A DNA stretch of 64,000 bases from positions 4,464,001 through 4,528,000 of the forward strand of contig NZ_CP119988.1 in the NCBI RefSeq assembly GCF_029338515.1. Direction: 5' to 3'. The DNA comes from Haloglomus litoreum. GTDB taxonomy: Archaea; Halobacteriota; Halobacteria; Halobacteriales; Haloarculaceae. Made by a program: the position numbers and the translations under genes. Under the pieces are notes generated by a model. The model made no database searches, was not told where the DNA came from, and worked only from the letters and a program-made list of their open reading frames with translations. Positions 1 through 64,000 of the stretch are shown here, piece by piece; position 1 is the first letter of the stretch, and each line of letters opens with the position of its first letter.

Positions 1-1218
1 CTCGTAGGCGTCGGCCCGTCCCTCGCGCCGGAGGATGGTCTGGACGGCCTCGCCGATGACCTCGGGGTTCCGTTCGAGGTCCTCTCGCATCACGTCCTCG
101 CGCGGGACGACCTTCTCGAGCCCGCGGGCGGTCTTCTGGTAGCCGATGAGACAGTGCGCCAGCGCGGCGCCCATATTGCGCTTGACCGTCGAGTCCGAGA
201 GGTCGCGCTGGAGCCGCGAGTCGGTCACGTAGTCCCCGAGGAAGACCAGATCGGAGTTGGCCTTCGAGCAGTTGCCCTCGCCGTTCTCGAAGTCGATGGG
301 GTTGACCTTGTGCGGCATCGTGCTCGAACCGGTCTCGCCCGCGACGGCCTCCTGCCCGAGGTAGCGCTGGCTGACGTAGAGCCAGCAGTCCAGGTTCAGG
401 TCCAGCACCACGTTGTTGGCCCCGCGGAGCGCGTCGAACAGCGTCGCCAGGTCGTCACAGGGGTTGACCTGTGTCGCCAGCGGCGTGTGCTCCAGCCCGA
501 GCGACTCCACGAACGCCGCGGAGAACGACCGCCAGTCCACGTCCGGGTAGGCGGCGTGGTGGGCGGCGTACGTGCCCGACGCGCCCGCGAGCTTGCCCGA
601 GAGGCCGTCCGCGGCCTCCTTGATGCGCCCGAGCGCCCGGCCCAGCCGCGCGGCGTAGACGGCCATCTCCTTGCCGAACGTCGTCGGCGTCGCGGGCTGG
701 CCGTGGGTGCGTGCGAGCATCGGGAGGTCGCGGTGCTCCCGCGCGAGGTCGGCCAGCGCGTCGCGCACCTCCCGCAGTGCGGGGACGAGCACCTCCTCCA
801 CCGCGGGCTGGAGCAGGAGGCGGTGCGCGAGGTTGTTCACGTCCTCGCTGGTGAGGCCGAAGTGGATCCAGGGGTGGATGCGGTCGGCCGTGTGCTCGCG
901 GAGGAAGTACTCGACCGCCTTCACGTCGTGGTTGGTGGCCTCGTAGCCGGCCCACCCCTCCGTCTCGAGCTGCTTGATGGCCTTCGCGTCGGTCTCCGAG
1001 AACTGCCGGTAGCGGTCCCGGAGCAGCTCGCGGTTGTCCTCGTCGAGCGTGAGCGGGACCGCGTCGAGGTCGGCCAGCGCACAGAGGTACTCCACCTCGA
1101 CCTCGACCCGGGCACGCATCAGCGCGGCCTCGCTGGCGTACGGGACGAGGGGTTCGGTGTAGCGCGCATAGCGCCCGTCGAGGGGCGAGACGGCGTGCAG
1201 CGCGGAACGGTGGCTCAT
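1..1218 (-). CDS. purB: Adenylosuccinate lyase, 3' end outside window
   Basis: Catalyses two fumarate-releasing steps in purine synthesis: SAICAR to AICAR and adenylosuccinate to AMP. The reverse strand reads MSHRSALHAVSPLDGRYARY, the usual archaeal PurB N-terminus, and carries the fumarase/aspartase superfamily signature (SSTMPHKVNP) near residue 295, plus the THGQPATPTTFGKE block near residue 165. About 406 codons are present; family members are about 455 residues, so some 50 C-terminal residues lie beyond the left edge. The ATG at 1216-1218 is the start because homologues begin at the same SALHAVSPLDGRY motif. It stands alone, with a long non-coding region upstream. Confidence 0.96.
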   Translation of the reverse strand, partial: MSHRSALHAVSPLDGRYARYTEPLVPYASEAALMRARVEVEVEYLCALADLDAVPLTLDEDNRELLRDRYRQFSETDAKAIKQLETEGWAGYEATNHDVKAVEYFLREHTADRIHPWIHFGLTSEDVNNLAHRLLLQPAVEEVLVPALREVRDALADLAREHRDLPMLARTHGQPATPTTFGKEMAVYAARLGRALGRIKEAADGLSGKLAGASGTYAAHHAAYPDVDWRSFSAAFVESLGLEHTPLATQVNPCDDLATLFDALRGANNVVLDLNLDCWLYVSQRYLGQEAVAGETGSSTMPHKVNPIDFENGEGNCSKANSDLVFLGDYVTDSRLQRDLSDSTVKRNMGAALAHCLIGYQKTARGLEKVVPREDVMREDLERNPEVIGEAVQTILRREGRADAYE

Positions 1219-1303
1219 ACGTTATTCCTGTGTGAGGGCCGGGAAAGCGGTGTCGAATGGGCGTGATGGATCGGGACGGTTCGGCGGCTGAGGAGGTGAC
1301 AGC

Positions 1304-1928
1304 GACGACGGAAGCACCTACGAAGCCCTCGCGCTCTCGTACCGCCGCGACTCGCTGCGCTCCTCGCTCCCTCCGGTCGCTGCGGTGCTTACGTCGTCGG
1401 GGCGGTGACGAGAGCGCTCGCCCTTCGAGTCCGCCAGGAACATAGAACGGTCCACGGGCGTGTAGCCCTGCCCTTCCCCGGGTTGCGCGGCCTCGCTAGC
1501 GCTCGGCACGCGCGGCCCGGCCGGAGAGCGGTTGGTCGGCCGGTCGGTTCCGAGTCAGGAAGCGCGCCAGCGCCACCACGTCGAACCGCGAGCAGGGCGG
1601 GACTCCGTCCCGCTTGCAGTCGGGCGTAGCCCGACGACGAAGCGAGCGTGTTCGGCGGTCACCGGCGCTGGCGCGGGGAGGTGTAGGGGAACCAGCCCTC
1701 CGCTGGAACCACCACACGCGTCGCTCGACGCGAAACGCAACCCCCTGGCGGAATCGAAGGTGAGCCGAACGGAGTGAGGCGAACGCCGCCAGAGCTTGCT
1801 CTGCCGGAAGGCGAGCGCTCTCGACCCAGCCCGGAGGAAGCAAGCACCGCAGGGAGCAACGCGACCGAGGAGCGCAGCGACTCCCGGATGGTCGAGAGTG
1901 CGAGGGCTTCGGAGGTGGTTCCGTCGTC
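1304..1928. repeat. Palindrome-rich non-coding region with ~120-base inverted arms
   Basis: The 800 bases between purB and the cupin gene (1219-2018) hold no convincing gene. Arm A (1304-1423) and arm B (1810-1928) are imperfect inverted copies of each other, about 80 percent identical by eye. Both contain GAAGCCCTCGC, TCGCTGCGCTCCTCG and GCGGTGCTT blocks. Inside them a second pair is inverted (CGCGCCAGCGCC near 1562 and its complement near 1665). Two perfect 17-base hairpins with 7-base stems and 3-base loops lie at 1597-1613 (GCGGGACTCCGTCCCGC) and 1619-1635 (GTCGGGCGTAGCCCGAC). No transposase is nearby. It could be a non-autonomous element, a structured RNA, or a hotspot of hairpin accumulation. 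Confidence 0.6.
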
Positions 1929-2018
1929 AGAGTCCCGAGCAGAGACACAGACCACCCCATTAACCAATAATCCTCGGCACAATTTAGATAAGCAGCTACT
2001 TGACAGACTATTCGCTCC

Positions 2019-2489
2019 TTACCCCGGCATCTCGAAGGTCTCGCCGCACTCCGGGCACTGCAGCACCATCCCGTCGTCGCCGGGGACGAACCGGAGCGTG
2101 TCCGACTCGCCGCACGCGCCACACGGCTGCGGGACGCGCACGTCCGTCGAGGGCTTCGGGGCGCCGATGCCGAGCAGCGTCGCGGACTCGTCGGACTCGT
2201 TCTTGCCCTGCTGGAAGTCGCCGGGGGCGAACCGGACGACCTCGCCACCCTCGACCTCGACCTCGTCGTCGAGCGTCTGGAAGGTGACCGTCCCGTCCAG
2301 GACGTAGAAGATCTCCTCCTGGTCCATGTGGGTGTGGACGCCGCCCGAGAGGTTCTGCCCGGCGTCGAGTTCGTAATGGCTCAGGCCCACGTCGGCGGTC
2401 CCGAGTGCCTCGCCCACGCGGCGTGCCGAATCCTCGCCACCGCCGGGGTTGTTGTCCGTCGCCAGCTCGCTGATTGCCACCTTCTCCAT
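2019..2489 (-). CDS. Cupin protein with C-terminal zinc ribbon
   Basis: 156 residues. Residues about 35-110 form a single-domain cupin, with the metal-binding first motif around HTHMDQEEIFYVLDG and a second motif around GEVVRFAPGDF. The C-terminal 40 residues hold a two-knuckle zinc ribbon (CGAC and CPEC). The substrate is unknown; small haloarchaeal cupins are mostly uncharacterised, and the ribbon may mediate protein or nucleic acid contacts. The ATG at 2487-2489 is chosen because homology-like sequence begins at MEKVAISELA; the longer open frame upstream is GC-biased and shows no domain. It is divergent from the small membrane protein at 2577. Confidence 0.8.
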   Translation of the reverse strand: MEKVAISELATDNNPGGGEDSARRVGEALGTADVGLSHYELDAGQNLSGGVHTHMDQEEIFYVLDGTVTFQTLDDEVEVEGGEVVRFAPGDFQQGKNESDESATLLGIGAPKPSTDVRVPQPCGACGESDTLRFVPGDDGMVLQCPECGETFEMPG

Positions 2490-2576
2490 GGGCGGCCAGA
2501 TGGGTGGCGGACACATGAAACAGGGGGGCGTCGCCGGGCGGCCAACGCTCATGCCGACCGGCGACGAAGGACGACC

Positions 2577-2963
2577 GTGTCGCTCGCCATCACGCACTTC
2601 GCCGTCGGCGCCGCCCTGACGGCGCTGGTCCTGACCTACCTGGTCCCGGGGGTCCGCTACCCGCGGCTGCTGTCCGGGCTCGGCGGCGGCTGGGCGATGG
2701 TCCCCGACGCCCACTGGGTCAGTCCGGTGGCGGCCACGAGCCTGAAGGCCGCCCACGGCTCACCGCTGGCCGACCTCTTCTGGCTCCACCGGGCGCTCGA
2801 CACCGCCGACCCGACGGACTCGAAGGCGGTCGCCGCCGCGGCGCTGGCGGGCCTGCTCCTGGTCACCGCGCTGGTCGAGCGCCGGGAGTACCGGGCACCC
2901 GAGCGGGTCCAGGCGGTCGCCGAGGAGGTGGCGGCCACGCTCTCGTCGCAGGAGGACGACTGA
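2577..2963 (+). CDS. Small membrane protein of unknown function
   Basis: 128 residues from a GTG start. Residues about 1-25 form one hydrophobic segment, followed by a GGGWAMVPDAHW turn, a histidine-containing loop, and a second hydrophobic segment at about 82-98; the C-terminus is charged. The PDAHW stretch slightly recalls membrane-bound YdjM/DUF457-like hydrolases (which have a conserved PDxD/H motif), but the protein is far shorter. I do not assign a function. The GTG start sits 88 bases from the divergent cupin start; no ATG in frame gives a better boundary. Confidence 0.6.
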   Translation: MSLAITHFAVGAALTALVLTYLVPGVRYPRLLSGLGGGWAMVPDAHWVSPVAATSLKAAHGSPLADLFWLHRALDTADPTDSKAVAAAALAGLLLVTALVERREYRAPERVQAVAEEVAATLSSQEDD

Positions 2964-3001
2964 GGACACCCACGGAAGCGAGACCGCTCGGACCGCCCGA
3001 C

Positions 3002-3949
3002 TCAGACCGTCGGAACCGGGACCGAGTCCAGCGCCGCCTCGATGACGTCGCCCTTCTCGGCGTCCTCGACCTGCGCGTCCGGGGTGAGGACGAGCCGGTG
3101 CGTGAGCGTCGGGCGCGCGACCCGCGTGACGTCGTCGGGCGTGACGTAGTCCCGGCCCGCGAGGGCGGCGTTGGCGCGCGCGAGTTCGAACAGCCGCTGG
3201 GTCCCGCGGGGGGAGACACCGACCGCGACCCGGCGGTCCTCCCGGGTCGCGCGGGCCAGTTGGGCCACGTACCGGAGGAGGTCCTCGTCGACACGCACGT
3301 CCTCGGGGCTCTCGCGGAGCGCGCGCACCCGCTCGCGGTCGAGGACGGGCTCGACCGCAGGCGCGCGAGTCCGGCGGTCGGCCCGCCGGCGCAGCAGCTC
3401 CACCTCGCCGTCCTCGTCCGGGTAGCCCAGCGCCGTCTTCACCGCGAACCGGTCGACCTGCGCCTCGGGCAGCGGGAAGGTCCCCTCCTGCTCGACGGGG
3501 TTCTGCGTCGCGATGACGAAGAACGGGTCCGGGAGCTGGCGGGTCTCCCCGTCGGCGGTCACCTGCTCCTCCTCCATCGCCTCCAGCAGCGCCGCCTGGG
3601 TCTTCGGCGGCGCGCGGTTGATCTCGTCGGCCAGGACGACGTTCGCGAACACGGGCCCCTCGCGGAACTCGAACTCGCGGTCGCGCTCGTTGTAGACGTG
3701 GGTCCCGGTCACGTCCGAGGGGAGGAGGTCGGGCGTGAACTGGATGCGCGAGAACTCCAGCCCCAGCGCGGTCGCCAGCGACCGCGCGGTCAGGGTCTTG
3801 CCCGTCCCCGGCACGTCCTCCAGCAGCACGTGTCCGCCCGACACCACGCCCAGCAGCGTCGTCTCCAGCACCGTCCGGTCCGCGATGACCGCCCCGGAGA
3901 CCGTGTCCAGCACCGCCTCGCACGCGTCGCTGGCCTCGACAACGTCCAT
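3002..3949 (-). CDS. MoxR-family AAA+ ATPase
   Basis: 315 residues. Walker A (DVPGTGKT) lies near residue 45-52 and Walker B (VVLADEINR) near 105-113, followed by the AALLEAMEE helix and the sensor-1 strand FFVIATQNPVEQEGTFPLPEAQ that is diagnostic of MoxR. A C-terminal lid region (SPRGTQRLFELARANAAL) completes the fold. MoxR ATPases act as chaperones that mature or insert cofactors into partner complexes, usually with DUF58 and VWA-domain proteins encoded alongside. No such partner lies on either side here, so the client is unknown. Start at 3947-3949, matching the family N-terminus. Confidence 0.93.
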   Translation of the reverse strand: MDVVEASDACEAVLDTVSGAVIADRTVLETTLLGVVSGGHVLLEDVPGTGKTLTARSLATALGLEFSRIQFTPDLLPSDVTGTHVYNERDREFEFREGPVFANVVLADEINRAPPKTQAALLEAMEEEQVTADGETRQLPDPFFVIATQNPVEQEGTFPLPEAQVDRFAVKTALGYPDEDGEVELLRRRADRRTRAPAVEPVLDRERVRALRESPEDVRVDEDLLRYVAQLARATREDRRVAVGVSPRGTQRLFELARANAALAGRDYVTPDDVTRVARPTLTHRLVLTPDAQVEDAEKGDVIEAALDSVPVPTV

Positions 3950-4012
3950 GGACGGGCCAGGCCCGCCGGCGGCTTGAGTGTGGCGTGCCGCGAAAAGGCC
4001 GGCCGTACCGGG

Positions 4013-4402
4013 TCAGTCCCCGCCCGCGTCCGCGCCGGGGACCTCCACCTCGACCGCGGGTTCGTCGTCGCCGCCCTCCGGTGCGAGGAACAGACCCAGG
4101 ATGCCGATCTCGACCAGCAGGCCGACGATGGTGTCGGCGGTGATGGCCTCCTGGTCACGGAAGGAGGCGATGCGCGCGAGAACGACGCCGATCCAGACGA
4201 GCGTCACCGGTCGCTCCTCCCCGGCCAACCCGAGGATCCCGAGGGTGGTGAACACGCCGCCGAAGACGGTCGTGACCTCCGAGCGGCCGGCAGCGTCGAG
4301 CGGTTCGAGGGAGACGACCTTCGCCGTGATGTCGGGCTTGACGACCGACACGACGCCGAACAGCAGCGTCGCGAGACTCCCGAGCAGCGAGGTGGGTGCC
4401 AT
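4013..4402 (-). CDS. Four-helix membrane protein, DUF4345-like
   Basis: 129 residues with about four predicted membrane segments (residues about 5-20, 45-60, 68-85 and 95-115) and an acidic C-terminal tail (GGDDEPAVEVEVPGADAGGD). The segment VFGGVFTTLGILGLAG followed by VTLVWIGVVLARI resembles the DUF4345 pattern, but I cannot confirm membership. The ATG at 4400-4402 is preferred over an upstream in-frame start because the extra N-terminus is arginine-rich and unlike a membrane protein leader. It lies 63 bases downstream of the moxR start, same strand, probably with its own promoter. Confidence 0.72.
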   Translation of the reverse strand: MAPTSLLGSLATLLFGVVSVVKPDITAKVVSLEPLDAAGRSEVTTVFGGVFTTLGILGLAGEERPVTLVWIGVVLARIASFRDQEAITADTIVGLLVEIGILGLFLAPEGGDDEPAVEVEVPGADAGGD

Positions 4403-4686
4403 GCGAAGACGGGCCACACGCCGCCGGTTTACCGGTTCCGATACGGGTGGACCGAGCGAGGGGCGAACAGGCCGATAAATCGTATGTCGCGATACAGAAT
4501 CGGCCCGTCGGCGCGACACGTCGGCAAAGATGTTGATATCGAACGGCGAACCTTCAACATCTCAATCCGCTATATCAGAATAACAGACAAGATTACAATT
4601 ATTTTGAGAGTTTTTGATTACGAAATCGCAGACGAGCCACGCTACGGCGAGACCTGGTCGGCGGGGATAGCTTCAACTACCGAGGT

Positions 4687-4812
4687 GTGGTACCACGACA
4701 CGTGGAGCACCGAGAGCCACACTGTCCGAACTGCGACGGCGAGGTGGCGAACGTCCAGGGCCTCCGGCAGTGTCTGGACTGCGAATGGACGGCCGTACTG
4801 CCCGTGCGGTAA
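4687..4812 (+). CDS. 41-residue zinc-finger microprotein
   Basis: Reading from GTG at 4687 to TAA at 4810 gives a 41-residue product with two CxxC knuckles (CPNC at residues 13-16 and CLDC at 28-31) separated by a short loop, ending CEWTAVLPVR. Haloarchaea encode many such single zinc-finger microproteins, some needed for growth on particular carbon sources or for biofilm formation. An in-frame stop at 4615-4617 limits the start; GTG at 4687 is the only usual start codon in the open stretch. The AT-rich DNA at about 4580-4620 upstream is a plausible promoter. The 284 bases before the gene (4403-4686) show nothing else. Confidence 0.55.
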   Translation: MVPRHVEHREPHCPNCDGEVANVQGLRQCLDCEWTAVLPVR

Positions 4813-4817
4813 CCGCC

Positions 4818-5210
4818 TCAGGCCCGCTCCAGTAGCAGGAGCCGCTCGCCGTCCTCGCGCTCACCGACCGCGGGGGCGACGCTGTCACCGACCGCCAGGT
4901 CCTCGAACTGACGGGCGACGCCGGTCAGCCGGACCCCGCCGAAGTCGGCCACGACGGTCGCGTACGGCGCTTCGGCCGCGAACGACGGCGTCGGGACGTG
5001 GACGACGGTGAACGTCGCGACCGCCCCGGAGTCGGGCAGCGGTTCCTCGCGGAGGTCACCGCCACAGCGCGGGCAGACCCGGCGGGGCGGCAGCCAGCCG
5101 TGCCCCTCGTCGCAGACGAGGTGGTACCCGTCGCCCGCGTCGACGGCGTCCAGCCACGCGTCGTACTCGCCGTCCGGCGCCGGGTTCTCGGGGGTGAAAT
5201 CGTCGCTCAT
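4818..5210 (-). CDS. DUF35 Zn-ribbon/OB-fold acyl-CoA-associated protein
   Basis: 130 residues: an N-terminal helix, a four-cysteine-type rubredoxin-like ribbon region (CDEGHGWLPPRRVCPRCGG, residues about 39-57) and a C-terminal OB fold (FTVVHVPTPSF ... ERLLLLERA). In archaea, DUF35 proteins bridge thiolase and HMG-CoA synthase and help channel acetoacetyl-CoA. Here the start codon overlaps the end of the thiolase gene (ATGA), so the two are translated together and almost certainly form a complex. No HMG-CoA synthase is adjacent, so the pair may serve another acyl-CoA condensation or thiolysis. Confidence 0.9.
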   Translation of the reverse strand: MSDDFTPENPAPDGEYDAWLDAVDAGDGYHLVCDEGHGWLPPRRVCPRCGGDLREEPLPDSGAVATFTVVHVPTPSFAAEAPYATVVADFGGVRLTGVARQFEDLAVGDSVAPAVGEREDGERLLLLERA

Positions 5211-6376
5211 GACCGCACCTCCAGCACGTGGACCACCGCACTCGCCACGGTGCCACCCGCGTTGTGTGTCACACCCACGTCGCCGTCGACGGCGTCGCTG
5301 TTGGGGTGGTCGCCACGCAGGAGGCGAGTCGCCTCCACGACCTGCGCGGCGCCGGTCGCGCCGACCGGGTGGCCCTTCGCCTTCAGGCCGCCCGAGAGGT
5401 TGACCGGCAGGTCGCCGTCGGCGGTCGTCTCGCCCGCGCGGGCGGCCCCGACGGCCGCCCCGCGGTCGTAGAACCCCAGCCCCTCCAGCGCCAGCACCTC
5501 CGCGATGGTGAAGCAGTCGTGGACCTCCGCGAAGGCGGCGGCGGCGCGCTCGACGCCGGCGTCGGCGAAGGCCTCGTCCGCGGCGGCCTCCGTCGCAGGT
5601 GCGAACGCGAGGTCCGTGCGGTCCTGCAGGGCGAGGTGGTCGCCGCCCTGACCCGTCCCGGCGATGGCGACGGGCGCATCGAGGTCGTGCTCGGCGACGT
5701 AGGCCTCGCTCACGAGCAGGAACGCGCTCGCACCGTCCGTGATGGGACAGGAGTCGTACAGGCCGAGCGGCTCGGCGATGGGTGGCGCCTCGAGCGCCGT
5801 CTCCACGTCGATGGCCTGCCGGTACTGCGCGAACTCGTTGTCCAGCGCGTTGTCGTGGTTCTTCACCGCGACGTGCGCGAGGTCCTCGCGCGAGCCGCCG
5901 AACTCGTCGAAGTAGGCCCGCGCCATCAGGGCGTACGCGCCGGGGAAGGTGACGCCGGCGCGGACCTCGAACAGGTCGTCCGCGGCGACCGCCAGACCCT
6001 CGGTGGAGCCGGCTGTCCCGACGTTGTTCATCCGCTCGGCGCCGCCCACGAGGAGGACGTCGGCCTCCCCGTTGCGCACGGCGCGGACGGCCTCGCGTAC
6101 GGCGACGCCGGAGGAGGCACACGCGTTCTCGTAGCGCGTCGCCGGGCAGGTCAGCCCGGCGGCCTCGGCCATCAGCGGCGCCTGGTGGCCCTGGTGCTCG
6201 GTCAGTTCGCCCATGAAGTTGCCGTAGTACAGCGCGTCGACGTCCTCGCGGGGGACGGCCGCGTCCGCGAACGCGCGCTCGGCCGCCTCGGCGAACAGAT
6301 CACGACCCGTCCGCTCCGGGTGGACGCCGAAGTGCGTCAACCCCACGCCGGCGACGCGGGGCGGTGTTCGGTCCAT
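5207..6376 (-). CDS. Thiolase-family acetyl-CoA acyltransferase
   Basis: 389 residues, SCP-x/archaeal thiolase type. The nucleophilic cysteine is in ENACASSGVAV near residue 86; the second active-site motif VHDCFTIAE is near 290, and NLSGGLKAKGHPVGATG near 330 supplies the GHPVGATG loop. The last motif is HNAGGTVASA and lacks the cysteine seen in biosynthetic bacterial thiolases, as usual for this subgroup. It acts in CoA-thioester condensation or cleavage with the overlapping DUF35 partner. Start at 6374-6376 gives the family start PPRVAGVGLTHFG. Confidence 0.93.
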   Translation of the reverse strand: MDRTPPRVAGVGLTHFGVHPERTGRDLFAEAAERAFADAAVPREDVDALYYGNFMGELTEHQGHQAPLMAEAAGLTCPATRYENACASSGVAVREAVRAVRNGEADVLLVGGAERMNNVGTAGSTEGLAVAADDLFEVRAGVTFPGAYALMARAYFDEFGGSREDLAHVAVKNHDNALDNEFAQYRQAIDVETALEAPPIAEPLGLYDSCPITDGASAFLLVSEAYVAEHDLDAPVAIAGTGQGGDHLALQDRTDLAFAPATEAAADEAFADAGVERAAAAFAEVHDCFTIAEVLALEGLGFYDRGAAVGAARAGETTADGDLPVNLSGGLKAKGHPVGATGAAQVVEATRLLRGDHPNSDAVDGDVGVTHNAGGTVASAVVHVLEVRS

Positions 6377-6456
6377 GCTACCGGACAGGTCACCGACCGA
6401 CAAATATCTGCGCAACCTGCGCGGCCCGACCGCACGCCGAGCCCGGGCGGGCGCCC

Positions 6457-7752
6457 TCAGGTGACGCCGCCGCCGGGGGGCTCGTAGTTCTCGTACGCCG
6501 CCTCGTCGAGTACCGCCCGGAACGCGTCGACCGCGTCCCACACGTCCGCGAACCCGACGTGGGTCGGTGCCGGACACAGCCGCACCACGTCCGGCGGCCG
6601 GACGTCGACGACGACATCCCGGGCTGCCAGCGCCTCGCCGATACGGTAGGCCTCGGGGTGTTCGAGCGCGACGTGTCCACCCCGCTCGTCGGGCGCCCGC
6701 GGCGTCGCGACCTCGCACTCCGGGAGGCGCTCGCCGGCCAGGTCGAGCAGGGAGTCCGTCAGCGCGAGCGAGCGCTCGCGGAGGGCCTCGACCGTCACAC
6801 CGCGCTCGTCGAACAGGTCCAGCACGCCCCGGAGCGGCGCCATCGCCAGCAGCGGCGGCGTCCCGATCTGCCACGCCCCAGCGCTCTCCGCGGGGGTGAA
6901 CCGCTCGTTCATCTCGAACTGCGTCGCCTTCTCGTGGCCCCACCAGCCCGCCAGCGACGGCATCGTCCCGTGGTGGCGGCGGTTGACGTACAGCCCCGCA
7001 ACGGCGCCAGGACCACCGTTGAGGTACTTGTAGCCACACCAGACCGCGAAGTCGACGCCCACGTCGGCGAAGTCGTGCGGGACGACGCCGACAGAGTGCG
7101 CGCAGTCGAAGCCCACGAGCGCGTCGTGGGCGTGGGCGGCCTCGGTGATGGCCGCGATGTCGAGGAGCTGGCCCGAGCGGTAGAGGACGGAGGGCATCAG
7201 CACGACGCCGACCTCGGGGTGGGCGTCGAGGGCCGCCGCCACGTCCTCGGCCCGGACCGTCCGGTCGTCGCGCGACTCGACCTGGATGAGCCCCGCGTCG
7301 GGGTCGAGCCCACGCTCGCGGAGCTGGGCCCGGACGGCGTAGTGGTCGCTCGGGAAGTCCAGCTCGTTCACGAGCACCGTCGAGCCCTCGGCTTCGCGGA
7401 GGAAGGTGCCGACGAGCGTGTGGAGGTTGACCGTCGTGCTGTTGGCGCAGACGACCTCGTCCTCGTGGGCGCCGACCATCGGCGCGATCCGGCTCCCGAG
7501 GCGCTCGCCCCACTCGAACCAGTCCGACTCGCTCCACCCCTCGACGCCCAGCTCGCGCCACTCCGTCAGGAGGTCCTCGACGGCGGCCTCGGCGTGGTCG
7601 GAGATGGGACCCAGGGAGTTCCCCTCCATGTACGTCCCCGGCACGTCGAACGCGTCGGCCAGCGACCAGTCCGCTGCGTCGCGTCGCTCGGCCCACTCCC
7701 GTGTCAGCCGGTCGGCATCCGTGTCGGGCGCCTCGCCCGGCGTGTCGGTCAT
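6457..7752 (-). CDS. kynU: Kynureninase
   Basis: 431 residues; a PLP-dependent fold-type I enzyme that cleaves kynurenine to anthranilate and alanine. The motif GNSLGPIS near residue 47 binds the substrate carboxylate end, ELDFPSDHYA and VLMPSVLYRSGQ are typical kynureninase blocks, DCAHSVGVVPHDF holds the PLP-ring aspartate, and WCGYKYLNGGPGA carries the Schiff-base lysine near residue 242. No other tryptophan-catabolism gene is adjacent, so it may feed anthranilate salvage. ATG at 7750-7752 is chosen; an in-frame alternative lies about ten codons upstream. Confidence 0.92.
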   Translation of the reverse strand: MTDTPGEAPDTDADRLTREWAERRDAADWSLADAFDVPGTYMEGNSLGPISDHAEAAVEDLLTEWRELGVEGWSESDWFEWGERLGSRIAPMVGAHEDEVVCANSTTVNLHTLVGTFLREAEGSTVLVNELDFPSDHYAVRAQLRERGLDPDAGLIQVESRDDRTVRAEDVAAALDAHPEVGVVLMPSVLYRSGQLLDIAAITEAAHAHDALVGFDCAHSVGVVPHDFADVGVDFAVWCGYKYLNGGPGAVAGLYVNRRHHGTMPSLAGWWGHEKATQFEMNERFTPAESAGAWQIGTPPLLAMAPLRGVLDLFDERGVTVEALRERSLALTDSLLDLAGERLPECEVATPRAPDERGGHVALEHPEAYRIGEALAARDVVVDVRPPDVVRLCPAPTHVGFADVWDAVDAFRAVLDEAAYENYEPPGGGVT

Positions 7753-7870
7753 TGGTTCCGTGTACGGGGCGACCGACATGCCTCTTGCGCGTCGGGGCGA
7801 GGAGGCGGCAGGGGATGGCCGACGGCAGCGTCGGGGACCGGGGATGGTCGGTAGAGCGGTTCCGTGTCGG

Positions 7871-8548
7871 TCAGGCCTCGGTGGCCGGGTCGACACCGTC
7901 GCCCAGCAGGAGGGCCGTGGCGACGGCGCCGAGCTTCGCGAGCCCGTTCAGGAGGTGCAGCGAGACCAGCGCCACCAGCACGCCGAGGCCCGCGGCGGCG
8001 AGCGCCTCGGGCAGCGTGTCCACGGCGTACGCGCCGGTGGTGTAGGTCACGCCGGGCGCGTCGTAGAACAGCGGGGCCGTGAGCAGCGACCCGGCGACGG
8101 CGCCCGCGGTGACCAGGGCGGTGAACGCCACGACGCCGAACGCGAGCTTCAGCAGGACGAGCAGGAGGCCCGTCCACGTGGTCGGCGTGGTGACCAGGCG
8201 CTTCGTCGCGTCGACCAGTCCGTCGACGCCGTCGAGCGGCTGGTCCATGCCGCGCAGTGCCGCCGGCGGGGTCGCGTCCACGCCGACGAGCCAGGACGCG
8301 AGCTTCGCCTCGAAGCCCGCGAGGCCGACTGCCGCGGCCAGCGTCAGCACCAGCAGCGGGAGGCCAACCAGCGTGACGGCGAGGCCGAGCCCCGTCGAGA
8401 GGCCGACCGAGACGCCGACGAAGTAGGCCAGCCCGAGCGGGAACGCCAGCGCCAGGTATGCCAGGTTGCGGTACGTCTGTGCACGGAACGGGACGCCGAG
8501 GAACTGCCGGAGGGCAGCGGCGGAACCACGTTGCGGTGAGTGACTCAT
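7871..8548 (-). CDS. Sensor-domain membrane protein (paralogue of 9834-10589)
   Basis: 225 residues. It shows the pattern of the archaeal 'putative sensor' domain: PFRAQTYRNLAYLALAFPLG at the N-terminus, two hydrophobic hairpins (about 30-85 and 125-165), an extracellular-looking LFYDAPGVTY loop and a last helix ending in LHLLNGLAKLGA. In bacteria and archaea the domain occurs N-terminal to histidine kinases or alone. Here it is alone, with no kinase output domain. The same PFRxxTYxNLxYLALAFPLG opening appears in the gene at 9834, so the two are paralogues facing away from the operon between them. Confidence 0.82.
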   Translation of the reverse strand: MSHSPQRGSAAALRQFLGVPFRAQTYRNLAYLALAFPLGLAYFVGVSVGLSTGLGLAVTLVGLPLLVLTLAAAVGLAGFEAKLASWLVGVDATPPAALRGMDQPLDGVDGLVDATKRLVTTPTTWTGLLLVLLKLAFGVVAFTALVTAGAVAGSLLTAPLFYDAPGVTYTTGAYAVDTLPEALAAAGLGVLVALVSLHLLNGLAKLGAVATALLLGDGVDPATEA

Positions 8549-8646
8549 CGGTACACCCGGACCTGGGGGCGGGAACCGCTTATAAAGGGAGACCCGGTCG
8601 CCGAGTCGGCGACCGCCCACAAGATTCAAATATGAGGCTCCGGCGT

Positions 8647-8916
8647 TCAGTCGAACGACCGGTAGATGGCGACCAGGCCGAGCGTGTGCGACAGCGTCAC
8701 CCCCAGCAGGGCCTGGGCGTCGGTCAGGGCCAGCAGCGGCGCGGCCACGACGCTCACCGCGTACGGCACGACCGCGACGAACAGCACCCCGACCGCGAGC
8801 GCCCGCATCGTCTCGCTGTCGTTGCGGCGGTAGCCGCGGTACGCGAGGTAGGCGACGTAGCAGCCGAGCAGGGCGGTGACCGCGCCCGCCGCCACGGTGA
8901 CGGTCTCGAGGGTCAT
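8647..8916 (-). CDS. Small three-helix membrane protein, last gene of operon
   Basis: 89 residues with about three hydrophobic segments (residues 5-25, 40-60, 65-85) and a short basic loop (YRGYRRNDSE). Its ATG overlaps the stop of the preceding gene (ATGA at 8913-8916), so it belongs to the operon with the membrane protein at 8913 and the HTH gene at 9296. The loop YRGYRR and the position of the helices resemble the neighbouring 128-residue protein (YARGYLRTRQRP), suggesting distant duplicates. Function not recognised; possibly a membrane partner sensed or controlled with the HTH protein. Confidence 0.78.
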   Translation of the reverse strand: MTLETVTVAAGAVTALLGCYVAYLAYRGYRRNDSETMRALAVGVLFVAVVPYAVSVVAAPLLALTDAQALLGVTLSHTLGLVAIYRSFD

Positions 8917-9299
8917 CGCGGATGCACCACCGAGAGGATGGCGAGCAGGCCGCACAGTCTGCTGACGGTCACGATGAGGGTCCGCTCGGTCCCCGTGACG
9001 ACGGCGACGTTGCCGAGGAGGAGGCGGATGAACATCGGCGCCGGCGCGAGGAGCAACATCCCCACGGTGAGGACGAGCAGCGGGCGCTGGCGCGTCCGCA
9101 GGTACCCGCGCGCGTACCGGTAGGTGACGGCCACCGACAGGACGACGGCGACGAGGAAGACGAGGATGGCCGCGACCGCCGTGGGGGCGGCCCCTCCGAC
9201 GGCCTCGACCTGCGCGGGGACGCCGACGGTCTCGAGCCGTGCAGGGGCGCCGCTGACCGCGGCGGCGAGCGTCGGCGCGGTGGCGAGTGGGCCCGTCAT
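8913..9299 (-). CDS. Membrane protein, middle gene of HTH operon
   Basis: 128 residues. After a non-conserved alanine-rich N-terminus come three hydrophobic segments (about 42-60, 72-90 and 105-125) linked by the basic loop YRYARGYLRTRQRP. It overlaps both neighbours by four bases, which indicates translational coupling with the HTH regulator upstream and the 89-residue membrane protein downstream. Such one-HTH plus small-membrane-protein operons recur in haloarchaea without a known role. No catalytic residues are visible. Confidence 0.78.
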   Translation of the reverse strand: MTGPLATAPTLAAAVSGAPARLETVGVPAQVEAVGGAAPTAVAAILVFLVAVVLSVAVTYRYARGYLRTRQRPLLVLTVGMLLLAPAPMFIRLLLGNVAVVTGTERTLIVTVSRLCGLLAILSVVHPR

Positions 9300-9655
9300 C
9301 CCGAGAGCTCCTCGTACAGTCTGGTGAAGCGGTCGGCGGCGTTCTCCTCGCGACGGTCCACCTCGACGACGAAGCCGTCGTCGGTGAGTTCGATGGTGAC
9401 CCGTTCCAGGCGCGCGGCGTACACCTCGTGGTGGTGGCCACCGGGGTCGAGCCGCTGGATGCCCTCCAGCAGGTCGCGCTCGCGGAGGCGCTCGACCCGC
9501 CGGTAGATGGTCGATTCGGAGGCGCCGCAGGCCTCGCTCAGCGCCTCCGCCGACCGGGCGTCCTCGTGGGTCTCCACGAGGATACGGCGGGCGTAGTCGT
9601 CGTCGAGGAGGGCGTAGATCTCCTCGTCGTCGCGGCCCCGCTCCCCCGAGTCCAT
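9296..9655 (-). CDS. Winged-helix transcriptional regulator
   Basis: 119 residues. Residues about 15-75 form an ArsR-like helix-turn-helix: ALLDDDYARRILVETHEDARSAEALSEACGASESTIYRRVERLRERDLLEG, with the recognition helix around SESTIYRRVERL. The C-terminal part is a beta-rich segment (VTIELTDDGFVVEVDRRE) that could be the wing and a dimerisation element. First gene of the three-gene overlapping operon 9655-8647, so it probably regulates its own operon and the flanking sensor-like genes. Start at 9653-9655. Confidence 0.85.
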   Translation of the reverse strand: MDSGERGRDDEEIYALLDDDYARRILVETHEDARSAEALSEACGASESTIYRRVERLRERDLLEGIQRLDPGGHHHEVYAARLERVTIELTDDGFVVEVDRREENAADRFTRLYEELSG

Positions 9656-9833
9656 CGTCACCCGCTTGACCCCGTTCCGGCAAAAGTGGTGGCGGTCGCG
9701 CCGACCGACCGTCACGACGCTCGCGGGAGCCATCGGTTCCCGGCTCGCCGGGCGCGAGACACACCGACCACCGGCCTCAGCCGGTCCTGGCCCGGGTTTT
9801 ATCTCGCGATGGGCCGTGCGACGAACCGTCCCC

Positions 9834-10589
9834 ATGAGCGACACCGTCGCCCGCCTCCGCTCGTCGGTGCCGCGCCCCTCCCTGTGGTCCGTGGCGACCG
9901 CCCCGTTCCGGCCCCGCACCTACGGGAACCTGCTGTACCTCGCACTGGCGTTCCCGCTGGGCATCGCCTACGTCGTCTTCCTCGGCGTGGGGCTGGGACT
10001 GAGCGTCGGCCTCGCGGTCCTCCTGGTCGGCGTCCCGCTGTTCGTCGGCGTCCTGCTGGCGACCGTCGCGCTCGTGACCGTCGAGCGCCGGCTCGCGACC
10101 ACCCTGCTCGGGGTCGACCTCGACCCGCCGGACTGGCGGTTCCGCGACCGCGAGGGCGCCGTCGACCGGGCGACGGCGCTGGTCGTCGACCCCGCCGTCT
10201 GGCTGGGCCTGCTGTTCCTCGCCACCAGGCTCGCCGTCGGCATCGGCGGGTTCGTCCTCCTGATGGTGCTGCTGGTCCCCTCGCTGGTCCTCGTCGCGAC
10301 CCCGCTGTACTACGACACGCCGGGGGTCCGGGTCGGAATCTTCCTGCCGACCGACGTGACCCGCGAGCTATCGCTGTACGTCCCGTGGAACGAGCTGCTC
10401 GTCGGCGTCTCGTTCGTCGTCCGGCTCACGTCCTGGCAGGTCACCTCGCTGGGAGGCGCGCTCGCGATGTCCGTCCTGGGGCTCCTGGCGCTGGGCCTCT
10501 CGCTCAACGTCCTGAACGGGGTCGCCTGGCTGTGTGGCCGGTGGGCCCGGCTGGTGCTGGGGCGCTCGCTGGTCGACCGCGTCGGCTGA
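9834..10589 (+). CDS. Sensor-domain membrane protein (paralogue of 7871-8548)
   Basis: 251 residues with the same architecture as the gene at 7871: APFRPRTYGNLLYLALAFPLG at residues about 24-44, paired hydrophobic segments, an LYYDTPGVRVG loop after residue 155 and a final helix ending LNVLNGVAWLCGRW. Compared with its paralogue it has a longer loop near 170-190 (FLPTDVTRELSLYVPWNELL). No kinase domain follows. A TATA-like TTTTAT at about 9797 is 35 bases from the ATG. It is divergent from the HTH operon and separated from it by about 180 bases. Confidence 0.82.
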   Translation: MSDTVARLRSSVPRPSLWSVATAPFRPRTYGNLLYLALAFPLGIAYVVFLGVGLGLSVGLAVLLVGVPLFVGVLLATVALVTVERRLATTLLGVDLDPPDWRFRDREGAVDRATALVVDPAVWLGLLFLATRLAVGIGGFVLLMVLLVPSLVLVATPLYYDTPGVRVGIFLPTDVTRELSLYVPWNELLVGVSFVVRLTSWQVTSLGGALAMSVLGLLALGLSLNVLNGVAWLCGRWARLVLGRSLVDRVG

Positions 10590-10725
10590 TTCGCGCCGGC
10601 CGGGACGGCCCGCTCGGGGACCGGCACACCGGAGCCGGGGGAGCCGACGCCGCGTACCAGTAGCCGACGGAGCGCCGACAGCGCGGACCGCAACACGGAT
10701 GGCGCCGGTGGTCCCCCGTCCGACC

Positions 10726-11625
10726 ATGCTCGAGGACACGGTGCAGGTCGTCTGCGGCGCGGGCGGTGGACTGGGCGAGGAGACGGCGGTCGCGATGGCC
10801 GAGCACGGCGCGACGGTCGTCGTCAACGACCTCGGCGTCGGCGTCGACGGCGAGGGGAGCGACGCCGAACCCGCCGAGGAGACGGTCGAGCGCATCGAGG
10901 CCGGCGGCGGCGAGGCGATGGCCCACTTCGGCGACGTGACCGACCTGGAGTACACCGAGCAACTCGTCGCGGACACCGTCGAGGAGTACGGCGCCGTCCA
11001 CGGCGTCAGCAACTTCGCCGGCATCCTCCGGGACTCGATGGTGTTCAACATGGACGAGGCCGAGTTCGACGCCGTCGTCGACGTCCACCTGAAGGGCCAC
11101 TTCTCGGTGGTGCGGGCGGTGTCGGCCCACTGGCGCGAGCGCTACAAGGCAGAAGACGGCTTCGACCGCCAGCGCTCGCTCACCTGCGTCTCCAGCGGCG
11201 TCGCCGCCGGCAACCCCGGACAGGCGAACTACTCCGCGGCGAAGGCCGGGGTGCTGGGCCTGATGCGCACCGCGGCCCGCGAACTCCACCAGTACGACGT
11301 ACGCGTGAACGCGCTCTGGCCCACGGCACTGACGCGGATGACCGAGGACCTGCCCGCGATGGCGGGCGCCGACGAGGAGACCATGGGGCCACAGCTGGTG
11401 CCCGCGGCGCCGGTGTTCCTCGCCAGCGAGGCCGCCGCCGACGTGAACGGCGTCACGCTCGCCATCGCGGGCGGGAACGTGGCCGTCGTCTCGGACCCCG
11501 AGCGCGAGCGGACGCTCTCGAAGACCGTCGGCGAGGAGGGCGCCTGGACCGCCGCCGAGATCGACGAGCGCTGGGACGACCTCACCGAGGGCATCGAGAC
11601 GATGCGGATGAGTCCCGGGTACTGA
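10726..11625 (+). CDS. Short-chain dehydrogenase/reductase
   Basis: 299 residues. NAD(P)-binding motif GAGGGLGEETAVAMAEHGA near residue 11, a DVTD motif near 73, NFAG strand near 96, and catalytic Ser-Tyr-Lys in the order SSGVAAGNPGQANYSAAKAG (Ser near 154, Tyr-x-x-x-Lys near 166-170). The long N-terminal loop GVGVDGEGSDAEPAEE is the pattern of the multifunctional peroxisomal MFE-2-like 3-hydroxyacyl-CoA dehydrogenases, so a hydroxyacyl-CoA substrate is likely. An alternative ATG lies nine codons upstream at 10699; the family N-terminus fits 10726. Confidence 0.88.
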   Translation: MLEDTVQVVCGAGGGLGEETAVAMAEHGATVVVNDLGVGVDGEGSDAEPAEETVERIEAGGGEAMAHFGDVTDLEYTEQLVADTVEEYGAVHGVSNFAGILRDSMVFNMDEAEFDAVVDVHLKGHFSVVRAVSAHWRERYKAEDGFDRQRSLTCVSSGVAAGNPGQANYSAAKAGVLGLMRTAARELHQYDVRVNALWPTALTRMTEDLPAMAGADEETMGPQLVPAAPVFLASEAAADVNGVTLAIAGGNVAVVSDPERERTLSKTVGEEGAWTAAEIDERWDDLTEGIETMRMSPGY

Positions 11626-11689
11626 CTGGCGGCCGTCCGAGGTCGGAGCCGACGAAACGCTTAGTTCTCCCCCCACCACAGGTGGACGT

Positions 11690-13381
11690 GTGAGCGATTC
11701 TGGGGGATGGGAGACCGGAGAGCGGACGACAGCGGCGCCGATCCGGGTCCTCTGTGTCACCGACGACGGGGCCGTCAGGGCCCGCGTCGAGTCGCAACTC
11801 CGTGAGGCGTTCGACGGTGCGGGCCACGGGCTCTCGTTCGCGGCCGTCACGACCGCCGAGGACGCCCTGACCGCCGTCTGGGACGCTCCGACGGACTGCG
11901 TCGTGACCGCGCAGACCCTCCCGGACGGGACCGGGGTCGAACTGACCACGGCCCTCCGCGAGCGCACGACCGCACCGGTCGTGCTCTTCACCGACGGGGG
12001 AGACGACGACCTCGCCATCGAGGCGGCCCGCGCCGGGGTGAGCGACTACCTGCCCCTCCAGCCAGGAGACGCGGACGGCCTGCTCGCACGGCGGGTCCTG
12101 GCGCTGGCGACCGACGCCCGGTCGCGTCGGGAGCGGGACGGGACACGGTCGGTCGAGCGCCAGCTCCGGGCGCTCCAGCGGACGGCCCGTGACCTCAACG
12201 TGGCCGAGTCCGTCGACGAGATCGGCGAGATCGCGGTCGGGGCTGCCGCCGACATCCTCGACCTGGAGGTGACGGGCATCTGGCGCTACGACGACCAGGA
12301 GGAGACGCTCGTGCCCGTCACGATGACGGCGACCAGCGAATCGGTGGTCGACAACCAGCCGGCCTTCGAGCGCGGCGAGGGGCTCGCGTGGCGCGCGTTC
12401 GAGACGGGAGAGGTCCAGGTGTACGACGACGTCTCGACGGTCGAGGGGCGCTACAACCCGGACACGCCTATCGGGAGCGAGATCATCGTCCCCCTCGGGG
12501 AGCAGGGCATCCTCGTCACCGGATCCACATCGTCGCAGGAGTTCTCCGGGCGCGACGTCGACCTGTTCCGCGTCCTCGGGGCGAGCGTGGAGGCGGCGAT
12601 GATCCGGGCCCGGCGCGAGGCCGAACTCCGCCGGCAGAACGAGCGCCTCGACGAGTTCGCCAGCGTCGTCAGCCACGACCTCCGGAACCCGCTGTCGGTC
12701 GCGGAGGGGTTCCTCGACCTGGCCCGCGACTCCGGCGACCCGGCGGACTTCGACCGGGTCGAGGACGCCCACGACCGGATCGGCCAGCTCGTCGACGACC
12801 TCCTGACGCTGGCCCGCGGCGGGAGTACGGTCGAGGAGCCGTCGACTGTCGATCTCGGCAGGGTCGCACGCGACGCCTGGGAGTACGTCGACACCGGGGG
12901 TGCCACCCTGACCAGGGTCGACGACCTCCCCACGGTCCAGGGCGACGGGAGCCGGCTCGTCCAGCTGTTCGAGAACCTCTTCCGGAACAGCGTGGAACAC
13001 AGTTCCACGGGCAGTCGGCCACGGGCCGACGACAGTGTCGAACATGGTTCGACAGGCAGCCGGACGGAGTCCGGCGACAGCGTGGAACACAGTTCCACGG
13101 GCAGTCGGCCACGGGCCGACGACGGCGACGTGACCGTCACCGTCGGCCCGCTCGACGGACGCGAGGGGTTCTTCGTGGCCGACGACGGCCCGGGTATCGA
13201 CCCCGAGCACCGTGACGACGTGTTCGAGCACGGCGTCAGCTTCACCGACGGCGGGACCGGCTTCGGGCTCTCCATCGTCGAGGAGATCGCCGATGCCCAC
13301 GGCTGGCAGGTGGCGATCACCGACTCCCCGGACGGCGGCGCCCGCTTCGAGTTCGAGACGGGACCGAGACGGAGCCCGTAG
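11690..13381 (+). CDS. Histidine kinase with pseudo-receiver and GAF domains
   Basis: 563 residues from a GTG start. Domains: receiver-like fold (about 18-145), GAF (about 165-310), HisKA dimerisation helix with phospho-acceptor His near 329 (VVSHDLRNPLSVA), and HATPase with N box (FENLFRNSVEH, about 426), G1 (DDGPGIDP, about 500) and G2 (GTGFGLSIVEE). The receiver segment reads CVVTAQTLPDGTG, with alanine where the phospho-accepting aspartate would be expected, so it is probably a pseudo-receiver. Directly after the N box is a 45-residue insertion of three near-identical 15-residue repeats, SVEHSSTGSRPRADD type. No membrane segment: a cytoplasmic sensor without an adjacent response regulator, which is common in haloarchaea. 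Confidence 0.92.
   Translation: MSDSGGWETGERTTAAPIRVLCVTDDGAVRARVESQLREAFDGAGHGLSFAAVTTAEDALTAVWDAPTDCVVTAQTLPDGTGVELTTALRERTTAPVVLFTDGGDDDLAIEAARAGVSDYLPLQPGDADGLLARRVLALATDARSRRERDGTRSVERQLRALQRTARDLNVAESVDEIGEIAVGAAADILDLEVTGIWRYDDQEETLVPVTMTATSESVVDNQPAFERGEGLAWRAFETGEVQVYDDVSTVEGRYNPDTPIGSEIIVPLGEQGILVTGSTSSQEFSGRDVDLFRVLGASVEAAMIRARREAELRRQNERLDEFASVVSHDLRNPLSVAEGFLDLARDSGDPADFDRVEDAHDRIGQLVDDLLTLARGGSTVEEPSTVDLGRVARDAWEYVDTGGATLTRVDDLPTVQGDGSRLVQLFENLFRNSVEHSSTGSRPRADDSVEHGSTGSRTESGDSVEHSSTGSRPRADDGDVTVTVGPLDGREGFFVADDGPGIDPEHRDDVFEHGVSFTDGGTGFGLSIVEEIADAHGWQVAITDSPDGGARFEFETGPRRSP
12992..13120 (+). repeat. Six in-frame 17-base triloop hairpins inside kinase ATPase domain
   Basis: Six perfect inverted repeats, each a 7-base stem and 3-base loop, at 12992-13008 (GTGGAACACAGTTCCAC), 13014-13030 (GTCGGCCACGGGCCGAC), 13037-13053 (GTCGAACATGGTTCGAC), 13059-13075 (GCCGGACGGAGTCCGGC), 13082-13098 (as the first) and 13104-13120 (as the second). 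Start-to-start spacing alternates 22 and 23 bases, so the two-hairpin unit is 45 bases and stays in frame. Units one and three are identical; the middle one differs in sequence but keeps all stem pairings. Confidence 0.9.
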
Positions 13382-13412
13382 CCGACGACGTACGATAGAC
13401 CGACCGCCAGCC

Positions 13413-13448
13413 GTACCCCCAACCTGACTGTTTGGTGTTTCTACAAAC
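13413..13448 (+). repeat. Left inverted repeat near island edge
   Basis: This 36-base segment and 25399-25432 are imperfect inverted copies. Both contain GTACCCC, GTTTGG and TTTCTACAAAC in the same order and spacing, about 29 identical positions of 36 with two single-base gaps. It lies just after the kinase stop codon, where base composition drops. A chance or coding origin of the similarity is possible. Bases 13449-13626 up to the transposase gene show no gene and no clear insertion-sequence terminus. Confidence 0.4.
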
Positions 13449-13626
13449 GAATCAAGGGGGTCAACGGCGACTCAGGGGACTGACGAGATCGTGAGAACGA
13501 AACTGGAGATTGAACTACCGGATTGATTACTATTTGACGGCGAATCAGTCAGAATTGGGTGAAATCAGCGCTCAGAAAAGACAACTGTCGCTCAGGAGAA
13601 TGAGTTAACGCGGAGAGAACCGTCGG

Positions 13627-15408
13627 TCAGTCGGGTGGTTCGAACAGGCAGAACGCGACCAGCTCAATCAACTCACCTGCAAGGATCGGCGGGTGTTCAC
13701 CGAGATCGACATCCACCGCGTCCCGTAGGATGAAGTTCGCCATCCGCCAGACGTTGTACAGTAACGTTCCAATCACGAAGTACAGGAACCGAATCCGGTA
13801 ATCCTTCGACGCCGACGTCGGTAGGAAGTGCTTCTTGATGGTCTTGTACTCGTTCTCGATCTCCATCCGCTGACTGTACTGGCCGAGCAGCGCTTCCGCG
13901 CGGTGATGATCGACGTGCTCGTTGATCGTGAACACTGCGTACTTGTCTCCATCCTTCTTTGACGGCGTGTACACGTACGTCATGTTGTGTTCACGACCGT
14001 CGAATGTCTGGGAACCATGCACGATTCGACTGTCGTACACCTCGTGCTCCTGGATCTCGTCAATGTGGTCCTTGTCAACCTTCGCGCGCGCTGGCTTCCC
14101 GAGCACATACAACTGCTCGCGGCGGTCGATAACGTCGCGTGTTTCGAGGCTACTGAACCCGCGGTCAAGGAACACCTTGCTAATGTCCACGTGCCGGGAC
14201 GCCTGCTCTAACAAACTCTCAACGATGTCAGCACGAGACGTTCGCTCAACATCCAATCCCATCTCTTTTTCCCACTTCCGCTGATCGCGTACCGGTTCCA
14301 CACCAAGTACAATCGGCGTGTTCTCCGCGATGATCGTGATAGTGGCGAACTTGTACCCTCGCTCATCGCTATCCTTGAGCCCGGAAACCAAATCTGGGTG
14401 CTCAGGGTCCAACAACTTCTCTTTCCCATCGATGGTCACTTTGATGGGAGTCTTGTCGGGCTTGCGAGCCGTCCTCTCGGACATGAACGGCGAGGCATAG
14501 AAATTCCACGCGGTGATGTCAATCGCCGCGTGAACCGGCTCAGTAAACCCAGCCTCGGCGTAGTACTCATCGGTGAGCTCGTCCAGGATGTTCTCAACGC
14601 CAGCGTGGAACGGCTCCAGCACTTCGTCACGGATCCGCTTCCACTCTGGCTCCTGCTTCCCTGTCACGAATTCGTCGAACGTGAGCTGGGATTCCGGCTT
14701 AGCGACCTTCTTCATCGTACGGTTATGCGAGGAACCGTGCGGCACGGTCTCCCGCTCGCTGAGTCGGGCGAACCGTCGTGATGCGGTTGTAGTCCCAGCG
14801 CGGGACATGTTCAGGTAGCCTTGCCGCTCGAAGTACGCTTCCAGCGGGTACTTCGCGTTACTGGCACGATCCGCGCTGAACTCACTGAATCCAAGGTCAG
14901 TCGCGCGCTTCACCGCATCCATAATCTCCGCTTCACTGACCCGGTCATGCTGTACATCTTCCGGATTAAGAGCTGGTTCGTTCGTCCGGATCACATCGTG
15001 CTCGCTACAAACCGTTCGAATGACTTCAGCGGCGTCTCGTAGAAGTTTCCGCTCTTCTGGGGCGAACCGATTGCGCTTGTTGTGACTGATGATCTGCTGT
15101 GAAATCGGCCGGTCGAAGCCGAGACGCAGATACACGTACGCAGCACCTTGCAACCGACGCGCGAGTTCCGACTGATTCAACTCACGCGCGTACTTGTAGA
15201 GGAACAACCGCACCATCGGTTCCAGATCAAACTTCGCACGCCCGGGTTCCTCGTACCCATTGAACCACTCGTCACCGATTTCGAGGTTCGTGATGATCCG
15301 AGTGATGTGGTCGTGGATGTGGCACAAGTCCTCTGTCTGCTCTTCGATAGAGCTCAGGATTTCATCACGGTGGTCCCGGTCGTCGGTAGTCGTCACCGAC
15401 ACCACCAC
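13627..15408 (-). CDS. DDE transposase, large IS4-like type
   Basis: 593 residues from a GTG start. An N-terminal region with a DUF772-like dimerisation/DNA-binding pattern (LEPMVRLFLYKYARELNQSE; LRLGFDRPISQQ) is followed by an RNase H-fold catalytic part. Candidate catalytic acids are in HAAIDITAWN (first Asp, about 295), KVFLDRGFSS (second Asp, about 420) and QRMEIENEYKTIKKHFLP (Glu, about 525). The C-terminal FLYFVIGTLLYNVWRMANF helix is typical. It is intact and so perhaps active. I could not identify terminal inverted repeats with confidence. Codon use is less GC-rich than in the flanking host genes. Confidence 0.88.
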   Translation of the reverse strand: MVVSVTTTDDRDHRDEILSSIEEQTEDLCHIHDHITRIITNLEIGDEWFNGYEEPGRAKFDLEPMVRLFLYKYARELNQSELARRLQGAAYVYLRLGFDRPISQQIISHNKRNRFAPEERKLLRDAAEVIRTVCSEHDVIRTNEPALNPEDVQHDRVSEAEIMDAVKRATDLGFSEFSADRASNAKYPLEAYFERQGYLNMSRAGTTTASRRFARLSERETVPHGSSHNRTMKKVAKPESQLTFDEFVTGKQEPEWKRIRDEVLEPFHAGVENILDELTDEYYAEAGFTEPVHAAIDITAWNFYASPFMSERTARKPDKTPIKVTIDGKEKLLDPEHPDLVSGLKDSDERGYKFATITIIAENTPIVLGVEPVRDQRKWEKEMGLDVERTSRADIVESLLEQASRHVDISKVFLDRGFSSLETRDVIDRREQLYVLGKPARAKVDKDHIDEIQEHEVYDSRIVHGSQTFDGREHNMTYVYTPSKKDGDKYAVFTINEHVDHHRAEALLGQYSQRMEIENEYKTIKKHFLPTSASKDYRIRFLYFVIGTLLYNVWRMANFILRDAVDVDLGEHPPILAGELIELVAFCLFEPPD

Positions 15409-15713
15409 CGTAACTCACGTCCCTGGTGAGTAACACCGAAGCAAACAGACATCCACGCGTGGCTCCCGAGCCGCATCCGGAATGGAACTGAACCGGGCAG
15501 GGAACCGAGCATGGCTTGCCAAAGTGTTACTTTGAATCGAAGCATATTTTCGTGGGTGCGATTTCCGAATTGCCAAATCAGAGTACGTACTACGGGGTTT
15601 TAGCCGAGATCCGTACAGCAGAATCCGGAAACGATTGGCGTACAGAACAAAGTGTGGTTTGATTCGCACAGACCTTCGGTTTCTAAGAGGGTCTACGCGA
15701 AACGATGGAGTGA
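15409..15713. other. Intergenic stretch between transposase and winged-helix gene
   Basis: About 305 bases of mixed composition with no supported gene. It should contain the transposase promoter (reading left) and that of the winged-helix gene (reading right). A GTGAGTAACACC stretch near 15425 and AAAGTGTTACTTTG near 15530 share GTAACAC/GTGTTAC and could be part of an inverted repeat, but I see no end structure with a target duplication. Confidence 0.4.
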
Positions 15714-16250
15714 ATGCCCGACTCTGAGTCGATTAGTGATTTCCTTCAGAAACGCGGTGCACTCGGGATTCTCACCCTTCTCTCAATGGAAGACGGGCAA
15801 CGATTCAGTGACTTAGACGAGCAACTCACGATCAGCTCATCAACCCTCACTCGTCGTCTCACTGAAGCACGTGGCCTCGGTCTTGTCGTTCCTGGGATGA
15901 ACCCCAAAGAAACCAGTGTCAACAACGAGTACCGAATCACAACGCGTGGAAAGCGTGTCGCCCGACGGATGGAGAACCAAGGCCTCAGCCATGCTGTTCG
16001 GACGATCATCGATTACCAGCAGGACGTAGAAAGTGAGCTACCTGATCTACTCAACTGGGTCGAAGTTCACAACGAGGAATTAGCGCGACTGGATGACCAG
16101 ACACCGTATCAAGACCCGTTTGGGGAGTCTGTGGTTGACACCGGGGATGAACCGGAATACGACGATGAGTTCATGATTGAGGAGGATTTCGGCAGAGTTG
16201 AGCAGTGGGGGACTGACCCGGATGAGGAAGAGGACAAGACGGACGAATAG
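15714..16250 (+). CDS. Winged-helix DNA-binding protein of mobile island
   Basis: 178 residues. Residues about 8-95 form a winged helix of HxlR/MarR type: FLQKRGALGILTLLSMEDGQ, recognition helix ISSSTLTRRLTEARGLGLV and wing NNEYRITTRGKRVARRM. The C-terminal third is strongly acidic (DEEEDKTDE at the end). Related proteins are common on haloarchaeal plasmids and integrated elements next to replication genes, where they are probably copy-number or transcription repressors. It converges with the nuclease gene at 16279, with only 28 bases between stop codons. Confidence 0.82.
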   Translation: MPDSESISDFLQKRGALGILTLLSMEDGQRFSDLDEQLTISSSTLTRRLTEARGLGLVVPGMNPKETSVNNEYRITTRGKRVARRMENQGLSHAVRTIIDYQQDVESELPDLLNWVEVHNEELARLDDQTPYQDPFGESVVDTGDEPEYDDEFMIEEDFGRVEQWGTDPDEEEDKTDE

Positions 16251-16278
16251 CTTCTATGCGTAAGGCCTGTGATTGGTT

Positions 16279-17412
16279 TCACTCAGGATCTACATTGAGT
16301 TGCGAACCCGCTTCGGGGCCACTCAAAGTGACGAGCTCCCCCGCTTCGGCACACTCGGGGCAGAAGGGGAGATCGTCTACGTTGCCGTCCCAATCAACGC
16401 CATCCCAGTCGAATGAAGAACCACACGCAGAACACCCCCAATCGTAGACTCCGAATTTTTCCACGAGATCCGGGAAGTGATGGGCGAGTGTCGGTGTAAG
16501 ACGCGCATTATGGTCCTCGTGCGCTTCTAAATACTCTTGGAGGTTCTGCCGGTCGTACTTATCGAACACCGGCAGCAGACCGTCGCAGCCTGTGTCTATG
16601 TATGGGGTTTCGGCTTCACCGCAGCGATGCTTGAACGAACAGTAATTGCACTCCCAGTCTCGTTCAGGCGTAGCTGGTGGTAGTTCACTGGATTGTTCAT
16701 ACTCTGTCTGCGTCTGCATCCAGTCTACAACGTGTTCCCAGAACTTCGGTTCGAACCGGACATGAAATGATTCGATGTTGAGTGTTTTCCGACTGCCGTA
16801 CACGACCAGTCCCTTGGTGATTGAGTGGTCGTACTCCTGGTCGAGGGCGTATAGGTATGCGTGCAACTGCGCACGGTGATGCGGTTTCGGTTCCGAGAGG
16901 TGGTCGAGCGATGTTGTGGTTTTTATTTCTGTTACGAACAGTGGTTCTGCATCAGCAGTCACGATTGCAGGGTCAGTTGATCCACGTAGACTGAGTTCTG
17001 TCCCACCAATGGCGATCTCAGTATCTATCCAGAGTGAATTCGCCACGTAGGTGTTCGGGGTCGTCATAGCCTGGAGGAATGGTACAACGACCTGTTTCTC
17101 GAATTCTGAACCAATCCAGAATAGACCTTCTGGTGGTGTGCCCTCTCGCGGTGCGTTCTTTCGCGCGTAACTGGTTTTCCGGTGACACTGCAGGAGCTTG
17201 CTCGGCGTGTGCTGCTCAGGATCTTTAGGTGGGCTTGGCCCGTTGAAATACGCTTGTCCCTCCAAGATGTTGTTCTGGAACTGCTGTTCACTGTACCACT
17301 CGTTGAACGCCCGGTTCGTTATCCGATCAAGCATGACTTCGTGGGCGTCGGTGTCAGAATTCGGGAATGGGGAATCTCTCCCGAGAGGCTCGTCTTTGGA
17401 TGGATCGCTCAT
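16279..17412 (-). CDS. Cas4-like Fe-S PD-(D/E)XK nuclease with extra zinc ribbon
   Basis: 377 residues. The nuclease core has the RecB-type order: GSEFEKQVVVPFL (about 100), GSTDPAIV (Asp, about 145), FVTEIKTTT (E-x-K, about 160) and HHRAQLHAYLYAL (Gln, about 180). Four cysteines placed as in Cas4/AddB Fe-S nucleases are present: one early (LLQCHRK, about 75) and three late (CNYCSFKHRC, about 258). After the core comes an unusual C-terminal ribbon with CSAC and CPEC knuckles (about 332-365). It probably resects or processes DNA ends during replication or recombination of the island. No cas genes or CRISPR repeats are near. It follows the Orc1/Cdc6 gene by 88 bases on the same strand. Start ATG at 17410-17412. 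Confidence 0.85.
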   Translation of the reverse strand: MSDPSKDEPLGRDSPFPNSDTDAHEVMLDRITNRAFNEWYSEQQFQNNILEGQAYFNGPSPPKDPEQHTPSKLLQCHRKTSYARKNAPREGTPPEGLFWIGSEFEKQVVVPFLQAMTTPNTYVANSLWIDTEIAIGGTELSLRGSTDPAIVTADAEPLFVTEIKTTTSLDHLSEPKPHHRAQLHAYLYALDQEYDHSITKGLVVYGSRKTLNIESFHVRFEPKFWEHVVDWMQTQTEYEQSSELPPATPERDWECNYCSFKHRCGEAETPYIDTGCDGLLPVFDKYDRQNLQEYLEAHEDHNARLTPTLAHHFPDLVEKFGVYDWGCSACGSSFDWDGVDWDGNVDDLPFCPECAEAGELVTLSGPEAGSQLNVDPE

Positions 17413-17500
17413 CACAACGGGTGTGAGAATACGGGGAACAATAGGGAGCCGCGTGTCGTTTCCGAAAAACCATCGCGCCGAGCAGACGAAAAGTGTAGAA

Positions 17501-18505
17501 TCACACTCGTGTCCGGTAAATTCGGGCCTTCGTGTTCCCTTCAGCGGAGATGAGGTTGTAGTGCTCTAATTTGGACAGGTAGTTCCGAACCATACGTTTC
17601 GTCTTCGGGTCGGTTGCCCGGTCACAGTACGTGCTGTAGAGTTGCTGCGGTGCGATTTCACCGTTCTCGGTGATGATGTTGTACAGGAGTTTCTGGTGGG
17701 GCGTGAGGCGATCTACTGTTCGCTGCTTGATTTCCGATTTCACTTCCGGAGTTTTTTCCTGAACGATGTCTGGCGTGATTTTGTCAACAGGTGCGTCCTT
17801 TGCTTTCCGTGCTGCTCGCCGCAGGATGCCGATAGCAACACGGGCGTCTCCGCCAGCGTTCGCGGCGATCAACTCCAGACCGGACGTATCAATCACTTCG
17901 TTGGTGAGTCCCCACCTGACTCGGTCACTGAGAATAGCAACGAGTTCGTTTTCATGGTATGACCGGAAGTGAATGCGTTCACAGTCGGTGAGGCGGCTGT
18001 TCAACCGGTCATCCATCGATACGAAAAGCCCATCCTCATCATTGCTGATGAGGATCATCGTGAGGTGGGGGATACGGTACAGATCGTACAGCAGCGACTT
18101 ATCCTCCAACTGGTCCACTTCGTCTAAAATAACGACGTACGGCGTGTCATTACTATCTTTGAGGCGTTCAAGAAGGACGTCTTTCGGTGTTGACTGTCGA
18201 TGGACATCGACGGTACGACCGATGCCATCCAACAGTCTGTACAGGGTTTTGAAGCGGCTATGATCCTCCCAGCAGTTCACATACTGGTAGTTCAGGTTAA
18301 CCACTTCCTCCCGCAGTTGCTCCACCAGGAACTGTGCGATGCAGGTTTTCCCTGCACCAGATGGGCCGTGGAGGAGCGCCGGGTCAGCTCGTTGTCCCCG
18401 AGTGATTGGGTTGAGAACGCTGGAGAGGTAGTTGACCTCAGCATCTCTGTGTTGTACCTCCCTGGGAATGAATTCTGGTTGCAGGACGCGCGCGTCCGTA
18501 ATCAT
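17501..18505 (-). CDS. Orc1/Cdc6-family replication initiator
   Basis: 334 residues. AAA+ module with Walker A GPSGAGKT (about 52-59), Walker B VVILDEVDQLED (about 128-137), sensor-1 LTMILISND (about 153) and sensor-2 GGDARVAIGILRRAA (about 220); a C-terminal winged helix (TPHQKLLYNIITENGEIAPQQLY) binds origin DNA. Plasmid and island copies of this type are diverged from the chromosomal orc1 and start replication of their own element. The start ATG at 18503-18505 precedes RVLQPEFIPREVQHR, the normal family opening. The upstream DNA has the features of an origin. Confidence 0.93.
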   Translation of the reverse strand: MITDARVLQPEFIPREVQHRDAEVNYLSSVLNPITRGQRADPALLHGPSGAGKTCIAQFLVEQLREEVVNLNYQYVNCWEDHSRFKTLYRLLDGIGRTVDVHRQSTPKDVLLERLKDSNDTPYVVILDEVDQLEDKSLLYDLYRIPHLTMILISNDEDGLFVSMDDRLNSRLTDCERIHFRSYHENELVAILSDRVRWGLTNEVIDTSGLELIAANAGGDARVAIGILRRAARKAKDAPVDKITPDIVQEKTPEVKSEIKQRTVDRLTPHQKLLYNIITENGEIAPQQLYSTYCDRATDPKTKRMVRNYLSKLEHYNLISAEGNTKARIYRTRV

Positions 18506-18900
18506 ACGACGTCGACGCAACTCTGTAGTTGTAAATGGAAGGGTGTAGTTTCCGAAACTTCCGAATTCCGATTTATTTTTGGAACCTACTGAACCTGAAT
18601 ACTTGTAATGGGCCTTGTTTAGACGCAGTACAGAACGCTCACTTCGGCCGTTGTCTGAACAATGAAATCGGATAGTGAGGCACCCACAGACTGGATCTCT
18701 TCACCCGATATGGCCACAGACCTGCGTCTTCAGAAGCGTCTAAACAAGGCCCTTGTAATGGATTTGGAATCCATTCTACATTGAGCTTAGCATATTAGTT
18801 CAATTTATAATCATATAAGATAATAAAACATCAGCAATAAACCTGCAACTATGAATCAAGATTTTACAGAAGGCACTTTCTCGCCACCTTCTGTATTTAC
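18506..18900. other. Candidate replication origin upstream of orc1/cdc6
   Basis: The region between 18506 and 19008 has no gene. Next to the initiator start are three TTCCGA repeats (18550, 18559, 18566) within GTTTCCGAAACTTCCG, and the same GTTTCCGAAA recurs at 17457 just after the initiator gene. About 18776-18840 is very AT-rich and could be an unwinding element. A perfect inverted repeat AATGGATT/AATCCATT lies at 18757-18775 and a hairpin ACAGAAGG/CCTTCTGT at 18866-18894. Repeats beside an AT-rich stretch next to orc1/cdc6 are the standard layout of haloarchaeal origins. A MITE has inserted within it. Confidence 0.5.
18611..18751. mobile_element. 141-base MITE with 16-base TIRs and 9-base target duplication
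   Basis: Perfect terminal inverted repeats GGCCTTGTTTAGACGC at 18611-18626 and GCGTCTAAACAAGGCC at 18736-18751 enclose 109 bases with no open frame. The element is flanked by an exact 9-base direct repeat CTTGTAATG at 18602-18610 and 18752-18760. Inverted ends plus target duplication show a transposition event mobilised in trans by an insertion sequence not present in this window. The ends do not match anything recognisable around the transposase at 13627. Confidence 0.82.
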
Positions 18901-18909
18901 AACATCAGT

Positions 18910-18930
18910 GGCTTTGTTGAAACCCTATAG
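18910..18930. repeat. Possible insertion-sequence end remnant
   Basis: The stretch GGCTTTGTTGAAACCCTATA resembles terminal inverted repeats I remember from haloarchaeal insertion sequences, but no second end and no transposase are found nearby. It may be a leftover end or a chance match. The 80 bases to the next gene (18931-19008) show nothing else. Confidence 0.25.
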
Positions 18931-19008
18931 TGCTGATAGATCTCGGAAGCGGTGCTGAATCGACGAGCATTTCGTTCACGTAAATAGAGTTTCGGGCAGA
19001 TGCTCGCG

Positions 19009-19773
19009 TTATGAAACGACGAGCGTTATTCCAACGCTCGCGCTACCAAGTAGGGTCACAGCAATCATTTTAGCAATCTGCCTTGCACCAGCTATCCACG
19101 TGACTGTGACGTATACAGATAGCTGTACCACGGTCGCTATGACGATTCCAATTCGGGTCGTGCTTGCTGAAAGAGATAAATCAACGGAATTGACGATGGC
19201 GAGAATGACCGCGACGAGCCCACCAATCACTAATGCTGATTGAATCCGAAACGGAGTATTCAATTCGTTCGTTGGTGGTCCACGATTTCGAGCACGAAAC
19301 CAGATCCCCCCTGTAACGAGGAACCCAACCCCAGCCATTGCCGCGAATGGAATCACGAGAGATTCGGCGATTGAAGGACTGACGATGGCAACCACGACGA
19401 AATTCCGTAAGAACAGCATCGTCGATGCGATTGCGGCTGCGACCGTGTAGGCAAGATCGAACTCCGGATGACGCCGGTACTGTTCAGTGAGTGATGTGAT
19501 TGTCATTCCAGGGGACACGGCACCCCCCAGTGCTCCGGTGAACCCGATTGCAGTCCCCGGATCGACTATCTTGGATAGGAGGTACCCGAGAAAACTCAGT
19601 CCTGCGACGAACACCACGACTAACCAGACTTGTCGCGGGTTCACTCCGAGCAGTACATCGAGGCGCTCGTCAGGTAAAACCAGCAAGACGAGGAGAAGAA
19701 CAAGAAATTCAGCTGTCGCTCTGAGGTCTTCCGAATCGATTCGGTCTCTCATCTCGTTCCAGCGAGTGCTCAT
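19009..19773 (-). CDS. DUF4010-only membrane protein
   Basis: 254 residues with about eight hydrophobic segments. The blocks LLVLPDERLDVLLGVNPRQVWLVVVF, GLSFLGYLLSKI and GFTGALGGAVSPGMTITSL follow the DUF4010 consensus. DUF4010 normally forms the C-terminal half of MgtC-like proteins of about 420 residues; the MgtC half is absent here. Its ATG overlaps the stop of the preceding phosphotransferase-like gene (ATGA at 19770-19773), so they are co-translated. A transport or export role is only inferred from the membrane topology. Confidence 0.78.
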   Translation of the reverse strand: MSTRWNEMRDRIDSEDLRATAEFLVLLLVLLVLPDERLDVLLGVNPRQVWLVVVFVAGLSFLGYLLSKIVDPGTAIGFTGALGGAVSPGMTITSLTEQYRRHPEFDLAYTVAAAIASTMLFLRNFVVVAIVSPSIAESLVIPFAAMAGVGFLVTGGIWFRARNRGPPTNELNTPFRIQSALVIGGLVAVILAIVNSVDLSLSASTTRIGIVIATVVQLSVYVTVTWIAGARQIAKMIAVTLLGSASVGITLVVS

Positions 19774-22526
19774 CGCTTACTCTCTGAGTCAAGATCTCCC
19801 GTCGGTTGGTCCGTTCGGTCAAGTAACTCGACGGTTCCGCGCTCGCCGTCGATTCGAATTCGTTCACCCGTTCGAATTTCGTCGGTCACGTTCGCCACCG
19901 ACACCACGGCTGGTATACCGTATTCACGTGCGACCAGTGCGCCGTGTGTCATCCGGCCACCAACCTCCATCACTAACCCAGTCGCATCCTGAAACAAGGG
20001 TGTCCATCCAACGTCCGTGGACGGGGCGACGAGAATCTCACCCTTTGAAATCGACTGTTCAGACGGATCGTGCATCACCTTGGCAACTCCTTCGACCAAA
20101 CCGGACGAGACCGGCGTTCCCGTGAGCACGTGTTCTGAGGGAGACCCATTTCTCTTGCCTGTCGGTGTCTCACCCTCGCTCGTAAGAATAGGTGGTGCAG
20201 TCATTGACGCATATCGCTGGTGAGTATCACGTCGTTCGGAGATGTCTACATCAAGAGATGACTCATCATCAAGTGAGTCCAATAATTCCTCTTTCCGGAG
20301 GTACCAGACGTCCTCTGGGTGTTCCAATACTCCTGCCTTAGCGAGTTCAGTTCCCACATCGGAGACACAATCGTGTATGGCCGCGAGAAACCGCGCAGCT
20401 CCGTGCTTGTGGTGCTCCCGGAGTTGAATTCCTCCCCGGTACACTCGGATCAACTGCCCCACAATCGGCCGTTTCACGGGACCTAAGAGTCCTCGACTAG
20501 CGCGATTCTCAAGTTCCTCGGCGGCTTCACCTGCATCGTGTTTCAGTTGATCCAAGTGTTTGCGGTGTTCTCCCTGTTCACTCCTCCGAAGATTACTTCG
20601 AATCGTCTGAAAGAGTATTGAGGGGTCGTCTCGCCAGCGTGGTCGGCTCAGATCTATTTCGTTACTCGCCCGGAAGCCAAAGTCGTCAAGGAACGTCTCG
20701 AAAGCCGCCACAAATTGGGTTCCGCCATCGACATCTTCGATCTCTGAGAGTGTGGATTTGTCTCGAATCGCCGCTTCAACGTCAGGATGTTCCCGAGCAA
20801 TATCTGCGAGGTCACCGAGCCGCTGATTGATTTCGGTGGCTATCTCCTCGTCGAATCCGCGGCTGAGTGCTGTGAGTTCGTCGTCTGCGTTTGGATACAG
20901 CCGTTCCAGTACATTACCCGCCACGACGCCGGCCAGGAGATACGGCATCGACTTGCTTCCTATCGAAGCGACCAGCGTACCGAGTTCAGTTTCCTCGAAC
21001 GCCACTCGAATACGCTCGCTCCGGGACTCGGGTTGAGTGACACGAGTCGCCATCTTCTCTCCCTCTCGCTCAATACGAGCACGGACGCGTTCGGCGTCGG
21101 GTGGCCCCAAAAGGAACGGCTTGAGGAGACGGGCCAACAGATGCGGTGTGTTTGAGACAGCGAGTGGGAGGAGGCGTCGGCTCACGCGACCGAGCGTTCG
21201 GAGCCGGTTCGTGAGCGTGTCTTGGAAAAATGTATCTTCGTGTCGGTCGAGAATATCTTCGAGTGCACACGTCGCCGGTTCGCTCATCGAATCGAGGACG
21301 CGAAGAGCAATCTTTCGTGTTACTTCCCCCCGTAGAAGGGGGGTGAGGTCCACATACACTCGGTGTCCGGCTTCGACTGCGAACGACTGGTCAGATTCGG
21401 GGGACAGGAACCGAGCAACAGATCTGTTTACCGTTTCTCGCATCCAATCGACGACCAGTGGTGGGAGTGCCTCGGCCATCGCTTGCTGGTGACCGATACT
21501 GAAGTAGACGTGCAGCTGGTCATCGGCTGGCGCTGGTGATGGGAGCGGATACAAAGAGGTGATCGGACGTGACTGGAGCAGCATGAACTCGCCATCGACG
21601 AGTGCCCATTCGATGTCCTGTGGGCTGCCGAGTAGTTCTTCGACATCTTCCCCGAGCTCTACGAGTTTCCGTAGTTGGGCATCGGTCAACGCCCGGCTCT
21701 CACGGTGCGCAGTAGATACCTCCTCCAGCGATGGCTCATCCTGGCCGTCCTTCCCCGAGCGGAGCGCGAGGCGCTTTTCGCCGACTTCGTATTCGAGGAC
21801 TTCCCCAGTTCGGCGGTCAACACGTGCGTTGTCGGGGGATACGTCTCCGGCGACCACCGTATCGCCAAGACCATAGTTAGCGTCAATCGATGCAATGTGA
21901 CGATTACCGGACACAGGATCAGCGGTGAAGAGTACTCCGGCAACCTCTGGTTCGACCATCGTCTGTACGACTACCGCCATCGCCACCTCCGAGTGTGAAA
22001 CGTCGTTCCGAAGCCGGTACGATACTGCCCGTTCCGTGAAGAGGCTCGCTATGCACTCCTGAACGTACTCGGGGGCGTTTTCCTGGTCGATTCCGAGGAA
22101 CGTCTCGTGCATTCCGGCGAATGACGCCGTCGGCAAATCTTCGGCCGTCGCACTCGACCGAACGGCGTACGAGTCGGCACCGAGCGTGTCGAGTGCGTTC
22201 GAGATGGCCCGTTGGACGTGTTCGGGGATTTCCGTCTCCCGGATCTTCGTTCTGAGTTCCTCACTCTTGGATACAATTTCGTCTGTGTTCTCCGGTTTGA
22301 GGGCCTCCAACGATTCGATTTCGGCTTGGATGTTAGACTCTTCAAAGAGAACCTGAGAAGCGGCAGTCGTCACACACACTCCAGTGGGGATTGGCAGGCC
22401 TGCTTCGACTAAGCGAGCGAGATTTGCACCCTTTCCGCCAGTCAAATTGAGATCTGCAGCTCCTTCTTCGTCCAACGAGAGGACAAACCGGCGGTCACGC
22501 ACCTCGGCCAACTCGGTCCTTGGCAT
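19770..22526 (-). CDS. Rifampicin phosphotransferase-like PEP-synthase-fold enzyme
   Basis: 918 residues in three parts. The N-terminal ATP-grasp part has NLTGGKGANLARL (about 28-40), YAVRSSATAEDLPTASFAG (about 118) and AGVLFTADPVSGNRHI (about 193). The middle part contains blocks typical of rifampicin phosphotransferases and not of PEP synthase: SRPITSLYPLP (about 320), LHVYFSIGHQQAM, GHRVYVDLTPLL and SNEIDLSRPRWRDDP (about 620). The C-terminal swivelling domain has VGGRMTHGALVAREYGIPAVV with the transfer histidine at residue 861. Known relatives use ATP to phosphorylate the C21 hydroxyl of rifamycins, releasing AMP and phosphate. The substrate here is unknown; archaeal RNA polymerase is not normally rifampicin-sensitive. 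Followed by overlapping DUF4010 gene. Confidence 0.85.
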   Translation of the reverse strand: MPRTELAEVRDRRFVLSLDEEGAADLNLTGGKGANLARLVEAGLPIPTGVCVTTAASQVLFEESNIQAEIESLEALKPENTDEIVSKSEELRTKIRETEIPEHVQRAISNALDTLGADSYAVRSSATAEDLPTASFAGMHETFLGIDQENAPEYVQECIASLFTERAVSYRLRNDVSHSEVAMAVVVQTMVEPEVAGVLFTADPVSGNRHIASIDANYGLGDTVVAGDVSPDNARVDRRTGEVLEYEVGEKRLALRSGKDGQDEPSLEEVSTAHRESRALTDAQLRKLVELGEDVEELLGSPQDIEWALVDGEFMLLQSRPITSLYPLPSPAPADDQLHVYFSIGHQQAMAEALPPLVVDWMRETVNRSVARFLSPESDQSFAVEAGHRVYVDLTPLLRGEVTRKIALRVLDSMSEPATCALEDILDRHEDTFFQDTLTNRLRTLGRVSRRLLPLAVSNTPHLLARLLKPFLLGPPDAERVRARIEREGEKMATRVTQPESRSERIRVAFEETELGTLVASIGSKSMPYLLAGVVAGNVLERLYPNADDELTALSRGFDEEIATEINQRLGDLADIAREHPDVEAAIRDKSTLSEIEDVDGGTQFVAAFETFLDDFGFRASNEIDLSRPRWRDDPSILFQTIRSNLRRSEQGEHRKHLDQLKHDAGEAAEELENRASRGLLGPVKRPIVGQLIRVYRGGIQLREHHKHGAARFLAAIHDCVSDVGTELAKAGVLEHPEDVWYLRKEELLDSLDDESSLDVDISERRDTHQRYASMTAPPILTSEGETPTGKRNGSPSEHVLTGTPVSSGLVEGVAKVMHDPSEQSISKGEILVAPSTDVGWTPLFQDATGLVMEVGGRMTHGALVAREYGIPAVVSVANVTDEIRTGERIRIDGERGTVELLDRTDQPTGDLDSESKR

Positions 22527-22633
22527 TTAGTTGTCCCTCCCGATTAGGTCACATCGGTCCGCAATTACGTAGAATCCCATAGTGCTATATTGAGCAGCTT
22601 TGGAGTTAGAGTGCTGCCTAGCATCAATGGCTC

Positions 22634-22645
22634 CTTATATATAGA
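22634..22645 (-). promoter_or_regulatory. TATA-like box before phosphotransferase-like gene
   Basis: On the reverse strand this reads CTATATATAAGG, a strong TATA-like element about 110 bases upstream of the start at 22526. A second one, CAATATAG, lies nearer at about 22585-22592. Which is used cannot be decided from sequence. Both fall in the AT-rich gap between the HTH_10 regulator and the phosphotransferase-like gene. Confidence 0.45.
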
Positions 22646-22686
22646 AAATCGGAGGGTGTCATACTTCCTGTATTTGTGGATGTTAC

Positions 22687-23337
22687 TCAGGATTCGAGAG
22701 CACCGAAGATTCTCGCTTCGATCTTCTGGAGATGTTCACTTACTGTCGGTACTGAGAGTTCAAGTTGTTCAGCGATGTCTCCGTGGGTCGCGTGTCGGGG
22801 AACGTCGTAGTACCCGCTTGCCAGGGCAACATCCAGTATTTCTCGCTGCCGGTCGGTTAGTAAGTCTGTCAGCGATTTCGGATCCTCAATATAGGGACCG
22901 ATTCGTTCGACCGATACCTCGATCTCTGATGGGATTTCGTCCAATATACCCATAATTTCGCTGTTAGTCTCTCCGACTATCGTGATTTTGAGCTGTCCCT
23001 CTTCCGTCGCCTCAATAGGGAAGTCAAAGAACACACCGTGCTCACGACGGAGCTCAAGGAGTCGCCTAATGGACGGAGGCGGCCGAGCATGCACAAACAC
23101 GAGTCCGGCTTTCGCGTCCTGTTCAGAGATACTGAACCCGAGAACGTCCTGTTCATCCGAGAGAATTGCACGTGCCTGCGCTAGATTCCCCCGAATCCGG
23201 CCGAGGAGAACAAACGTCCCATCTTCGAGGAGAGTGAGGTTGAAGATGCGCTCTCGTTGCACTCTCGATTCGCTGGTAAACAGGTGGTCCACAGGATGAT
23301 TTGCTGGGGGCGACACGAGAACCGTCACCGCTCTCAT
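22687..23337 (-). CDS. HTH_10 (bacterio-opsin-activator type) regulator
   Basis: 216 residues. The C-terminal 55 residues are the HTH_10 domain: LTDRQREILDVALASGYYDVPRHATHGDIAEQLELSVPTVSEHL, with recognition helix SVPTVSEHLQKIE. The N-terminal 150 residues are a ligand-sensing region (LLEDGTFVLLGRIRGN; GQLKITIVGET). It has the same length and clear similarity to the regulator at 40563-41213. It lies between the phosphotransferase-like gene (same strand, 160 bases downstream) and the monooxygenase (divergent), so it probably controls both. The start at 23335-23337 is the MRAVTVLV methionine, matching the paralogue's MRYATVVI. Confidence 0.88.
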   Translation of the reverse strand: MRAVTVLVSPPANHPVDHLFTSESRVQRERIFNLTLLEDGTFVLLGRIRGNLAQARAILSDEQDVLGFSISEQDAKAGLVFVHARPPPSIRRLLELRREHGVFFDFPIEATEEGQLKITIVGETNSEIMGILDEIPSEIEVSVERIGPYIEDPKSLTDLLTDRQREILDVALASGYYDVPRHATHGDIAEQLELSVPTVSEHLQKIEARIFGALES

Positions 23338-23390
23338 CGGAGCATCACCTGTAGTTTGCTGGAGTGAAGAAATCTGATTTCCGGGTTTTG

Positions 23391-23399
23391 CATTTATAC
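23391..23399. promoter_or_regulatory. Overlapping divergent TATA element
   Basis: CATTTATAC on the top strand reads GTATAAATG on the bottom. A TATA box here would place a rightward start near 23420, before the monooxygenase ATG at 23453, and a leftward start near 23370, before the regulator ATG at 23337. One element may therefore serve both divergent genes. This also argues against the upstream ATG at 23408 as the monooxygenase start. Confidence 0.45.
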
Positions 23400-23452
23400 T
23401 ACCATTTATGCTAGGCGAACCCTTAGTCTTCACGTATACCCATCTAACATTG

Positions 23453-25189
23453 ATGAGCTCCGATCCTCTCCCCAAAGACGCCGTTGAGAGCCACACAGAT
23501 GTTCTCATTGTCGGTGCCGGGCCGACAGGACTAGCGCTGGCAATTGAACTCTCCCGACGGGACATAGAGTACCGACTCCTTGAGAAGAACGATTCGACGG
23601 TGTCGAGTTCCCGTGCACTCGGCATTAATCCACGGACCCTTCAGGCATTCGAGGATATGGGCCTCCTCGATGGGATTCTGGCGAAGGGGTTCAGACTCAC
23701 TGGCCAGCGTCTCTACCGTGGTGACGAACAACTCGTCCGCCTGAGCACTGACAGCGTCCACAACGATACAGAGTATCCGTATCTCTGGATACTTCCACAG
23801 TACGATACCGAGGATGCACTTCTCGGTCGGTTGACCGAACTCGGTGGTGCGGTCGAATTCGAAACCGAGGTCGCCGAGTTCGACCAAGACGAAGATTCGG
23901 TGACTGCTCGGCTCACCCACACCGACGATGGTAACCACCGCGAGGAGATCGTCCATGCGTCGTACCTCGTCGGCTGTGATGGTGGCAGTAGCATGGTTCG
24001 AAAGACGCTCGGGCTGGACTTCTCCGGGGAAACGCGGTCAGAGACATTCTTCCTCGCGGATATCACTGTAACGAGTGACTGGCCCTCGCGGGAGGCACTT
24101 ACGTGGTTTCACGAGGACGGTATCATCGCCGTGCTTCCCATCGATGGGGAGGACACCTGGCGTGTGTTCGCCGAGATCTCGGAGGTTCCGGAGGACGAAC
24201 GCCCGGTACCGACACCGGAAGGTGTGCAGACGTTACTTGCCGGACGGACCGCTGATGAGCGAGCGGAAGTTCACGACATCATCTGGTCGTCGGACTACAC
24301 AGTCAATCAGCGAATGGTGGACCAGTACCGAAGCGGCAACGCATTTCTTGCGGGGGATGCCGCACACGTACACAGCCCGTTCGGTGCGATGGGTATGAAT
24401 ACAGGCATCCAGGACGCCTACAATCTTGGGTGGAAGCTCGCACTCGTCGTTTCGGGTGCTGCCGACGCGACGTTGCTCGATACGTACGAGGAGGAGCGAC
24501 GACCGGTCGCCGAAGAGGTTCTCGGAGGGACAGGTCCATCAACGGGACTAATTAGCTCTACAAACCCCGTGATTGAAGCACTTCGTGAACACGTTCTTAG
24601 CCCGCTTCTTAAACAGGAGCGTGTTCAGGCACGGTTGCTGAGTGCAACGACACAACTCGGAATCAACTACCGAAGAAGCTCGCTCTCGCAGACTTCGGAC
24701 GTGTCTCCCCTGGATGATTTACTCGATGGCGGCAATCTTCGGGAACTCGTCGGACGGGAGTGGCAGACCTGGCGTGCACCAAAGGCGGGCGACCGGGTAC
24801 TTGACGGTCCATGTGAGGGGAGAGGTGGAACCGATATTTCCCTCTACGACGAACTGCATTGTGAAAGTGGCTTCTCGCTGCTGCTATTCACGGGTAAACA
24901 TGAAGCGGCTGATGAAGTAGGCGTGTCGGTTGCTCAAGCGGTAGCTGATCAAGTCGGTGACGTTGTTCGGCCCTACCGTATCGTTCTGGACAAACTACCT
25001 AGCGACGAGAGAGATGTTGAGACATTGATTGATAAGGACGGGACACTTCACGAACGGTACGGAGCGCTCACACCGGTATTCTTTGTCGTCCGTCCAGACG
25101 ACTACATCGGATTCCGTGGTGCAGTATCTAACACAGTCCCACTCGATGAGTACTTCAATGAGGTAATTGGCCTTCACGTAAACGAGTAG
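23453..25189 (+). CDS. Class A FAD-dependent aromatic monooxygenase
   Basis: 578 residues. FAD-binding motifs in the group A order: DVLIVGAGPTGLALA (GxGxxG, about 14), LVGCDGGSSMVRKTLG (DG motif, about 172) and FLAGDAAHVHSPFGAMGMNTG (GD motif, about 298). The C-terminal 150 residues have the thioredoxin-like fold of phenol hydroxylase relatives (GFSLLLFTGKHEAAD). Such enzymes hydroxylate phenols, salicylates, tetracyclines or rifamycins using NAD(P)H and oxygen. Short motif comparison places it in the PheA/MhpA/Rox group; the exact substrate cannot be told. It is divergent from the HTH_10 regulator. ATG at 23453 rather than 23408 fits the promoter position. Confidence 0.9.
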   Translation: MSSDPLPKDAVESHTDVLIVGAGPTGLALAIELSRRDIEYRLLEKNDSTVSSSRALGINPRTLQAFEDMGLLDGILAKGFRLTGQRLYRGDEQLVRLSTDSVHNDTEYPYLWILPQYDTEDALLGRLTELGGAVEFETEVAEFDQDEDSVTARLTHTDDGNHREEIVHASYLVGCDGGSSMVRKTLGLDFSGETRSETFFLADITVTSDWPSREALTWFHEDGIIAVLPIDGEDTWRVFAEISEVPEDERPVPTPEGVQTLLAGRTADERAEVHDIIWSSDYTVNQRMVDQYRSGNAFLAGDAAHVHSPFGAMGMNTGIQDAYNLGWKLALVVSGAADATLLDTYEEERRPVAEEVLGGTGPSTGLISSTNPVIEALREHVLSPLLKQERVQARLLSATTQLGINYRRSSLSQTSDVSPLDDLLDGGNLRELVGREWQTWRAPKAGDRVLDGPCEGRGGTDISLYDELHCESGFSLLLFTGKHEAADEVGVSVAQAVADQVGDVVRPYRIVLDKLPSDERDVETLIDKDGTLHERYGALTPVFFVVRPDDYIGFRGAVSNTVPLDEYFNEVIGLHVNE

Positions 25190-25828
25190 ACCACTGTGAA
25201 TCGTCTGCGAGTCCGATTGAGGTAGATCGGTGGGATTCACAGGGAGGCAAATCCGTCAAGAAGTTATAGAGCTGACTTGGTCGATTTTCCGCTGCAACAG
25301 CGAGACGGGTTGACCGAATTCGTTCCCGCTCTGAAGATAATGGACTGCTAAATCACGACTTTGCGTCTCACCTCTTGGATAATGTTGCCGATTAGGTGGT
25401 TTGTAGAAATCCAAACTGCCAACTTGGGGTACCGCTCGCGGAGGTTCTGTATCGCGCCTATCGGTTTATCACCGGAGCTCGCCCGAGCGCCCGAAGACAG
25501 CACGACGGGAGAGAACCATCCGAACAGCAGCAGCATTCAACTCGAAAAATCCCCATAGATGAAATATATACTGAATTTTATGCGAGATGGAGAGATAACG
25601 AGCTGAACCCACCAGAGAGCCGGACGACGCTCACGTCCGGCTATCGGTGGGAACGCTGGTCGTCAGCGACGCGGTCCGTGCGATGCACGGTCCGCGAATC
25701 CAGACGCGCCCCGACATCGGGCTCCCGCAGGCCCACGAGGTTCGCACGGAGCGCCGGGAACAGGCGGGCAGGCCGCACGGCAGGCCCCCCACCGCAGGAC
25801 GTTTGCCGCCGGCCCCGGAGGGAGGGAC
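25190..25828. other. Right edge of island: degenerate intergenic DNA
   Basis: No complete gene in about 640 bases. A hairpin-like TGTGAATC/GATTCACA pair spans about 25194-25240 just after the monooxygenase stop and may act as terminator. A short reverse-strand open frame at 25348-25536 contains IQNLRERYPKLAVWISTNHL, which could be the remnant of a longer protein. The right inverted repeat lies at 25399-25432. AT-rich AATATATACTGAATTTTATG lies near 25562, followed by a perfect stem AGCCGGACG/CGTCCGGCT at 25618-25642. From about 25650 the DNA returns to host GC content. Confidence 0.5.
25399..25432 (-). repeat. Right inverted repeat near island edge
   Basis: The reverse complement carries GTACCCC, GTTTGG and TTTCTACAAAC in the same order as 13413-13448. 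Together the two copies enclose about 12 kb of low-GC DNA. Similarity may continue weakly outward (CGATA and CCGC blocks in both). No short direct repeat flanking the pair was found. Confidence 0.4.
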
Positions 25829-26812
25829 ATGGCCGGAGCCGATCTCGACGCCCTGGACCCGGAGTGTGCGCGCGTGGTGCGCGAGTTCCTGGCCGAGGGG
25901 CTGCCGGAGTGGCACACGCTGTCGGTCGCGAGCGCGCGCCGCCTCGAGGACGAACTGTTCTCGGGCGGCGACGGCCCGGAGCTGGCCGCGACCCGCGAGT
26001 TCGCCATCGAGGGGCCCGCAGGCGACGAGCTCCCGCTCAGGGCCTACCGGCCGGCGGCCGAGGGGCCGGACGGCGATAAACCGGATGCGGCGATATCGAA
26101 TCGCCCGACCGTGGTCTTCAGCCACGGCGGGGGCTGGACGCTCGGGACCCTCGATTCGGCGGACGACATCTGCCGGGAGCTGGCCGCTCGGACGGGCGCA
26201 CTGGTGCTCTCGGTCGACTACCGGCTCGCGCCCGAGCACCCGTTCCCCGCGGCGCTCGACGGCGCATATCGGGCGACCGAGTGGGCGGACGCGAACGCCG
26301 ACGCGCTGGGCGGCGGCGGGCCGCTGGTGGTCGCCGGCACGTCGGCGGGCGGCGGACTCGCGGCCGCGGTCGCGCTCCGGGCGGCAATCGAGGACGGCCC
26401 CGATATCGCGGCTCAGGTGCTGCTGTACCCGATGCTCGACCGGGACACCACGCGGGCGTCGTACGCGGAACACGGCGACGGGCCGCTGCTGACGACGGCG
26501 GACGTGTGCTGGTTCTGGTCACAGTACCTCCGCTCGCCGGTGGACGCCCACAACCCCTTCGCGGCGCCGCTCCGGGCCGATGTCGACCTGCTCACGGAGG
26601 CCCCGCCGGCGGTCGTCGCCACGGCGGGCGTGGACCCGCTGCGCGACGAGGGCCGGGCGTACGCCGACCGGCTGGCGGCCGTGGACGTGCCCGTCACACG
26701 GGTCCACGAACCCGACCTCTGCCACGGGTTCTGCTCGCTGACGGACGACGTGCCGGCCGCCGACCGGGCGATGGACGAGATCTGCGAGGGGCTGGCTGCG
26801 CACCTGGCGTGA
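25829..26812 (+). CDS. Alpha/beta hydrolase, hormone-sensitive lipase family
   Basis: 327 residues. The oxyanion-hole motif SHGGGWTLGT is near residue 96, the nucleophile is in VAGTSAGGGLAAAVAL (Ser near 171), the acid in TAGVDPLRDEG (Asp near 270) and the histidine in DLCHGFCSL (about 297). This is the HGGG esterase/lipase group, acting on short-chain esters or similar carbonyl substrates. It is cytoplasmic, with no signal sequence. ATG at 25829 follows a GGAGGGA purine run, a possible ribosome-binding site. First host-like gene after the island. Confidence 0.9.
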   Translation: MAGADLDALDPECARVVREFLAEGLPEWHTLSVASARRLEDELFSGGDGPELAATREFAIEGPAGDELPLRAYRPAAEGPDGDKPDAAISNRPTVVFSHGGGWTLGTLDSADDICRELAARTGALVLSVDYRLAPEHPFPAALDGAYRATEWADANADALGGGGPLVVAGTSAGGGLAAAVALRAAIEDGPDIAAQVLLYPMLDRDTTRASYAEHGDGPLLTTADVCWFWSQYLRSPVDAHNPFAAPLRADVDLLTEAPPAVVATAGVDPLRDEGRAYADRLAAVDVPVTRVHEPDLCHGFCSLTDDVPAADRAMDEICEGLAAHLA

Positions 26813-26891
26813 GTACGGGCCGACCGCACCGGCTGTCGGTCGGCCCCCGCAGCCGCGAAAGCCTTGTTACCGTACCCCACGGAGACGACCC

Positions 26892-27557
26892 ATGGACGAG
26901 GACATCCACGAGTACGACGGGGACGCGATCGACGTGACCTGGGACGGCGAGCGCTGCATCCACGCCCGCGAGTGCGTCCACGGGCTCCCCGAGGTGTTCG
27001 ACACCGACCGGCGGCCGTGGATCGACCCCGACGGGGCCGACGCCGACGAGGTGGCCCGCGTCGTCGAGCGCTGCCCGACCGGCGCACTCCACTTCGAGCG
27101 CGCGGACGGCAGCGGGGAGACGACACCCCGGCGCAACACGGTGACACTCGCGCCCGACGGCCCGCTCTACCTCCGGGGTGACGTGGTCATCGAGGGCGAC
27201 GACGGCGAGACGCGGCTCCAGGACACCCGGGTCGCGCTCTGTCGTTGCGGTGCCTCGGACAACAAGCCCCTGTGCGACGGGACCCACGGCGACGAGGCCG
27301 TCGCCTTCGACGCCGACGGGGTCGCCCCGGACGCGGTGGTCGTCACCGACGACGGGGACGACGGGGGCCCGGACGACCCCATCCGCGTCACCCCCACCGA
27401 GGACGGCCCGTTCGTCGTCGATGGCCGGTACGACCTCCGGGACGCCGACGGGGACGAGTCACGCGAGGGCGGCGCCCTCTGTCGGTGCGGCGGCTCGGCC
27501 GGCAAACCGTTCTGCGACGGTACGCACGCCGACATCGGCTTCTCCAGCGACGACTGA
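26892..27557 (+). CDS. Fe-S protein: (4Fe-4S) mono-cluster domain plus two CDGSH motifs
   Basis: 221 residues with three metal modules. Residues about 13-70 match the divergent 4Fe-4S mono-cluster domain (RCIHARECVHGLPEVF and ERCPTGALHF). Two CDGSH-type 2Fe-2S motifs follow: CRCGASDNKPLCDGTH (about 117-132) and CRCGGSAGKPFCDGTH (about 197-212). CDGSH proteins are small redox or cluster-transfer proteins; a mono-cluster domain fused to two CDGSH units is a known bacterial and archaeal arrangement. Partners are unknown. Standalone between the hydrolase and rio2. Confidence 0.92.
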   Translation: MDEDIHEYDGDAIDVTWDGERCIHARECVHGLPEVFDTDRRPWIDPDGADADEVARVVERCPTGALHFERADGSGETTPRRNTVTLAPDGPLYLRGDVVIEGDDGETRLQDTRVALCRCGASDNKPLCDGTHGDEAVAFDADGVAPDAVVVTDDGDDGGPDDPIRVTPTEDGPFVVDGRYDLRDADGDESREGGALCRCGGSAGKPFCDGTHADIGFSSDD

Positions 27558-27772
27558 CAGCCCGGCAGTGACCGGGCCCGGATTCCCCGAAGACGGCCGC
27601 GAGCGTCCCGCTCGGTCGAGGACCGCCGAACGGAGCGCCGGCCGCGCGGGGATGATTCTGTATAGTGACATACAGTTTATCGTCGGAGGATGGGCGCGGA
27701 AGCGTGTCCGGGGCAACCGCCGGGACGGGGCCGAGAGGCGGCGCTTTTGTCGGTCGGCGCGCTACGGCCGCT

Positions 27773-28678
27773 ATGGTCCGGAACGTGGCCGGTGAGATGG
27801 CGGAACTCGAGCCGGAGGACTTCCACCTGCTGTCCGGCCTGGAGCACGGGATGCGGTTCTCGCGCTGGGTCGCGGAGGGGAAGCTCCCGGGGTTCTCGGG
27901 GCTCGACTCGGAGAACGTCGACTACCGGCTGGACCGCTGTGAGCGCCGCGGCCTCGTCGAGCGCAAGACCATCCAGTACACCGGCTACCGGCTCACGTTC
28001 GAGGGGTACGACGCGCTGGCGCTGCACACCTTCGCCGAGCGCGACACCATCGACGGGGTCGGCGGCCCGCTGGGCGTGGGCAAGGAGTCGGACGTCTACG
28101 AGGTCCGCAGCTTCCAGCCGCTCGCGCTGAAGTACCACCGCGAGGGGTACACCAACTTCCGCGAGGTGGACAAGGAGCGTGACTACACCAGCGACAAGGA
28201 GCACATCTCCTGGTTCTACACCGCGCGCAAGGCCGCCGAGCGGGAGTACGAGGCCCTCGAGACGCTCTACCCCGACGTCCGCGTGCCGCGCCCGGTCGAC
28301 CAGAACCGCCACGCCATCGTGATGGCGAAGATGGACGGCGTGGAGCTGTCACGCGCGGGACTGGAGGACGGGCAGGTCGTGCCCGTACTCGACCTCGTCC
28401 TCGACGAGATGACCGGCGCGTACCGCGAGGGGTTCGTCCACGCCGACATGTCCGAGTACAACGTCTTCGTCGGGAGCGACGGCGTGACGGTGTTCGACTG
28501 GCCCCAGGCCGTCCCGACCGACCACGAGAACGCCGACGAACTGCTGGCGCGGGACGTGCGCAACGTGGTGGGCTACTTCACCCGGAAGTACCCGCGCCGG
28601 ACGCCCGAGGTGGACGAGTCCGCACTGGCCGAGGCCATCCGGGAGGACGACTTCGAGACGGTCCGCGAGTTCGCCTGA
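27773..28678 (+). CDS. rio2: RIO2-family serine protein kinase
   Basis: 301 residues. An N-terminal winged helix (residues about 8-85, FHLLSGLEHGMRFSRWV ... YTGYRLTFEGYDALAL) is unique to Rio2. The atypical kinase fold has the nucleotide loop GVGKESDVYEV (about 100), a lysine in LALKYHREG, catalytic loop FVHADMSEYNVFV (about 223) and metal-binding VFDWPQ (about 242). Rio2 acts in maturation of the small ribosomal subunit. The ATG at 27773 is chosen because the family begins near VAGEMAELEPEDF. A palindrome CTGTAT/ATACAG lies at 27658-27675 upstream. Confidence 0.94.
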   Translation: MVRNVAGEMAELEPEDFHLLSGLEHGMRFSRWVAEGKLPGFSGLDSENVDYRLDRCERRGLVERKTIQYTGYRLTFEGYDALALHTFAERDTIDGVGGPLGVGKESDVYEVRSFQPLALKYHREGYTNFREVDKERDYTSDKEHISWFYTARKAAEREYEALETLYPDVRVPRPVDQNRHAIVMAKMDGVELSRAGLEDGQVVPVLDLVLDEMTGAYREGFVHADMSEYNVFVGSDGVTVFDWPQAVPTDHENADELLARDVRNVVGYFTRKYPRRTPEVDESALAEAIREDDFETVREFA

Positions 28679-28776
28679 CGCCGCCGGGCCACGCCGAACA
28701 TACCCCTGCCCGCCAGCGCCGCGACCGCGGGCCCCCACCGGGTGACTTTTCACGACACGCGGCGGTGGCGACGGGT

Positions 28777-29304
28777 ATGCGAGTCGGCGTCGGGAGCGGG
28801 AACCCGGTGAAGCGTGCGGCGACCGAGCGGGCGTTCGAAGCGGCCGACCGGTCGGCGTCGGTCGAAGCCGTCGCCGTCGAGTCGGGCGTGAGCGAACAGC
28901 CCATCGGCGACGACGAGACCATCCGGGGTGCGAAGACCCGGGCGCGGCGGGCCCTCGAGGGATACGACGTCGGTATCGGCATCGAGGGAGGTGTCGCCGA
29001 CGGGCCCGACGGGCGGTACCTCATCATGTGGGCGGCGGCGACGGACGGCCGGGAACTCGGCCTCGGGAGCGGGCCGCAGCTCCGGCTCCCGGCGGGAATC
29101 GCCGACCGGGTCGACGCCGGCGAGGAGCTGGGACCGGTGATGGACGAGGTGGTGGGCCTGTCGAGCGTCGCGCGCAAGCAGGGCGCGGCGGGCGTCCTGA
29201 CCGGCGGCATCATCGACCGCGAGAGCGCCCTGTGCCACGCCGTTGCCGGTGCGCTCGGGCCGTTCCTGACGGAGTACTACGCGAGCGACGCTGCCCCGAA
29301 GTGA
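28777..29304 (+). CDS. Inosine/xanthosine triphosphatase (DUF84)
   Basis: 175 residues. The opening GVGSGNPVKRAATERAF and the central GIGIEGGVADGPDGRYLIMWAA follow the YjjX/DUF84 pattern; the ending VLTGGIIDRESALCHAV is also diagnostic. The family hydrolyses ITP and XTP to the monophosphates, removing deaminated purine nucleotides. Start at ATG 28777, four codons after an upstream GTG. It is the last of the rightward genes here and converges with the NUDIX gene at 29329, with 24 bases between them. Confidence 0.92.
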   Translation: MRVGVGSGNPVKRAATERAFEAADRSASVEAVAVESGVSEQPIGDDETIRGAKTRARRALEGYDVGIGIEGGVADGPDGRYLIMWAAATDGRELGLGSGPQLRLPAGIADRVDAGEELGPVMDEVVGLSSVARKQGAAGVLTGGIIDRESALCHAVAGALGPFLTEYYASDAAPK

Positions 29305-29328
29305 ATCCACCACACCGCGTTCCCCCGG

Positions 29329-29814
29329 CTATCCCGACTCCGCGGCCTCGATGGCCTCGATGCCGATCTCGACGGTGTCGGGGTCGGGCGTCGCCCCGAG
29401 GTCGGTGTCACCACCGCGCAGTTCCGCCGGGGTGAACCAGTCCCAGACCTCCGGCCCGTCCTCGCCGGGCGCGGGGTCGATGTCGCGCGAGGGGACCGTC
29501 GCGAAGTAGACGTGGTCGATGTGCTGGTGGCCGACCCGCCCGTCGTGGACGTTGATGTCGTACAGCAACTGGTGGCGCGGCTGCGGGAGCGCGCGCCCGT
29601 CGGGCGCGGGGACCTCGGGTGTCGAGTCCAGCAGCGTCGGGTCGAGGCCGGTCTCCTCGCGGACCTCGCGCAGCCCGGCCTCGTGCGGGAGTTCGTCGCG
29701 GTCGACGTGCCCACCCGGCGGGATGAGCCCGTCGATGCGGTGGTGGTCGTGGAGGGCGGTGGCGCCGTCGTTGACGACGTAGATGGTCGCGGTGAAGTGG
29801 CGGGTCGTCTCCAT
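29329..29814 (-). CDS. NUDIX hydrolase
   Basis: 161 residues. The Nudix box lies at about residues 35-57: GHVDRDELPHEAGLREVREETGL fits G-x5-E-x7-REUxEExGU. The preceding DHHRIDGLIPPG and following WDWFTPAEL strands complete the fold. The substrate is a nucleoside diphosphate linked to another group; the exact one is unknown. Start at 29812-29814. The 240 bases to the next gene are AT-rich and probably contain divergent promoters. Confidence 0.9.
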   Translation of the reverse strand: METTRHFTATIYVVNDGATALHDHHRIDGLIPPGGHVDRDELPHEAGLREVREETGLDPTLLDSTPEVPAPDGRALPQPRHQLLYDINVHDGRVGHQHIDHVYFATVPSRDIDPAPGEDGPEVWDWFTPAELRGGDTDLGATPDPDTVEIGIEAIEAAESG

Positions 29815-30022
29815 CCGTACCCCGGCGGTCGGACGGCGCCCTGTTGAACGCCCGGCATCCGGAGCGGAAGTGGTCCGGAACGCAGGGTCGGCCACGTTAC
29901 CGATACGGCGGAACGATTATTCGAAAGCAGCAGAGATTATCACCGAACCCACACCACAATACGATTAGTTCGAGGATAATCGGATAAGACCCATCCCTCG
30001 GTGGCTGTACCGTGTCGCCCAC

Positions 30023-30031
30023 ACTTTTATC
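30023..30031 (+). promoter_or_regulatory. TATA-like box of phosphoribosyltransferase gene
   Basis: CTTTTATCG is centred about 28 bases before the ATG at 30056. That spacing implies a leaderless transcript, the commonest form in haloarchaea. Confidence 0.55.
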
Positions 30032-30055
30032 GGAACCCTTCGAACCACGGACGAC

Positions 30056-30766
30056 ATGAGCGATCTGCCGGACGAGTTCCCGTGTCGGCTCCTCACCTGG
30101 GACTACATCGACGGGCTGGCGCGCGACCTCTCTCACGAGGTGCGTGGTGACTACGCCCCGGACACGGTCGTCGCCATCGCGCGCGGTGGGCTCGTCCCCG
30201 CCCGCATCGTCTGTGACTACCTCGACGTGGACGACCTCATCAGCATCAAGGTCGAGCACTACGTCGGTACCGGGGAGGCCGGCGACGGCCCCTCCGTGAA
30301 GTACCCCCTCGCGGACGGCGCCGTCGCCGACAAGGACCTGCTCGTCGTCGACGACATCGCCGACACCGGGCGGACGTTCCAGCACACCGTCGACCATCTC
30401 GAGGGGCTCGGCCAGCCGCCCGCACACGTGAAGACGGGGGCGCTGCAGCTGCTGCCCGGCAGCGAGGCCGAGCTGGACTACGTGGCCTCGTACCCCGACG
30501 AGTTCGCGTGGATGGTCTACCCGTGGAACTTCGTCGAGGACATGTGCGACCTCGTGCCGCGGCTGATGGAACTCGCGGCGGGTGAGCGCTTCTCCGAGGA
30601 CGAGCTCTACCACCTGTTCTACGACTACCACGACATCGACCGCGTCCACTTCGAGGTCGTCCAGGGCGACCGGCTCGGCGAGGTGCTGGCCGAGCTCGAA
30701 CGCCGCGGCGTCGTGGAGACGACCGGCCGGGGCAGCGCCGGGTCCCCCGAGTGGCGGCTGGTGTAG
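30056..30766 (+). CDS. Type I phosphoribosyltransferase-family protein
   Basis: 236 residues. The PRTase core (residues about 12-150) has VVAIARGGLVPARIVCDYL and the PRPP-binding loop DLLVVDDIADTGRT (about 98-111). The C-terminal 75 residues add a helical region (PRLMELAAGERFSEDELYHLF) and a winged-helix-like end (ELERRGVVETT). This arrangement is typical of haloarchaeal HGPRT-like or purine/xanthine PRTases, but the base specificity cannot be read. It may also be a PurR-like regulator. The following UbiA gene lies 127 bases downstream on the same strand. Confidence 0.88.
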   Translation: MSDLPDEFPCRLLTWDYIDGLARDLSHEVRGDYAPDTVVAIARGGLVPARIVCDYLDVDDLISIKVEHYVGTGEAGDGPSVKYPLADGAVADKDLLVVDDIADTGRTFQHTVDHLEGLGQPPAHVKTGALQLLPGSEAELDYVASYPDEFAWMVYPWNFVEDMCDLVPRLMELAAGERFSEDELYHLFYDYHDIDRVHFEVVQGDRLGEVLAELERRGVVETTGRGSAGSPEWRLV

Positions 30767-30893
30767 GGCACCAGAGGAGTGCCGGACAGCCGGCGTCCGC
30801 CGCCCGGGTACCCGGCGGCCGGATGCTCGCCGCCCGGGCACCCGCCGTACCGACCACGGACAGGTTGACGGCCGCCGGGAGCGAAGGGCCTGC

Positions 30894-31904
30894 ATGAAGG
30901 ACCCGACGGGTGACGGGCAGCGGGGGGAGTCCCGCGACCTCGACCCGTCGACCGTCGACCCCGCGCCACGGCGGGTCCGGGACGCCGCCCCCTCGACGGT
31001 GGCGTGGGCGCTCTGGAGGGCCAGCCGGCCGGACCAGCTGCTGCTCGTCGTCGCCATCTACGCGATGGGCGCGACCATCGCCGTCGCCCGGGGCGCGCCG
31101 CTCTCGGTCGAGGCGACGCTCGCCGGACTCGCAGCACTGCTGCCGACCGCCGCGAGCATCCACTACGCCAACGAGTACGCCGACTACGAGACGGACGCCC
31201 TGACCGACCGGACGCCGTTCTCCGGGGGGAGCGGCGGGCTCCACGCCGCCCGGCTGCCGCGGCGGCTTGCACGCGATGCGACGCTCGCGACGGCCGCGCT
31301 CGCGGTGCTCGCGACCGCGTGGCTGTGGCTGGCCGGGCCGCTCCCGACGGTGGCCGTCGCCGTCCTGGCCGTCAGCGCCGTCCTCGGGTGGGGGTACTCG
31401 CTGCCGCCGCTGGCGCTGGCGTGGAACGGCCTCGGCGAACTCGACAACGCGGTGCTGGGCGGCCTGCTCCTCCCGCATTACGGCGCCGCCGCCCTCGCCG
31501 GCACGTTCGACCTGGCGGTCTGTCTCGCGGTCCTGCCGTTCACCGCCCTCGTCTTCGTCAACCTGCTCGCGACCCAGTGGCCCGACCGACGGGCCGACGC
31601 CGCCGTCGGGAAGCGGACCCTGCCGACGCGGTGGTCGCCCGGCTGCCTCCGCGCCGCGTACCTCGCGGGCGTCGTCGTCGCGTTCGGGTCGCTCGCGGCG
31701 CTGTGGGGGCGGGTCATCCCGTCGCTGGTCGCGGGCGCGACCCTGCTGGCGCTCCCGCTCGTCGCGTGGGGTGCGGCGACCTACACCCGCGACGAGTGGC
31801 CGTTCCCGACCGTCGCCGCGATGGTGGTGGCGGCGGTCGCCCAGCTACTCGCGTGGGCCGTCGTCGCCGGCCTCCCCGGGCGACTGGCCGGAACGCTCGG
31901 GTGA
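30894..31904 (+). CDS. UbiA-family prenyltransferase
   Basis: 336 residues with about eight membrane segments. The first Asp-rich motif NEYADYETD (about 90-99) fits NxxxDxxxD, which binds Mg-prenyl diphosphate. The second, LATQWPDRRADAAVGKRT (about 224-240), fits the DxxxD-type second motif. The GWGYSLPPLAL loop is typical of MenA-like enzymes, so menaquinone side-chain attachment (1,4-dihydroxy-2-naphthoate or similar) is the most likely role. The N-terminal 30 residues are an acidic tail. ATG at 30894. Confidence 0.9.
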   Translation: MKDPTGDGQRGESRDLDPSTVDPAPRRVRDAAPSTVAWALWRASRPDQLLLVVAIYAMGATIAVARGAPLSVEATLAGLAALLPTAASIHYANEYADYETDALTDRTPFSGGSGGLHAARLPRRLARDATLATAALAVLATAWLWLAGPLPTVAVAVLAVSAVLGWGYSLPPLALAWNGLGELDNAVLGGLLLPHYGAAALAGTFDLAVCLAVLPFTALVFVNLLATQWPDRRADAAVGKRTLPTRWSPGCLRAAYLAGVVVAFGSLAALWGRVIPSLVAGATLLALPLVAWGAATYTRDEWPFPTVAAMVVAAVAQLLAWAVVAGLPGRLAGTLG

Positions 31905-32015
31905 GCGGGGCCTCGTCCGCGGGAGCGGCGGGCGACCGCTCGGCCGTGACGGCTCGCGACCGTCGGCGATACCGGGTATCAAGACTTACACCGACCCCCA
32001 CGCTACCTCCAGACA

Positions 32016-32690
32016 GTGACCCCGCTGCCGGTCGTCTCCGACCTCCTCGCGCTGACGCCCGCCGTCGAGCCGCTGACACCCGCCGTGGGCGCGTCCGCCT
32101 CGCAGGTCGGCACGGCCATGCTGACGGCTGCTGCCGCGCTCGCCGCGTGGCTCCCGGTCGGGCACTTCCACGTCGGTGTCTTCCGGGCGCTGGAGGAGGC
32201 GGTCCGGGCCGCGACCGGGCCGTTCGGGCTGGTCATCATCTTCGTCTACAGCTTCCTCATCGCGTTCGTGCTGCCCCTGCCCAGCGAGGTCGTGCTGGCG
32301 ACGCCGCTCCGACTGGGGCTGGGCTACTGGCCGGAGATGGCCATCATCATCCTCGTCAGCGGGGCCGGCAAGGCCGCCGGGAGCGTCCTCGCGTTCGGGC
32401 TCGGGCAGGAGGCCAAGGAGTCCGGTCCCGTCATCCGGCTGCTCCGGCGCTCGCGGTTCGACGTGGTGTCGCTAGCCGAGCGCCGCACCGTCCAGCTCGC
32501 GAAGAACTACGGCTACGCCGGCCTCGCGGTTGCGCTCTGCGTGCCGGGGTTCCCGGACACGCTGTCGATCTACGCCTTCTCCGTCCTCGAGGAGGACTAC
32601 GTCAAGTTCGCGCTCGCCACGTTCATCGGGAGCGCCGGCCGGCTCGTGTTCTTCCTCGCGGTCGTCGAGGGGACCCTGGCGCTGCTCTGA
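32016..32690 (+). CDS. VTT/SNARE-associated (DedA-like) membrane protein
   Basis: 224 residues from a GTG start. Membrane segments lie at about residues 28-48, 70-88, 105-130 and 170-220. The motifs LPLPSEVVLATPL and GAGKAAGSVLAFGLG match the DedA/VTT reentrant-loop region. The family acts in membrane lipid or proton-dependent transport and scramblase-like activities. It lies about 80 bases before metG, on the same strand, but with its own TATA-like region before the metG gene. Confidence 0.82.
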   Translation: MTPLPVVSDLLALTPAVEPLTPAVGASASQVGTAMLTAAAALAAWLPVGHFHVGVFRALEEAVRAATGPFGLVIIFVYSFLIAFVLPLPSEVVLATPLRLGLGYWPEMAIIILVSGAGKAAGSVLAFGLGQEAKESGPVIRLLRRSRFDVVSLAERRTVQLAKNYGYAGLAVALCVPGFPDTLSIYAFSVLEEDYVKFALATFIGSAGRLVFFLAVVEGTLALL

Positions 32691-32768
32691 GGGCGCCCCC
32701 GGCGGGCGCACGGGAACGAGTCCCGCGGAACCGGCGGGTTTTAGCGGCTCCCCGTCCCGTGTCCGGAC

Positions 32769-34847
32769 ATGAGTCACGAGCCGTTCCCGACCGACGGGAC
32801 CGCCGTCGTCACGTGCGGGTTGCCGTACGCGAACGGCGACCTCCACGTCGGGCACCTCCGGGGCTACGTCGGCGCGGACGTGTTCAACCGCGCGCTCGGC
32901 AAGCTCGGCCAGCAGACCGCCTACGTCTGTGGGTCCGACATGCACGGGACCCCCATCGCGGTCAACGCCGCCGAGCAGGGCGTCTCGCCCGAGGAGTTCG
33001 CCCTGGAGTACCACGAGCAGTACCAGGAGACGTTCCCGAAGTTCGACGTCGACTTCGACAACTACGGCCACACGGACGACGAGACGAACACGGCGATGAC
33101 CCGCGACATCGTCCGCACGCTCGAGGCCGAGGGCTACGTCTACGAGAAGGAGATCATGGTCGCCTTCGACCCCGAGGAGGGCCAGGCGCTCCCCGACCGC
33201 TTCGTCGAGGGGACCTGCCCGTACTGCGGGGCCCACGCCCGCGGCGACGAGTGCGACGAGGGGTGTGGCCGCCACCTCGAACCCGGGGAGATCGAGGACC
33301 CCGTCTCCACCGTCACCGGCAACCCAGCCGAGTACCGCGAGCGGACGCACAAGTTCTTCCGCGTCTCCGAGCTGCAGGCGTACCTCCAGGAGTTCATCGA
33401 CCGCCTCGAGGGGACCGACAACGCCCGCAACCAGCCCCGCGAGTGGATCGAGGGCGAACTCCGGGACTGGTGTATCACCCGGGACATGGACTGGGGCATC
33501 GACTACCCCGGCACGGAGGACGAGGAGGAGGACCTCGTCCTCTACGTCTGGGTGGACGCCCCCATCGAGTACATCTCCTCGACGAAGCAGTACTCCGAGC
33601 GCGTCGGCGCCGACGAGTACGACTGGGAGGACGTCTGGCGCGACGACGACGGCGAGGTGGTCCACGTCATCGGCCGCGACATCATCCAGCACCACACCGT
33701 CTTCTGGCCCGCGATGCTGCACGCCGCGGGCTACACGGAACCGCGGGCCGTCGCCGCGACCGGCTTCATCACCATCAACGGGAAGGGCCTCTCCACGAGC
33801 CGCAACCGCGCCATCTGGGCCCGCGAGTACCTCGACGAGGGGTTCCACCCGGACCTCCTCCGGTACTACCTCGCCACCAACGGCGGCCTCCAGCAGGACG
33901 TGGACTTCTCCTGGGAGAAGTTCCAGTCCCGCGTGAACAGCGAACTCGTCGGCGCGTACGGGAACTTCGCGTACCGGTCGCTCCTGTTCGCCCAGCGCAA
34001 CTACGGCGGGACGCCCGACTGCGAGGTCTCCGACGAGGTGGCCGAGCGCATCGACGAGGCCCTCGCGGACTTCCGCGAGGCGGTCAACGACTACTCCGTC
34101 CGGGGCGTCGGCCAGGCGGCGCTCGAACTCGCCCGGTACGGCAACGAGTACATCCAGCGCGAGGAGCCGTGGAACCTCGTCGACGACGACCCCGACCGCG
34201 CCGAGCAGGTCATCCGCGACTGCGTCCAGCTCTCGGTCGCGCTCGCGGTGCTGTTCGAGCCCATCGCGCCCGACACGGCCGAGCGCCTCTACGACCAGGT
34301 CGGCGGCGACGGCGACGTCCACGAGGTGACGCTGGAGGCCGCCCACGACGCCCCGGCCGCCGAGTTCGACGAACCCGACGAACTCGTCACGAAGATCGAG
34401 GACGACCGCGTCGAGGAACTGAACGAGAAACTGCAGGAGCGCATCGCCGAGTCCGCCAGCGACGACGACGCGGACGAGACCGACGACGAGACCGACACCG
34501 ACGACATGGACCTCGAACCCCTCACGGACGACCGCATCAGCTTCGACGACTTCCAGGACCTCGACCTCCGGGTCGGCCGCATCGAATCCGCCGAGCCCAT
34601 CGAGGGCGCCGACAAGCTCCTCCGCCTGGAGGTGGACATCGGCGTCGAGACCCGGCAGGTCGTCGCCGGCCTCCGCCAGCTCCACGACGTGGATTCGCTC
34701 CCGGGGACCCGCGTGGTGCTGGTCGCGAACATGGAGAAGTCCGAACTGTTCGGCGTCGAGTCGAACGGGATGGTGCTCGCCGCGGGCGAGGAGGCCGACC
34801 TGCTGACGACGCACGGCGACTCGCCGCTCGGGACGAAAATCCGATAG
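32769..34847 (+). CDS. metG: Methionyl-tRNA synthetase
   Basis: 692 residues. HIGH-type motif PYANGDLHVGHLRGYVGAD (about 19-37); zinc-binding insert CPYCGAH ... CDEGCGRHL (about 150-172); the KMSKS-equivalent is KGLSTSR (about 340), a variant expected in haloarchaea. An acidic linker (DDDADETDDETDTDD, about 560-580) leads to a C-terminal tRNA-binding OB fold (FDDFQDLDLRVGRIESAEPI ... NMEKSELFGVESNGM). It charges initiator and elongator tRNA-Met in the cytoplasm. The unique ATG at 32769 gives the family opening. AT-rich DNA lies just after the stop, where transcription may end. Confidence 0.97.
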   Translation: MSHEPFPTDGTAVVTCGLPYANGDLHVGHLRGYVGADVFNRALGKLGQQTAYVCGSDMHGTPIAVNAAEQGVSPEEFALEYHEQYQETFPKFDVDFDNYGHTDDETNTAMTRDIVRTLEAEGYVYEKEIMVAFDPEEGQALPDRFVEGTCPYCGAHARGDECDEGCGRHLEPGEIEDPVSTVTGNPAEYRERTHKFFRVSELQAYLQEFIDRLEGTDNARNQPREWIEGELRDWCITRDMDWGIDYPGTEDEEEDLVLYVWVDAPIEYISSTKQYSERVGADEYDWEDVWRDDDGEVVHVIGRDIIQHHTVFWPAMLHAAGYTEPRAVAATGFITINGKGLSTSRNRAIWAREYLDEGFHPDLLRYYLATNGGLQQDVDFSWEKFQSRVNSELVGAYGNFAYRSLLFAQRNYGGTPDCEVSDEVAERIDEALADFREAVNDYSVRGVGQAALELARYGNEYIQREEPWNLVDDDPDRAEQVIRDCVQLSVALAVLFEPIAPDTAERLYDQVGGDGDVHEVTLEAAHDAPAAEFDEPDELVTKIEDDRVEELNEKLQERIAESASDDDADETDDETDTDDMDLEPLTDDRISFDDFQDLDLRVGRIESAEPIEGADKLLRLEVDIGVETRQVVAGLRQLHDVDSLPGTRVVLVANMEKSELFGVESNGMVLAAGEEADLLTTHGDSPLGTKIR

Positions 34848-34900
34848 AAGGCCAGATTATCGCAGTATTGCGATTTCTAATCGATAGCTTCTGACAGAAT

Positions 34901-35650
34901 CTACTTGTCTGCCAGCTTCTCTGCGTGTTCGGACACCAGCTGCGCGAACGCGCGTGATTCGCGCTCCTCCTGGGCGGCCAGCGGCTGGTCGTCGCGCACG
35001 CGCTCCTTGACGAGCCGCATCGCGAGCGGGTCGTTCTCGGCCAGCGACTCGCTCACGGCCAGCGGGTCGTCGACGACGCGCTGGACCAGCCCCATCCGCA
35101 ACGCTTCGTCGGCGTCGACGACGCGGCCCGACACGGAGAGGTCCATCGCGTCGCCCTGCCCGACGATGTCGGGCAGGCGGGCGGTGCCCCCCCAGGCGCC
35201 GAACAGGCCGAAGGTGACGCCGGGTTCGGCGAACGTCGCGTCCGGCGTCGCCACGCGGATGTCGCAGGCCAGCGCGAGTTCGACGCCGCCACCCCGTGCC
35301 GCGCCGTCGACACCCGCGACGACGACGGCGTCGCTCTCGGCGACCGCGCGGGTCGTCCGCTGGCCCTTCCGGACGAACGGGCCGACCACGTCGCGGGCCT
35401 CGTCCGGGCTCATCGGCTCGTCGCCCGCCGCCGCGTCCACCATGGTCGCGACACGGCGGACCTCGCCGAGGTCGGCACCGGCCGAGAACGCCGCGCCGGC
35501 GCCCCGGATGTGGACCACCGGCGGCGGGTCGGTGACCGCGTCGCGGATGGCGTCGAGCGCGTCGCCGGTGAGGGCGTTGCGCTGGTCCGGCCGGTCGAGC
35601 GTGACGACGCGGACGTCGCCGTCGTCGCGGACGCGGACGGGGTCGGTCAT
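34901..35650 (-). CDS. Enoyl-CoA hydratase/isomerase family protein
   Basis: 249 residues. Crotonase fold: the oxyanion-hole strand HIRGAGAAFSAGADLGEVRR (about 46-66), VVAGVDGAARGGGVELALACDIRVA (about 108-133) and the FGLFGAWGGTARLPDIVG block (about 148-166). One acidic catalytic position (Glu in GGGVELA) is present; the second (usually in PE/GG region) reads GAWGGTARL, so the reaction could be hydration, isomerisation or another crotonase chemistry. Probably in acyl-CoA metabolism. Divergent from the gene at 35711, sharing 60 bases of promoter. Confidence 0.9.
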   Translation of the reverse strand: MTDPVRVRDDGDVRVVTLDRPDQRNALTGDALDAIRDAVTDPPPVVHIRGAGAAFSAGADLGEVRRVATMVDAAAGDEPMSPDEARDVVGPFVRKGQRTTRAVAESDAVVVAGVDGAARGGGVELALACDIRVATPDATFAEPGVTFGLFGAWGGTARLPDIVGQGDAMDLSVSGRVVDADEALRMGLVQRVVDDPLAVSESLAENDPLAMRLVKERVRDDQPLAAQEERESRAFAQLVSEHAEKLADK

Positions 35651-35710
35651 TGTCCGGGAGAGGTGGTGGTTTCCAAAGGCCTTTGCCCTCCGTCGGCGTA
35701 CTTAGTGGCG

Positions 35711-36361
35711 ATGGAGGAAGCCGCCGCGGTCCGTCGGGCCGCGACCGAGGCCGTCGGCGACATCGTCCCCGACGCCCTCCGGTCGGACATCGAGTCCCTC
35801 CTCGCGGACGGCTCGATGGTCCCCGGCGCACTCACGCTGCTGGCCGCCACGGCCCCGGCCGAGGCCCCCGCCGAGTTCGAGGCCCTCGACGGCCTCGTCG
35901 AGCGGGGCGCCGGCGTCCAGCTCATCTACGACGGACTCCGGCTCACCCGCGATTTGGCCCACGAGGACCCCTGGAGCGCCGGCGATCGCGACCGCGGCGA
36001 CATGGGCATCCTCGCGGCCGACGTGCTCGTCGCACGGGGGTTCTACCTGCTCGCCCGCACCGAGGCCGCCGACCGCGCCGTCGCCGTCGTCCGCGCGTTC
36101 GGCCGCGACCAGACCCACCGCCGCGAGGCGGCCGACCCGTCCTACGACGAGCACCTCGAACGTGACGTGCTCGACCTCGCATTAGTGGCGGGGACGACCG
36201 CTGCGGGCACGGAGGCCCCTGCCGACCGGGAGTGGGTCGTCGACACGCTCATGGCGAGCGAGTTCCCGACCGTCGCGGACCTCGACGGCGAGTCCGTCCG
36301 GGCCGACCTCCGGCGACTGGCCGGCGGCGAGGGACGCCCGGTCGAGCGGAGCGGCGACTGA
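35711..36361 (+). CDS. Alpha-helical haloarchaeal protein, function unknown
   Basis: 216 residues, mostly helical, acidic, no membrane segment. The stretch GVQLIYDGLRLTRDLAHEDPWSAG and the later DMGILAADVLVARGFYLLA faintly recall the helical scaffold of trans-prenyl diphosphate synthases, but both DDxxD motifs are missing, so catalysis of that kind is unlikely. The family is common in haloarchaea. The ATG at 35711 is in the usual position. It precedes tRNA-Thr by 98 bases. Confidence 0.72.
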   Translation: MEEAAAVRRAATEAVGDIVPDALRSDIESLLADGSMVPGALTLLAATAPAEAPAEFEALDGLVERGAGVQLIYDGLRLTRDLAHEDPWSAGDRDRGDMGILAADVLVARGFYLLARTEAADRAVAVVRAFGRDQTHRREAADPSYDEHLERDVLDLALVAGTTAAGTEAPADREWVVDTLMASEFPTVADLDGESVRADLRRLAGGEGRPVERSGD

Positions 36362-36458
36362 CCCGCCCGCAGGCTGCCGGTTTCTACCGCGTCACCGCGT
36401 GTCCCGGACGGGGAGAAACGAAACGCCTAACAGGCGTACCGGGCTACCGACAGGCGGC

Positions 36459-36530
36459 GCCTGGGTAGCTTAGCGGTAAAGCGCGTCCTTGGTAAGGACG
36501 AGAGCCCGGGTTCAAATCCCGGCCTAGGCT
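36459..36530 (+). tRNA. tRNA-Thr (anticodon GGU)
   Basis: 72 nt cloverleaf. Acceptor stem GCCTGGG pairs with CCTAGGC (one G-U), followed by discriminator T. D arm around TAGCTTAGCGGTAAAGC; anticodon stem CGTCC/GGACG with loop TTGGTAA, anticodon GGT; T arm CCCGGGTTCAAATCCCGG. No intron and no encoded CCA. No integrase or att-like duplication of the 3' end is visible nearby, although tRNA genes are common integration sites. Confidence 0.96.
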
Positions 36531-36602
36531 TCCTCCCCGTTTTCAAACGCCGAGTTGTTCGGCCCAGGACGTATCCGTCGGACGCACGAACCAGCAATCG
36601 CC

Positions 36603-36806
36603 ATGACCGAGAGCGACGACCACGGCCGCGACGTCGAGCTCGAGAAGGAGACCGAGGAGGAGGCCGACGACATCGAGGAGGCCGAGCAGGTCCGGGAGGA
36701 GGAACAGGAGCGGATGACCGGCGAGGAGGACCTCGAACGGCGGAAGGAGGCCCAGGACCAGGAGAACGTCGACAACCACCGCGACGAGGAGCCGTTCGAG
36801 TCCTGA
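36603..36806 (+). CDS. Small highly acidic coiled-coil protein
   Basis: 67 residues, of which nearly half are Glu or Asp (ELEKETEEEADDIEEAEQVR and similar runs). No cysteines and no hydrophobic core; it is probably a disordered or coiled-coil protein. The length, ATG start and lack of stop codons support it as a real small gene, although its composition also makes it hard to tell from a chance frame. The 197 bases after it (36807-37003) hold nothing I recognise. Confidence 0.5.
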   Translation: MTESDDHGRDVELEKETEEEADDIEEAEQVREEEQERMTGEEDLERRKEAQDQENVDNHRDEEPFES

Positions 36807-37003
36807 ACCCCGCCCGTCTGAGCCCCGTACGCGGTTCGGCTTCTTCGCGTGTCACGTCGGAGAGCGGCGGCGCTGTCGCTCGTCGCTCGAAGGCAGGCCG
36901 GCGGGTGTGTGCTGCCGGCCGCTGTGAAGGAAGGGACCCGGGCGTGGACCGCCCGGGGACAAGGAGAACGTCGTGACCGTCGGGGAGCCGTGGAGTCGGT
37001 GGC

Positions 37004-37678
37004 TTACGCGTTGACGTCGACGGTCTCCGAGACGTCCTCGGCGGCGTCCTGGAGGTCCTCGGCCGCCTCGTTCAGGCGGTCGCCCGCCTCGTCGAAGCCG
37101 TCCTGGAGCTGGCTGGCGCCGTCCTCGAAGCGCTCCTGGAAGGAGTCGAGCTGGTCGGCGAAGCGCTCCTCGAACTCGTCGCCGCGGGACTCGAACTCGT
37201 CCTGCAGCTCCTCGACCTGCGCCTGGAGGTCCTCCAGGGTCTCGACGGTCTGGTCCTCGAGGTCCTCGCTGGACTCCAGCAGGGAGTCGATCTGCTCGTC
37301 GAGGCTCTCGAGGAAGTCACCGAGGAACTCGTCGACGGAGTCGGCGCCGTCGCGGAGGTTCTCCTCGAACTGCTCGGCGATGTCGACGCGGGTGTTCTCA
37401 AGCTCGTCGAGCTGCTCGTCGATGCTCTCGCGGACGTCGTCGATGTTGCTGTCGCCGGGGACGGCCGCCTCGACGGCGTCGAGCACGGCGTCGATGCCGG
37501 TGCGGACGAAGCCGGCCGAGGAGTCCTGGACCCCCATCATGGGGTCGATGGAGTCGACGAACGCCTCGTTGACGTCGCGCTGGATGTCGACGGCCGTGTG
37601 GATGCCGTCCTGGGTCGTCTGGATCGCGCTGCGCTGTGCCTCGAACGCGAGGCCGAACGGTGAGTTGCTGTCTGCCAT
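37004..37678 (-). CDS. Coiled-coil protein, possibly phasin-like
   Basis: 224 residues. The N-terminal 80 residues, opening NSPFGLAFEAQRSAIQTTQ, resemble the opening of archaeal polyhydroxyalkanoate granule proteins (phasins). The remainder is a long acidic coiled coil with heptads such as LDEQIDSLLESSEDLEDQTVETLEDLQAQ. No enzymatic motif. No PHA synthase is nearby, so the phasin idea rests on resemblance only. A TATA box at 37703-37712 suggests a leaderless, probably well-expressed gene. Confidence 0.75.
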   Translation of the reverse strand: MADSNSPFGLAFEAQRSAIQTTQDGIHTAVDIQRDVNEAFVDSIDPMMGVQDSSAGFVRTGIDAVLDAVEAAVPGDSNIDDVRESIDEQLDELENTRVDIAEQFEENLRDGADSVDEFLGDFLESLDEQIDSLLESSEDLEDQTVETLEDLQAQVEELQDEFESRGDEFEERFADQLDSFQERFEDGASQLQDGFDEAGDRLNEAAEDLQDAAEDVSETVDVNA

Positions 37679-37702
37679 TGTAGTTCCATCTACGACACCG
37701 AG

Positions 37703-37712
37703 TGATATAAAA
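37703..37712 (-). promoter_or_regulatory. TATA-like box of coiled-coil gene
   Basis: Reverse-strand TTTTATATCA is centred about 29 bases before the start codon at 37678. It fits a leaderless promoter. No other feature is seen in 37679-37884. Confidence 0.6.
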
Positions 37713-37884
37713 TTTACCCCTTAAAACCATCCAAAACCATTGAATGGCACAGGACCGAGTTCGAAACCACTCAGTGTGGATCGACGGGGGCTGGCACTAC
37801 CGGGGCCGGTCCGCCTCGTGGGGTGCCGGAGCGCCGTCGCTCGCGGGAGACGACGGTGTACACGTGAGCCGCCGGCCGGCGACC

Positions 37885-39387
37885 CTAGTCGGACGGCGTG
37901 GGGCCGGGGACCGGGTAGGTCTCCTGCAGGTACGCGACGGTCTCGTCGACCAGCGCGGGCCGGCGAGTCCAGAACCCCCGATACCGGCCGGGGTCGGTCT
38001 CCTCACACACCAGCGCCACCTTCCGGGCGTCCTCGCCGGCACCGTCGAAGACGACGAACCAGACATCGGCCAGTTCGCCGTCCGGCTCGACGTGGTGATG
38101 GTGCTCCGTCGGTGTGGGGACGGTCCCGGACGCGCCGTAGAGGTGGACCGTCACGGCCGAGTCGGCGAGTCGCTCGTAGATGCGGCCGGTACCGTACTCG
38201 TCCGTGATGCGGTCGAGCGTCTGGAACCCGGTGTAGAGCGTCCCGCGACCGACGTCGAGCGCCTGCTGTTCGACGAGCCTACTGATGTCGATGAGGAACC
38301 CCTTGCCGTCGTCGTCGACGCGGTAGACGTCGTTCTCGGCACGCCGGAGCAGCGACGGACGCTCGGTGACGTCGAACGCCTCGGCGTCGTCGGCGTCCTC
38401 GATGCGGATGGCCCGGTCGAGGACCGCCACCGGCGCCATGTCGACGGGCTCGGTTCCCCGGTGGAGGACGGCCGTGTTCAGGGGCGCCTCGACGGAGGTG
38501 TCGGCCGCCCGGACCGTCACGTTGAGCCGGCTGAAGTACGCCTCCAGCCGCTCGAACAGTGCCTCGTCGCCGCCGTAGTTGAACAGCGTCAGCACCTGGC
38601 GTTCCTCGGCGAGCCTGTCGATGAGCGCCCCCAGCGACGCCGGCAGTTCCGCGGCCGACGCGGCGACCGACGGGCCCGGGTCGCCGTTCTCGACCCCGGC
38701 CAGGTCCCGCTCGCCGCTCGTCCCCGACGAGCCCCCATATTCCGCCCCCCCGGGAACGGGACGCCAATCCTCGGGGGCGGTGGGGAACCCCTCCATGCGG
38801 TACTCCGGGCCACGTTCACCCTCGCGGAACTCGAGGACGCCGGTGAGGAGGCCCCGGAGCGTACCCGCCCGGTTCCCGACGGTGTCCGAGGGGAGGTAGC
38901 AGAACGAGACGCCCTGGGCGGTCGCGACGCGACCCAGGGCGACGTGGAGGAACCGGTAGACGCGCTCGAACTCGCTGTACACCGTGAGCGGCGCGAGCGA
39001 GTCGACGACGAGTCGGAAGCCGTCGGTACCGCGCCCGGTCACCGTCTCGATGGCCTCCGTGATGGCGATGCCGATGCCGGTCAGGTCGGCGGGCGAGGAG
39101 ACCTGCCAGGACAGGTCGTCCCCGGACGTCTCGAACGACGCGTCGTTCGTGGTCACGACCGCGAACGGCGCGTCGGCCCGCTCGGTGTGGAGGGCGACGC
39201 GTTCGCGGACCTGGTCGGGACTCCCCGTCGTCGCGACCAGTATCGCCCCCTCACCGGCATCCAGGCCCCGCGCCAGGAACCGGTTCCCGACCGCCTGCTC
39301 GCCGACGAGCGGCGGACCGGTCCCGAGAACGCTCTCCCCGGCGGCCAGCGCGTCGACCGGGAACACGTTCCGCGTGTCGTACTCCAT
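37885..39387 (-). CDS. RecA-like ATPase-fold protein with DICT sensory domain
   Basis: 500 residues. The N-terminal 230 residues follow the fold of haloarchaeal KaiC/RadA-like proteins (DGFRLVVDSLAPLTVYSEFERVYRFLHVALGRV), but a proper Walker A lysine is not visible (VATTGSPDQVRERV occupies the place), so ATP hydrolysis is doubtful. After a glycine/serine linker (about 235-255), residues about 255-480 form a DICT domain (LTLFNYGGDEALFERLEAYF and YTGFQTLDRITDEYGTGRIYERL). DICT domains occur in light or signal-transduction proteins. Start at 39385-39387, 28 bases from a TATA box. A signalling role is inferred. Confidence 0.8.
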   Translation of the reverse strand: MEYDTRNVFPVDALAAGESVLGTGPPLVGEQAVGNRFLARGLDAGEGAILVATTGSPDQVRERVALHTERADAPFAVVTTNDASFETSGDDLSWQVSSPADLTGIGIAITEAIETVTGRGTDGFRLVVDSLAPLTVYSEFERVYRFLHVALGRVATAQGVSFCYLPSDTVGNRAGTLRGLLTGVLEFREGERGPEYRMEGFPTAPEDWRPVPGGAEYGGSSGTSGERDLAGVENGDPGPSVAASAAELPASLGALIDRLAEERQVLTLFNYGGDEALFERLEAYFSRLNVTVRAADTSVEAPLNTAVLHRGTEPVDMAPVAVLDRAIRIEDADDAEAFDVTERPSLLRRAENDVYRVDDDGKGFLIDISRLVEQQALDVGRGTLYTGFQTLDRITDEYGTGRIYERLADSAVTVHLYGASGTVPTPTEHHHHVEPDGELADVWFVVFDGAGEDARKVALVCEETDPGRYRGFWTRRPALVDETVAYLQETYPVPGPTPSD

Positions 39388-39410
39388 TACCGGACGAACG
39401 GGCTCACGGA

Positions 39411-39420
39411 GTATATATAC
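39411..39420 (-). promoter_or_regulatory. TATA box of DICT-domain gene
   Basis: The sequence GTATATATAC is a perfect palindrome and reads the same on both strands. It is 28 bases from the start at 39387, fitting a leaderless transcript. It could also serve the small gene at 39515 but is too far (about 100 bases) for a leaderless start there. Confidence 0.6.
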
Positions 39421-39514
39421 ACGGTCCGCGTCGCCGGCCGGGAGGGACCCACACGGATAAGCAGCCGAACTGTTCGACGGAACCACCTGGTCGGATCCGG
39501 GCATCCACGTCCGC

Positions 39515-39688
39515 ATGGACCAGCGGACCATCGACAGTGCCCGGACCTCGTACCAGCGCGCGATGGCCCAGGCGGACGACCCGGCGGTCAGACGGGCGTT
39601 CCGGCGCTCCGTCGGCCTGCTGGACGCCATCGAGTCCAACCGGGGCGTCACCGTCGTCGGCGACCGGCAGCGGGCCGCGGACGACTGA
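39515..39688 (+). CDS. Small helical protein, 57 residues
   Basis: ATG to TGA gives MDQRTIDSARTSYQRAMAQ and onward, ending DRQRAADD. It is predicted to be two helices, rich in Arg and Ala. The frame fits exactly into the gap between the DICT gene and the dioxygenase remnant, with GC-rich third positions. I do not recognise the family. Confidence 0.5.
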   Translation: MDQRTIDSARTSYQRAMAQADDPAVRRAFRRSVGLLDAIESNRGVTVVGDRQRAADD

Positions 39689-39711
39689 GGGTCGGCACTC
39701 CCCCCGACCCC

Positions 39712-40484
39712 CTACACGCTCCCGGGGTAGGAGTCGCCTGCCACGTCGACCGAGTCCACCCACGGCGGCCGCTCGTCCTCGGGGACGGTGAACCGCGAAC
39801 GCGCGTCCATGTACATGAAGATCATCGCGCGCCGCCACCGGTCGGTCGTGTTCGGCGCCGTCCGGTGCGGGAGCAGCGAGTGCTGGAAGAGCACGTCGCC
39901 GGGCTCCATCGGGAGCTGCTCCATCTCGCCGAGGTCCCCGAGGATGACGATGTCCGTCTCGTACTCCTGGGTCTCGTCTCTAAGAGCCCCTCCGTGTGCC
40001 CACCCGGGAGCACCTCCATGCAGCCGTTCTCCGGGGTCGCATCGTCCAGCGCGATCCACGTCGTCACCTGGTCGTACGGCCGGACCGGATAGTACGCCGA
40101 GTCCTGGTGGAGGCCCTTCTCGCTCCCGACGCCCGGCGGCTTGAACATCGCCGCGCTGCGCAGTAACTTCACGTCCGGCCCCAGCAGGTCCTGCGCGACG
40201 GTCACGAGCCGGTCGTCCGTCGCGAGGTCGTGGACGACCGCGTCGTCGAGCAGGCCCAGCCCCTCGAACTTCCGGACGGCGTCGGCCGCGTCGACCCCCT
40301 CGTCCTCGGCTTCCGGCTCCAGCTGCTGCTCGAACTCCTCCACGGGCCGGTTCCCATGCGTGTACTCGCGCAGGCGCTCGCGCACCCGCGAGACCGTGTC
40401 CGCATCGAACAGCCCACGCTTCACGACGTATCCCTCCCGCTGGTACTGTGCGAACTCCGCGTCGGTGAGCGCCTCGAGTGGCAT
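39712..40484 (-). pseudogene. Phytanoyl-CoA dioxygenase family, single frameshift
   Basis: From the ATG at 40484 the product opens LEALTDAEFAQYQREGYVVK and holds the Fe(II) motif start GLHQDSAYYPVRP (H-x-D). It stays in frame to GGHTEGLL near residue 168. Then the frame shifts by one base near 39978 and the remainder continues in another frame as DETQEYETDIVILGDLGEME, with MEPGDVLFQHSLLPHRTAPN supplying the distal iron histidine and the 2-oxoglutarate arginine. One missing base would restore an intact protein of about 257 residues. It may be a recent mutation or a sequencing error. The family hydroxylates lipid, acyl-CoA or small polar substrates. Confidence 0.85.
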
Positions 40485-40562
40485 CGAGGGAGATTACCGG
40501 CTAGTACCACTTAGAGATGGGCCCCGCCCGGAACCGCTCACCGCCGTTCCTGCTGCCGTCCC

Positions 40563-41213
40563 TCACCGGCGCACGAGCGAGGAGAGCACCCGCCCCTCCA
40601 CCTTCCGGAGGTGTTCGCCGACGGTCCCCGCCGACAGGCCGACCTCCCTGGCGATGTCCTCGTGGGTAGCCCGGCGTGGGACCTCGTAGTAGCCCTTCTC
40701 GACGGCCGTCTCGAGCACCTCGCGCTGGCGTGCGGTGAGGGTGCCGTACAGCTTGTCGGCCTCGGGGTGGTAGTCGCCGATCCCCTCCAGCGAGACGCCC
40801 ACACCGTCGGGCACCTCGTCGACGGCCCGCTGGATGGTCGCGTCGTCGCCGACGATGGTGACCCGGAGCCCGCCGCCGCGGGTGCACTCCAGCGGCGTCT
40901 GCAGCACCACCTCGTTGTCCTGGATGATCTCCATCAGCTGCAGCGAGGTCTCGTCCGGTTCGATGTGGAGGTAGATGAGCCCCTCCCCCTCCCCGGAGCC
41001 GTCGACCGCGATGACCGAGTCGCAGTCGCGCAGTTCCTCGACCGCCCGGTCGATGTCACCACGGAGCCCGTACAGCATCACGATGGTCCCGTCGTTCAGC
41101 AGGTTCACCTGGTGGACCACGTCCCGCTCGACCGCCGGCGACGCGACGAGCACCGAGTCCGCGGGGTTCAACCCACCCTCGCCCGGTGTGATGACGACGG
41201 TCGCGTAACGCAT
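40563..41213 (-). CDS. HTH_10 regulator, paralogue of 22687-23337
   Basis: 216 residues. The C-terminal HTH_10 domain reads LTARQREVLETAVEKGYYEVPRRATHEDIAREVGLSAGTVGEHL; the N-terminal 150 residues form a sensor region (LNDGTIVMLYGLRGD; GGLRVTIVGDD). Its length equals that of the island regulator, and the two align from end to end by eye. It lies 78 bases upstream of the dioxygenase remnant on the same strand and is divergent from the R2lox-type gene. It may regulate one or both. Start at 41211-41213. Confidence 0.88.
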   Translation of the reverse strand: MRYATVVITPGEGGLNPADSVLVASPAVERDVVHQVNLLNDGTIVMLYGLRGDIDRAVEELRDCDSVIAVDGSGEGEGLIYLHIEPDETSLQLMEIIQDNEVVLQTPLECTRGGGLRVTIVGDDATIQRAVDEVPDGVGVSLEGIGDYHPEADKLYGTLTARQREVLETAVEKGYYEVPRRATHEDIAREVGLSAGTVGEHLRKVEGRVLSSLVRR

Positions 41214-41364
41214 ATGCCGTTCCTGGATGCCGGGTGACTTTACGCCTTTCACTGGAGGCCGTCGTGTCTTACCCGCCCGACCGCCGCCCCGGCGTCGAGG
41301 AGCGCGTCCGGAGCCGCCGGGACCGGGCGCTCGACCGGCGCGCTGCGAACACGACTCCCCACCC

Positions 41365-41374
41365 AATATTTAAG
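41365..41374 (+). promoter_or_regulatory. TATA-like box before R2lox-type gene
   Basis: AATATTTAAG lies about 65 bases before the ATG at 41435, giving an expected start near 41395 and a short leader. With a GTG at 41408 as start the transcript would be nearly leaderless, but homology begins at the ATG. Confidence 0.5.
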
Positions 41375-41434
41375 CAGCCCTCATATCGCCGGCGCTAGTG
41401 ACAGGGAGTGACAGGCCCCAGTGATGCGTGGACC

Positions 41435-42418
41435 ATGAGCCGATACGCCGACGACAACCGAGACCTCAGGCTGGACCCCGACGGGCGGGTCGGCGGCTAC
41501 TTCCGCCACGCCGTCTACAACCACTGGGACCCCTACGAGGACATCGAGCAGGAGCTCATCGAGCAGGACCGCCAGCGGATGATGGAGGCCGACGAGGAGA
41601 TCATCGACGAGGAGGGCTTCGACGACCTCCGCCAGACCATCGCCCTGTTCGGCGCCGGTGAGGAGGCCGTGACCGAGGACCTCGCGCCGCTGGCCATCGC
41701 GATGGACGACATCAACGACCAGATGTTCGTCTCCAGCCAGATCTACGAGGAGGCCAAGCACACCGCCTTCTTCGACCGCTACTGGCGCGAGGTCATCAAC
41801 CCGGTCGCCGAGCACCACGACATCGAGGTGACCGCCCCGACCGACGACCGGTACTTCATGCCGGCGTACGAGCGGCTGTTCGACGACACCGAGGCCGCCA
41901 TGCACCGGCTCCTCGAGGAGGACACGCCCGAGAACCGCGTCCGGGCGTTCTGTCACTACCACCTCGCCGTCGAGTCCGTCCTCGCACAGACCGGCTACTA
42001 CGGCATCACCTCCTCGTTCTCGGACGGCGGCGGCGACATCACGCTCGACGACGTGCCCGAGTTCCCCGAACTGGAGGGGCTGGTCAAGGGCGTCGGCTTC
42101 ATCCGCTCGGACGAGGGCCGCCACGTCGGCTTCGGCATGTACCACGTCCAGGAGGCGCTCGCCAGCGGCGCGGTCGACGAGCAGGTCGTCCAGGACGTCC
42201 TGCAGGAGCAGATGCCCAACATCGCCGGCATCGTCTCCTACTCCGATTCGGGCTTCATCGACCCCTCCGCACTCGTCGAGTACGCCTCCGACAAGCTCAC
42301 CCGCCGCATCGAGATCATCACCGACTCCGAGGCCGACATCCCGCCGGTCGACGAACTGGTCAAGCTCGACGACGGCGAGGGCAGCGGCACGCCCTCGCCG
42401 GCCGCCGGCGACGACTGA
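41435..42418 (+). CDS. R2-like ligand-binding oxidase (Mn/Fe ferritin-like)
   Basis: 327 residues. Ferritin-like diiron-carboxylate fold with ligand motifs GEEAVTEDLAPL (Glu about 73), YEEAKHTAFF (Glu and His about 103-106), CHYHLAVESV (Glu about 175) and RSDEGRHVGFG (Glu and His about 216-219). Val sits three residues after the first Glu and Tyr five before the fourth, the positions of the Val-Tyr ether crosslink in R2lox proteins. R2lox enzymes bind a fatty-acid-like ligand and perform two-electron oxidations of unknown physiological substrate. It lacks an adjacent R1 subunit gene, which argues against ordinary ribonucleotide reductase. Confidence 0.85.
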   Translation: MSRYADDNRDLRLDPDGRVGGYFRHAVYNHWDPYEDIEQELIEQDRQRMMEADEEIIDEEGFDDLRQTIALFGAGEEAVTEDLAPLAIAMDDINDQMFVSSQIYEEAKHTAFFDRYWREVINPVAEHHDIEVTAPTDDRYFMPAYERLFDDTEAAMHRLLEEDTPENRVRAFCHYHLAVESVLAQTGYYGITSSFSDGGGDITLDDVPEFPELEGLVKGVGFIRSDEGRHVGFGMYHVQEALASGAVDEQVVQDVLQEQMPNIAGIVSYSDSGFIDPSALVEYASDKLTRRIEIITDSEADIPPVDELVKLDDGEGSGTPSPAAGDD

Positions 42419-42597
42419 CCCACCGGCCGACGCGTCCGTCCCGTCCCCGTCACGGTCACCCTGCCGGCCCCGTTTCGCCGGCAGGCTTCGACGGATATCC
42501 GCCCCTGTTCCTCTGAGCCCGCTTCGAAGCAGAGGTCCAGAGCGATCAGTGGATGGTCCAGCGGCGACGAAAGTGGATTCCGACCGTTCGCGCCGCG

Positions 42598-42882
42598 TCA
42601 GTCGGTCTCGCGGCGTGGCAACTGCGACCCCCAGAGCCGGACCCACTCGGCCAGCGGGCCGCGTTCGCCCTCCACGTCGATGCGGACGCTGCCGTCGAAC
42701 TCCCACTCGGCGCGCGGGGCGTCCTCGCCGAAGTGCAGGGGCACCTCGACACGGAGGTCCTCCGCGGTCAGTTCCAGCCCCTCGTCGCGGGTCATCGCCT
42801 CGTCGAGCACCTCGTCGATGCTGTCCATCCAGGTCTGCGGGTACTCGGACGACTCCGACGCCTCGCGGGTTCGGTCACTCAT
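42598..42882 (-). CDS. Small acidic protein, 94 residues
   Basis: Reads MSDRTREASESSEYPQTWMD and ends WVRLWGSQLPRRETD. Mixed alpha/beta with Trp-rich C-terminus, no motifs known to me. The start at 42880-42882 is the only one that avoids a long low-complexity N-terminus. The 179 bases to the R2lox gene show no other feature; the two genes converge. Confidence 0.6.
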   Translation of the reverse strand: MSDRTREASESSEYPQTWMDSIDEVLDEAMTRDEGLELTAEDLRVEVPLHFGEDAPRAEWEFDGSVRIDVEGERGPLAEWVRLWGSQLPRRETD

Positions 42883-43027
42883 GACGCTTCCGTCCCGCGG
42901 TTCGCTCGGGAAGGGCGTAACCGTTTCGACGGTACCCGGCAGCTGGGAGTGGCTGGCGGGTGCGGGAGGCGGCGGAGAAGGCGCGGAGGGACCCAGTATC
43001 GCGGACGTGCGGCCCGTTCCGACCGGT

Positions 43028-43681
43028 TCAGTCGGAGGCGTGTCGGTCGGCCCGTGATGGCGGCGGCACCTGTTCGGGCTCGCTCCGGCGGTCGCGGGTG
43101 CCCGCCTCGTCGCGGAGGTCGGCGGGTTCCCCGGGCAGGTCGTCGGGGTCCGGGCGGACCTGCGCGCCGCGGTACTGCTCGGGCGTGTTCGCGAGCGGGT
43201 GGGCGGGGTTCTCGCGCGACTCGATGCGTGCGGCGCGCAGCTCCGCGAAGCGCGCGACCCGGGCGCGGATGCCCCGCCAGTGGTGCCGGGCCGCCCGCGG
43301 CACGCGATACGGGTGAGGCGGCTCCCCGCGGCGGGCCAGCGTCGCCCGGTTGACGTTGGCTGCCAGGTCGTCGTGGTCGACGAGGACGCCGACGCGCGCG
43401 TCGGGTGCGGCGTGCTCGGCGAGCACGTCCAGCCCGAGATGCAGCGCCCGGTACTCGGCGACGTTGTTGTCCGGGACCCGGTCGGGCATCGCCAGTCGCG
43501 CGACCGTCCGCCCGTCGCGGGTCTCGATGAGGACGCCCAGCCCCCCCTCGCCGGACTGCCGGAACGAGCCATCGGCTGCGAGGTAGTAGTCGCGGTGATG
43601 GGTTCGCGGCGGATGCGCGATATGGGGGGTGGGGGAGTCGTCGAACAGGTTCCGCAGGGCCGGCCGACTGTACGCGGCCAT
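43028..43681 (-). CDS. RNase HI-like protein with disordered C-terminus
   Basis: 217 residues. RNase H fold with catalytic acids in YYLAADGSFRQ (Asp, about 37), NVAEYRALHLG (Glu, about 74) and VLVDHDDLAANVN (Asp, about 101), the order of bacterial/archaeal RNase HI and Rnh-like 'reverse transcriptase-like' proteins. The final 60 residues are charged and proline-rich (RPDPDDLPGEPADLRDEAG). It cleaves RNA in RNA-DNA hybrids, in Okazaki primer removal or R-loop control. Start at 43679-43681, 13 residues upstream of the first strand. Confidence 0.82.
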   Translation of the reverse strand: MAAYSRPALRNLFDDSPTPHIAHPPRTHHRDYYLAADGSFRQSGEGGLGVLIETRDGRTVARLAMPDRVPDNNVAEYRALHLGLDVLAEHAAPDARVGVLVDHDDLAANVNRATLARRGEPPHPYRVPRAARHHWRGIRARVARFAELRAARIESRENPAHPLANTPEQYRGAQVRPDPDDLPGEPADLRDEAGTRDRRSEPEQVPPPSRADRHASD

Positions 43682-43804
43682 GGATACGCTACGGTCGCCC
43701 GCCGACTTAAATCCACGGGGCGAACGGCACGATTTCACACGAGTTCGTCGGACAACCGTCGAACGGAGACCATCTGTACAGTTCTCCGGAGGGTTCGGTA
43801 GCTC

Positions 43805-44470
43805 TCAGGAGTCCTCGAGGCCGGCGAGGAGCGCCGGGAGCGCCTCGGCCAGCGCCGCCCGCTCGACGGTCGCCGCCGCGTCCGGGTGTGGGGCGGGGCC
43901 GCCCTCGTACAGCACCTGCACCGGGTGGAGCCCGGCGGCGGCCGCGCCCGCGATGTCGGCCTCGGGGTTGTCGCCGACGTACGCCGTCGCCCCGGGCGGC
44001 ACGTCGAGCGCCTCGCACAGCGCTTCGAACGCCCGCTCGTCGGGCTTCGGGGCGTCGAGCCCGCCGGTCACGACGACGGCGTCGAACAGGTCCGCCCACC
44101 CGACCCGCTCCAGTTTCCGGCGCTGGGTGCCAACCGGCCCGTCCGTCAGCAGCCCGACGGCGTAGCGCTCGCGCAACCGGTCGACGAGAGCGGCCGCACC
44201 CGGAAGCGGACCGGTCGCCGCCTCGACGACGGCGTCGTACGCGGCTGCGAGGGCCGCGGCGTCGACGTCGGTCTCGTGGTCGGCCAGCAGCGTCGCGAAG
44301 ACGACCTCGCGGTCGGCCCCACCCTGCTGCTGGCGGTGGGCCCGGACGTACGCCTCGCGGTCGAGGCGAGGGGCGCCGACGCGCTCGCAGGCCGCGTGGA
44401 GCAGCGACTCCCGGTCCCGCTCGGCCACCAGCAACGTTCCGTCGAGGTCGAACCCGACCGCCTGTAGCAC
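43805..44470 (-). CDS. HAD-superfamily phosphatase
   Basis: 221 residues from a GTG start that leaves VLQAVGFDLDGTLLV at the N-terminus. Motif I DLDGT (Asp nucleophile about 8), motif II VGLLTDGPVGTQ, motif III Lys in DAPKPDERAFE (about 144) and motif IV VGDNPEADIAGAAAAG (about 165). The C1-type helical cap (residues about 18-85) fits phosphoglycolate phosphatase and similar enzymes. Substrate unknown. It is divergent from pyrF with 200 bases between them. Confidence 0.9.
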   Translation of the reverse strand: MLQAVGFDLDGTLLVAERDRESLLHAACERVGAPRLDREAYVRAHRQQQGGADREVVFATLLADHETDVDAAALAAAYDAVVEAATGPLPGAAALVDRLRERYAVGLLTDGPVGTQRRKLERVGWADLFDAVVVTGGLDAPKPDERAFEALCEALDVPPGATAYVGDNPEADIAGAAAAGLHPVQVLYEGGPAPHPDAAATVERAALAEALPALLAGLEDS

Positions 44471-44674
44471 GGCCGTCCGTACGGGGGTGGTCGGTTTGAG
44501 GGTTGCCGTCGACGGCGGTCGGAGTGGACGAGCGTCGACGGGCGGGCAGTCGAAGTGGACGAGCGACCGGCGGGAGACCCGGGGCGCGACCGGCGGGGCC
44601 CGTGGCCACGGGCGGGTGCGGCCGCGGCGCGGTCGAACGCAAGACCCTTGCCCGGACCCCGCCACCGCCCGCCG

Positions 44675-45547
44675 ATGAGTTTCCGCGAGGACCTCCGGGC
44701 CCGCATCGAGGCGGTCGACAGCGTCGTCTCGGTCGGGCTGGACCCCGACCCCGACCGGCTCCCCGACGCGGTGGCCGACCACGACCTGCCGCGCTGGGCC
44801 TTCAATCGTCGGATCATCGACGCCACGCACGAGCACGCGGCCTGCTTCAAGCCCAACGCCGCCTTCTACGAGGACCCCGACGGCTGGCGCGCCCTGCAGG
44901 AGACGGTCGCCTACGCCCACGGGAAGGGCGTCCCCGTCCTGCTCGACGCGAAACGGGGGGACATCGGCAACACCGCCCGCCAGTACGCGAGGGCGCTCCA
45001 GCCCGAGGGCCTCGACTGCGACGCCATCACCGTCAACCCGTACCTCGGCCGCGACGCCGTCGAGCCCTTCCTCCAGCAGGACGCCGGTGTGGTGATCCTC
45101 GCGCGGACCTCGAACGCGGGCGGCGCCGACTTCCAGAACCTCCAGGTCGGCAACGACAAGGCCCTCTACGAGTACGTCGCGCAGCGCTGTGCGGAGTGGG
45201 ACCGCGAGTCGACCGCGGACGTGTTCCTCGTCGTCGGCGCCACCACCACCGACGAACTGGCGGCCGTCCGCGACCTCGTCCCGGACCTCCCCTTCCTCGT
45301 CCCCGGCGTGGGCGCGCAGGGCGGCGACGCCGAGGCCGCCGTCGAGTACGGGCTCGCGGACGGCGTCGGGCTGGTCAACTCCTCGCGCGGCATCATCTTC
45401 GCCGGCGAGGACATAGGGGCGCGGAGCGCCCCGAACGAGCGAGCGACGGAGTCGCGAGCCGCCCGGGACCCGGACGACTACTTCGCGGCGGCGGGCGATG
45501 CGGCCCGGCGGCTGAAGCGCCGGCTCAACCAGTATCGGAAGCGGTAG
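44675..45547 (+). CDS. pyrF: Orotidine 5'-phosphate decarboxylase, long (type 2) form
   Basis: 290 residues. Catalyses the last step of UMP synthesis. Substrate and catalytic motifs: SVGLDPDPDRLPD (about 17), ACFKPNAAFYE (Lys about 60), LLDAKRGDIGNTARQYA (catalytic DxKxxD about 90-95), and VNSSRGIIFAGE (phosphate binding, about 235). An insertion of about 20 residues after FAGE (reading DIGARSAPNERATESRAARD) is encoded by two hairpins and is not expected in this position. The ATG at 44675 gives the standard opening. Confidence 0.95.
   Translation: MSFREDLRARIEAVDSVVSVGLDPDPDRLPDAVADHDLPRWAFNRRIIDATHEHAACFKPNAAFYEDPDGWRALQETVAYAHGKGVPVLLDAKRGDIGNTARQYARALQPEGLDCDAITVNPYLGRDAVEPFLQQDAGVVILARTSNAGGADFQNLQVGNDKALYEYVAQRCAEWDRESTADVFLVVGATTTDELAAVRDLVPDLPFLVPGVGAQGGDAEAAVEYGLADGVGLVNSSRGIIFAGEDIGARSAPNERATESRAARDPDDYFAAAGDAARRLKRRLNQYRKR
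45416..45455 (+). repeat. In-frame hairpins inside pyrF
   Basis: A perfect 17-base hairpin GGGGCGCGGAGCGCCCC (7-base stem, GGA loop) at 45416-45432 and a shorter one GCGACGGAGTCGC (5-base stem, GGA loop) at 45443-45455. Both are translated and extend the phosphate-binding loop region of PyrF. They have the same stem and loop sizes as the hairpins in the histidine kinase and in the non-coding region near 1.6 kb. Confidence 0.8.
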
Positions 45548-45562
45548 GCGAGCGATCGCCGG

Positions 45563-46576
45563 TCAGTTCGTCACGACGAGTTTCCCGACGGCGTCGCGGT
45601 CCTGCATCGCGGCGAAGGCCTCGTCGGTCGCCGCGAGCGGGTAGGTCGCGTCGACCTCCGGGGTGAGGTCGCCGCTCGCCACGAGGTCGACCAGCGTCTC
45701 CAGGTCGTTCTGGGTCCCCATCGTGCTCCCGATGACCCGCTTGTGGCCGAGGAACAGGTCCGCGACGTCGAACGTCGAGCGGTTCCCCGCCGTCCGACCG
45801 CAGACCACCATCCGGCCGCCGCGGCACAGGAGGTCCAGCCCGAGTTCCGAGTAGGGGCCGCCGAGGTGGTTCAGGACCGCATCGGGCGTCCCCACGTCGG
45901 CGACGGCGTCCCGGAGTTCGTCCGGGTCGGTCCCCTGGACCGCGTGGTCGAGCCCCAGGTCGGTCAGCCGGTCGAGTTTCGCCGCTGACGAGGAGGTGCC
46001 GACGATCCGGGCACCGAGTACGTCGGCGAGCTGGACGCCTGCGACGCCGACGCCGCCGGTCGCGCCCGGGACGAACACGAGGTCGCCGGGGCCGACCTGC
46101 GCCCGCTGGAGCATCCGGTAGGCGGTCATGTACGCGGTCGGAAGCGCGGCCGCGGTCGTCGCGTCCACGCCGTCCGGGAGCGCGACCAGCCGGTCGGCCC
46201 GCACGAGCGCGCGCTCTGCGAGCCCACCATGGTACAGCGAGAACCGTTCGCACTGGTTCTCCGGCCCCTCACGGCAGAACCGGCACTGCCCGCAGGTCTC
46301 GTTCGGGCAGAGCACGACCCGGTCGCCCGGCTCGACGCCGCGCACGTCGTCACCGACGGCCGAGACGGTCCCGGCGATGTCCAGGCCGCTGACGAACGGC
46401 AGGTCGTCGGCGTCGACCATCGTCGAGTCCCCCTCCAGTATCCAGAGGTCGTGGCGGTTGATGGAGCAGGCCTCGACATCGACGACCGCCTCGCCGCGAC
46501 CTGGGTCCGGGTCCGGTCGCTCGATAATCGACACGCCATCGGGTCCGATCAGGTCGGCGAAGGCTGCGGCACGCAT
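45563..46576 (-). CDS. Zinc-type MDR alcohol dehydrogenase
   Basis: 337 residues. GroES-like domain with catalytic zinc site in SINRHDLWILEG and a structural-zinc motif NETCGQCRFCREGPENQCERF (about 92-112). Rossmann motif VPGATGGVGVAGVQLA (about 167-182). The strand order is that of medium-chain dehydrogenases/quinone oxidoreductases. The first zinc ligand position is asparagine-Arg-His rather than Cys, so it is close to but not a classical alcohol dehydrogenase; the substrate is unknown. It converges with pyrF, with 15 bases between stops. Confidence 0.88.
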   Translation of the reverse strand: MRAAAFADLIGPDGVSIIERPDPDPGRGEAVVDVEACSINRHDLWILEGDSTMVDADDLPFVSGLDIAGTVSAVGDDVRGVEPGDRVVLCPNETCGQCRFCREGPENQCERFSLYHGGLAERALVRADRLVALPDGVDATTAAALPTAYMTAYRMLQRAQVGPGDLVFVPGATGGVGVAGVQLADVLGARIVGTSSSAAKLDRLTDLGLDHAVQGTDPDELRDAVADVGTPDAVLNHLGGPYSELGLDLLCRGGRMVVCGRTAGNRSTFDVADLFLGHKRVIGSTMGTQNDLETLVDLVASGDLTPEVDATYPLAATDEAFAAMQDRDAVGKLVVTN

Positions 46577-46634
46577 GGGGCCCGCTTCTCACCCGGGCCC
46601 GATAGGGCTAGCCCCGGCCGGGCGCGTCGCTGGG

Positions 46635-46847
46635 CTAGAAGCGGTACGTATCCACGCCGTCCGGGCCCGGGCCGTCCCGGCCCGGCCGGTGCTCCTCGTC
46701 CCGACCGCCGCCGAACTCGGCGTAGCACTCGGCGCACATACCCGCCGACTCCTCGAAGTGGCGCTCGCAGACGAGCCGGCCACACCGGTCGCAGCCGTCG
46801 ACCACCTCGCGCTCCTCGCAGATCTGGCAGAGGCCCGAGACGCTCAT
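46635..46847 (-). CDS. Small zinc-finger protein (B-box/HIT-like)
   Basis: 70 residues. Cys/His pattern CQICEEREVVDGCDRCGRLV followed by CERHFEESAGMCAECY gives eight potential zinc ligands in two interleaved sites, like B-box or HIT-type fingers. The last 20 residues are a charged tail (RDEEHRPGRDGPGPDGVDTY). It could be a protein or nucleic-acid adapter. Start at 46845-46847. A TATA-like TATATAC sits near 46905. AT-rich DNA upstream (46848-47012) also contains the halocyanin 3' end region. Confidence 0.75.
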   Translation of the reverse strand: MSVSGLCQICEEREVVDGCDRCGRLVCERHFEESAGMCAECYAEFGGGRDEEHRPGRDGPGPDGVDTYRF

Positions 46848-47012
46848 GTGAGGAGCTAGCACGCCGAGACGTTTCAAGACTCGCCCTGAAGGATTGTAGA
46901 GAGTATATACCCAATACAATCAGATAATTAAACGATTTGCAGATATATTTGTCGAATTATAATATTATGAAAGGCATACAGGACGTATAACGCTGGAAGA
47001 ACGGCGCAGCGG

Positions 47013-48014
47013 TCAGCCCCGCCGAACGTCCTCGGGGTCGGTCGTCGTCGCGGCGCCGTCGTTGAACCGGTAGAGCCAGCCCAGCGACGCGGCGACCAGC
47101 GCGGCGACGCCGCCGGCGCCGGCCGCACCCTGCGTCGTCAGCTCCTGTACGGGGCCGTCGCCGACGAGGACGACGCCGCGCATCCCGCTGTCCCCGTACT
47201 TCGAACAGGTGTACTTCGCGAGGCCGTCGCCGTCGAGCTGCGCGGCGTACCGGTAGCCCGACGAGGCGATGGTCTCGGACTCGATGCCGAGGTCCGGGTC
47301 GAGTACGTCGTACTGCTTCGGCCCGACCCACTCCCAGACGACGGTCGTCCCGGGCGAGGCGTGGACGGCGGCGGGTTCGAAGGCGAACGGGCCGCCGTTC
47401 CCCTCGGCCCCGACCTGCACCGTCACCTCGTCCTGCCCGCGCTTGTCGACCACGCCGTCGTAGTTGTCGGTCTCGGCGAGCCACCCGTCGAACGTCCGGG
47501 CCGGCGGGCCGTCGTCGCCGCTGCCGCCGCTGGCGGCCGCGGCCGTGGGCGTGGCATCGGTCACCGTGACCGGCGTACCGCCCACGATGACGGCGCCGCG
47601 CATCCCCATCGCCTTGTGCGGAGCGCAGTAGTACTTCGTCACGCCCGCGCTCTCGGGCGTCCACTCGAACGTGTGGCCCTCCTCCTGGACGAGCTTCGAC
47701 TCGAAGGTGCCGTCGCTGGCGACGACGTTGTGCGCGCCGCCCTTGCCGGTCCACTCCCAGCGCACGGTGGTCCCGGGGTCGACCCGGACGGCGGCGGGAG
47801 CGAAGCCCCAGTCGCCGCCGTTGGCGGCCGCGCCGACCGTGACGGTGACGGTGTCCTGCCCCCGTTTGTCGGCCACCTCGGTCGCGTTCGAGGTCTTCGC
47901 GAACCAGTCGGTGAGGTCGGTCCCCGGCTGGGCGGCCGCGGTGCCGGCGAGGGTCGTCCCCGCCAGCGCCGCGCCCGTCGCGCCGAGCACCTGGCGTCGC
48001 GTCGGCATCGCCAT
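47013..48014 (-). CDS. Two-domain halocyanin with a degenerate second domain
   Basis: 333 residues. Twin-arginine signal TRRQVLGATGAALAGTTLAG at the N-terminus. Domain 1 (about 30-150) has all type 1 copper ligands: GGAHNVVAS (His), YYCAPHKAMGM (Cys, His, Met). Domain 2 (about 180-290) keeps the fold and Cys but reads PKQYDVLD where the first His should be and KYTCSKYGDSGM where the second should be, so it probably does not bind type 1 copper normally. A C-terminal membrane anchor follows (VAALVAASLGWLYRF). It overlaps the upstream multicopper oxidase gene (TGATG). Role: extracellular electron carrier, likely partner of the oxidase. Confidence 0.92.
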   Translation of the reverse strand: MAMPTRRQVLGATGAALAGTTLAGTAAAQPGTDLTDWFAKTSNATEVADKRGQDTVTVTVGAAANGGDWGFAPAAVRVDPGTTVRWEWTGKGGAHNVVASDGTFESKLVQEEGHTFEWTPESAGVTKYYCAPHKAMGMRGAVIVGGTPVTVTDATPTAAAASGGSGDDGPPARTFDGWLAETDNYDGVVDKRGQDEVTVQVGAEGNGGPFAFEPAAVHASPGTTVVWEWVGPKQYDVLDPDLGIESETIASSGYRYAAQLDGDGLAKYTCSKYGDSGMRGVVLVGDGPVQELTTQGAAGAGGVAALVAASLGWLYRFNDGAATTTDPEDVRRG

Positions 48015-49168
48015 CACCCCTGGGCCGGCTCGTAGCCGGCGTACTTCATCAGGTCGCGGAAGATGGTCGTGTTCATCGCCTCCTTGTAGACGACGCCGCC
48101 CAGCATCCCGCCCGGGTAGCTGGCACCGTTCCGGACGTGGTCGACCTTGTGGCAGTGCATCAGGTAGATGCCGGGGTCGGCGTCCGCCTCGAACTCGATG
48201 GTGTAGCGGTCGGCGGGCGCGACGTCCTGGACGTCGCGCTCGTAGCGTGCGGCCTCGGGGATGACGCCGCCGTCCTTCTCGACCACCTCGAAGCGGTGGT
48301 TGTGGATGTGCAGCGGGTGGCCCCGGAACCCGGCGTTCACCCAGTGGACCCGGACGGTGTCGCCCTGCTCGACGATCATCGGCGAGCCGTCCTCCGGGTG
48401 GAGGGTCCGGGGCGCGCACTTCCCGTTGACCGTGAACACGTCCGGCCGCCGGTTCGTGATGTCGAAGCTCGCGTCGCCGCCCGCGTACTGGCGCGAGAGC
48501 CGGCTGTCCCACTCCTTGACCGTCATGAAGTACTCCTTGTCCGCGGGTTCGTACCCCTCCGGGTCGACGCGGAGGATGCCGTACATCCCCATCTCCATGT
48601 GCCACGGCGTCTGGTAGTGACAGTGGTAGAGGTGGGTCCCCGGCGTGTTCGCGGGGATCTCGTAGGTGTGTGACTCGCCCGGGTCGACGGTGATGCCCGT
48701 CGTCGTCGGGACGCCGTCGTCCTTCCAGGCCTTCCGGACGCCGTGGACGTGGAGGGTGTGGGGCATCGACATCGTGTTCTCCAGCGTGATCTCCACGGTC
48801 GCCCCCTCCGTCACCCGGAGGACCGGCCCGGGGACGCTGGCGGGGCCGTCGTCGGCCTGCCACGCCCACACCTGGGGCAGCCGGACGGGCCCACCCATGT
48901 TCTGTCCAGGGTGAGCGTCGTGGGCCGCCTTCACCGTCTTCAGCGTGACCTCGTGGCCGCGCTCGTCGAGGTCGACCACCTCCGGCGGCTGCGTCGTCGG
49001 CAGGTCCGCTCCGAGCATGGCCTGCCCGCTCCCGGCGTCGACCTGTTCGACGTCGGGTTCGCTCGTCGCCGTGCAACCCGCAGCGGCCGCCACGCCGACC
49101 GTCCCCGTCGCAGCGAGGAACTCTCGTCGTCCGATACCGTCACCCGGCGCACCGATGCTCGGTGTCAT
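48014..49168 (-). CDS. Two-domain multicopper oxidase
   Basis: 384 residues. The N-terminus has a Tat motif and lipobox (GRREFLAATGTVGVAAAAGC), so it is an exported lipoprotein. Domain 1 ligands: HTLHVHG (about 145) and HLYHCHYQTPWHMEMGM (Cys, two His, Met; about 195). Domain 2 ligands: HPLHIHNH (about 290) and YLMHCHKVDHVRNG (about 345), without the axial Met. Both domains therefore hold type 1-like and trinuclear ligands, a type A two-domain oxidase. The distinguishing motifs of nitrite reductase NirK are not seen, so laccase-like or metal-oxidising activity is more likely. Transcribed with the halocyanin gene. Confidence 0.88.
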   Translation of the reverse strand: MTPSIGAPGDGIGRREFLAATGTVGVAAAAGCTATSEPDVEQVDAGSGQAMLGADLPTTQPPEVVDLDERGHEVTLKTVKAAHDAHPGQNMGGPVRLPQVWAWQADDGPASVPGPVLRVTEGATVEITLENTMSMPHTLHVHGVRKAWKDDGVPTTTGITVDPGESHTYEIPANTPGTHLYHCHYQTPWHMEMGMYGILRVDPEGYEPADKEYFMTVKEWDSRLSRQYAGGDASFDITNRRPDVFTVNGKCAPRTLHPEDGSPMIVEQGDTVRVHWVNAGFRGHPLHIHNHRFEVVEKDGGVIPEAARYERDVQDVAPADRYTIEFEADADPGIYLMHCHKVDHVRNGASYPGGMLGGVVYKEAMNTTIFRDLMKYAGYEPAQG

Positions 49169-49211
49169 CACAGTCGGCCTGTGGCCGGGATGGTAATAGC
49201 GGCCGTAGCCG

Positions 49212-49285
49212 GTTCCCAGGCCCTGAGGACGGGTTTCGACGCTTCTCAGGCCGTGGGAACGCCGTTGAACATGTTCGGCCGAACA
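49212..49285. promoter_or_regulatory. Palindromes upstream of copper operon
   Basis: A perfect 14-base palindrome TGTTCGGCCGAACA lies at 49272-49285. A larger imperfect inverted repeat, GTTCCCAGGCCCTGAG at 49212 and CTCAGGCCGTGGGAAC at 49245-49260, is closer to the oxidase start at 49168. These are candidate operator sites for a copper- or redox-responsive regulator; they could also act on the divergent transporter gene at 49344. No regulator gene is adjacent. Confidence 0.45.
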
Positions 49286-49343
49286 CTCGTATCCCGGGCC
49301 GGCGACTCGAAACGTTGACCCGCCCCCCGCCCGGAGTCGCGCC

Positions 49344-50312
49344 GTGCGCTACCGGAACGCGACGCTGTTCCTCGCCCTCGCCGCGGCCTGGGGCGCGGCG
49401 TTCATGGCCATCAAGGCCGGGCTCGCCCCCGCCCTGTTCGGCCCCGCGCCCGTCCTGTTCGCCGCCGTCCGCTACGACATCGCGGGCGTCATCATGCTCG
49501 GCTACGCAGCCTACGCGACCGACCACCCCCGTCCCGTCGGCGCCCGCGAGTGGGCCGCCGTCGCCGTCGGCGCCGTCTTCCTCATCGCCGGCTACCACGC
49601 CCTCCTGTTCGTCGGCGAGACCGACCCCGCCGTGACGAGCGCCGGCGCCGCCGTCATCGTCTCGCTGTCGCCCGTCATGACGACGTTCTTCGCCCGCGCG
49701 TTCCTCCCCGAGGAGCGCCTGACGGCGGTCGGTGTCGTCGGGCTCCTGCTCGGCCTCGTCGGCGTCGTCCTCCTCGCGCGGCCCGACCCCGCGAACCTGC
49801 TCGCGGGTGGGGTCGTCGCCAAGGGACTCGTCTTCGGCGCGGTGCTGTGCTTCGCCTTCGGCTCGGTCATCACCCGCTGGCTCGACGCGGGCCTCCCCAT
49901 CGAGACGATGGAGGCGTACGCGATGGTCGGTGGGGCGCTGCTGATGCACGTCGCCAGCCTCGCGGTCGGCGAGTCACCCGCCGTCGCGGTGCGGGCGCTG
50001 ACCGGCCCGGAGGCGCTGGCCGGCCTCGCGGCGATGGGCTACCTCTCGCTGGTCGCCTCCGCCGCGGGCTTCCTCGTCTACTTCGACCTGCTCGACCGGC
50101 TCGGCCCCGTCGAGATCAACCTCGTCTCCTACGTCGCGCCCGTGTTCGCCGCCATCGCCGGGTTCGCCGTCCTCGACGAGGTGGTCGACCTCCTCACGGC
50201 GGTCGGGTTCTGCATCATCCTCGTCGGGTTCGTGCTGCTGAAGCGCCGGGAGCTGCGGCGCGAGCTGCCCGTGCTGCGGCGGGCGCTCGCCGGCGCGCGC
50301 GACGGGGAGTGA
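49344..50312 (+). CDS. EamA/DMT-family transporter
   Basis: 322 residues with about ten membrane helices in two halves (AWGAAFMAIKAGLAPALF and later FGSVITRWLDAGLPIETMEAY), the EamA duplication. The LSPVMTTFFARAFLPEERL segment lies at the end of the first half. Family members export amino acids, nucleosides or other metabolites. The start is a GTG at 49344. No substrate can be assigned from context. Confidence 0.88.
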   Translation: MRYRNATLFLALAAAWGAAFMAIKAGLAPALFGPAPVLFAAVRYDIAGVIMLGYAAYATDHPRPVGAREWAAVAVGAVFLIAGYHALLFVGETDPAVTSAGAAVIVSLSPVMTTFFARAFLPEERLTAVGVVGLLLGLVGVVLLARPDPANLLAGGVVAKGLVFGAVLCFAFGSVITRWLDAGLPIETMEAYAMVGGALLMHVASLAVGESPAVAVRALTGPEALAGLAAMGYLSLVASAAGFLVYFDLLDRLGPVEINLVSYVAPVFAAIAGFAVLDEVVDLLTAVGFCIILVGFVLLKRRELRRELPVLRRALAGARDGE

Positions 50313-50360
50313 CCCGCCCGCGACAGCACACTGATACGCCCGGCCCGCCACCTGCCGGAC

Positions 50361-51410
50361 GTGTCGAACGAGCGCGACGCGCTGCTCGCGACCGTCCGGA
50401 GGAGTCCGCGGGCCCGCCGGCTCCTCCTCGCGGCGCTGGTCCTCGTGCTCCTCGCGGGCTTCCTGTTCGCGGCCGGGCCGCGGCGCGTCCTCGCGGACCT
50501 CGCGGACGCCGAGCCACGGTGGCTCGCCGCGGGTGCCGGGGCGACCCTGCTCGCGCTCGCGCTGTGGAGCGAGGCCCAGCGGACACTCTTCCGGGCTGCC
50601 GGCGCCCCCGTCCCGCGGGGACGGTTCCTCCTCGCCTACCTCTCGGGCAACTTCGCGAAACTGACCCTCCCGGGCGGCCGGCTCGGCGGGCCCGCGGTGA
50701 TGGCGTACGCGCTCGGCCGCGAGACGGACCTCCCGTACGAGCGCGACCTCGCGGCGGCGACGGCGGGCAAGCTCGTCGGCTTCCCGGCCGCCGTCGTCGC
50801 GGCGACCGCCGCCCTCCTCACGGTGGCGACACCCGGTATCGCCGCCGAGGCACGGCTGCTCCTCCCGGCGCTCACGCTGGCGGTCGCGGCGGTGCTGGGC
50901 GTGGGTGCCGTCGTCGCGGTCCGGCCGCACCCGGCGAGGCGCCTCGTCCACGCGCTCGCGGGGGCCGGGCGTGCCACCGTCGGCCGCCTCTCGGACCGCC
51001 TCACCACCGCGCTCGCACCCGACCGCGTGGACCGCGCGCTCGCGGGCCTGGGCGGGACCTTCCGTGAGATGGGCCGGGACCGCCCGGCGCTGGCGCTCGC
51101 GTTCGCGCTGACCACGGCGGGCTGGGGGGCCGCGGCACTCGCGCTCTCGGCGGTGCTCGTGGCGCTCGACCACGCCGCCGTCCCGGCGCTGGCGCTGCTC
51201 GCGGTGCCGCTGTCGAGTCTCGGCAACGCCGTCCCGCTCCCGGGCGGCGCCGGCGGCGTCGACCTCGCGCTCGGGACGGTGCTGGTCGCCGCGCTGGGGC
51301 TGGACGTGGCCGCGGCCGGTGCCGTGGTGCTGGCCTACCGGCTCGTCTCGGACGGGGCCGTCGTCGCGCTCGGCGGCCTGGTGACGCTCGGGCGGGCGCT
51401 GACGCGCTGA
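50361..51410 (+). CDS. UPF0104/LPG-synthase-like membrane protein
   Basis: 349 residues from a GTG start, with about eight membrane segments. The motifs YLSGNFAKLTLPGGRLGGPAVMAYAL (about 90-115) and LSSLGNAVPLPGGAGGVDLALG (about 280-302) are the two conserved blocks of the flippase/lysylphosphatidylglycerol synthase membrane domain. Probably a lipid-modifying or lipid-translocating protein. It follows the EamA gene by 48 bases, so the two may be co-transcribed. Confidence 0.85.
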   Translation: MSNERDALLATVRRSPRARRLLLAALVLVLLAGFLFAAGPRRVLADLADAEPRWLAAGAGATLLALALWSEAQRTLFRAAGAPVPRGRFLLAYLSGNFAKLTLPGGRLGGPAVMAYALGRETDLPYERDLAAATAGKLVGFPAAVVAATAALLTVATPGIAAEARLLLPALTLAVAAVLGVGAVVAVRPHPARRLVHALAGAGRATVGRLSDRLTTALAPDRVDRALAGLGGTFREMGRDRPALALAFALTTAGWGAAALALSAVLVALDHAAVPALALLAVPLSSLGNAVPLPGGAGGVDLALGTVLVAALGLDVAAAGAVVLAYRLVSDGAVVALGGLVTLGRALTR

Positions 51411-51428
51411 GCGCGGCGGCCCGCCGGC

Positions 51429-52049
51429 TCAGAGGCCGAGGAAGCTGAACACGCCCAGCGCGATGCCCGCCAGGACGAGTTCGAACGAGAGGGTGCCCAG
51501 CGCCGACAACGCCACGAAGTGGTGGTCCTCCATCTCCGCGAAGCCGGCCGGGACCGTCAGCATCCCCCGCGTGAACAGCAGGGAGTTCGAGACGGGGACG
51601 ACGTAGGGGCCCCAGCGGTCGAACCAGCCGTCGAAGCGGTCGAGGCGCTCCTCGCTCACCCGGAACCACGGCCGGTCGAGCAGGCGCTCGCGGCCGCCCC
51701 GTTTGGCCAGCAGGAACAGGAGGTACTGCCCGACGGTCGCGCCGACCACCGCGATGCCGACGATGACGGCGATGTCCCGCGCCGACTGGCCGATGACGAG
51801 CAGCGCGACCGGGACGAGGCTCTCGCTGGGGGCGAAGTACAGCAGCATGGCGCCCTCCAGCACGAACAGCGCGAACATCGCGGGCATCCAGTAGCGCTCG
51901 TTCGCCAGCAGCTGCCGGGCGAACTCGGCGTCCCGCGAGAGGAACAGGTAGATGCCCGCGAGCGCGATGGTCCCGAAGAGGACGAACACGCCGTAGTCGA
52001 GCACCCACCGCCGGGCGGCGACCGACCGGCCGGCGTCGTCCGTGGCCAT
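51429..52049 (-). CDS. DedA-family (VTT) membrane protein
   Basis: 206 residues with about five hydrophobic segments. APSESLVPVALLVIG (about 72-87) and VVPVSNSLLFTRGMLTVPAGFAEM (about 150-175) are the DedA-type conserved blocks, and GATVGQYLLFLLAKRGG follows the family pattern. Lipid homeostasis or transport is the family role. It is distinct from the VTT protein at 32016. It converges with the UPF0104 gene, with 18 bases between stops. Confidence 0.85.
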   Translation of the reverse strand: MATDDAGRSVAARRWVLDYGVFVLFGTIALAGIYLFLSRDAEFARQLLANERYWMPAMFALFVLEGAMLLYFAPSESLVPVALLVIGQSARDIAVIVGIAVVGATVGQYLLFLLAKRGGRERLLDRPWFRVSEERLDRFDGWFDRWGPYVVPVSNSLLFTRGMLTVPAGFAEMEDHHFVALSALGTLSFELVLAGIALGVFSFLGL

Positions 52050-52184
52050 CGTGTGGTCGATACGGGGCCGTCCGGCGAGTAAAGGTCTTCCGTCCCAGGG
52101 TCGCCCCAGGCCGTGCGATGCTCGGCTCCCGACGGGAGCCCGTAGCCACCACCGTCAGGACCCCGCGCCCCCTACGTGGGGCCG

Positions 52185-52667
52185 ATGCCCGACGACCTCT
52201 CCGGCCCGTTCCTGCTGGACGTCATGCTGGGCAGCCTCGCCACGTACCTGCGGATGTGCGGCTACGACGCGGCGTACGCGCTGGACGGGCACCGGGGGAC
52301 GGAGGCCGACGACGAACTGCTCGCGGCGGCCCGGCGGGAGGACCGCACGCTCCTCACCCGCGACGTCCAGCTGGCCGCACGGGCGGGCGACCGCGGGGTC
52401 CTGCTCGAATCGCGCGACGTGACCGACCAGCTCCGGGAGCTGCACGCGGCCGGACTGGGCCTCTCGCTCGACGACCGACCGGCGCGCTGTGGGTCCTGCA
52501 ACGGCCCCGTCGCGCGGGTGGCCGACGGCGAGCGCGCCGCGCACGCCCCCGACGACCGGGCGGCCTGGGCCTGCGAGCGCTGTGGCCAGCAGTTCTGGCG
52601 GGGGAGCCACTGGGACCGGGTGGCCGGGACGCTCGCCGAGATCCGTGCCGAGAACGAGCCGAACTGA
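52185..52667 (+). CDS. Mut7-C RNase/PIN-like protein with zinc ribbon
   Basis: 160 residues. N-terminal PIN-like fold with conserved acids LLDVMLGSLATYLRMCGYD (about 10-28), EADDELLAAARREDRTLLTRD (about 44-64); C-terminal zinc ribbon with CGSC (about 106) and CERCGQQFWRGSHWDRV (about 133). This matches the Mut7-C domain found as a standalone archaeal protein, thought to be a ribonuclease in RNA decay or defence. The ATG at 52185 is used; a GTG three codons earlier is possible. Confidence 0.85.
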   Translation: MPDDLSGPFLLDVMLGSLATYLRMCGYDAAYALDGHRGTEADDELLAAARREDRTLLTRDVQLAARAGDRGVLLESRDVTDQLRELHAAGLGLSLDDRPARCGSCNGPVARVADGERAAHAPDDRAAWACERCGQQFWRGSHWDRVAGTLAEIRAENEPN

Positions 52668-52730
52668 CCGATAGCTACCGAAAGTGAGACATTATCGAAT
52701 AATCCGGATTTCTTCCGAAGAATCGGGGCG

Positions 52731-53711
52731 TTACCGGTTGTTCGGCGTCCACTCCTCGCAGGCGTCCATGTCGTCCATGACCTCGCTGTGGAGGCCACAG
52801 TAGGGCTGCATGCCCTGGTCCGTGCGGACGTAGCGGAAGTGCGAGCAGTTGCCGCAGTAGAGGTCCTGGTTGGGGTGTGGGTCGGCATCGACGCCGCCGG
52901 AGAACACCTCGGCGTCGTCGGTGGTCGTCCCGCCGTCGGACACGCCCGACGCGGCGCGCGCTCCGCGCTCACCACCGTTGGTGGTGGCGCCGGCGTGGCG
53001 CTGGTTGCGGCCCGAGCTCGAGCGGGCCCGCTCCGTGAGCGAGTCCGTCTCGGGCTCGTTCGAGGCGGACATGACCTCGGCGCCACCCTCCGCCGTCGCG
53101 GTCGCGGTCGTCCCCGACGACGAGCCGGCGGTCTGGGTCTGGACGTTGCCGTCCGGGGTGCCGCCCATCAGGCCGATGCCGCCGAGCTTGCTCGCGAGGC
53201 CCTGGTTCGAGACCTCGACGACGCGGGTCTCGCCCCCCTCCGTGATGCGGAGTTCGACCGTCCCGCCGGGGTCGTTGCGGGTCTTGAAGCTCGCGACCGC
53301 GCTGAACAGGGCCCAGAGGGTGGTCATCATGCCGACGAAGTAGACCGCGACCACAGGGAACGCGTTGTCGAACCAGGCCTGCGGGTAGACCCGGGTGAAC
53401 AGTACCACACCGAACAGCGCGATGGCGCTGCCGAGAACGGCGGCCGCGTTGACGCGGCGGGTCGTCTGCGGGAGGACGACCACGACGCCGAGGAACGTGA
53501 CCGGGAGGCCGACGCCGGCGGCGACGCCCGCGACCTCGCGGGCGCCGAAGGTGTCGAGTCCGAGCCACGCGGCGACACCGGTCGAGGTGCCGATGACGAT
53601 GCCGCCGACCGTCAGGACCGCCCCGACGAGGAACAGGCCCACGCCGAGGTAGAGCCGCCGCAGGTCGGGCCCCCCGGCCCCGCCCTCGTACACGTCCGTG
53701 AGGCTAGCCAT
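52731..53711 (-). CDS. Membrane protein with C-terminal cysteine cluster
   Basis: 326 residues. Four hydrophobic segments lie in residues 15-145 (for example LYLGVGLFLVGAVLTVGG). Then come a beta-rich region (GTVELRITEGGETRVVEVSNQGL), a long polar and probably disordered linker (about 195-275), and a C-terminal domain with CGNCSHFRYV and PYCGLHSEVMDDMDACEEW (four Cys, two His) that probably binds zinc or an Fe-S cluster. I recognise it only as a haloarchaeal conserved protein. The start at 53709-53711 avoids an odd N-terminal extension. Confidence 0.78.
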   Translation of the reverse strand: MASLTDVYEGGAGGPDLRRLYLGVGLFLVGAVLTVGGIVIGTSTGVAAWLGLDTFGAREVAGVAAGVGLPVTFLGVVVVLPQTTRRVNAAAVLGSAIALFGVVLFTRVYPQAWFDNAFPVVAVYFVGMMTTLWALFSAVASFKTRNDPGGTVELRITEGGETRVVEVSNQGLASKLGGIGLMGGTPDGNVQTQTAGSSSGTTATATAEGGAEVMSASNEPETDSLTERARSSSGRNQRHAGATTNGGERGARAASGVSDGGTTTDDAEVFSGGVDADPHPNQDLYCGNCSHFRYVRTDQGMQPYCGLHSEVMDDMDACEEWTPNNR

Positions 53712-53831
53712 ACGGTGCCCTGCGGACTCCACCCACAAAACTCCGCGTCAGACGCTCGAATGACACGTTTCGGGCGGTTAAGGCGGATATCGGGCACGAA
53801 GGGGCCCGGATGTGGGGCGGCCGTGTCCGAC

Positions 53832-53870
53832 GTGTGGAGCCAGCACCCAGGCCCCACGGCCGCTCCACAC
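53832..53870. terminator. Inverted repeat between membrane protein and permease genes
   Basis: GTGTGGAGC at 53832-53840 and GCTCCACAC at 53862-53870 form a 9-base stem with a 21-base loop. It lies downstream of the APC permease stop (53934), so it could end that transcript. No T run follows, so a regulatory role is equally possible. Confidence 0.3.
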
Positions 53871-53933
53871 TCGGAGCGGCACGGGGAGCCGGTGCGTTCC
53901 GGACCGGGTGGCCGCTCCCCGCCGGCTATCGCG

Positions 53934-56090
53934 TCAGAACGACAGCCGTTCGAGCAGGCGCCCCAGGCGACCCGTCCGGTTCCCCTCGTGGAGGTGGACG
54001 GTGAGCACCGGCTCGTCCCGGTCGAGCGCGACCCCGTCGGCGGCGTTCACCAGGGTGAGGTCCGGCGTGGCGATACGCCCACCATCGGACCGGACGACCG
54101 CCGTCCGACCGGGGCTCTCGACGACGTCGCGAACGTCGCCGTGGTAGGCCTCGATGGCGGCGGTCCGGTGGTCGGTCGTGTACCGACCGGCACGGTACTC
54201 CAGGTGCATCCGTGCGTCGTTGACGCTGGCGAGGGCGTCCCCCAGCGCCAGCTTGACCGGGTTGTACGGCCCCTTGCCGGTGACGACGCAGATGTCGCGG
54301 ATGTCGTCCACGGCCCCGGCGGAGAGCGTCCCCACGTCGCAGGGGGCGTGCGCTCGGATCCACCGCACGCCACCGCGGAGCGGACTCCCGGTGAAGCCCG
54401 GGTCGTCCTCCGGAAGCAGGAGGAGGTCGGCGTCGTGCGACGTGGCCACGTTGACGACCGCGTGGGCGACGTCGTGGCTGACCACCTCCCCGTAGCTCAC
54501 CGGCACGTCGGTCTCGGCGGCCAACGCCTCCGTGAAGCGCTCGAACTCCCGGTCGCCCCGGGTCTGGACCGTCGCGGCGTAGTCGAGCGGTACCTGCTCG
54601 GCCTCGACGTCGAACCGAACGACCGAGACGCCGCCGTCCTGGGCCACTGCGGCGTCGGCGCCGAGCCGAACCAGCGCCCGTTCACGCTCCGGGCTCGTGT
54701 GCTCGCTGACGCCGACGAGCACCTCGTAGCCGGGCTGGGAGAGCGCGGCACGGGTCTCGGCGATGCGGTCCTCGCCCACCCGACGGCGGACCTCCTCGAT
54801 GGCCGCGCCCTCGTGGTCGGTGCGCTTGCGACCGTAGCCGAGGTACCACGCGAGCCCGGCGACGGTGATGACGACCGCCCCGAGCAGCGGGACCAGCCCC
54901 ATCTGTGTCAGCAGCGCCAGACCCGCCACGATGCCGAACACCTGGACCCACGGGTAGAGCGGGGCGCGGAAGCTCGGCTCGTACGCGGCGTGGCCCTCGC
55001 GGAACGCGACGACCGCGGCGTTGATGAGCACGAACACGAGGATCTGGAACGCGCTCGCGAGTTTCGCGATCTCCATGATCGGGACGAACGCGATGAGCAC
55101 GAGCAGCACGGCCCCGGTCAGCGTGATGGAGGTCGCGGGCGTCCCGAGCCCGTCGTGAACGGCCCCGAGCTTCTCGGGCACGAGCCGGTCCCTGGCCATC
55201 GCGAAGGGGTAGCGCGAGGACGAGAGGATGCCGGCGTTGGCCGTCGAGACCAGCGCGAGGACGGCTGCGACGACGACCACGACGACGCCGGCGGGCCCGA
55301 GCGTGACCGCCGCGACGTCGGCCATCGGCGTGAGGGTATCACCGATGGTCGAGAGGTCGGCGACGCCGACCATCACGGCGACGATGAGCACGTACAGCAG
55401 CGTGGTGAACGCGAGCGACCCGAGGATGCCGAGCGGGATGTTCCGGTCGGGGTTCTCGATCTCCTCGGCGACGCTGGCGACCTTCGTGACGCCCGCGTAC
55501 GAGACGAACACCAGGCCGGTCGCGGCCAGGAGCCCGCCCGGCCCCTCCCGGAAGAACCCGGAGAAGTTGCTCGTCGCCGTACTGGGTGCGCCGCCGATGA
55601 CGAACCAGACCATCGCCCCCAGCATGACGGCGACGATGCCGACCTGGAGCCGCCCGGTGAGTTTGGCGCCGACCAGGTTGACGAGGACCAGCGCGGCAGC
55701 CAGGCCGAGCGTCAGCGGCAGGATCCACGCGTCCGGGACGGTGACGAGCAGGAGGAGGTACGGGACCCCGCCGACCAGCGCGAGCGCACCCTTGAACGAC
55801 AGCGAGAACCACGTCCCGAGTCCGGCGACGGTCCCGAGCAGTGGGCCCATGCCGCGCTCGATGTAGACGTACGACCCGCCGGATTCGGGCATGGCCGTCG
55901 CCATCTCCGCCTTCGAGAGCGCCGCGGGGAGGACGAGGATGCCGGCGACGAGGTAGGCCAGCACCACGGCCGGCCCGGCGATACCGACGGCCAGCGCGGG
56001 CAGGATGAAGATGCCGCTCCCGACCATGGCGCCGATGCTGATGGCGACGACGCTCGCCAGTCCGAGGTCGCGCTCGAGCTCCTTCCCCAT
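53934..56090 (-). CDS. APC-family amino acid permease fused to UspA domains
   Basis: 718 residues. About twelve membrane helices (residues 10-430) with the APC signature IGAMVGSGIFILPALAVGIAGP and the GGSYVYIERGMGP block. The cytoplasmic C-terminus (about 450-718) contains two universal stress protein-like units (SQPGYEVLVGVSEH; HAVVNVATSHDADLLLLPEDD). USP domains fused to permeases may bind ATP and regulate uptake. The start ATG overlaps the stop of the upstream NAD-binding gene (TAATG). Probably an amino acid or organic acid importer controlled by nucleotide state. Confidence 0.9.
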   Translation of the reverse strand: MGKELERDLGLASVVAISIGAMVGSGIFILPALAVGIAGPAVVLAYLVAGILVLPAALSKAEMATAMPESGGSYVYIERGMGPLLGTVAGLGTWFSLSFKGALALVGGVPYLLLLVTVPDAWILPLTLGLAAALVLVNLVGAKLTGRLQVGIVAVMLGAMVWFVIGGAPSTATSNFSGFFREGPGGLLAATGLVFVSYAGVTKVASVAEEIENPDRNIPLGILGSLAFTTLLYVLIVAVMVGVADLSTIGDTLTPMADVAAVTLGPAGVVVVVVAAVLALVSTANAGILSSSRYPFAMARDRLVPEKLGAVHDGLGTPATSITLTGAVLLVLIAFVPIMEIAKLASAFQILVFVLINAAVVAFREGHAAYEPSFRAPLYPWVQVFGIVAGLALLTQMGLVPLLGAVVITVAGLAWYLGYGRKRTDHEGAAIEEVRRRVGEDRIAETRAALSQPGYEVLVGVSEHTSPERERALVRLGADAAVAQDGGVSVVRFDVEAEQVPLDYAATVQTRGDREFERFTEALAAETDVPVSYGEVVSHDVAHAVVNVATSHDADLLLLPEDDPGFTGSPLRGGVRWIRAHAPCDVGTLSAGAVDDIRDICVVTGKGPYNPVKLALGDALASVNDARMHLEYRAGRYTTDHRTAAIEAYHGDVRDVVESPGRTAVVRSDGGRIATPDLTLVNAADGVALDRDEPVLTVHLHEGNRTGRLGRLLERLSF

Positions 56091-56527
56091 TATCCACCGA
56101 CCCTCTTTCGCTCGTCGGACTCGGTCGAGGGGGCCGCTGGCGTCGGGTCCGCGGGGGCGAAGGTGTCGGCCGTTGCCCGTGTGAGGGCTCCGGAGACACA
56201 GATCGGCTCGATGTCGGCGGCTTCGAACGCCTCGCGCCGATCCGGGTCGTTCACGAGCGCGACGACCCTGTCGGCACCGAACAGCCGGGGGGCCTTCGCG
56301 CCGAGCATCAGGTTCCGCGCGTCGGACGATGTCGCGACGACGACCGTCGCCGCCGTCCGGCCGACCGCGGATGCTGCCGTCTCGACCGCCACGTCGCTGG
56401 CAGCCACGCGGTCGCTGGCAGCCGCCGTGTCGTCGAGGAGCGTTACGTCCTGACCGCGTGCGGTCAGTTCGGTCGCGATCTCGAGGCCAATCGGGCCGCC
56501 CCCGAGGACGAGTACTTCCTGGGTCAT
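56090..56527 (-). CDS. TrkA-N/RCK-like NAD-binding protein
   Basis: 145 residues. A Rossmann nucleotide-binding motif LVLGGGPIGLEIATELTARGQDV (GxGxxG-like) opens the protein, followed by ATVVVATSSDARNLMLGAKA and VVALVNDPDRREAFEAADIE strands as in TrkA-N/RCK domains. Only the nucleotide-binding half is present; the C-terminal RCK_C subdomain is missing and replaced by a proline-rich tail. It probably gates the overlapping permease in response to NAD(H) or other nucleotides. ATG at 56525-56527. Confidence 0.85.
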   Translation of the reverse strand: MTQEVLVLGGGPIGLEIATELTARGQDVTLLDDTAAASDRVAASDVAVETAASAVGRTAATVVVATSSDARNLMLGAKAPRLFGADRVVALVNDPDRREAFEAADIEPICVSGALTRATADTFAPADPTPAAPSTESDERKRVGG

Positions 56528-56876
56528 GTGCATGGCCCCGAGCCACCCATCCGGGGGCGACGACCGGTGGCTACCGGCCCTTAATTGTCCAAACGTCATA
56601 AAGATATCGAAATAAAATTATTTCTGCAACTTCTTGCCGCCATTTTACTATTCGATACGATTAATCGGTTCAGAATCCCGGATTGGTTCCGTTCTCGGGG
56701 AGGGAGACGGCCGCGAGCCGACAGCGTGCAGCCACGCCCCTCGTCGATGCCGAACCTGCCGTCCGGGTCGGCCACGGGAGCGTGATGGCGGACGGATCAG
56801 CCGCATCGGCGAGGCATCACGCGCCGGTCGCACGCACGAACGACACCCTTTCCCCCCGGACCCGCCTCGCTCGCGT
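56528..56876. other. Divergent promoter region, AT-rich
   Basis: About 350 bases between the RCK-like gene and the DUF255 gene with no supported protein. It is AT-rich at about 56582-56670 (CATAAAGATATCGAAATAAA and similar) and contains CGATTAATCG. It should carry the promoters of both divergent genes. A short open frame there has no recognisable product. Confidence 0.4.
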
Positions 56877-58562
56877 ATGGACGAGGCCGCCGCGGAGACG
56901 CTCGTGGAGTGGCGCGAATGGGGCGCCGACGCCTTCGACGCCGCCGACGCGCGCACCTGCCCCGTGTTGCTGTCGGTGACGGCGCCGTGGTGCACCCACT
57001 GCCGGGCGATGGACGAGGAGACGTACGCCGAGCCACGCGTGGCCGCGCACCTGAAGGACGGGTTCGTCACGGTCCGGGTCGACGCCGACCGCCAGCCCCG
57101 CGTCCGGGAGCGGTACAACGTCGGTGGGTTCCCCGCGACCGCCTTCCTCACGCCGGACGGCGAGGTCCTGACGGCCGCGGGCTACCTCGGACTGGACGGG
57201 TTCCGCGACATCCTCGATTCGGTGCGCCGGACCTGGGACGCGAAGGGGACCACTGCGGGGTCCGTGCCGCGGGCGCTGGGCGACGAGCCGCCCGCCGGCG
57301 AGGTCACCTCGCAGGTCGAGGCACACATGGTCGACCGCGTCACCGGCGGCTTCGACGGGGAGTTCGGCGGCTGGGGCGAGGGCGCGAAGTTCCCGCTCCC
57401 GCGCGCGGTCGAGTTCGCAGCCAAGCGCGAGCGCACCCGCGACCACGCCACCCGCACGCTCGAGGCCATCCACGCCCACCTGCTCGACACGTACGACGGC
57501 GGGTTCTACCGCTACGCCGACAGCCGGGACTGGTCGGGCCTCCACCGGGAGAAACTCACCGACGAGAACGCCGCACTCGTCCGGGCGTTCGCGACGGGCT
57601 ACCTCTACACGGGTAACGAGACCTACCGCGAGGCCGCCGAGGCCACCGTCGACTACCTCACCACCGACCTCTGGGTCGACGACGCGGGCGAGCGTGGCGC
57701 CTTCGCCGGGAGCCAGGCCGGCGGGGACTACTTCACGCTCCCCGCGAGCGAGCGCGAGGACGCCGACCCGCCGGGCGTCGACGAGACCGTCTTCGCCGAC
57801 CGGAACGGTCTCGTGGCCGACGCGCTGTGCCGCTTCCACGCCGTCACGGACCACGAGGGCGCGGCGCGGTACGCCGAGCGCGCGCTGGAGACGGTGCTCG
57901 ACGAGCTGGTCGAGGGCGGCGAGGTGACCCACTTCCCGCCGGCGGCGGCCGACGAGGGCGAGGTCGTCGAGTCGGGCCTGCTCGTCGACGGGGCGCGCCT
58001 GCTGACGGGCCTGACCACGGCGGCGCAGGTGCTCGGGGGCGACCGCTGGCTCGACGCCGCTCGCGCGGTCGCCGACCGGACCCTCGACCTGCAGGACGAC
58101 ACCGGCGCGTTCCGCGACGGCCCCGCCGAGGGACCGGGCCTGCTGGACCGCCCGCTCCGCCCGCTGGACACGAACGTCGAGGTCGCCGACGGCCTCATCG
58201 ACCTCGCGGCGCTGACCGGCGAGGACCGGTACCGCGAGGCGGCGGCCGACGCGCTCGGCGCGTTCGCGGGCGCCGCCGGCCGGATGGGCGTCGAGGTGGC
58301 GGGCTACGCGACGGCCTGCGCCCGGCACGTCAACGACCCGCTCGTGGTCGAGACGCCGCCCGCCGGGAGCGACCTCCACCGCGCCGCGCTGCGGGTCGCC
58401 GACCACGAGAAGGTCGTGGTCCCGGGCGAGCGCGAGGACGCCGTCGCACGTCGTGGGGCGTCGGCCTCGGACCCGGCGGCAGCGCCGGCAGAGATCGGCC
58501 GAGCGGTCGCCGCCGTCGACCGACCGGACGGGCCCGGGGCCGGGGATAGCCGGGGAAAGTAA
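56877..58562 (+). CDS. DUF255 thioredoxin-domain protein
   Basis: 561 residues. The N-terminal 130 residues form a thioredoxin fold with the active-site-like VTAPWCTHCRAMDEET (about 35-50; CxxC). The rest is a six-hairpin glycosidase-like alpha/alpha barrel (SGLHREKLTDENAALVRAF; FADRNGLVADALCRF). Homologues (spermatogenesis-associated protein 20 family) are of unknown activity, perhaps redox or isomerase-like. The usual length of full-size members is about 700 residues; this haloarchaeal version is shorter. ATG at 56877. Confidence 0.9.
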   Translation: MDEAAAETLVEWREWGADAFDAADARTCPVLLSVTAPWCTHCRAMDEETYAEPRVAAHLKDGFVTVRVDADRQPRVRERYNVGGFPATAFLTPDGEVLTAAGYLGLDGFRDILDSVRRTWDAKGTTAGSVPRALGDEPPAGEVTSQVEAHMVDRVTGGFDGEFGGWGEGAKFPLPRAVEFAAKRERTRDHATRTLEAIHAHLLDTYDGGFYRYADSRDWSGLHREKLTDENAALVRAFATGYLYTGNETYREAAEATVDYLTTDLWVDDAGERGAFAGSQAGGDYFTLPASEREDADPPGVDETVFADRNGLVADALCRFHAVTDHEGAARYAERALETVLDELVEGGEVTHFPPAAADEGEVVESGLLVDGARLLTGLTTAAQVLGGDRWLDAARAVADRTLDLQDDTGAFRDGPAEGPGLLDRPLRPLDTNVEVADGLIDLAALTGEDRYREAAADALGAFAGAAGRMGVEVAGYATACARHVNDPLVVETPPAGSDLHRAALRVADHEKVVVPGEREDAVARRGASASDPAAAPAEIGRAVAAVDRPDGPGAGDSRGK

Positions 58563-58593
58563 ACAACTCTCCAGACGGGTAAACTTCCTCAGT

Positions 58594-58602
58594 GTTTATA
58601 GG
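58594..58602 (+). promoter_or_regulatory. TATA-like box of trmB gene
   Basis: GTTTATAGG is centred about 26 bases before the ATG at 58624, the spacing of a leaderless haloarchaeal promoter. It overlaps the end region of the DUF255 gene by position only. Confidence 0.6.
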
Positions 58603-58623
58603 TGTCGGCGTCCCACGACCGGT

Positions 58624-59430
58624 ATGGCGAGTCTCAGGGACCTCGGGCTGTCGGAGTACGAGGCACGGGCCTACCGGTCCTTGCTGAAGACCGGCCCGAC
58701 GACGGCGAAGGAGCTCTCCCGCGTGAGCGACGTCCCGATGGGCCGCATCTACGACGTGCTCAACAGCATCGAGCAGTACAACCTCGTCCGGTCCCAGTCC
58801 GCGAGCCGGCCGAAGAAGTACGTCGCCGTCGAGCCCGAGACGGCGCTGGACCGGCTGCTCGAGGACAAGAAGCGCGAACTCGAGGAGAAGGCCAGCCAGT
58901 ACGAGTCCATCGTCGACGAGCTGGAGGGGGAGCTGGAGACCGCGGAGCCGGTCGAGGAGCGCTTCTGGACCGCTGCCGTGGGGGCCGACGAGGCCGCCGA
59001 CCTCCTGCTCGAGCGCATCGCCGCCGCCGACTCCCGCATCGTCATCGTCCTCTCGACGTACACGGAGCAGTACTTCGACATCCGCGAGGTCGGCAACGCC
59101 CTGCTGGACAGCCTGCAGGAGGCCCTGGAACGCGACGTCGAGGTCGACTTCCTGATGAAGCCCGAACTCGTCCCGACGCTCCCGCCGGAGTTCGGCGACC
59201 GCTACAGCGAGACCCTCAGCGAGTACGACGCCTTCGAGGTCCGCACCGTCGATGACGTCTCCGGGACGTTCACGCTGGTCGACGAGAGCGAGGTCGTCAT
59301 CGAGGTCCCCCACCCGCTCCAGTCCGAGGAGGTGTTCGCGATGCTGAACCTGAAGGACCGCGAGTTCGCCGCCAGCGTCCGCGAGGAGTTCCGCCCCCGG
59401 TGGGAGGCGGCCGAGGAACTGCTGCTGTAG
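58624..59430 (+). CDS. TrmB-family transcriptional regulator
   Basis: 268 residues. An N-terminal winged helix (LRDLGLSEYEARAYRSLLKTG ... LSRVSDVPMGRIYDVLNSIE, residues about 3-60) leads into a coiled-coil linker (LLEDKKRELEEKASQYESIVDELEG) and a C-terminal effector domain (about 110-268; FDIREVGNALLDSLQEALER). In haloarchaea TrmB controls sugar metabolism genes, but TrmB paralogues are many. The adjacent PiT phosphate transporter gene 60 bases downstream on the same strand is a candidate target. Confidence 0.92.
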   Translation: MASLRDLGLSEYEARAYRSLLKTGPTTAKELSRVSDVPMGRIYDVLNSIEQYNLVRSQSASRPKKYVAVEPETALDRLLEDKKRELEEKASQYESIVDELEGELETAEPVEERFWTAAVGADEAADLLLERIAAADSRIVIVLSTYTEQYFDIREVGNALLDSLQEALERDVEVDFLMKPELVPTLPPEFGDRYSETLSEYDAFEVRTVDDVSGTFTLVDESEVVIEVPHPLQSEEVFAMLNLKDREFAASVREEFRPRWEAAEELLL

Positions 59431-59490
59431 CGGGACCGCCGGGCCGGCTCCCGGGGGACCGCTCCCGAGGTTATATCCGGGCCACCTGCG

Positions 59491-60762
59491 ATGTCGGCCC
59501 TGGAACAACAGATGGTGTCGCTGTCCGTCCTGACCGTCGCGGGGCTCCTGGTGGCCGTGTTCGTCGGGTTCAACATCGGCGGGTCGTCGACGGGGGTGGC
59601 GTTCGGCCCGGCGGTCGGCTCCCGGCTGGTCCGGAAGGCGACCGCCGCCGCGCTGTTCCTCGCCTTCGCCTTCCTCGGCGCGTGGACGGTCGGGCGGAAC
59701 GTCATCGCGACGATGAGCAGCAGCATCGTCCCGGCGGTGCAGTTCACGCCGCTCACGAGCGTCGTCGTCCTGTTCTTCACCGGGCTGTCGCTGTTCATCT
59801 CGAACCTCTACGGCGTCCCGGCGTCGACCTCGATGACCGCCGTCGGCGCCATCGTCGGCCTCGGGCTGGCCTCGGACACGCTCAACCGGGCGCTGATGTT
59901 CGTCATCGTCTCGGCGTGGATCGTCGCGCCCCTGCTGAGCTTCACCGTCGGCGTCGTCGTCGGGCGCTACGTCTACCCCTACCTCGACCGCTACGTCGCG
60001 TTCACGAAGTTCGACCTCCACCTCGTCCAGCTCGACCGCTCCGGGCGGGTACCACGCCCCCGGTTCAACAGGAACGCCTCCCCCCGGGACGTCGTCGGGT
60101 CGCTGTCGGTGGTCGTCATCGGCTGTTACATGGCGTTCTCGGCGGGCGCGTCGAACGCCGCCAACGCCGTCGCGCCCCTGGTCGGCGCGGGCGGCCCGCT
60201 CACCGTCGACCAGGGGGTCCTGCTCGCGGTGTTCGCCTTCGGGCTGGGCGGGTTCACCATCGCCCGCCGCACCCTGGAGACGGTCGGCGACGACATCACC
60301 GAGTTGCCGATCCTGGCCTCGCTCATCGTCTCCGTGGTCGGCGGGACGGTCATCACGGTGCTCTCGCAGTTCGGCATCCCCGCGAGCCTGGCGGTCTCGA
60401 CCACCTCGACCATCATCGGGCTAGGCTGGGGCCGGGCGAGCCGGGCGGCGACCCTGGCCGAACTGGCGAAACCGACGCCCGAACGCCCGGATCTGGAGGT
60501 CGCGACCGGGGCGCTGGTCACCTCACGCGTCGAGGAGGCCCCCACCAGCCCGACCATCGGCGACATCGCGCGCCAGGAAGAGCCCGCGGAGCCGGACGAC
60601 GAGGTGCCGGACGTCCCCGACGTCGGCGCCGAGGGGCCGGCGGATCTGGACGAGCGGAGCCTGTTCGACGCCGGGGCCGCCAAGCGCATCGCCTCGATGT
60701 GGGTGCTGACGCCCGCGCTCGCGGTCACGGCATCCTATCCCGTGTTCCTGCTGCTGTTGTGA
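59491..60762 (+). CDS. PiT-family inorganic phosphate transporter
   Basis: 423 residues, about ten membrane helices. The first PiT signature is a variant, GFNIGGSSTGVAFGPAVGS (about 23-41); the second, FSAGASNAANAVAPL (about 214-228), is standard. A charged cytoplasmic loop with proline-rich acidic sequence (about 340-395) separates the last helices. It imports phosphate with Na+ or H+. Preceded by the TrmB gene and followed by a small membrane protein; TATA-like GGTTATATCC near 59470. Confidence 0.9.
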   Translation: MSALEQQMVSLSVLTVAGLLVAVFVGFNIGGSSTGVAFGPAVGSRLVRKATAAALFLAFAFLGAWTVGRNVIATMSSSIVPAVQFTPLTSVVVLFFTGLSLFISNLYGVPASTSMTAVGAIVGLGLASDTLNRALMFVIVSAWIVAPLLSFTVGVVVGRYVYPYLDRYVAFTKFDLHLVQLDRSGRVPRPRFNRNASPRDVVGSLSVVVIGCYMAFSAGASNAANAVAPLVGAGGPLTVDQGVLLAVFAFGLGGFTIARRTLETVGDDITELPILASLIVSVVGGTVITVLSQFGIPASLAVSTTSTIIGLGWGRASRAATLAELAKPTPERPDLEVATGALVTSRVEEAPTSPTIGDIARQEEPAEPDDEVPDVPDVGAEGPADLDERSLFDAGAAKRIASMWVLTPALAVTASYPVFLLLL

Positions 60763-60836
60763 GCAGGCCGTTCGGCTAGTCGTTACACCCAAATCATTCG
60801 CGTTCAAAGCCCCGATACCGACGAGATGCGTCACCC

Positions 60837-61085
60837 ATGACCACACCAGACGCCGAATCGTTCCCGACACCGAGGCCGTGGTATCGGTCACGAACCGCCG
60901 AGACAGTGCTGGGTGTCGGGCTCTGTCTGGCCATCGCGGCGATGTACGCCGTCCTGCGGTACACGGAGCTCCCGTGGTTCGTCGACCGGACGGCGGCGCT
61001 GATGCTGTTCCTCTCCATCCTCGGGATGGTGGTCGTCTCCGGGCGCGTCGTGACCAGGACCTTCGGCCGACGGCGGAACTACTAG
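60837..61085 (+). CDS. Small two-helix membrane protein
   Basis: 82 residues with two hydrophobic segments (about 25-45 and 55-72) and a basic C-terminal end (RVVTRTFGRRRNY). An N-terminal polar segment (TTPDAESFPTPRPWYRSR) precedes them. Function unknown. It lies 75 bases after the PiT gene on the same strand, with a possible promoter in between, and converges with the glycosyltransferase gene, with 34 bases between stops. Confidence 0.68.
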   Translation: MTTPDAESFPTPRPWYRSRTAETVLGVGLCLAIAAMYAVLRYTELPWFVDRTAALMLFLSILGMVVVSGRVVTRTFGRRRNY

Positions 61086-61119
61086 GTGGGCCCCGAACCG
61101 AACCGCGAAGGCGCTCGTG

Positions 61120-62502
61120 CTAGTCGTCGGTCGTCGGCGACTGCTCCGGCTCCGCTTCGGGCGCGCCCGACCGCGAGGTCGTGACGTACACCGACTCGGT
61201 GTCGAAGACGAACTCGTCGAGGAAGGCGACGACGTAGACGATGCTCTGGAAGAAGAAGTAGAACCAGAGCGTGAACGCCGCGAGGTACTCGACGGGGTGG
61301 TGCGAGTAGCCCTCGCGCCAGTCGCGGGCGAAGATGAGGTACGAGCAGACGACCGGACCCAGCCCGATGGCGGTCCAGAGGTAGTCGTCGAAGGGGAGCC
61401 AGGTCGAGCTGTCGAGGACGAACTGGTCGAGGACGAACAGCGGTGCCACGAGGACGAGCAGGACCGGCAGGAGCGCGTAGCTGAAGGTGTAGATGGCGTC
61501 GGCACGCTGGCGGCGGTCGAGGGTGTCGTTGCGCGAGAGCGGAAGCAGGTGGCGCACCGCGACCTGCATCCAGCCGCGGGCCCAGCGCGAGCGCTGGCTC
61601 CACCAGCCCGACAGGGTAGCGGGGTTCTCCTCGAAGGTGAGGATGTAGGGGTCGACCTGGAGCCGCTTGCCGTGGGCGTGGATGCGCGCCGACATATCGA
61701 TGTCCTCGACGAGAACGTCCTCGTCGAACATCCCGAGTTCATCGAACATCTCGGCCCGGAAGAAGGCCTGGCCGCCGCCGAAGATGGTGAAGCCGCCGAA
61801 CACCTGGCGGCCGAACAGGTCCGCCAGCTCGGCGATGTGGCGCTCGATGGTGGCGTGGAGCGCGAGCAACGAATCGGTGGGGTTCCGGCCGTAGCACCGG
61901 CCCTTCACGCACCAGATCTCGTCGTCGGACTCGAACCAGCGGACGGCACGGGAGACCGCGTCGGGCGCGAACTCGTGGTCGGCGTCGATGCTGGCGATGA
62001 GGTCACCGGTGGCGTACTGGAGCGCGTAGTTGGTCGCCTTGGCCTTGCCGCCGCCGGGCTCGTCCCGCTCGACGGCCTTGACGGCGTCGTACTCGGCGCC
62101 GTAGCGCTCGGCGATGGCGCCCGTGCGGTCGGTGGAGTCGGCCTCGTAGCAGACGACGATCTCCAGGCGCTCCCGCGGGTACTCCAGCGCGAGCGCGGCC
62201 TCGATGGTGTCCGCGAGGACGGGCTCCTCGTTGTACGCCGGGATGACGACGCTCACCAGCGGCAGGTCGTCGGGGAGGTCACCCGGGGGCTCGGTCCGCG
62301 CGAACGCGAGCAGCGAGCTGAGGTACGTCCGACCGACGAGTCCCAGCAGCAGCACCAGCAGGACCGTCCGGAGGGTCCGCTCGTAGGCGACGGAGACCAG
62401 CGCGGGGAGGGTGAGGGCACCGACCAGCGCGGCTGCCGTCAGGCCGTAGACCAGGGCCTTGCGGAGGGAGACGCCGGCCGCATCCGCCGTCTTGACTTTC
62501 AT
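61120..62502 (-). CDS. Family 2 glycosyltransferase with membrane helices
   Basis: 460 residues. Two N-terminal membrane segments (about 15-60), a GT-A catalytic domain with VSVVIPAYNEEPVLADTIEAAL (about 82-103), SIDADHEFAPDAV (DxD, about 175), EDIDMSARIHAHG (ED motif, about 268) and QRSRWARGWMQVA (Q/RxxRW, about 312), then three or more C-terminal membrane segments. The order is that of processive beta-glycosyltransferases (cellulose synthase, hyaluronan synthase, PgaC). It probably makes or extends a cell-surface polysaccharide. Start at 62500-62502. Confidence 0.92.
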   Translation of the reverse strand: MKVKTADAAGVSLRKALVYGLTAAALVGALTLPALVSVAYERTLRTVLLVLLLGLVGRTYLSSLLAFARTEPPGDLPDDLPLVSVVIPAYNEEPVLADTIEAALALEYPRERLEIVVCYEADSTDRTGAIAERYGAEYDAVKAVERDEPGGGKAKATNYALQYATGDLIASIDADHEFAPDAVSRAVRWFESDDEIWCVKGRCYGRNPTDSLLALHATIERHIAELADLFGRQVFGGFTIFGGGQAFFRAEMFDELGMFDEDVLVEDIDMSARIHAHGKRLQVDPYILTFEENPATLSGWWSQRSRWARGWMQVAVRHLLPLSRNDTLDRRQRADAIYTFSYALLPVLLVLVAPLFVLDQFVLDSSTWLPFDDYLWTAIGLGPVVCSYLIFARDWREGYSHHPVEYLAAFTLWFYFFFQSIVYVVAFLDEFVFDTESVYVTTSRSGAPEAEPEQSPTTDD

Positions 62503-62712
62503 TGCCGTTGATATTTCCGTCGCGGCCCATAGTGGTTTTCATACGACCCCGAGAGTACGCTCTCCGCGTCGGTTTCCCCGGGATGCGCCGCCACGACGCC
62601 GACCGGCTCTGGCACCCACCGGAGGCATCGTCCCGTGATATCGGCCGGCACACCGGGGATGGCAGCCCCGTTCCGCGTCGTTCATGGGTGTGCCGGCCTC
62701 GGGTCCACCCGG

Positions 62713-64000
62713 ATGGGTCGCTTCACACGCCGCCGTGCGCGCCGGTGGCTCGCCCGTTGCTGGGGGCGGGCCGCCGCAGCGGCGCGCGCACAGCCCGCCC
62801 ACGCGCTCGCGCTCGCGCTCGTCACGGCCGCCGGCGTCGCGCTGCGGCTGTACGGGCTCGGCGCCGAGAGCTTCTGGATCGACGAGGCCATCACCGCCAC
62901 CCTGATCGAGCGGTCCGGCCCGCTGGAGCTGGTCACGGTGGTCCCTCGCGAGCAGCCGCACCTCCCACCGTACTACGTCCTCCTCGACCTCTGGGCCGGC
63001 GTCGTCGGGCGGGGTGACGCCGCGCTCCGTGCGCTCTCGGCACTGTTCGGCGTCGCCACGCTCCCCTTCGTCTACGGCGTCGGGCGGCGGCTGTTCGACC
63101 GCCGCGTCGGCCTGCTCGCGCTCGCGCTGACCGCGGGCTCGCGGATACAGCTCTACTACGCCCAGGAGGCCCGGATGTACGCGATGCTGACCGCCCTGAC
63201 CGTGGCCTCGTACTACTGCCTGCTGCGGCGCGACGAGCCGCGCTGGGCGGCCGGCTACGTCGTCACCGCGGCCGGCGCGGCCTACGTCCACCCGTTCGGT
63301 GGCCTCGGCGTGCTGGGGGGACTCGCCTACCTCGCGCTCGCCGCCCGGCTCGACGCTCGCGGCCGCCGTTCGAGCGAGTGGCCGGGCATCGCCGGCGACC
63401 GGCGTGCGCCCGCCCTCGTCGGGCTGGCGCTCGTCCCGCTGGTCGTCGCGGCGGCCCGCGAGTTCGCCGTCGGCTTCGAGCTGACCTACCTCTCGCGCCC
63501 GGGGGTCGACGAGGTCGCCCGCTCCCTGCTCGCCTTCTTCGGGTCGTGGCCCACGCCGGGCGTCGGTGTCGCCGTCGGCGCCCTGCTCGCGCTCCTCGCC
63601 GTCGCCGCGTTCACCCGGCTCGCCGTGGCCGCGATGGGCCGCCGCCCCCCCACGCGTGGGGTCGGCGCGACGCTCCTCCTCGCGTGCTGGGCGGCCGTCC
63701 CCGTCGCCGTCCTCGTGGCCGCCTCGCACCTCCTGACGCCGGTGTTCTGGTACCGGTACGCGCTGCCGGCGGCGCCGGCCTGCTACCTGCTGGTCGCCCA
63801 CGGTGGCGTGTGGCTGACCGACCGTGCGGCGGCGTGGCTCGCCGCCCGACGGTCGACCGACACCGGGACGGTGACGGCCACGGACGGCGGGCGCCGCCGC
63901 CTCGCACTCGTGCTCCGGGCGGCGCTCGCGCTCGTGCTCGTCTGCTCGCTGGTCCCCTCGGTCGCGGCCTACCACACGACCGACGGGAAGGACCAGTGGG
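62713..64000 (+). CDS. PMT/ArnT-type membrane glycosyltransferase, 3' end cut
   Basis: 429 codons inside the window; the gene runs off the right edge. Typical features of GT-C dolichyl-phosphate sugar transferases: AESFWIDEAITATLI (catalytic acidic residue in the first lumenal loop, about 50-64), EQPHLPPYYVLLDLWAGV (about 79-96) and AQEARMYAMLTALTV (about 154-168), and at least eight hydrophobic segments. It likely transfers a sugar from a lipid carrier to protein or lipid on the outer face of the membrane. The ATG at 62713 is the most likely start; the basic N-terminus reads GRFTRRRARRWLARC. It is divergent from the GT2 gene with about 210 bases between. Confidence 0.88.
   Translation, partial: MGRFTRRRARRWLARCWGRAAAAARAQPAHALALALVTAAGVALRLYGLGAESFWIDEAITATLIERSGPLELVTVVPREQPHLPPYYVLLDLWAGVVGRGDAALRALSALFGVATLPFVYGVGRRLFDRRVGLLALALTAGSRIQLYYAQEARMYAMLTALTVASYYCLLRRDEPRWAAGYVVTAAGAAYVHPFGGLGVLGGLAYLALAARLDARGRRSSEWPGIAGDRRAPALVGLALVPLVVAAAREFAVGFELTYLSRPGVDEVARSLLAFFGSWPTPGVGVAVGALLALLAVAAFTRLAVAAMGRRPPTRGVGATLLLACWAAVPVAVLVAASHLLTPVFWYRYALPAAPACYLLVAHGGVWLTDRAAAWLAARRSTDTGTVTATDGGRRRLALVLRAALALVLVCSLVPSVAAYHTTDGKDQW

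Follow-up and report, generated by a model that had tools for sequence, protein, structure and literature searches.

An RPH-type dikinase paired with a standalone DUF4010 membrane protein on a mobile island of the haloarchaeon Haloglomus litoreum

We analysed a 64,000-nucleotide stretch of the Haloglomus litoreum genome (hereafter the window) and found that it encodes a full-length RPH-type dikinase of 918 residues, which is not a PEP synthase, and a standalone DUF4010 membrane protein that is a real, dedicated partner of the RPH-like gene. The two genes lie on the minus strand with a 4-nt overlap, and DNA comparison indicates that, together with the gene of an HTH_10 regulator lying upstream of the RPH-like gene on the same strand, they have moved between three families as one block. 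We propose that they could well constitute an inducible small-molecule detoxification cassette built around the dikinase, a reading for which we see about even prospects. The features of the locus, in window coordinates, are:

19009..19773, minus strand: standalone DUF4010 membrane protein, 254 aa (DUF4010 Pfam match, alignment, hydropathy)
19770..22526, minus strand: RPH-type dikinase-like protein, 918 aa (Pfam, phmmer, residue mapping, model)
22687..23337, minus strand: HVO_0513_N + HTH_10 regulator, 216 aa (Pfam; start from orthologues)
23398..23419, minus strand: operator-like palindrome, TTCGCCTAGCATAAATGGTAGT (same element before 12/12 HTH_10 subfamily genes)
23453..25189, plus strand: group A FAD-dependent aromatic monooxygenase, 578 aa, divergent (FAD_binding_3, motifs)
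18990..23433, unstranded: block common to the window, G224 and G210, with DUF4010, RPH-like, HTH_10 and operator (blastn)
11627..25794, unstranded: inserted island, approximate limits (flanking-gene distances, GC profile, gene content)

A preliminary description had placed the four genes at these positions, with the regulator beside the gene of the 918-residue protein and the monooxygenase divergent on the plus strand, and the coordinates and strands of the window open reading frames, read with Pfam, confirm this arrangement.

An entire clade of haloarchaeal RPH-type dikinases has retained its active sites and is orphan as to substrate. With this locus, the clade acquires a dedicated partner in the membrane and a mobile unit whose extent is fixed, together with a regulator that has a defined candidate operator and stands beside detoxification-type oxidases; with such a regulator, the inducer, and hence the substrate, can be sought directly by reporter. 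It would also offer a functional handle on DUF4010 and on the archaeal handling of toxic small molecules. Haloarchaeal RPH-like proteins were already known from a published tree (PMC4844700) and from PspR (PMC10948481). Our search of the open-licence literature found no account of the DUF4010 pairing, the truncated DUF4010, the transferred trio or the common operator, and it returned nothing on HVO_0513 and DUF4010 only in an unrelated context. The new and testable part would be the joining of one regulator–operator unit to interchangeable oxidases and to the RPH–DUF4010 pair.

Class, fold and active site of the 918-residue protein

Pfam assigned PPDK_N to residues 27-324 of the 918-residue protein and a C-terminal PEP-utilizers domain to residues 827-897, and three domains were delimited: an ATP-grasp domain (about 12-324), a substrate domain (about 335-795) and a His swivel domain (about 797-903) that bears H861. 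This is the domain order of RPH-type dikinases (ATP-grasp, RIF-BD-like middle, C-terminal His swivel), as judged from Pfam and from the match to 5hv1. The layout of PEP synthases, in which a central His domain is followed by a C-terminal TIM-barrel PEP-utilizers_C domain, is absent, the His domain being C-terminal and no such Pfam match being found. With phmmer, the protein aligned end-to-end with RPH-Lm (458 bits), and PEP synthases matched it piecewise only. Its AlphaFold2 model, built from an alignment of 32 sequences (pLDDT 88.3, pTM 0.87), superposed on RPH-Lm (5hv1) with TM 0.82/0.89 and a Z of 38.4, at an rmsd of 3.3 over 831 residues (model residues 12-903). In a tree of 78 rows, 41 haloarchaeal RPH-like sequences including the window protein formed one clade (SH-aLRT 100), whose sister is a bacterial clade of 15 with RPH-Lm nested inside; the haloarchaeal PEP synthases fell far outside these RPH-like clades, and a separate, true PEP synthase is encoded elsewhere in the same genome (779-aa frame). 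The best-scoring NCBIfam model, NF004878, is called 'phosphoenolpyruvate synthase', a name that should not be taken as a guide to function: the protein reached 800 bits, below the cut-off of 945, and scored 355.2 bits against the PEP synthase model TIGR01418 (cut-off 739.75). A PEP synthase identity is ruled out by the Pfam layout, the curated scores, the tree and the separate genomic enzyme. The preliminary description had argued for an RPH-type enzyme rather than a PEP synthase, which Pfam, phmmer, the tree and the superposition bear out; placement in the PEP synthase clade, which it had named as the finding that would speak against it, occurred neither in the tree nor in the scores.

Using the residues that Stogios et al. 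list for RPH-Lm (PMC4844700; structures 5hv1 and 5fbs), we located their equivalents in the protein. Like the fold and the domain order, every equivalent in the ATP site (K32, R123, T142, E306, Q318, R320) and in phosphate transfer (Q347, Q348, R703, E704, K707, H861) is shared with RPH-Lm, and the catalytic set of the latter (Lys22, Arg117, Glu297, Gln309, Arg311, Gln337, Arg666-Glu667-Lys670, His825) is conserved throughout, as K32, R123, E306, Q318, R320, Q348, R703, E704, K707 and H861. The mapping identifies H861 as the transfer histidine, as had been suggested from its sequence context. The transfer-site His, Arg and Lys are kept in 41/41 haloarchaeal rows, and the Glu in all except a subgroup with Asp; this retention argues that the haloarchaeal RPH-like clade as a whole is probably still catalytic.

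The membrane partner, the regulator and the mobile block

The 254-residue protein scored 94.1 bits against DUF4010 (PF13194, gathering cut-off 30), contains about seven hydrophobic segments by hydropathy and has no MgtC domain. It had been described as keeping DUF4010 but not MgtC, which is correct at the level of domains; however, alignment with full-length MgtC-DUF4010 (MgtC/SapB) membrane proteins, with which it shares the DUF4010 domain at 32-40% identity, showed that it also lacks an internal segment of about 33 aa bearing the family signature GxSGxYATAFxSGLADVDA. Since both MgtC and the signature segment are lost, the standalone form should not be assumed to be functionally equivalent to the MgtC-DUF4010 proteins. 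Among 391 haloarchaeal genomes, the standalone form adjoins an RPH-like gene at 7/7 places, in this too differing from the MgtC-DUF4010 proteins; an eighth candidate (G029, 49% match, no RPH-like gene near) proved to be a full-length MgtC-DUF4010 protein and is not counted here. The pairing extends over several tree branches, reaching RPH-like proteins just 44-46% identical to that of the window (G231b and the second copy of G224). One of the seven DUF4010 copies, that of G231b, is frameshifted, and DUF4010 is missing beside two close RPH-like relatives (G231a and G351), so the pair is not obligatory. Searches of bacterial RPH-like loci found no DUF4010, and searches of viral contigs found no DUF4010 relative and only partial, distant matches to the RPH query. 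A single-sequence model of the DUF4010 protein (pLDDT 51.9) was too poor for a fold search. The preliminary description had suggested a role in export; we find no support for it, the form present here being one without the family signature segment, and we know of no transport activity for DUF4010.

The regulator matches both HVO_0513_N (124.1 bits, cut-off 29.8) and HTH_10 (65.1 bits, cut-off 23.1), and its start is probably M97 of a 312-aa open reading frame, as in the G224 and G210 copies, which gives 216 aa. We collected the close subfamily of this regulator (at least 51% identity, the next tier being at about 41%) and found, before 12/12 of the subfamily genes, a palindrome ACTGCCTAG-N7-GGTAGT with a constant 7-nt spacer, which sits 58-95 nt upstream of the start codons and mostly has an A/T-rich, TATA-like stretch after it. 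The window copy matches the consensus at 12/15 positions and likewise has such a stretch after it. An exact 8-mer is common to 7/9 divergent upstream regions, against a maximum of three in 500 shuffles. Across twelve whole genomes, exact matches to GCCTAG-N7-GGTAGTA occur just before HTH_10 subfamily genes in six of six cases, and matches of the same type with one mismatch precede three more. This conservation marks the palindrome as a candidate operator of the HTH_10 regulator. Between the HTH_10 and RPH-like genes no second copy was found within two mismatches, and control of the RPH-like gene would therefore depend on an assumed read-through from the HTH_10 promoter. Elsewhere (neighbours being taken from a composition-filtered gene list), subfamily members face a cytochrome P450 in G379 and a deiodinase/AhpC-type redoxin in G245, G004, G234, G322 and G082, the redoxin being called by Pfam on the G245 protein and by like sequence in the other four.

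The block that holds the HTH_10, RPH-like and DUF4010 genes is about 4.4 kb long, has the same ends by blastn in the window, G224 and G210, which belong to three families, and is 88.0% (G224) and 86.6% (G210) identical in DNA. Purifying selection acts on each of the three genes (omega 0.08-0.25). In the window, GC falls to 48-60% over about 14-26 kb, the segment in which the block lies, from about 71% in the surrounding DNA. The genes that flank the island (window 10720-11626, and an esterase at about 25795) are 14.2 kb apart here and only about 580 bp (G404) and 660 bp (G403) apart in genomes of the same genus, which shows the region to be an insertion. Inside the island, Pfam identified DDE transposase, PD-(D/E)XK nuclease and Orc1/Cdc6-like genes; the search for direct repeats flanking it gave short, weak pairs only. 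The island has no counterpart in three other genomes of the genus. That the genes stand on a low-GC mobile island, as the preliminary description had it, is thus upheld by the GC profile, the gap in the sister genomes and the block common to three families.

Proposed function and competing readings

In the cassette that we propose, the HTH_10 regulator would act at a single palindromic operator, which lies between its own gene and that of the monooxygenase. From there it would control both its operon of HTH_10, RPH-like and DUF4010 genes, presumably co-transcribed, and the monooxygenase gene that diverges from it, with induction probably by a small molecule. By analogy with RPH-Lm, the dikinase would pass the beta-phosphate of ATP to H861, which would swivel and deliver it to a hydroxyl group on a bulky compound, probably an aromatic or amphiphilic one; the products would be AMP, Pi and an inactive phosphate ester (ATP + H2O + R-OH → AMP + Pi + R-O-P). 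Where a monooxygenase is present, it may act before the kinase and hydroxylate the same compound or a related one, and the DUF4010 protein would be the dedicated membrane partner, perhaps placing the kinase at the point of compound entry or handling its product. The cassette is supported by the RPH domain order and fold over the full length, by the combination of conserved ATP-site and transfer residues with an altered drug pocket, by the 7/7 pairing of standalone DUF4010 with RPH-like genes, by the joint transfer of the trio and the purifying selection on it, and by the occurrence of the regulator subfamily beside monooxygenase and DoxX, P450 and redoxin genes with one operator in common. In bacteria, DoxX-family proteins are found in regulons that respond to quinone and catechol stress. 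Other RPH-like genes of the family adjoin TetR-type regulators instead, which is typical of small-molecule sensing. Against it stand the RPH-like genes of G231a and G351 that have no DUF4010 neighbour, the two closest trio copies in which the monooxygenase is missing, and the sole studied haloarchaeal relative, PspR, which has been described as a DNA-binding repressor (PMC10948481). As to the substrate, RPH acts on a macrocyclic hydroxyl (PMC4844700), the two-component RPH-related kinases HpeHI, CreHI and PpsAB phosphorylate phenolic substrates and start phenol catabolism (PMC12167813), and a zearalenone phosphotransferase is reported as a further RPH-related kinase (PMC11768653); given the phenolic and macrocyclic substrates of these relatives, the compound is most likely to be an aromatic or amphiphilic one that bears a hydroxyl. 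More speculatively, and with rather low confidence, the RPH-like protein and the standalone DUF4010 could form a mobile archaeal two-protein chemical defence, in which the kinase would phosphorylate an amphiphilic or aromatic toxin at the membrane, the truncated DUF4010 would dock the kinase or move the product, and the HTH_10 operator would also control interchangeable oxidases (monooxygenase, P450, redoxin).

That the enzyme is a genuine rifamycin phosphotransferase in an archaeon is, in our view, very improbable, although it has the RPH fold and active site and the equivalents of Q336 and Q337 are retained in the clade of the window protein. Insensitivity of the RNA polymerase alone does not exclude rifampicin, because most haloarchaea are susceptible to the drug for another reason, its detergent action on the membrane (PMC5566976), and Stogios et al. 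counted clades that include Haloferacaceae and Natrialbaceae among the predicted candidates for rifamycin inactivation (PMC4844700). However, the protein scored 644.6 bits against the rifamycin phosphotransferase model NF041857 (cut-off 999), lies outside the validated clade A in the tree and is 33.5% identical to RPH-Lm, below the >42% of that clade. Identity is 54% in the swivel domain, 40% in ATP-grasp and only 24% in the substrate domain, where the exact column is uncertain for some positions: seven of the 11 rifampicin contacts (Y351, P356, A357, M359, L478, F479 and M673) are changed, to M, N, R, A, I, G and A, only the equivalents of Q336, T354, V368 and L387 being retained, and T523 of RPH-Lm, which supports Glu667, is replaced by A. 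In addition, PspR of Haloferax mediterranei made no phospho-rifampicin (PMC10948481). With the drug contacts mostly lost, the position outside the validated clade and the inactivity of PspR, the window protein is probably RPH-like with a substrate other than rifampicin, in line with the preliminary description, which had suggested that the target may be another compound. PspR, a PPS-like protein that shares the ATP-grasp, ligand and His domains, raises the further reading that the window protein is now a DNA-binding regulator that has lost its kinase activity, since PspR appears to be the same kind of haloarchaeal protein and its binding to the phaRP promoter was seen by both EMSA and ChIP (PMC10948481). 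We consider this improbable: both half-reactions still have their full set of catalytic residues in the window protein, and a nearly full one across the 41 haloarchaeal rows, the protein:probe ratio in the EMSA was 250,000:1 (PMC10948481), a dedicated regulator is already present at the locus, and it is hard to see why a repressor would have a partner in the membrane. Moreover, the pocket-filling tryptophan of most haloarchaeal rows is out of register in the window protein. PspR is also described without mention of a DUF4010 partner. The full pattern of PspR residues F340, W360, E377, W380 and R519 occurs in its own numbering in none of the compared sequences; by spacing, the window protein keeps F342, with the tryptophans out of register. 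Somewhat less improbable, but still unlikely, is a metabolic or catabolic kinase that would act either on a growth substrate or on an endogenous compound (a lipid, a quinone or an isoprenoid alcohol), in the way that HpeHI, CreHI and PpsAB phosphorylate phenols. These relatives have related domains and would share the swivel-His dikinase chemistry, a membrane partner would suit a lipid-like substrate, and the C-terminal part of the monooxygenase is phenol-hydroxylase-like. Yet they consist of two separate proteins encoded in catabolic clusters, whereas here a single protein is encoded on a mobile, accessory island, missing from three other genomes of the genus, in which the open reading frames and Pfam revealed no carboxylase, ring-cleavage or other catabolic genes.

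The monooxygenase carries FAD_binding_3 (307.5 bits) and the GxGxxG, DG and GD motifs of group A FAD aromatic hydroxylases, in common with rifampin monooxygenase (5kow) and the OxyS-type polyketide oxygenase (4k2x). It differs from the former in its score against NF033145 (264.2 bits, cut-off 800), and from both in a longer C-terminal part, whose match to phenol hydroxylase is weak. Its start is probably M16 of a 593-aa open reading frame (position 23453, giving 578 aa), because the start at 23408 falls inside the conserved operator. The preliminary description had joined this gene to the other three in one module. The neighbourhood search in other haloarchaea found the regulator, RPH-like and DUF4010 genes conserved together but not the monooxygenase, which among RPH loci is intact here only, and comparison of G224, G210, G277 and G138 rules out strict four-gene conservation in favour of a trio with an optional monooxygenase. 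An account that we rate as a serious one, if short of even chances, takes the trio as real and the monooxygenase as incidental, having come with the regulator from another locus by recombination and sharing no substrate with the kinase. It draws on the absence of the monooxygenase from G224 and G210, on G138, where the regulator (57%) faces DoxX and an intact monooxygenase (48%) in a genome searched without finding an RPH-like gene beyond a PEP-synthase-level match, and on the dS between the window and G224, which is far higher for the regulator (0.68) than for the RPH-like gene (0.25) and suggests a mosaic. What favours a common function is the single operator between regulator and monooxygenase, and G277, where all four genes share one neighbourhood: the trio is present, the regulator is divergent, and decayed remnants of the monooxygenase and of DoxX lie between the regulator and the kinase.

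Operator-like palindrome and its regulators

A palindrome of the form ACTGCCTAG-N7-GGTAGT precedes every gene of one HTH_10/HVO_0513_N subfamily, that of the regulator beside the RPH-like dikinase gene. Its occurrence in the window and a second subfamily member in the same genome (G000) are as follows:

23398-23419, (-): ACTGCCTAG-N7-GGTAGT palindrome, also found in upstream regions at loci L033, L034, L035, L166 and L238-L244
G000:C1:4061589-4062233 (L243): second HTH_10 subfamily member, 54% identity

In six partnerships of this palindrome-bearing subfamily, the regulator faces an oxidoreductase gene (FMO, P450 or redoxin). The second member carries its own putative operator copy, and downstream of it lie genes for a 302-aa hydrolase-like protein and an ABC-transporter ATPase.

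Possible mosaic history and island position

The regulator (22687-23337) shows a dS of ~0.7 against G224 and G210, two of the haloarchaeal genomes compared, versus ~0.25-0.3 for RPH and DUF4010 in the same genome pairs. Because the regulator's synonymous divergence far exceeds that of its neighbours, recombination may have occurred between the regulator and RPH genes. The island carrying the module contains a gene set like that of plasmid-derived elements, and repeats lie on one side of its low-GC segment:

13627-18520: DDE (ISH3/IS4-like) transposase, winged-helix protein, Cas4/PD-(D/E)XK-like nuclease and Orc1/Cdc6-like gene
12987-13130: 45-bp unit containing dyads, present as three tandem copies immediately left of the low-GC segment

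A rio2 kinase gene lies near the RPH-DUF4010 module both in the window (27665-28678) and in genome G277 (L035:11557-12462), and the two module copies are just 59% identical; the neighbourhood of this gene is possibly an insertion hotspot for the module.

RPH-like proteins elsewhere

Two or three divergent RPH-like genes stand in tandem at L085:5258-13386 (Halorubrum sp. Atlit-26R), L040 and L044, as if their substrate range were diversifying. For PspR, the RPH-like protein of Haloferax mediterranei described as a DNA-binding repressor, the EMSA that showed binding had a protein:probe ratio of 250,000:1; rifampicin was the sole substrate in the kinase assay (PMC10948481).
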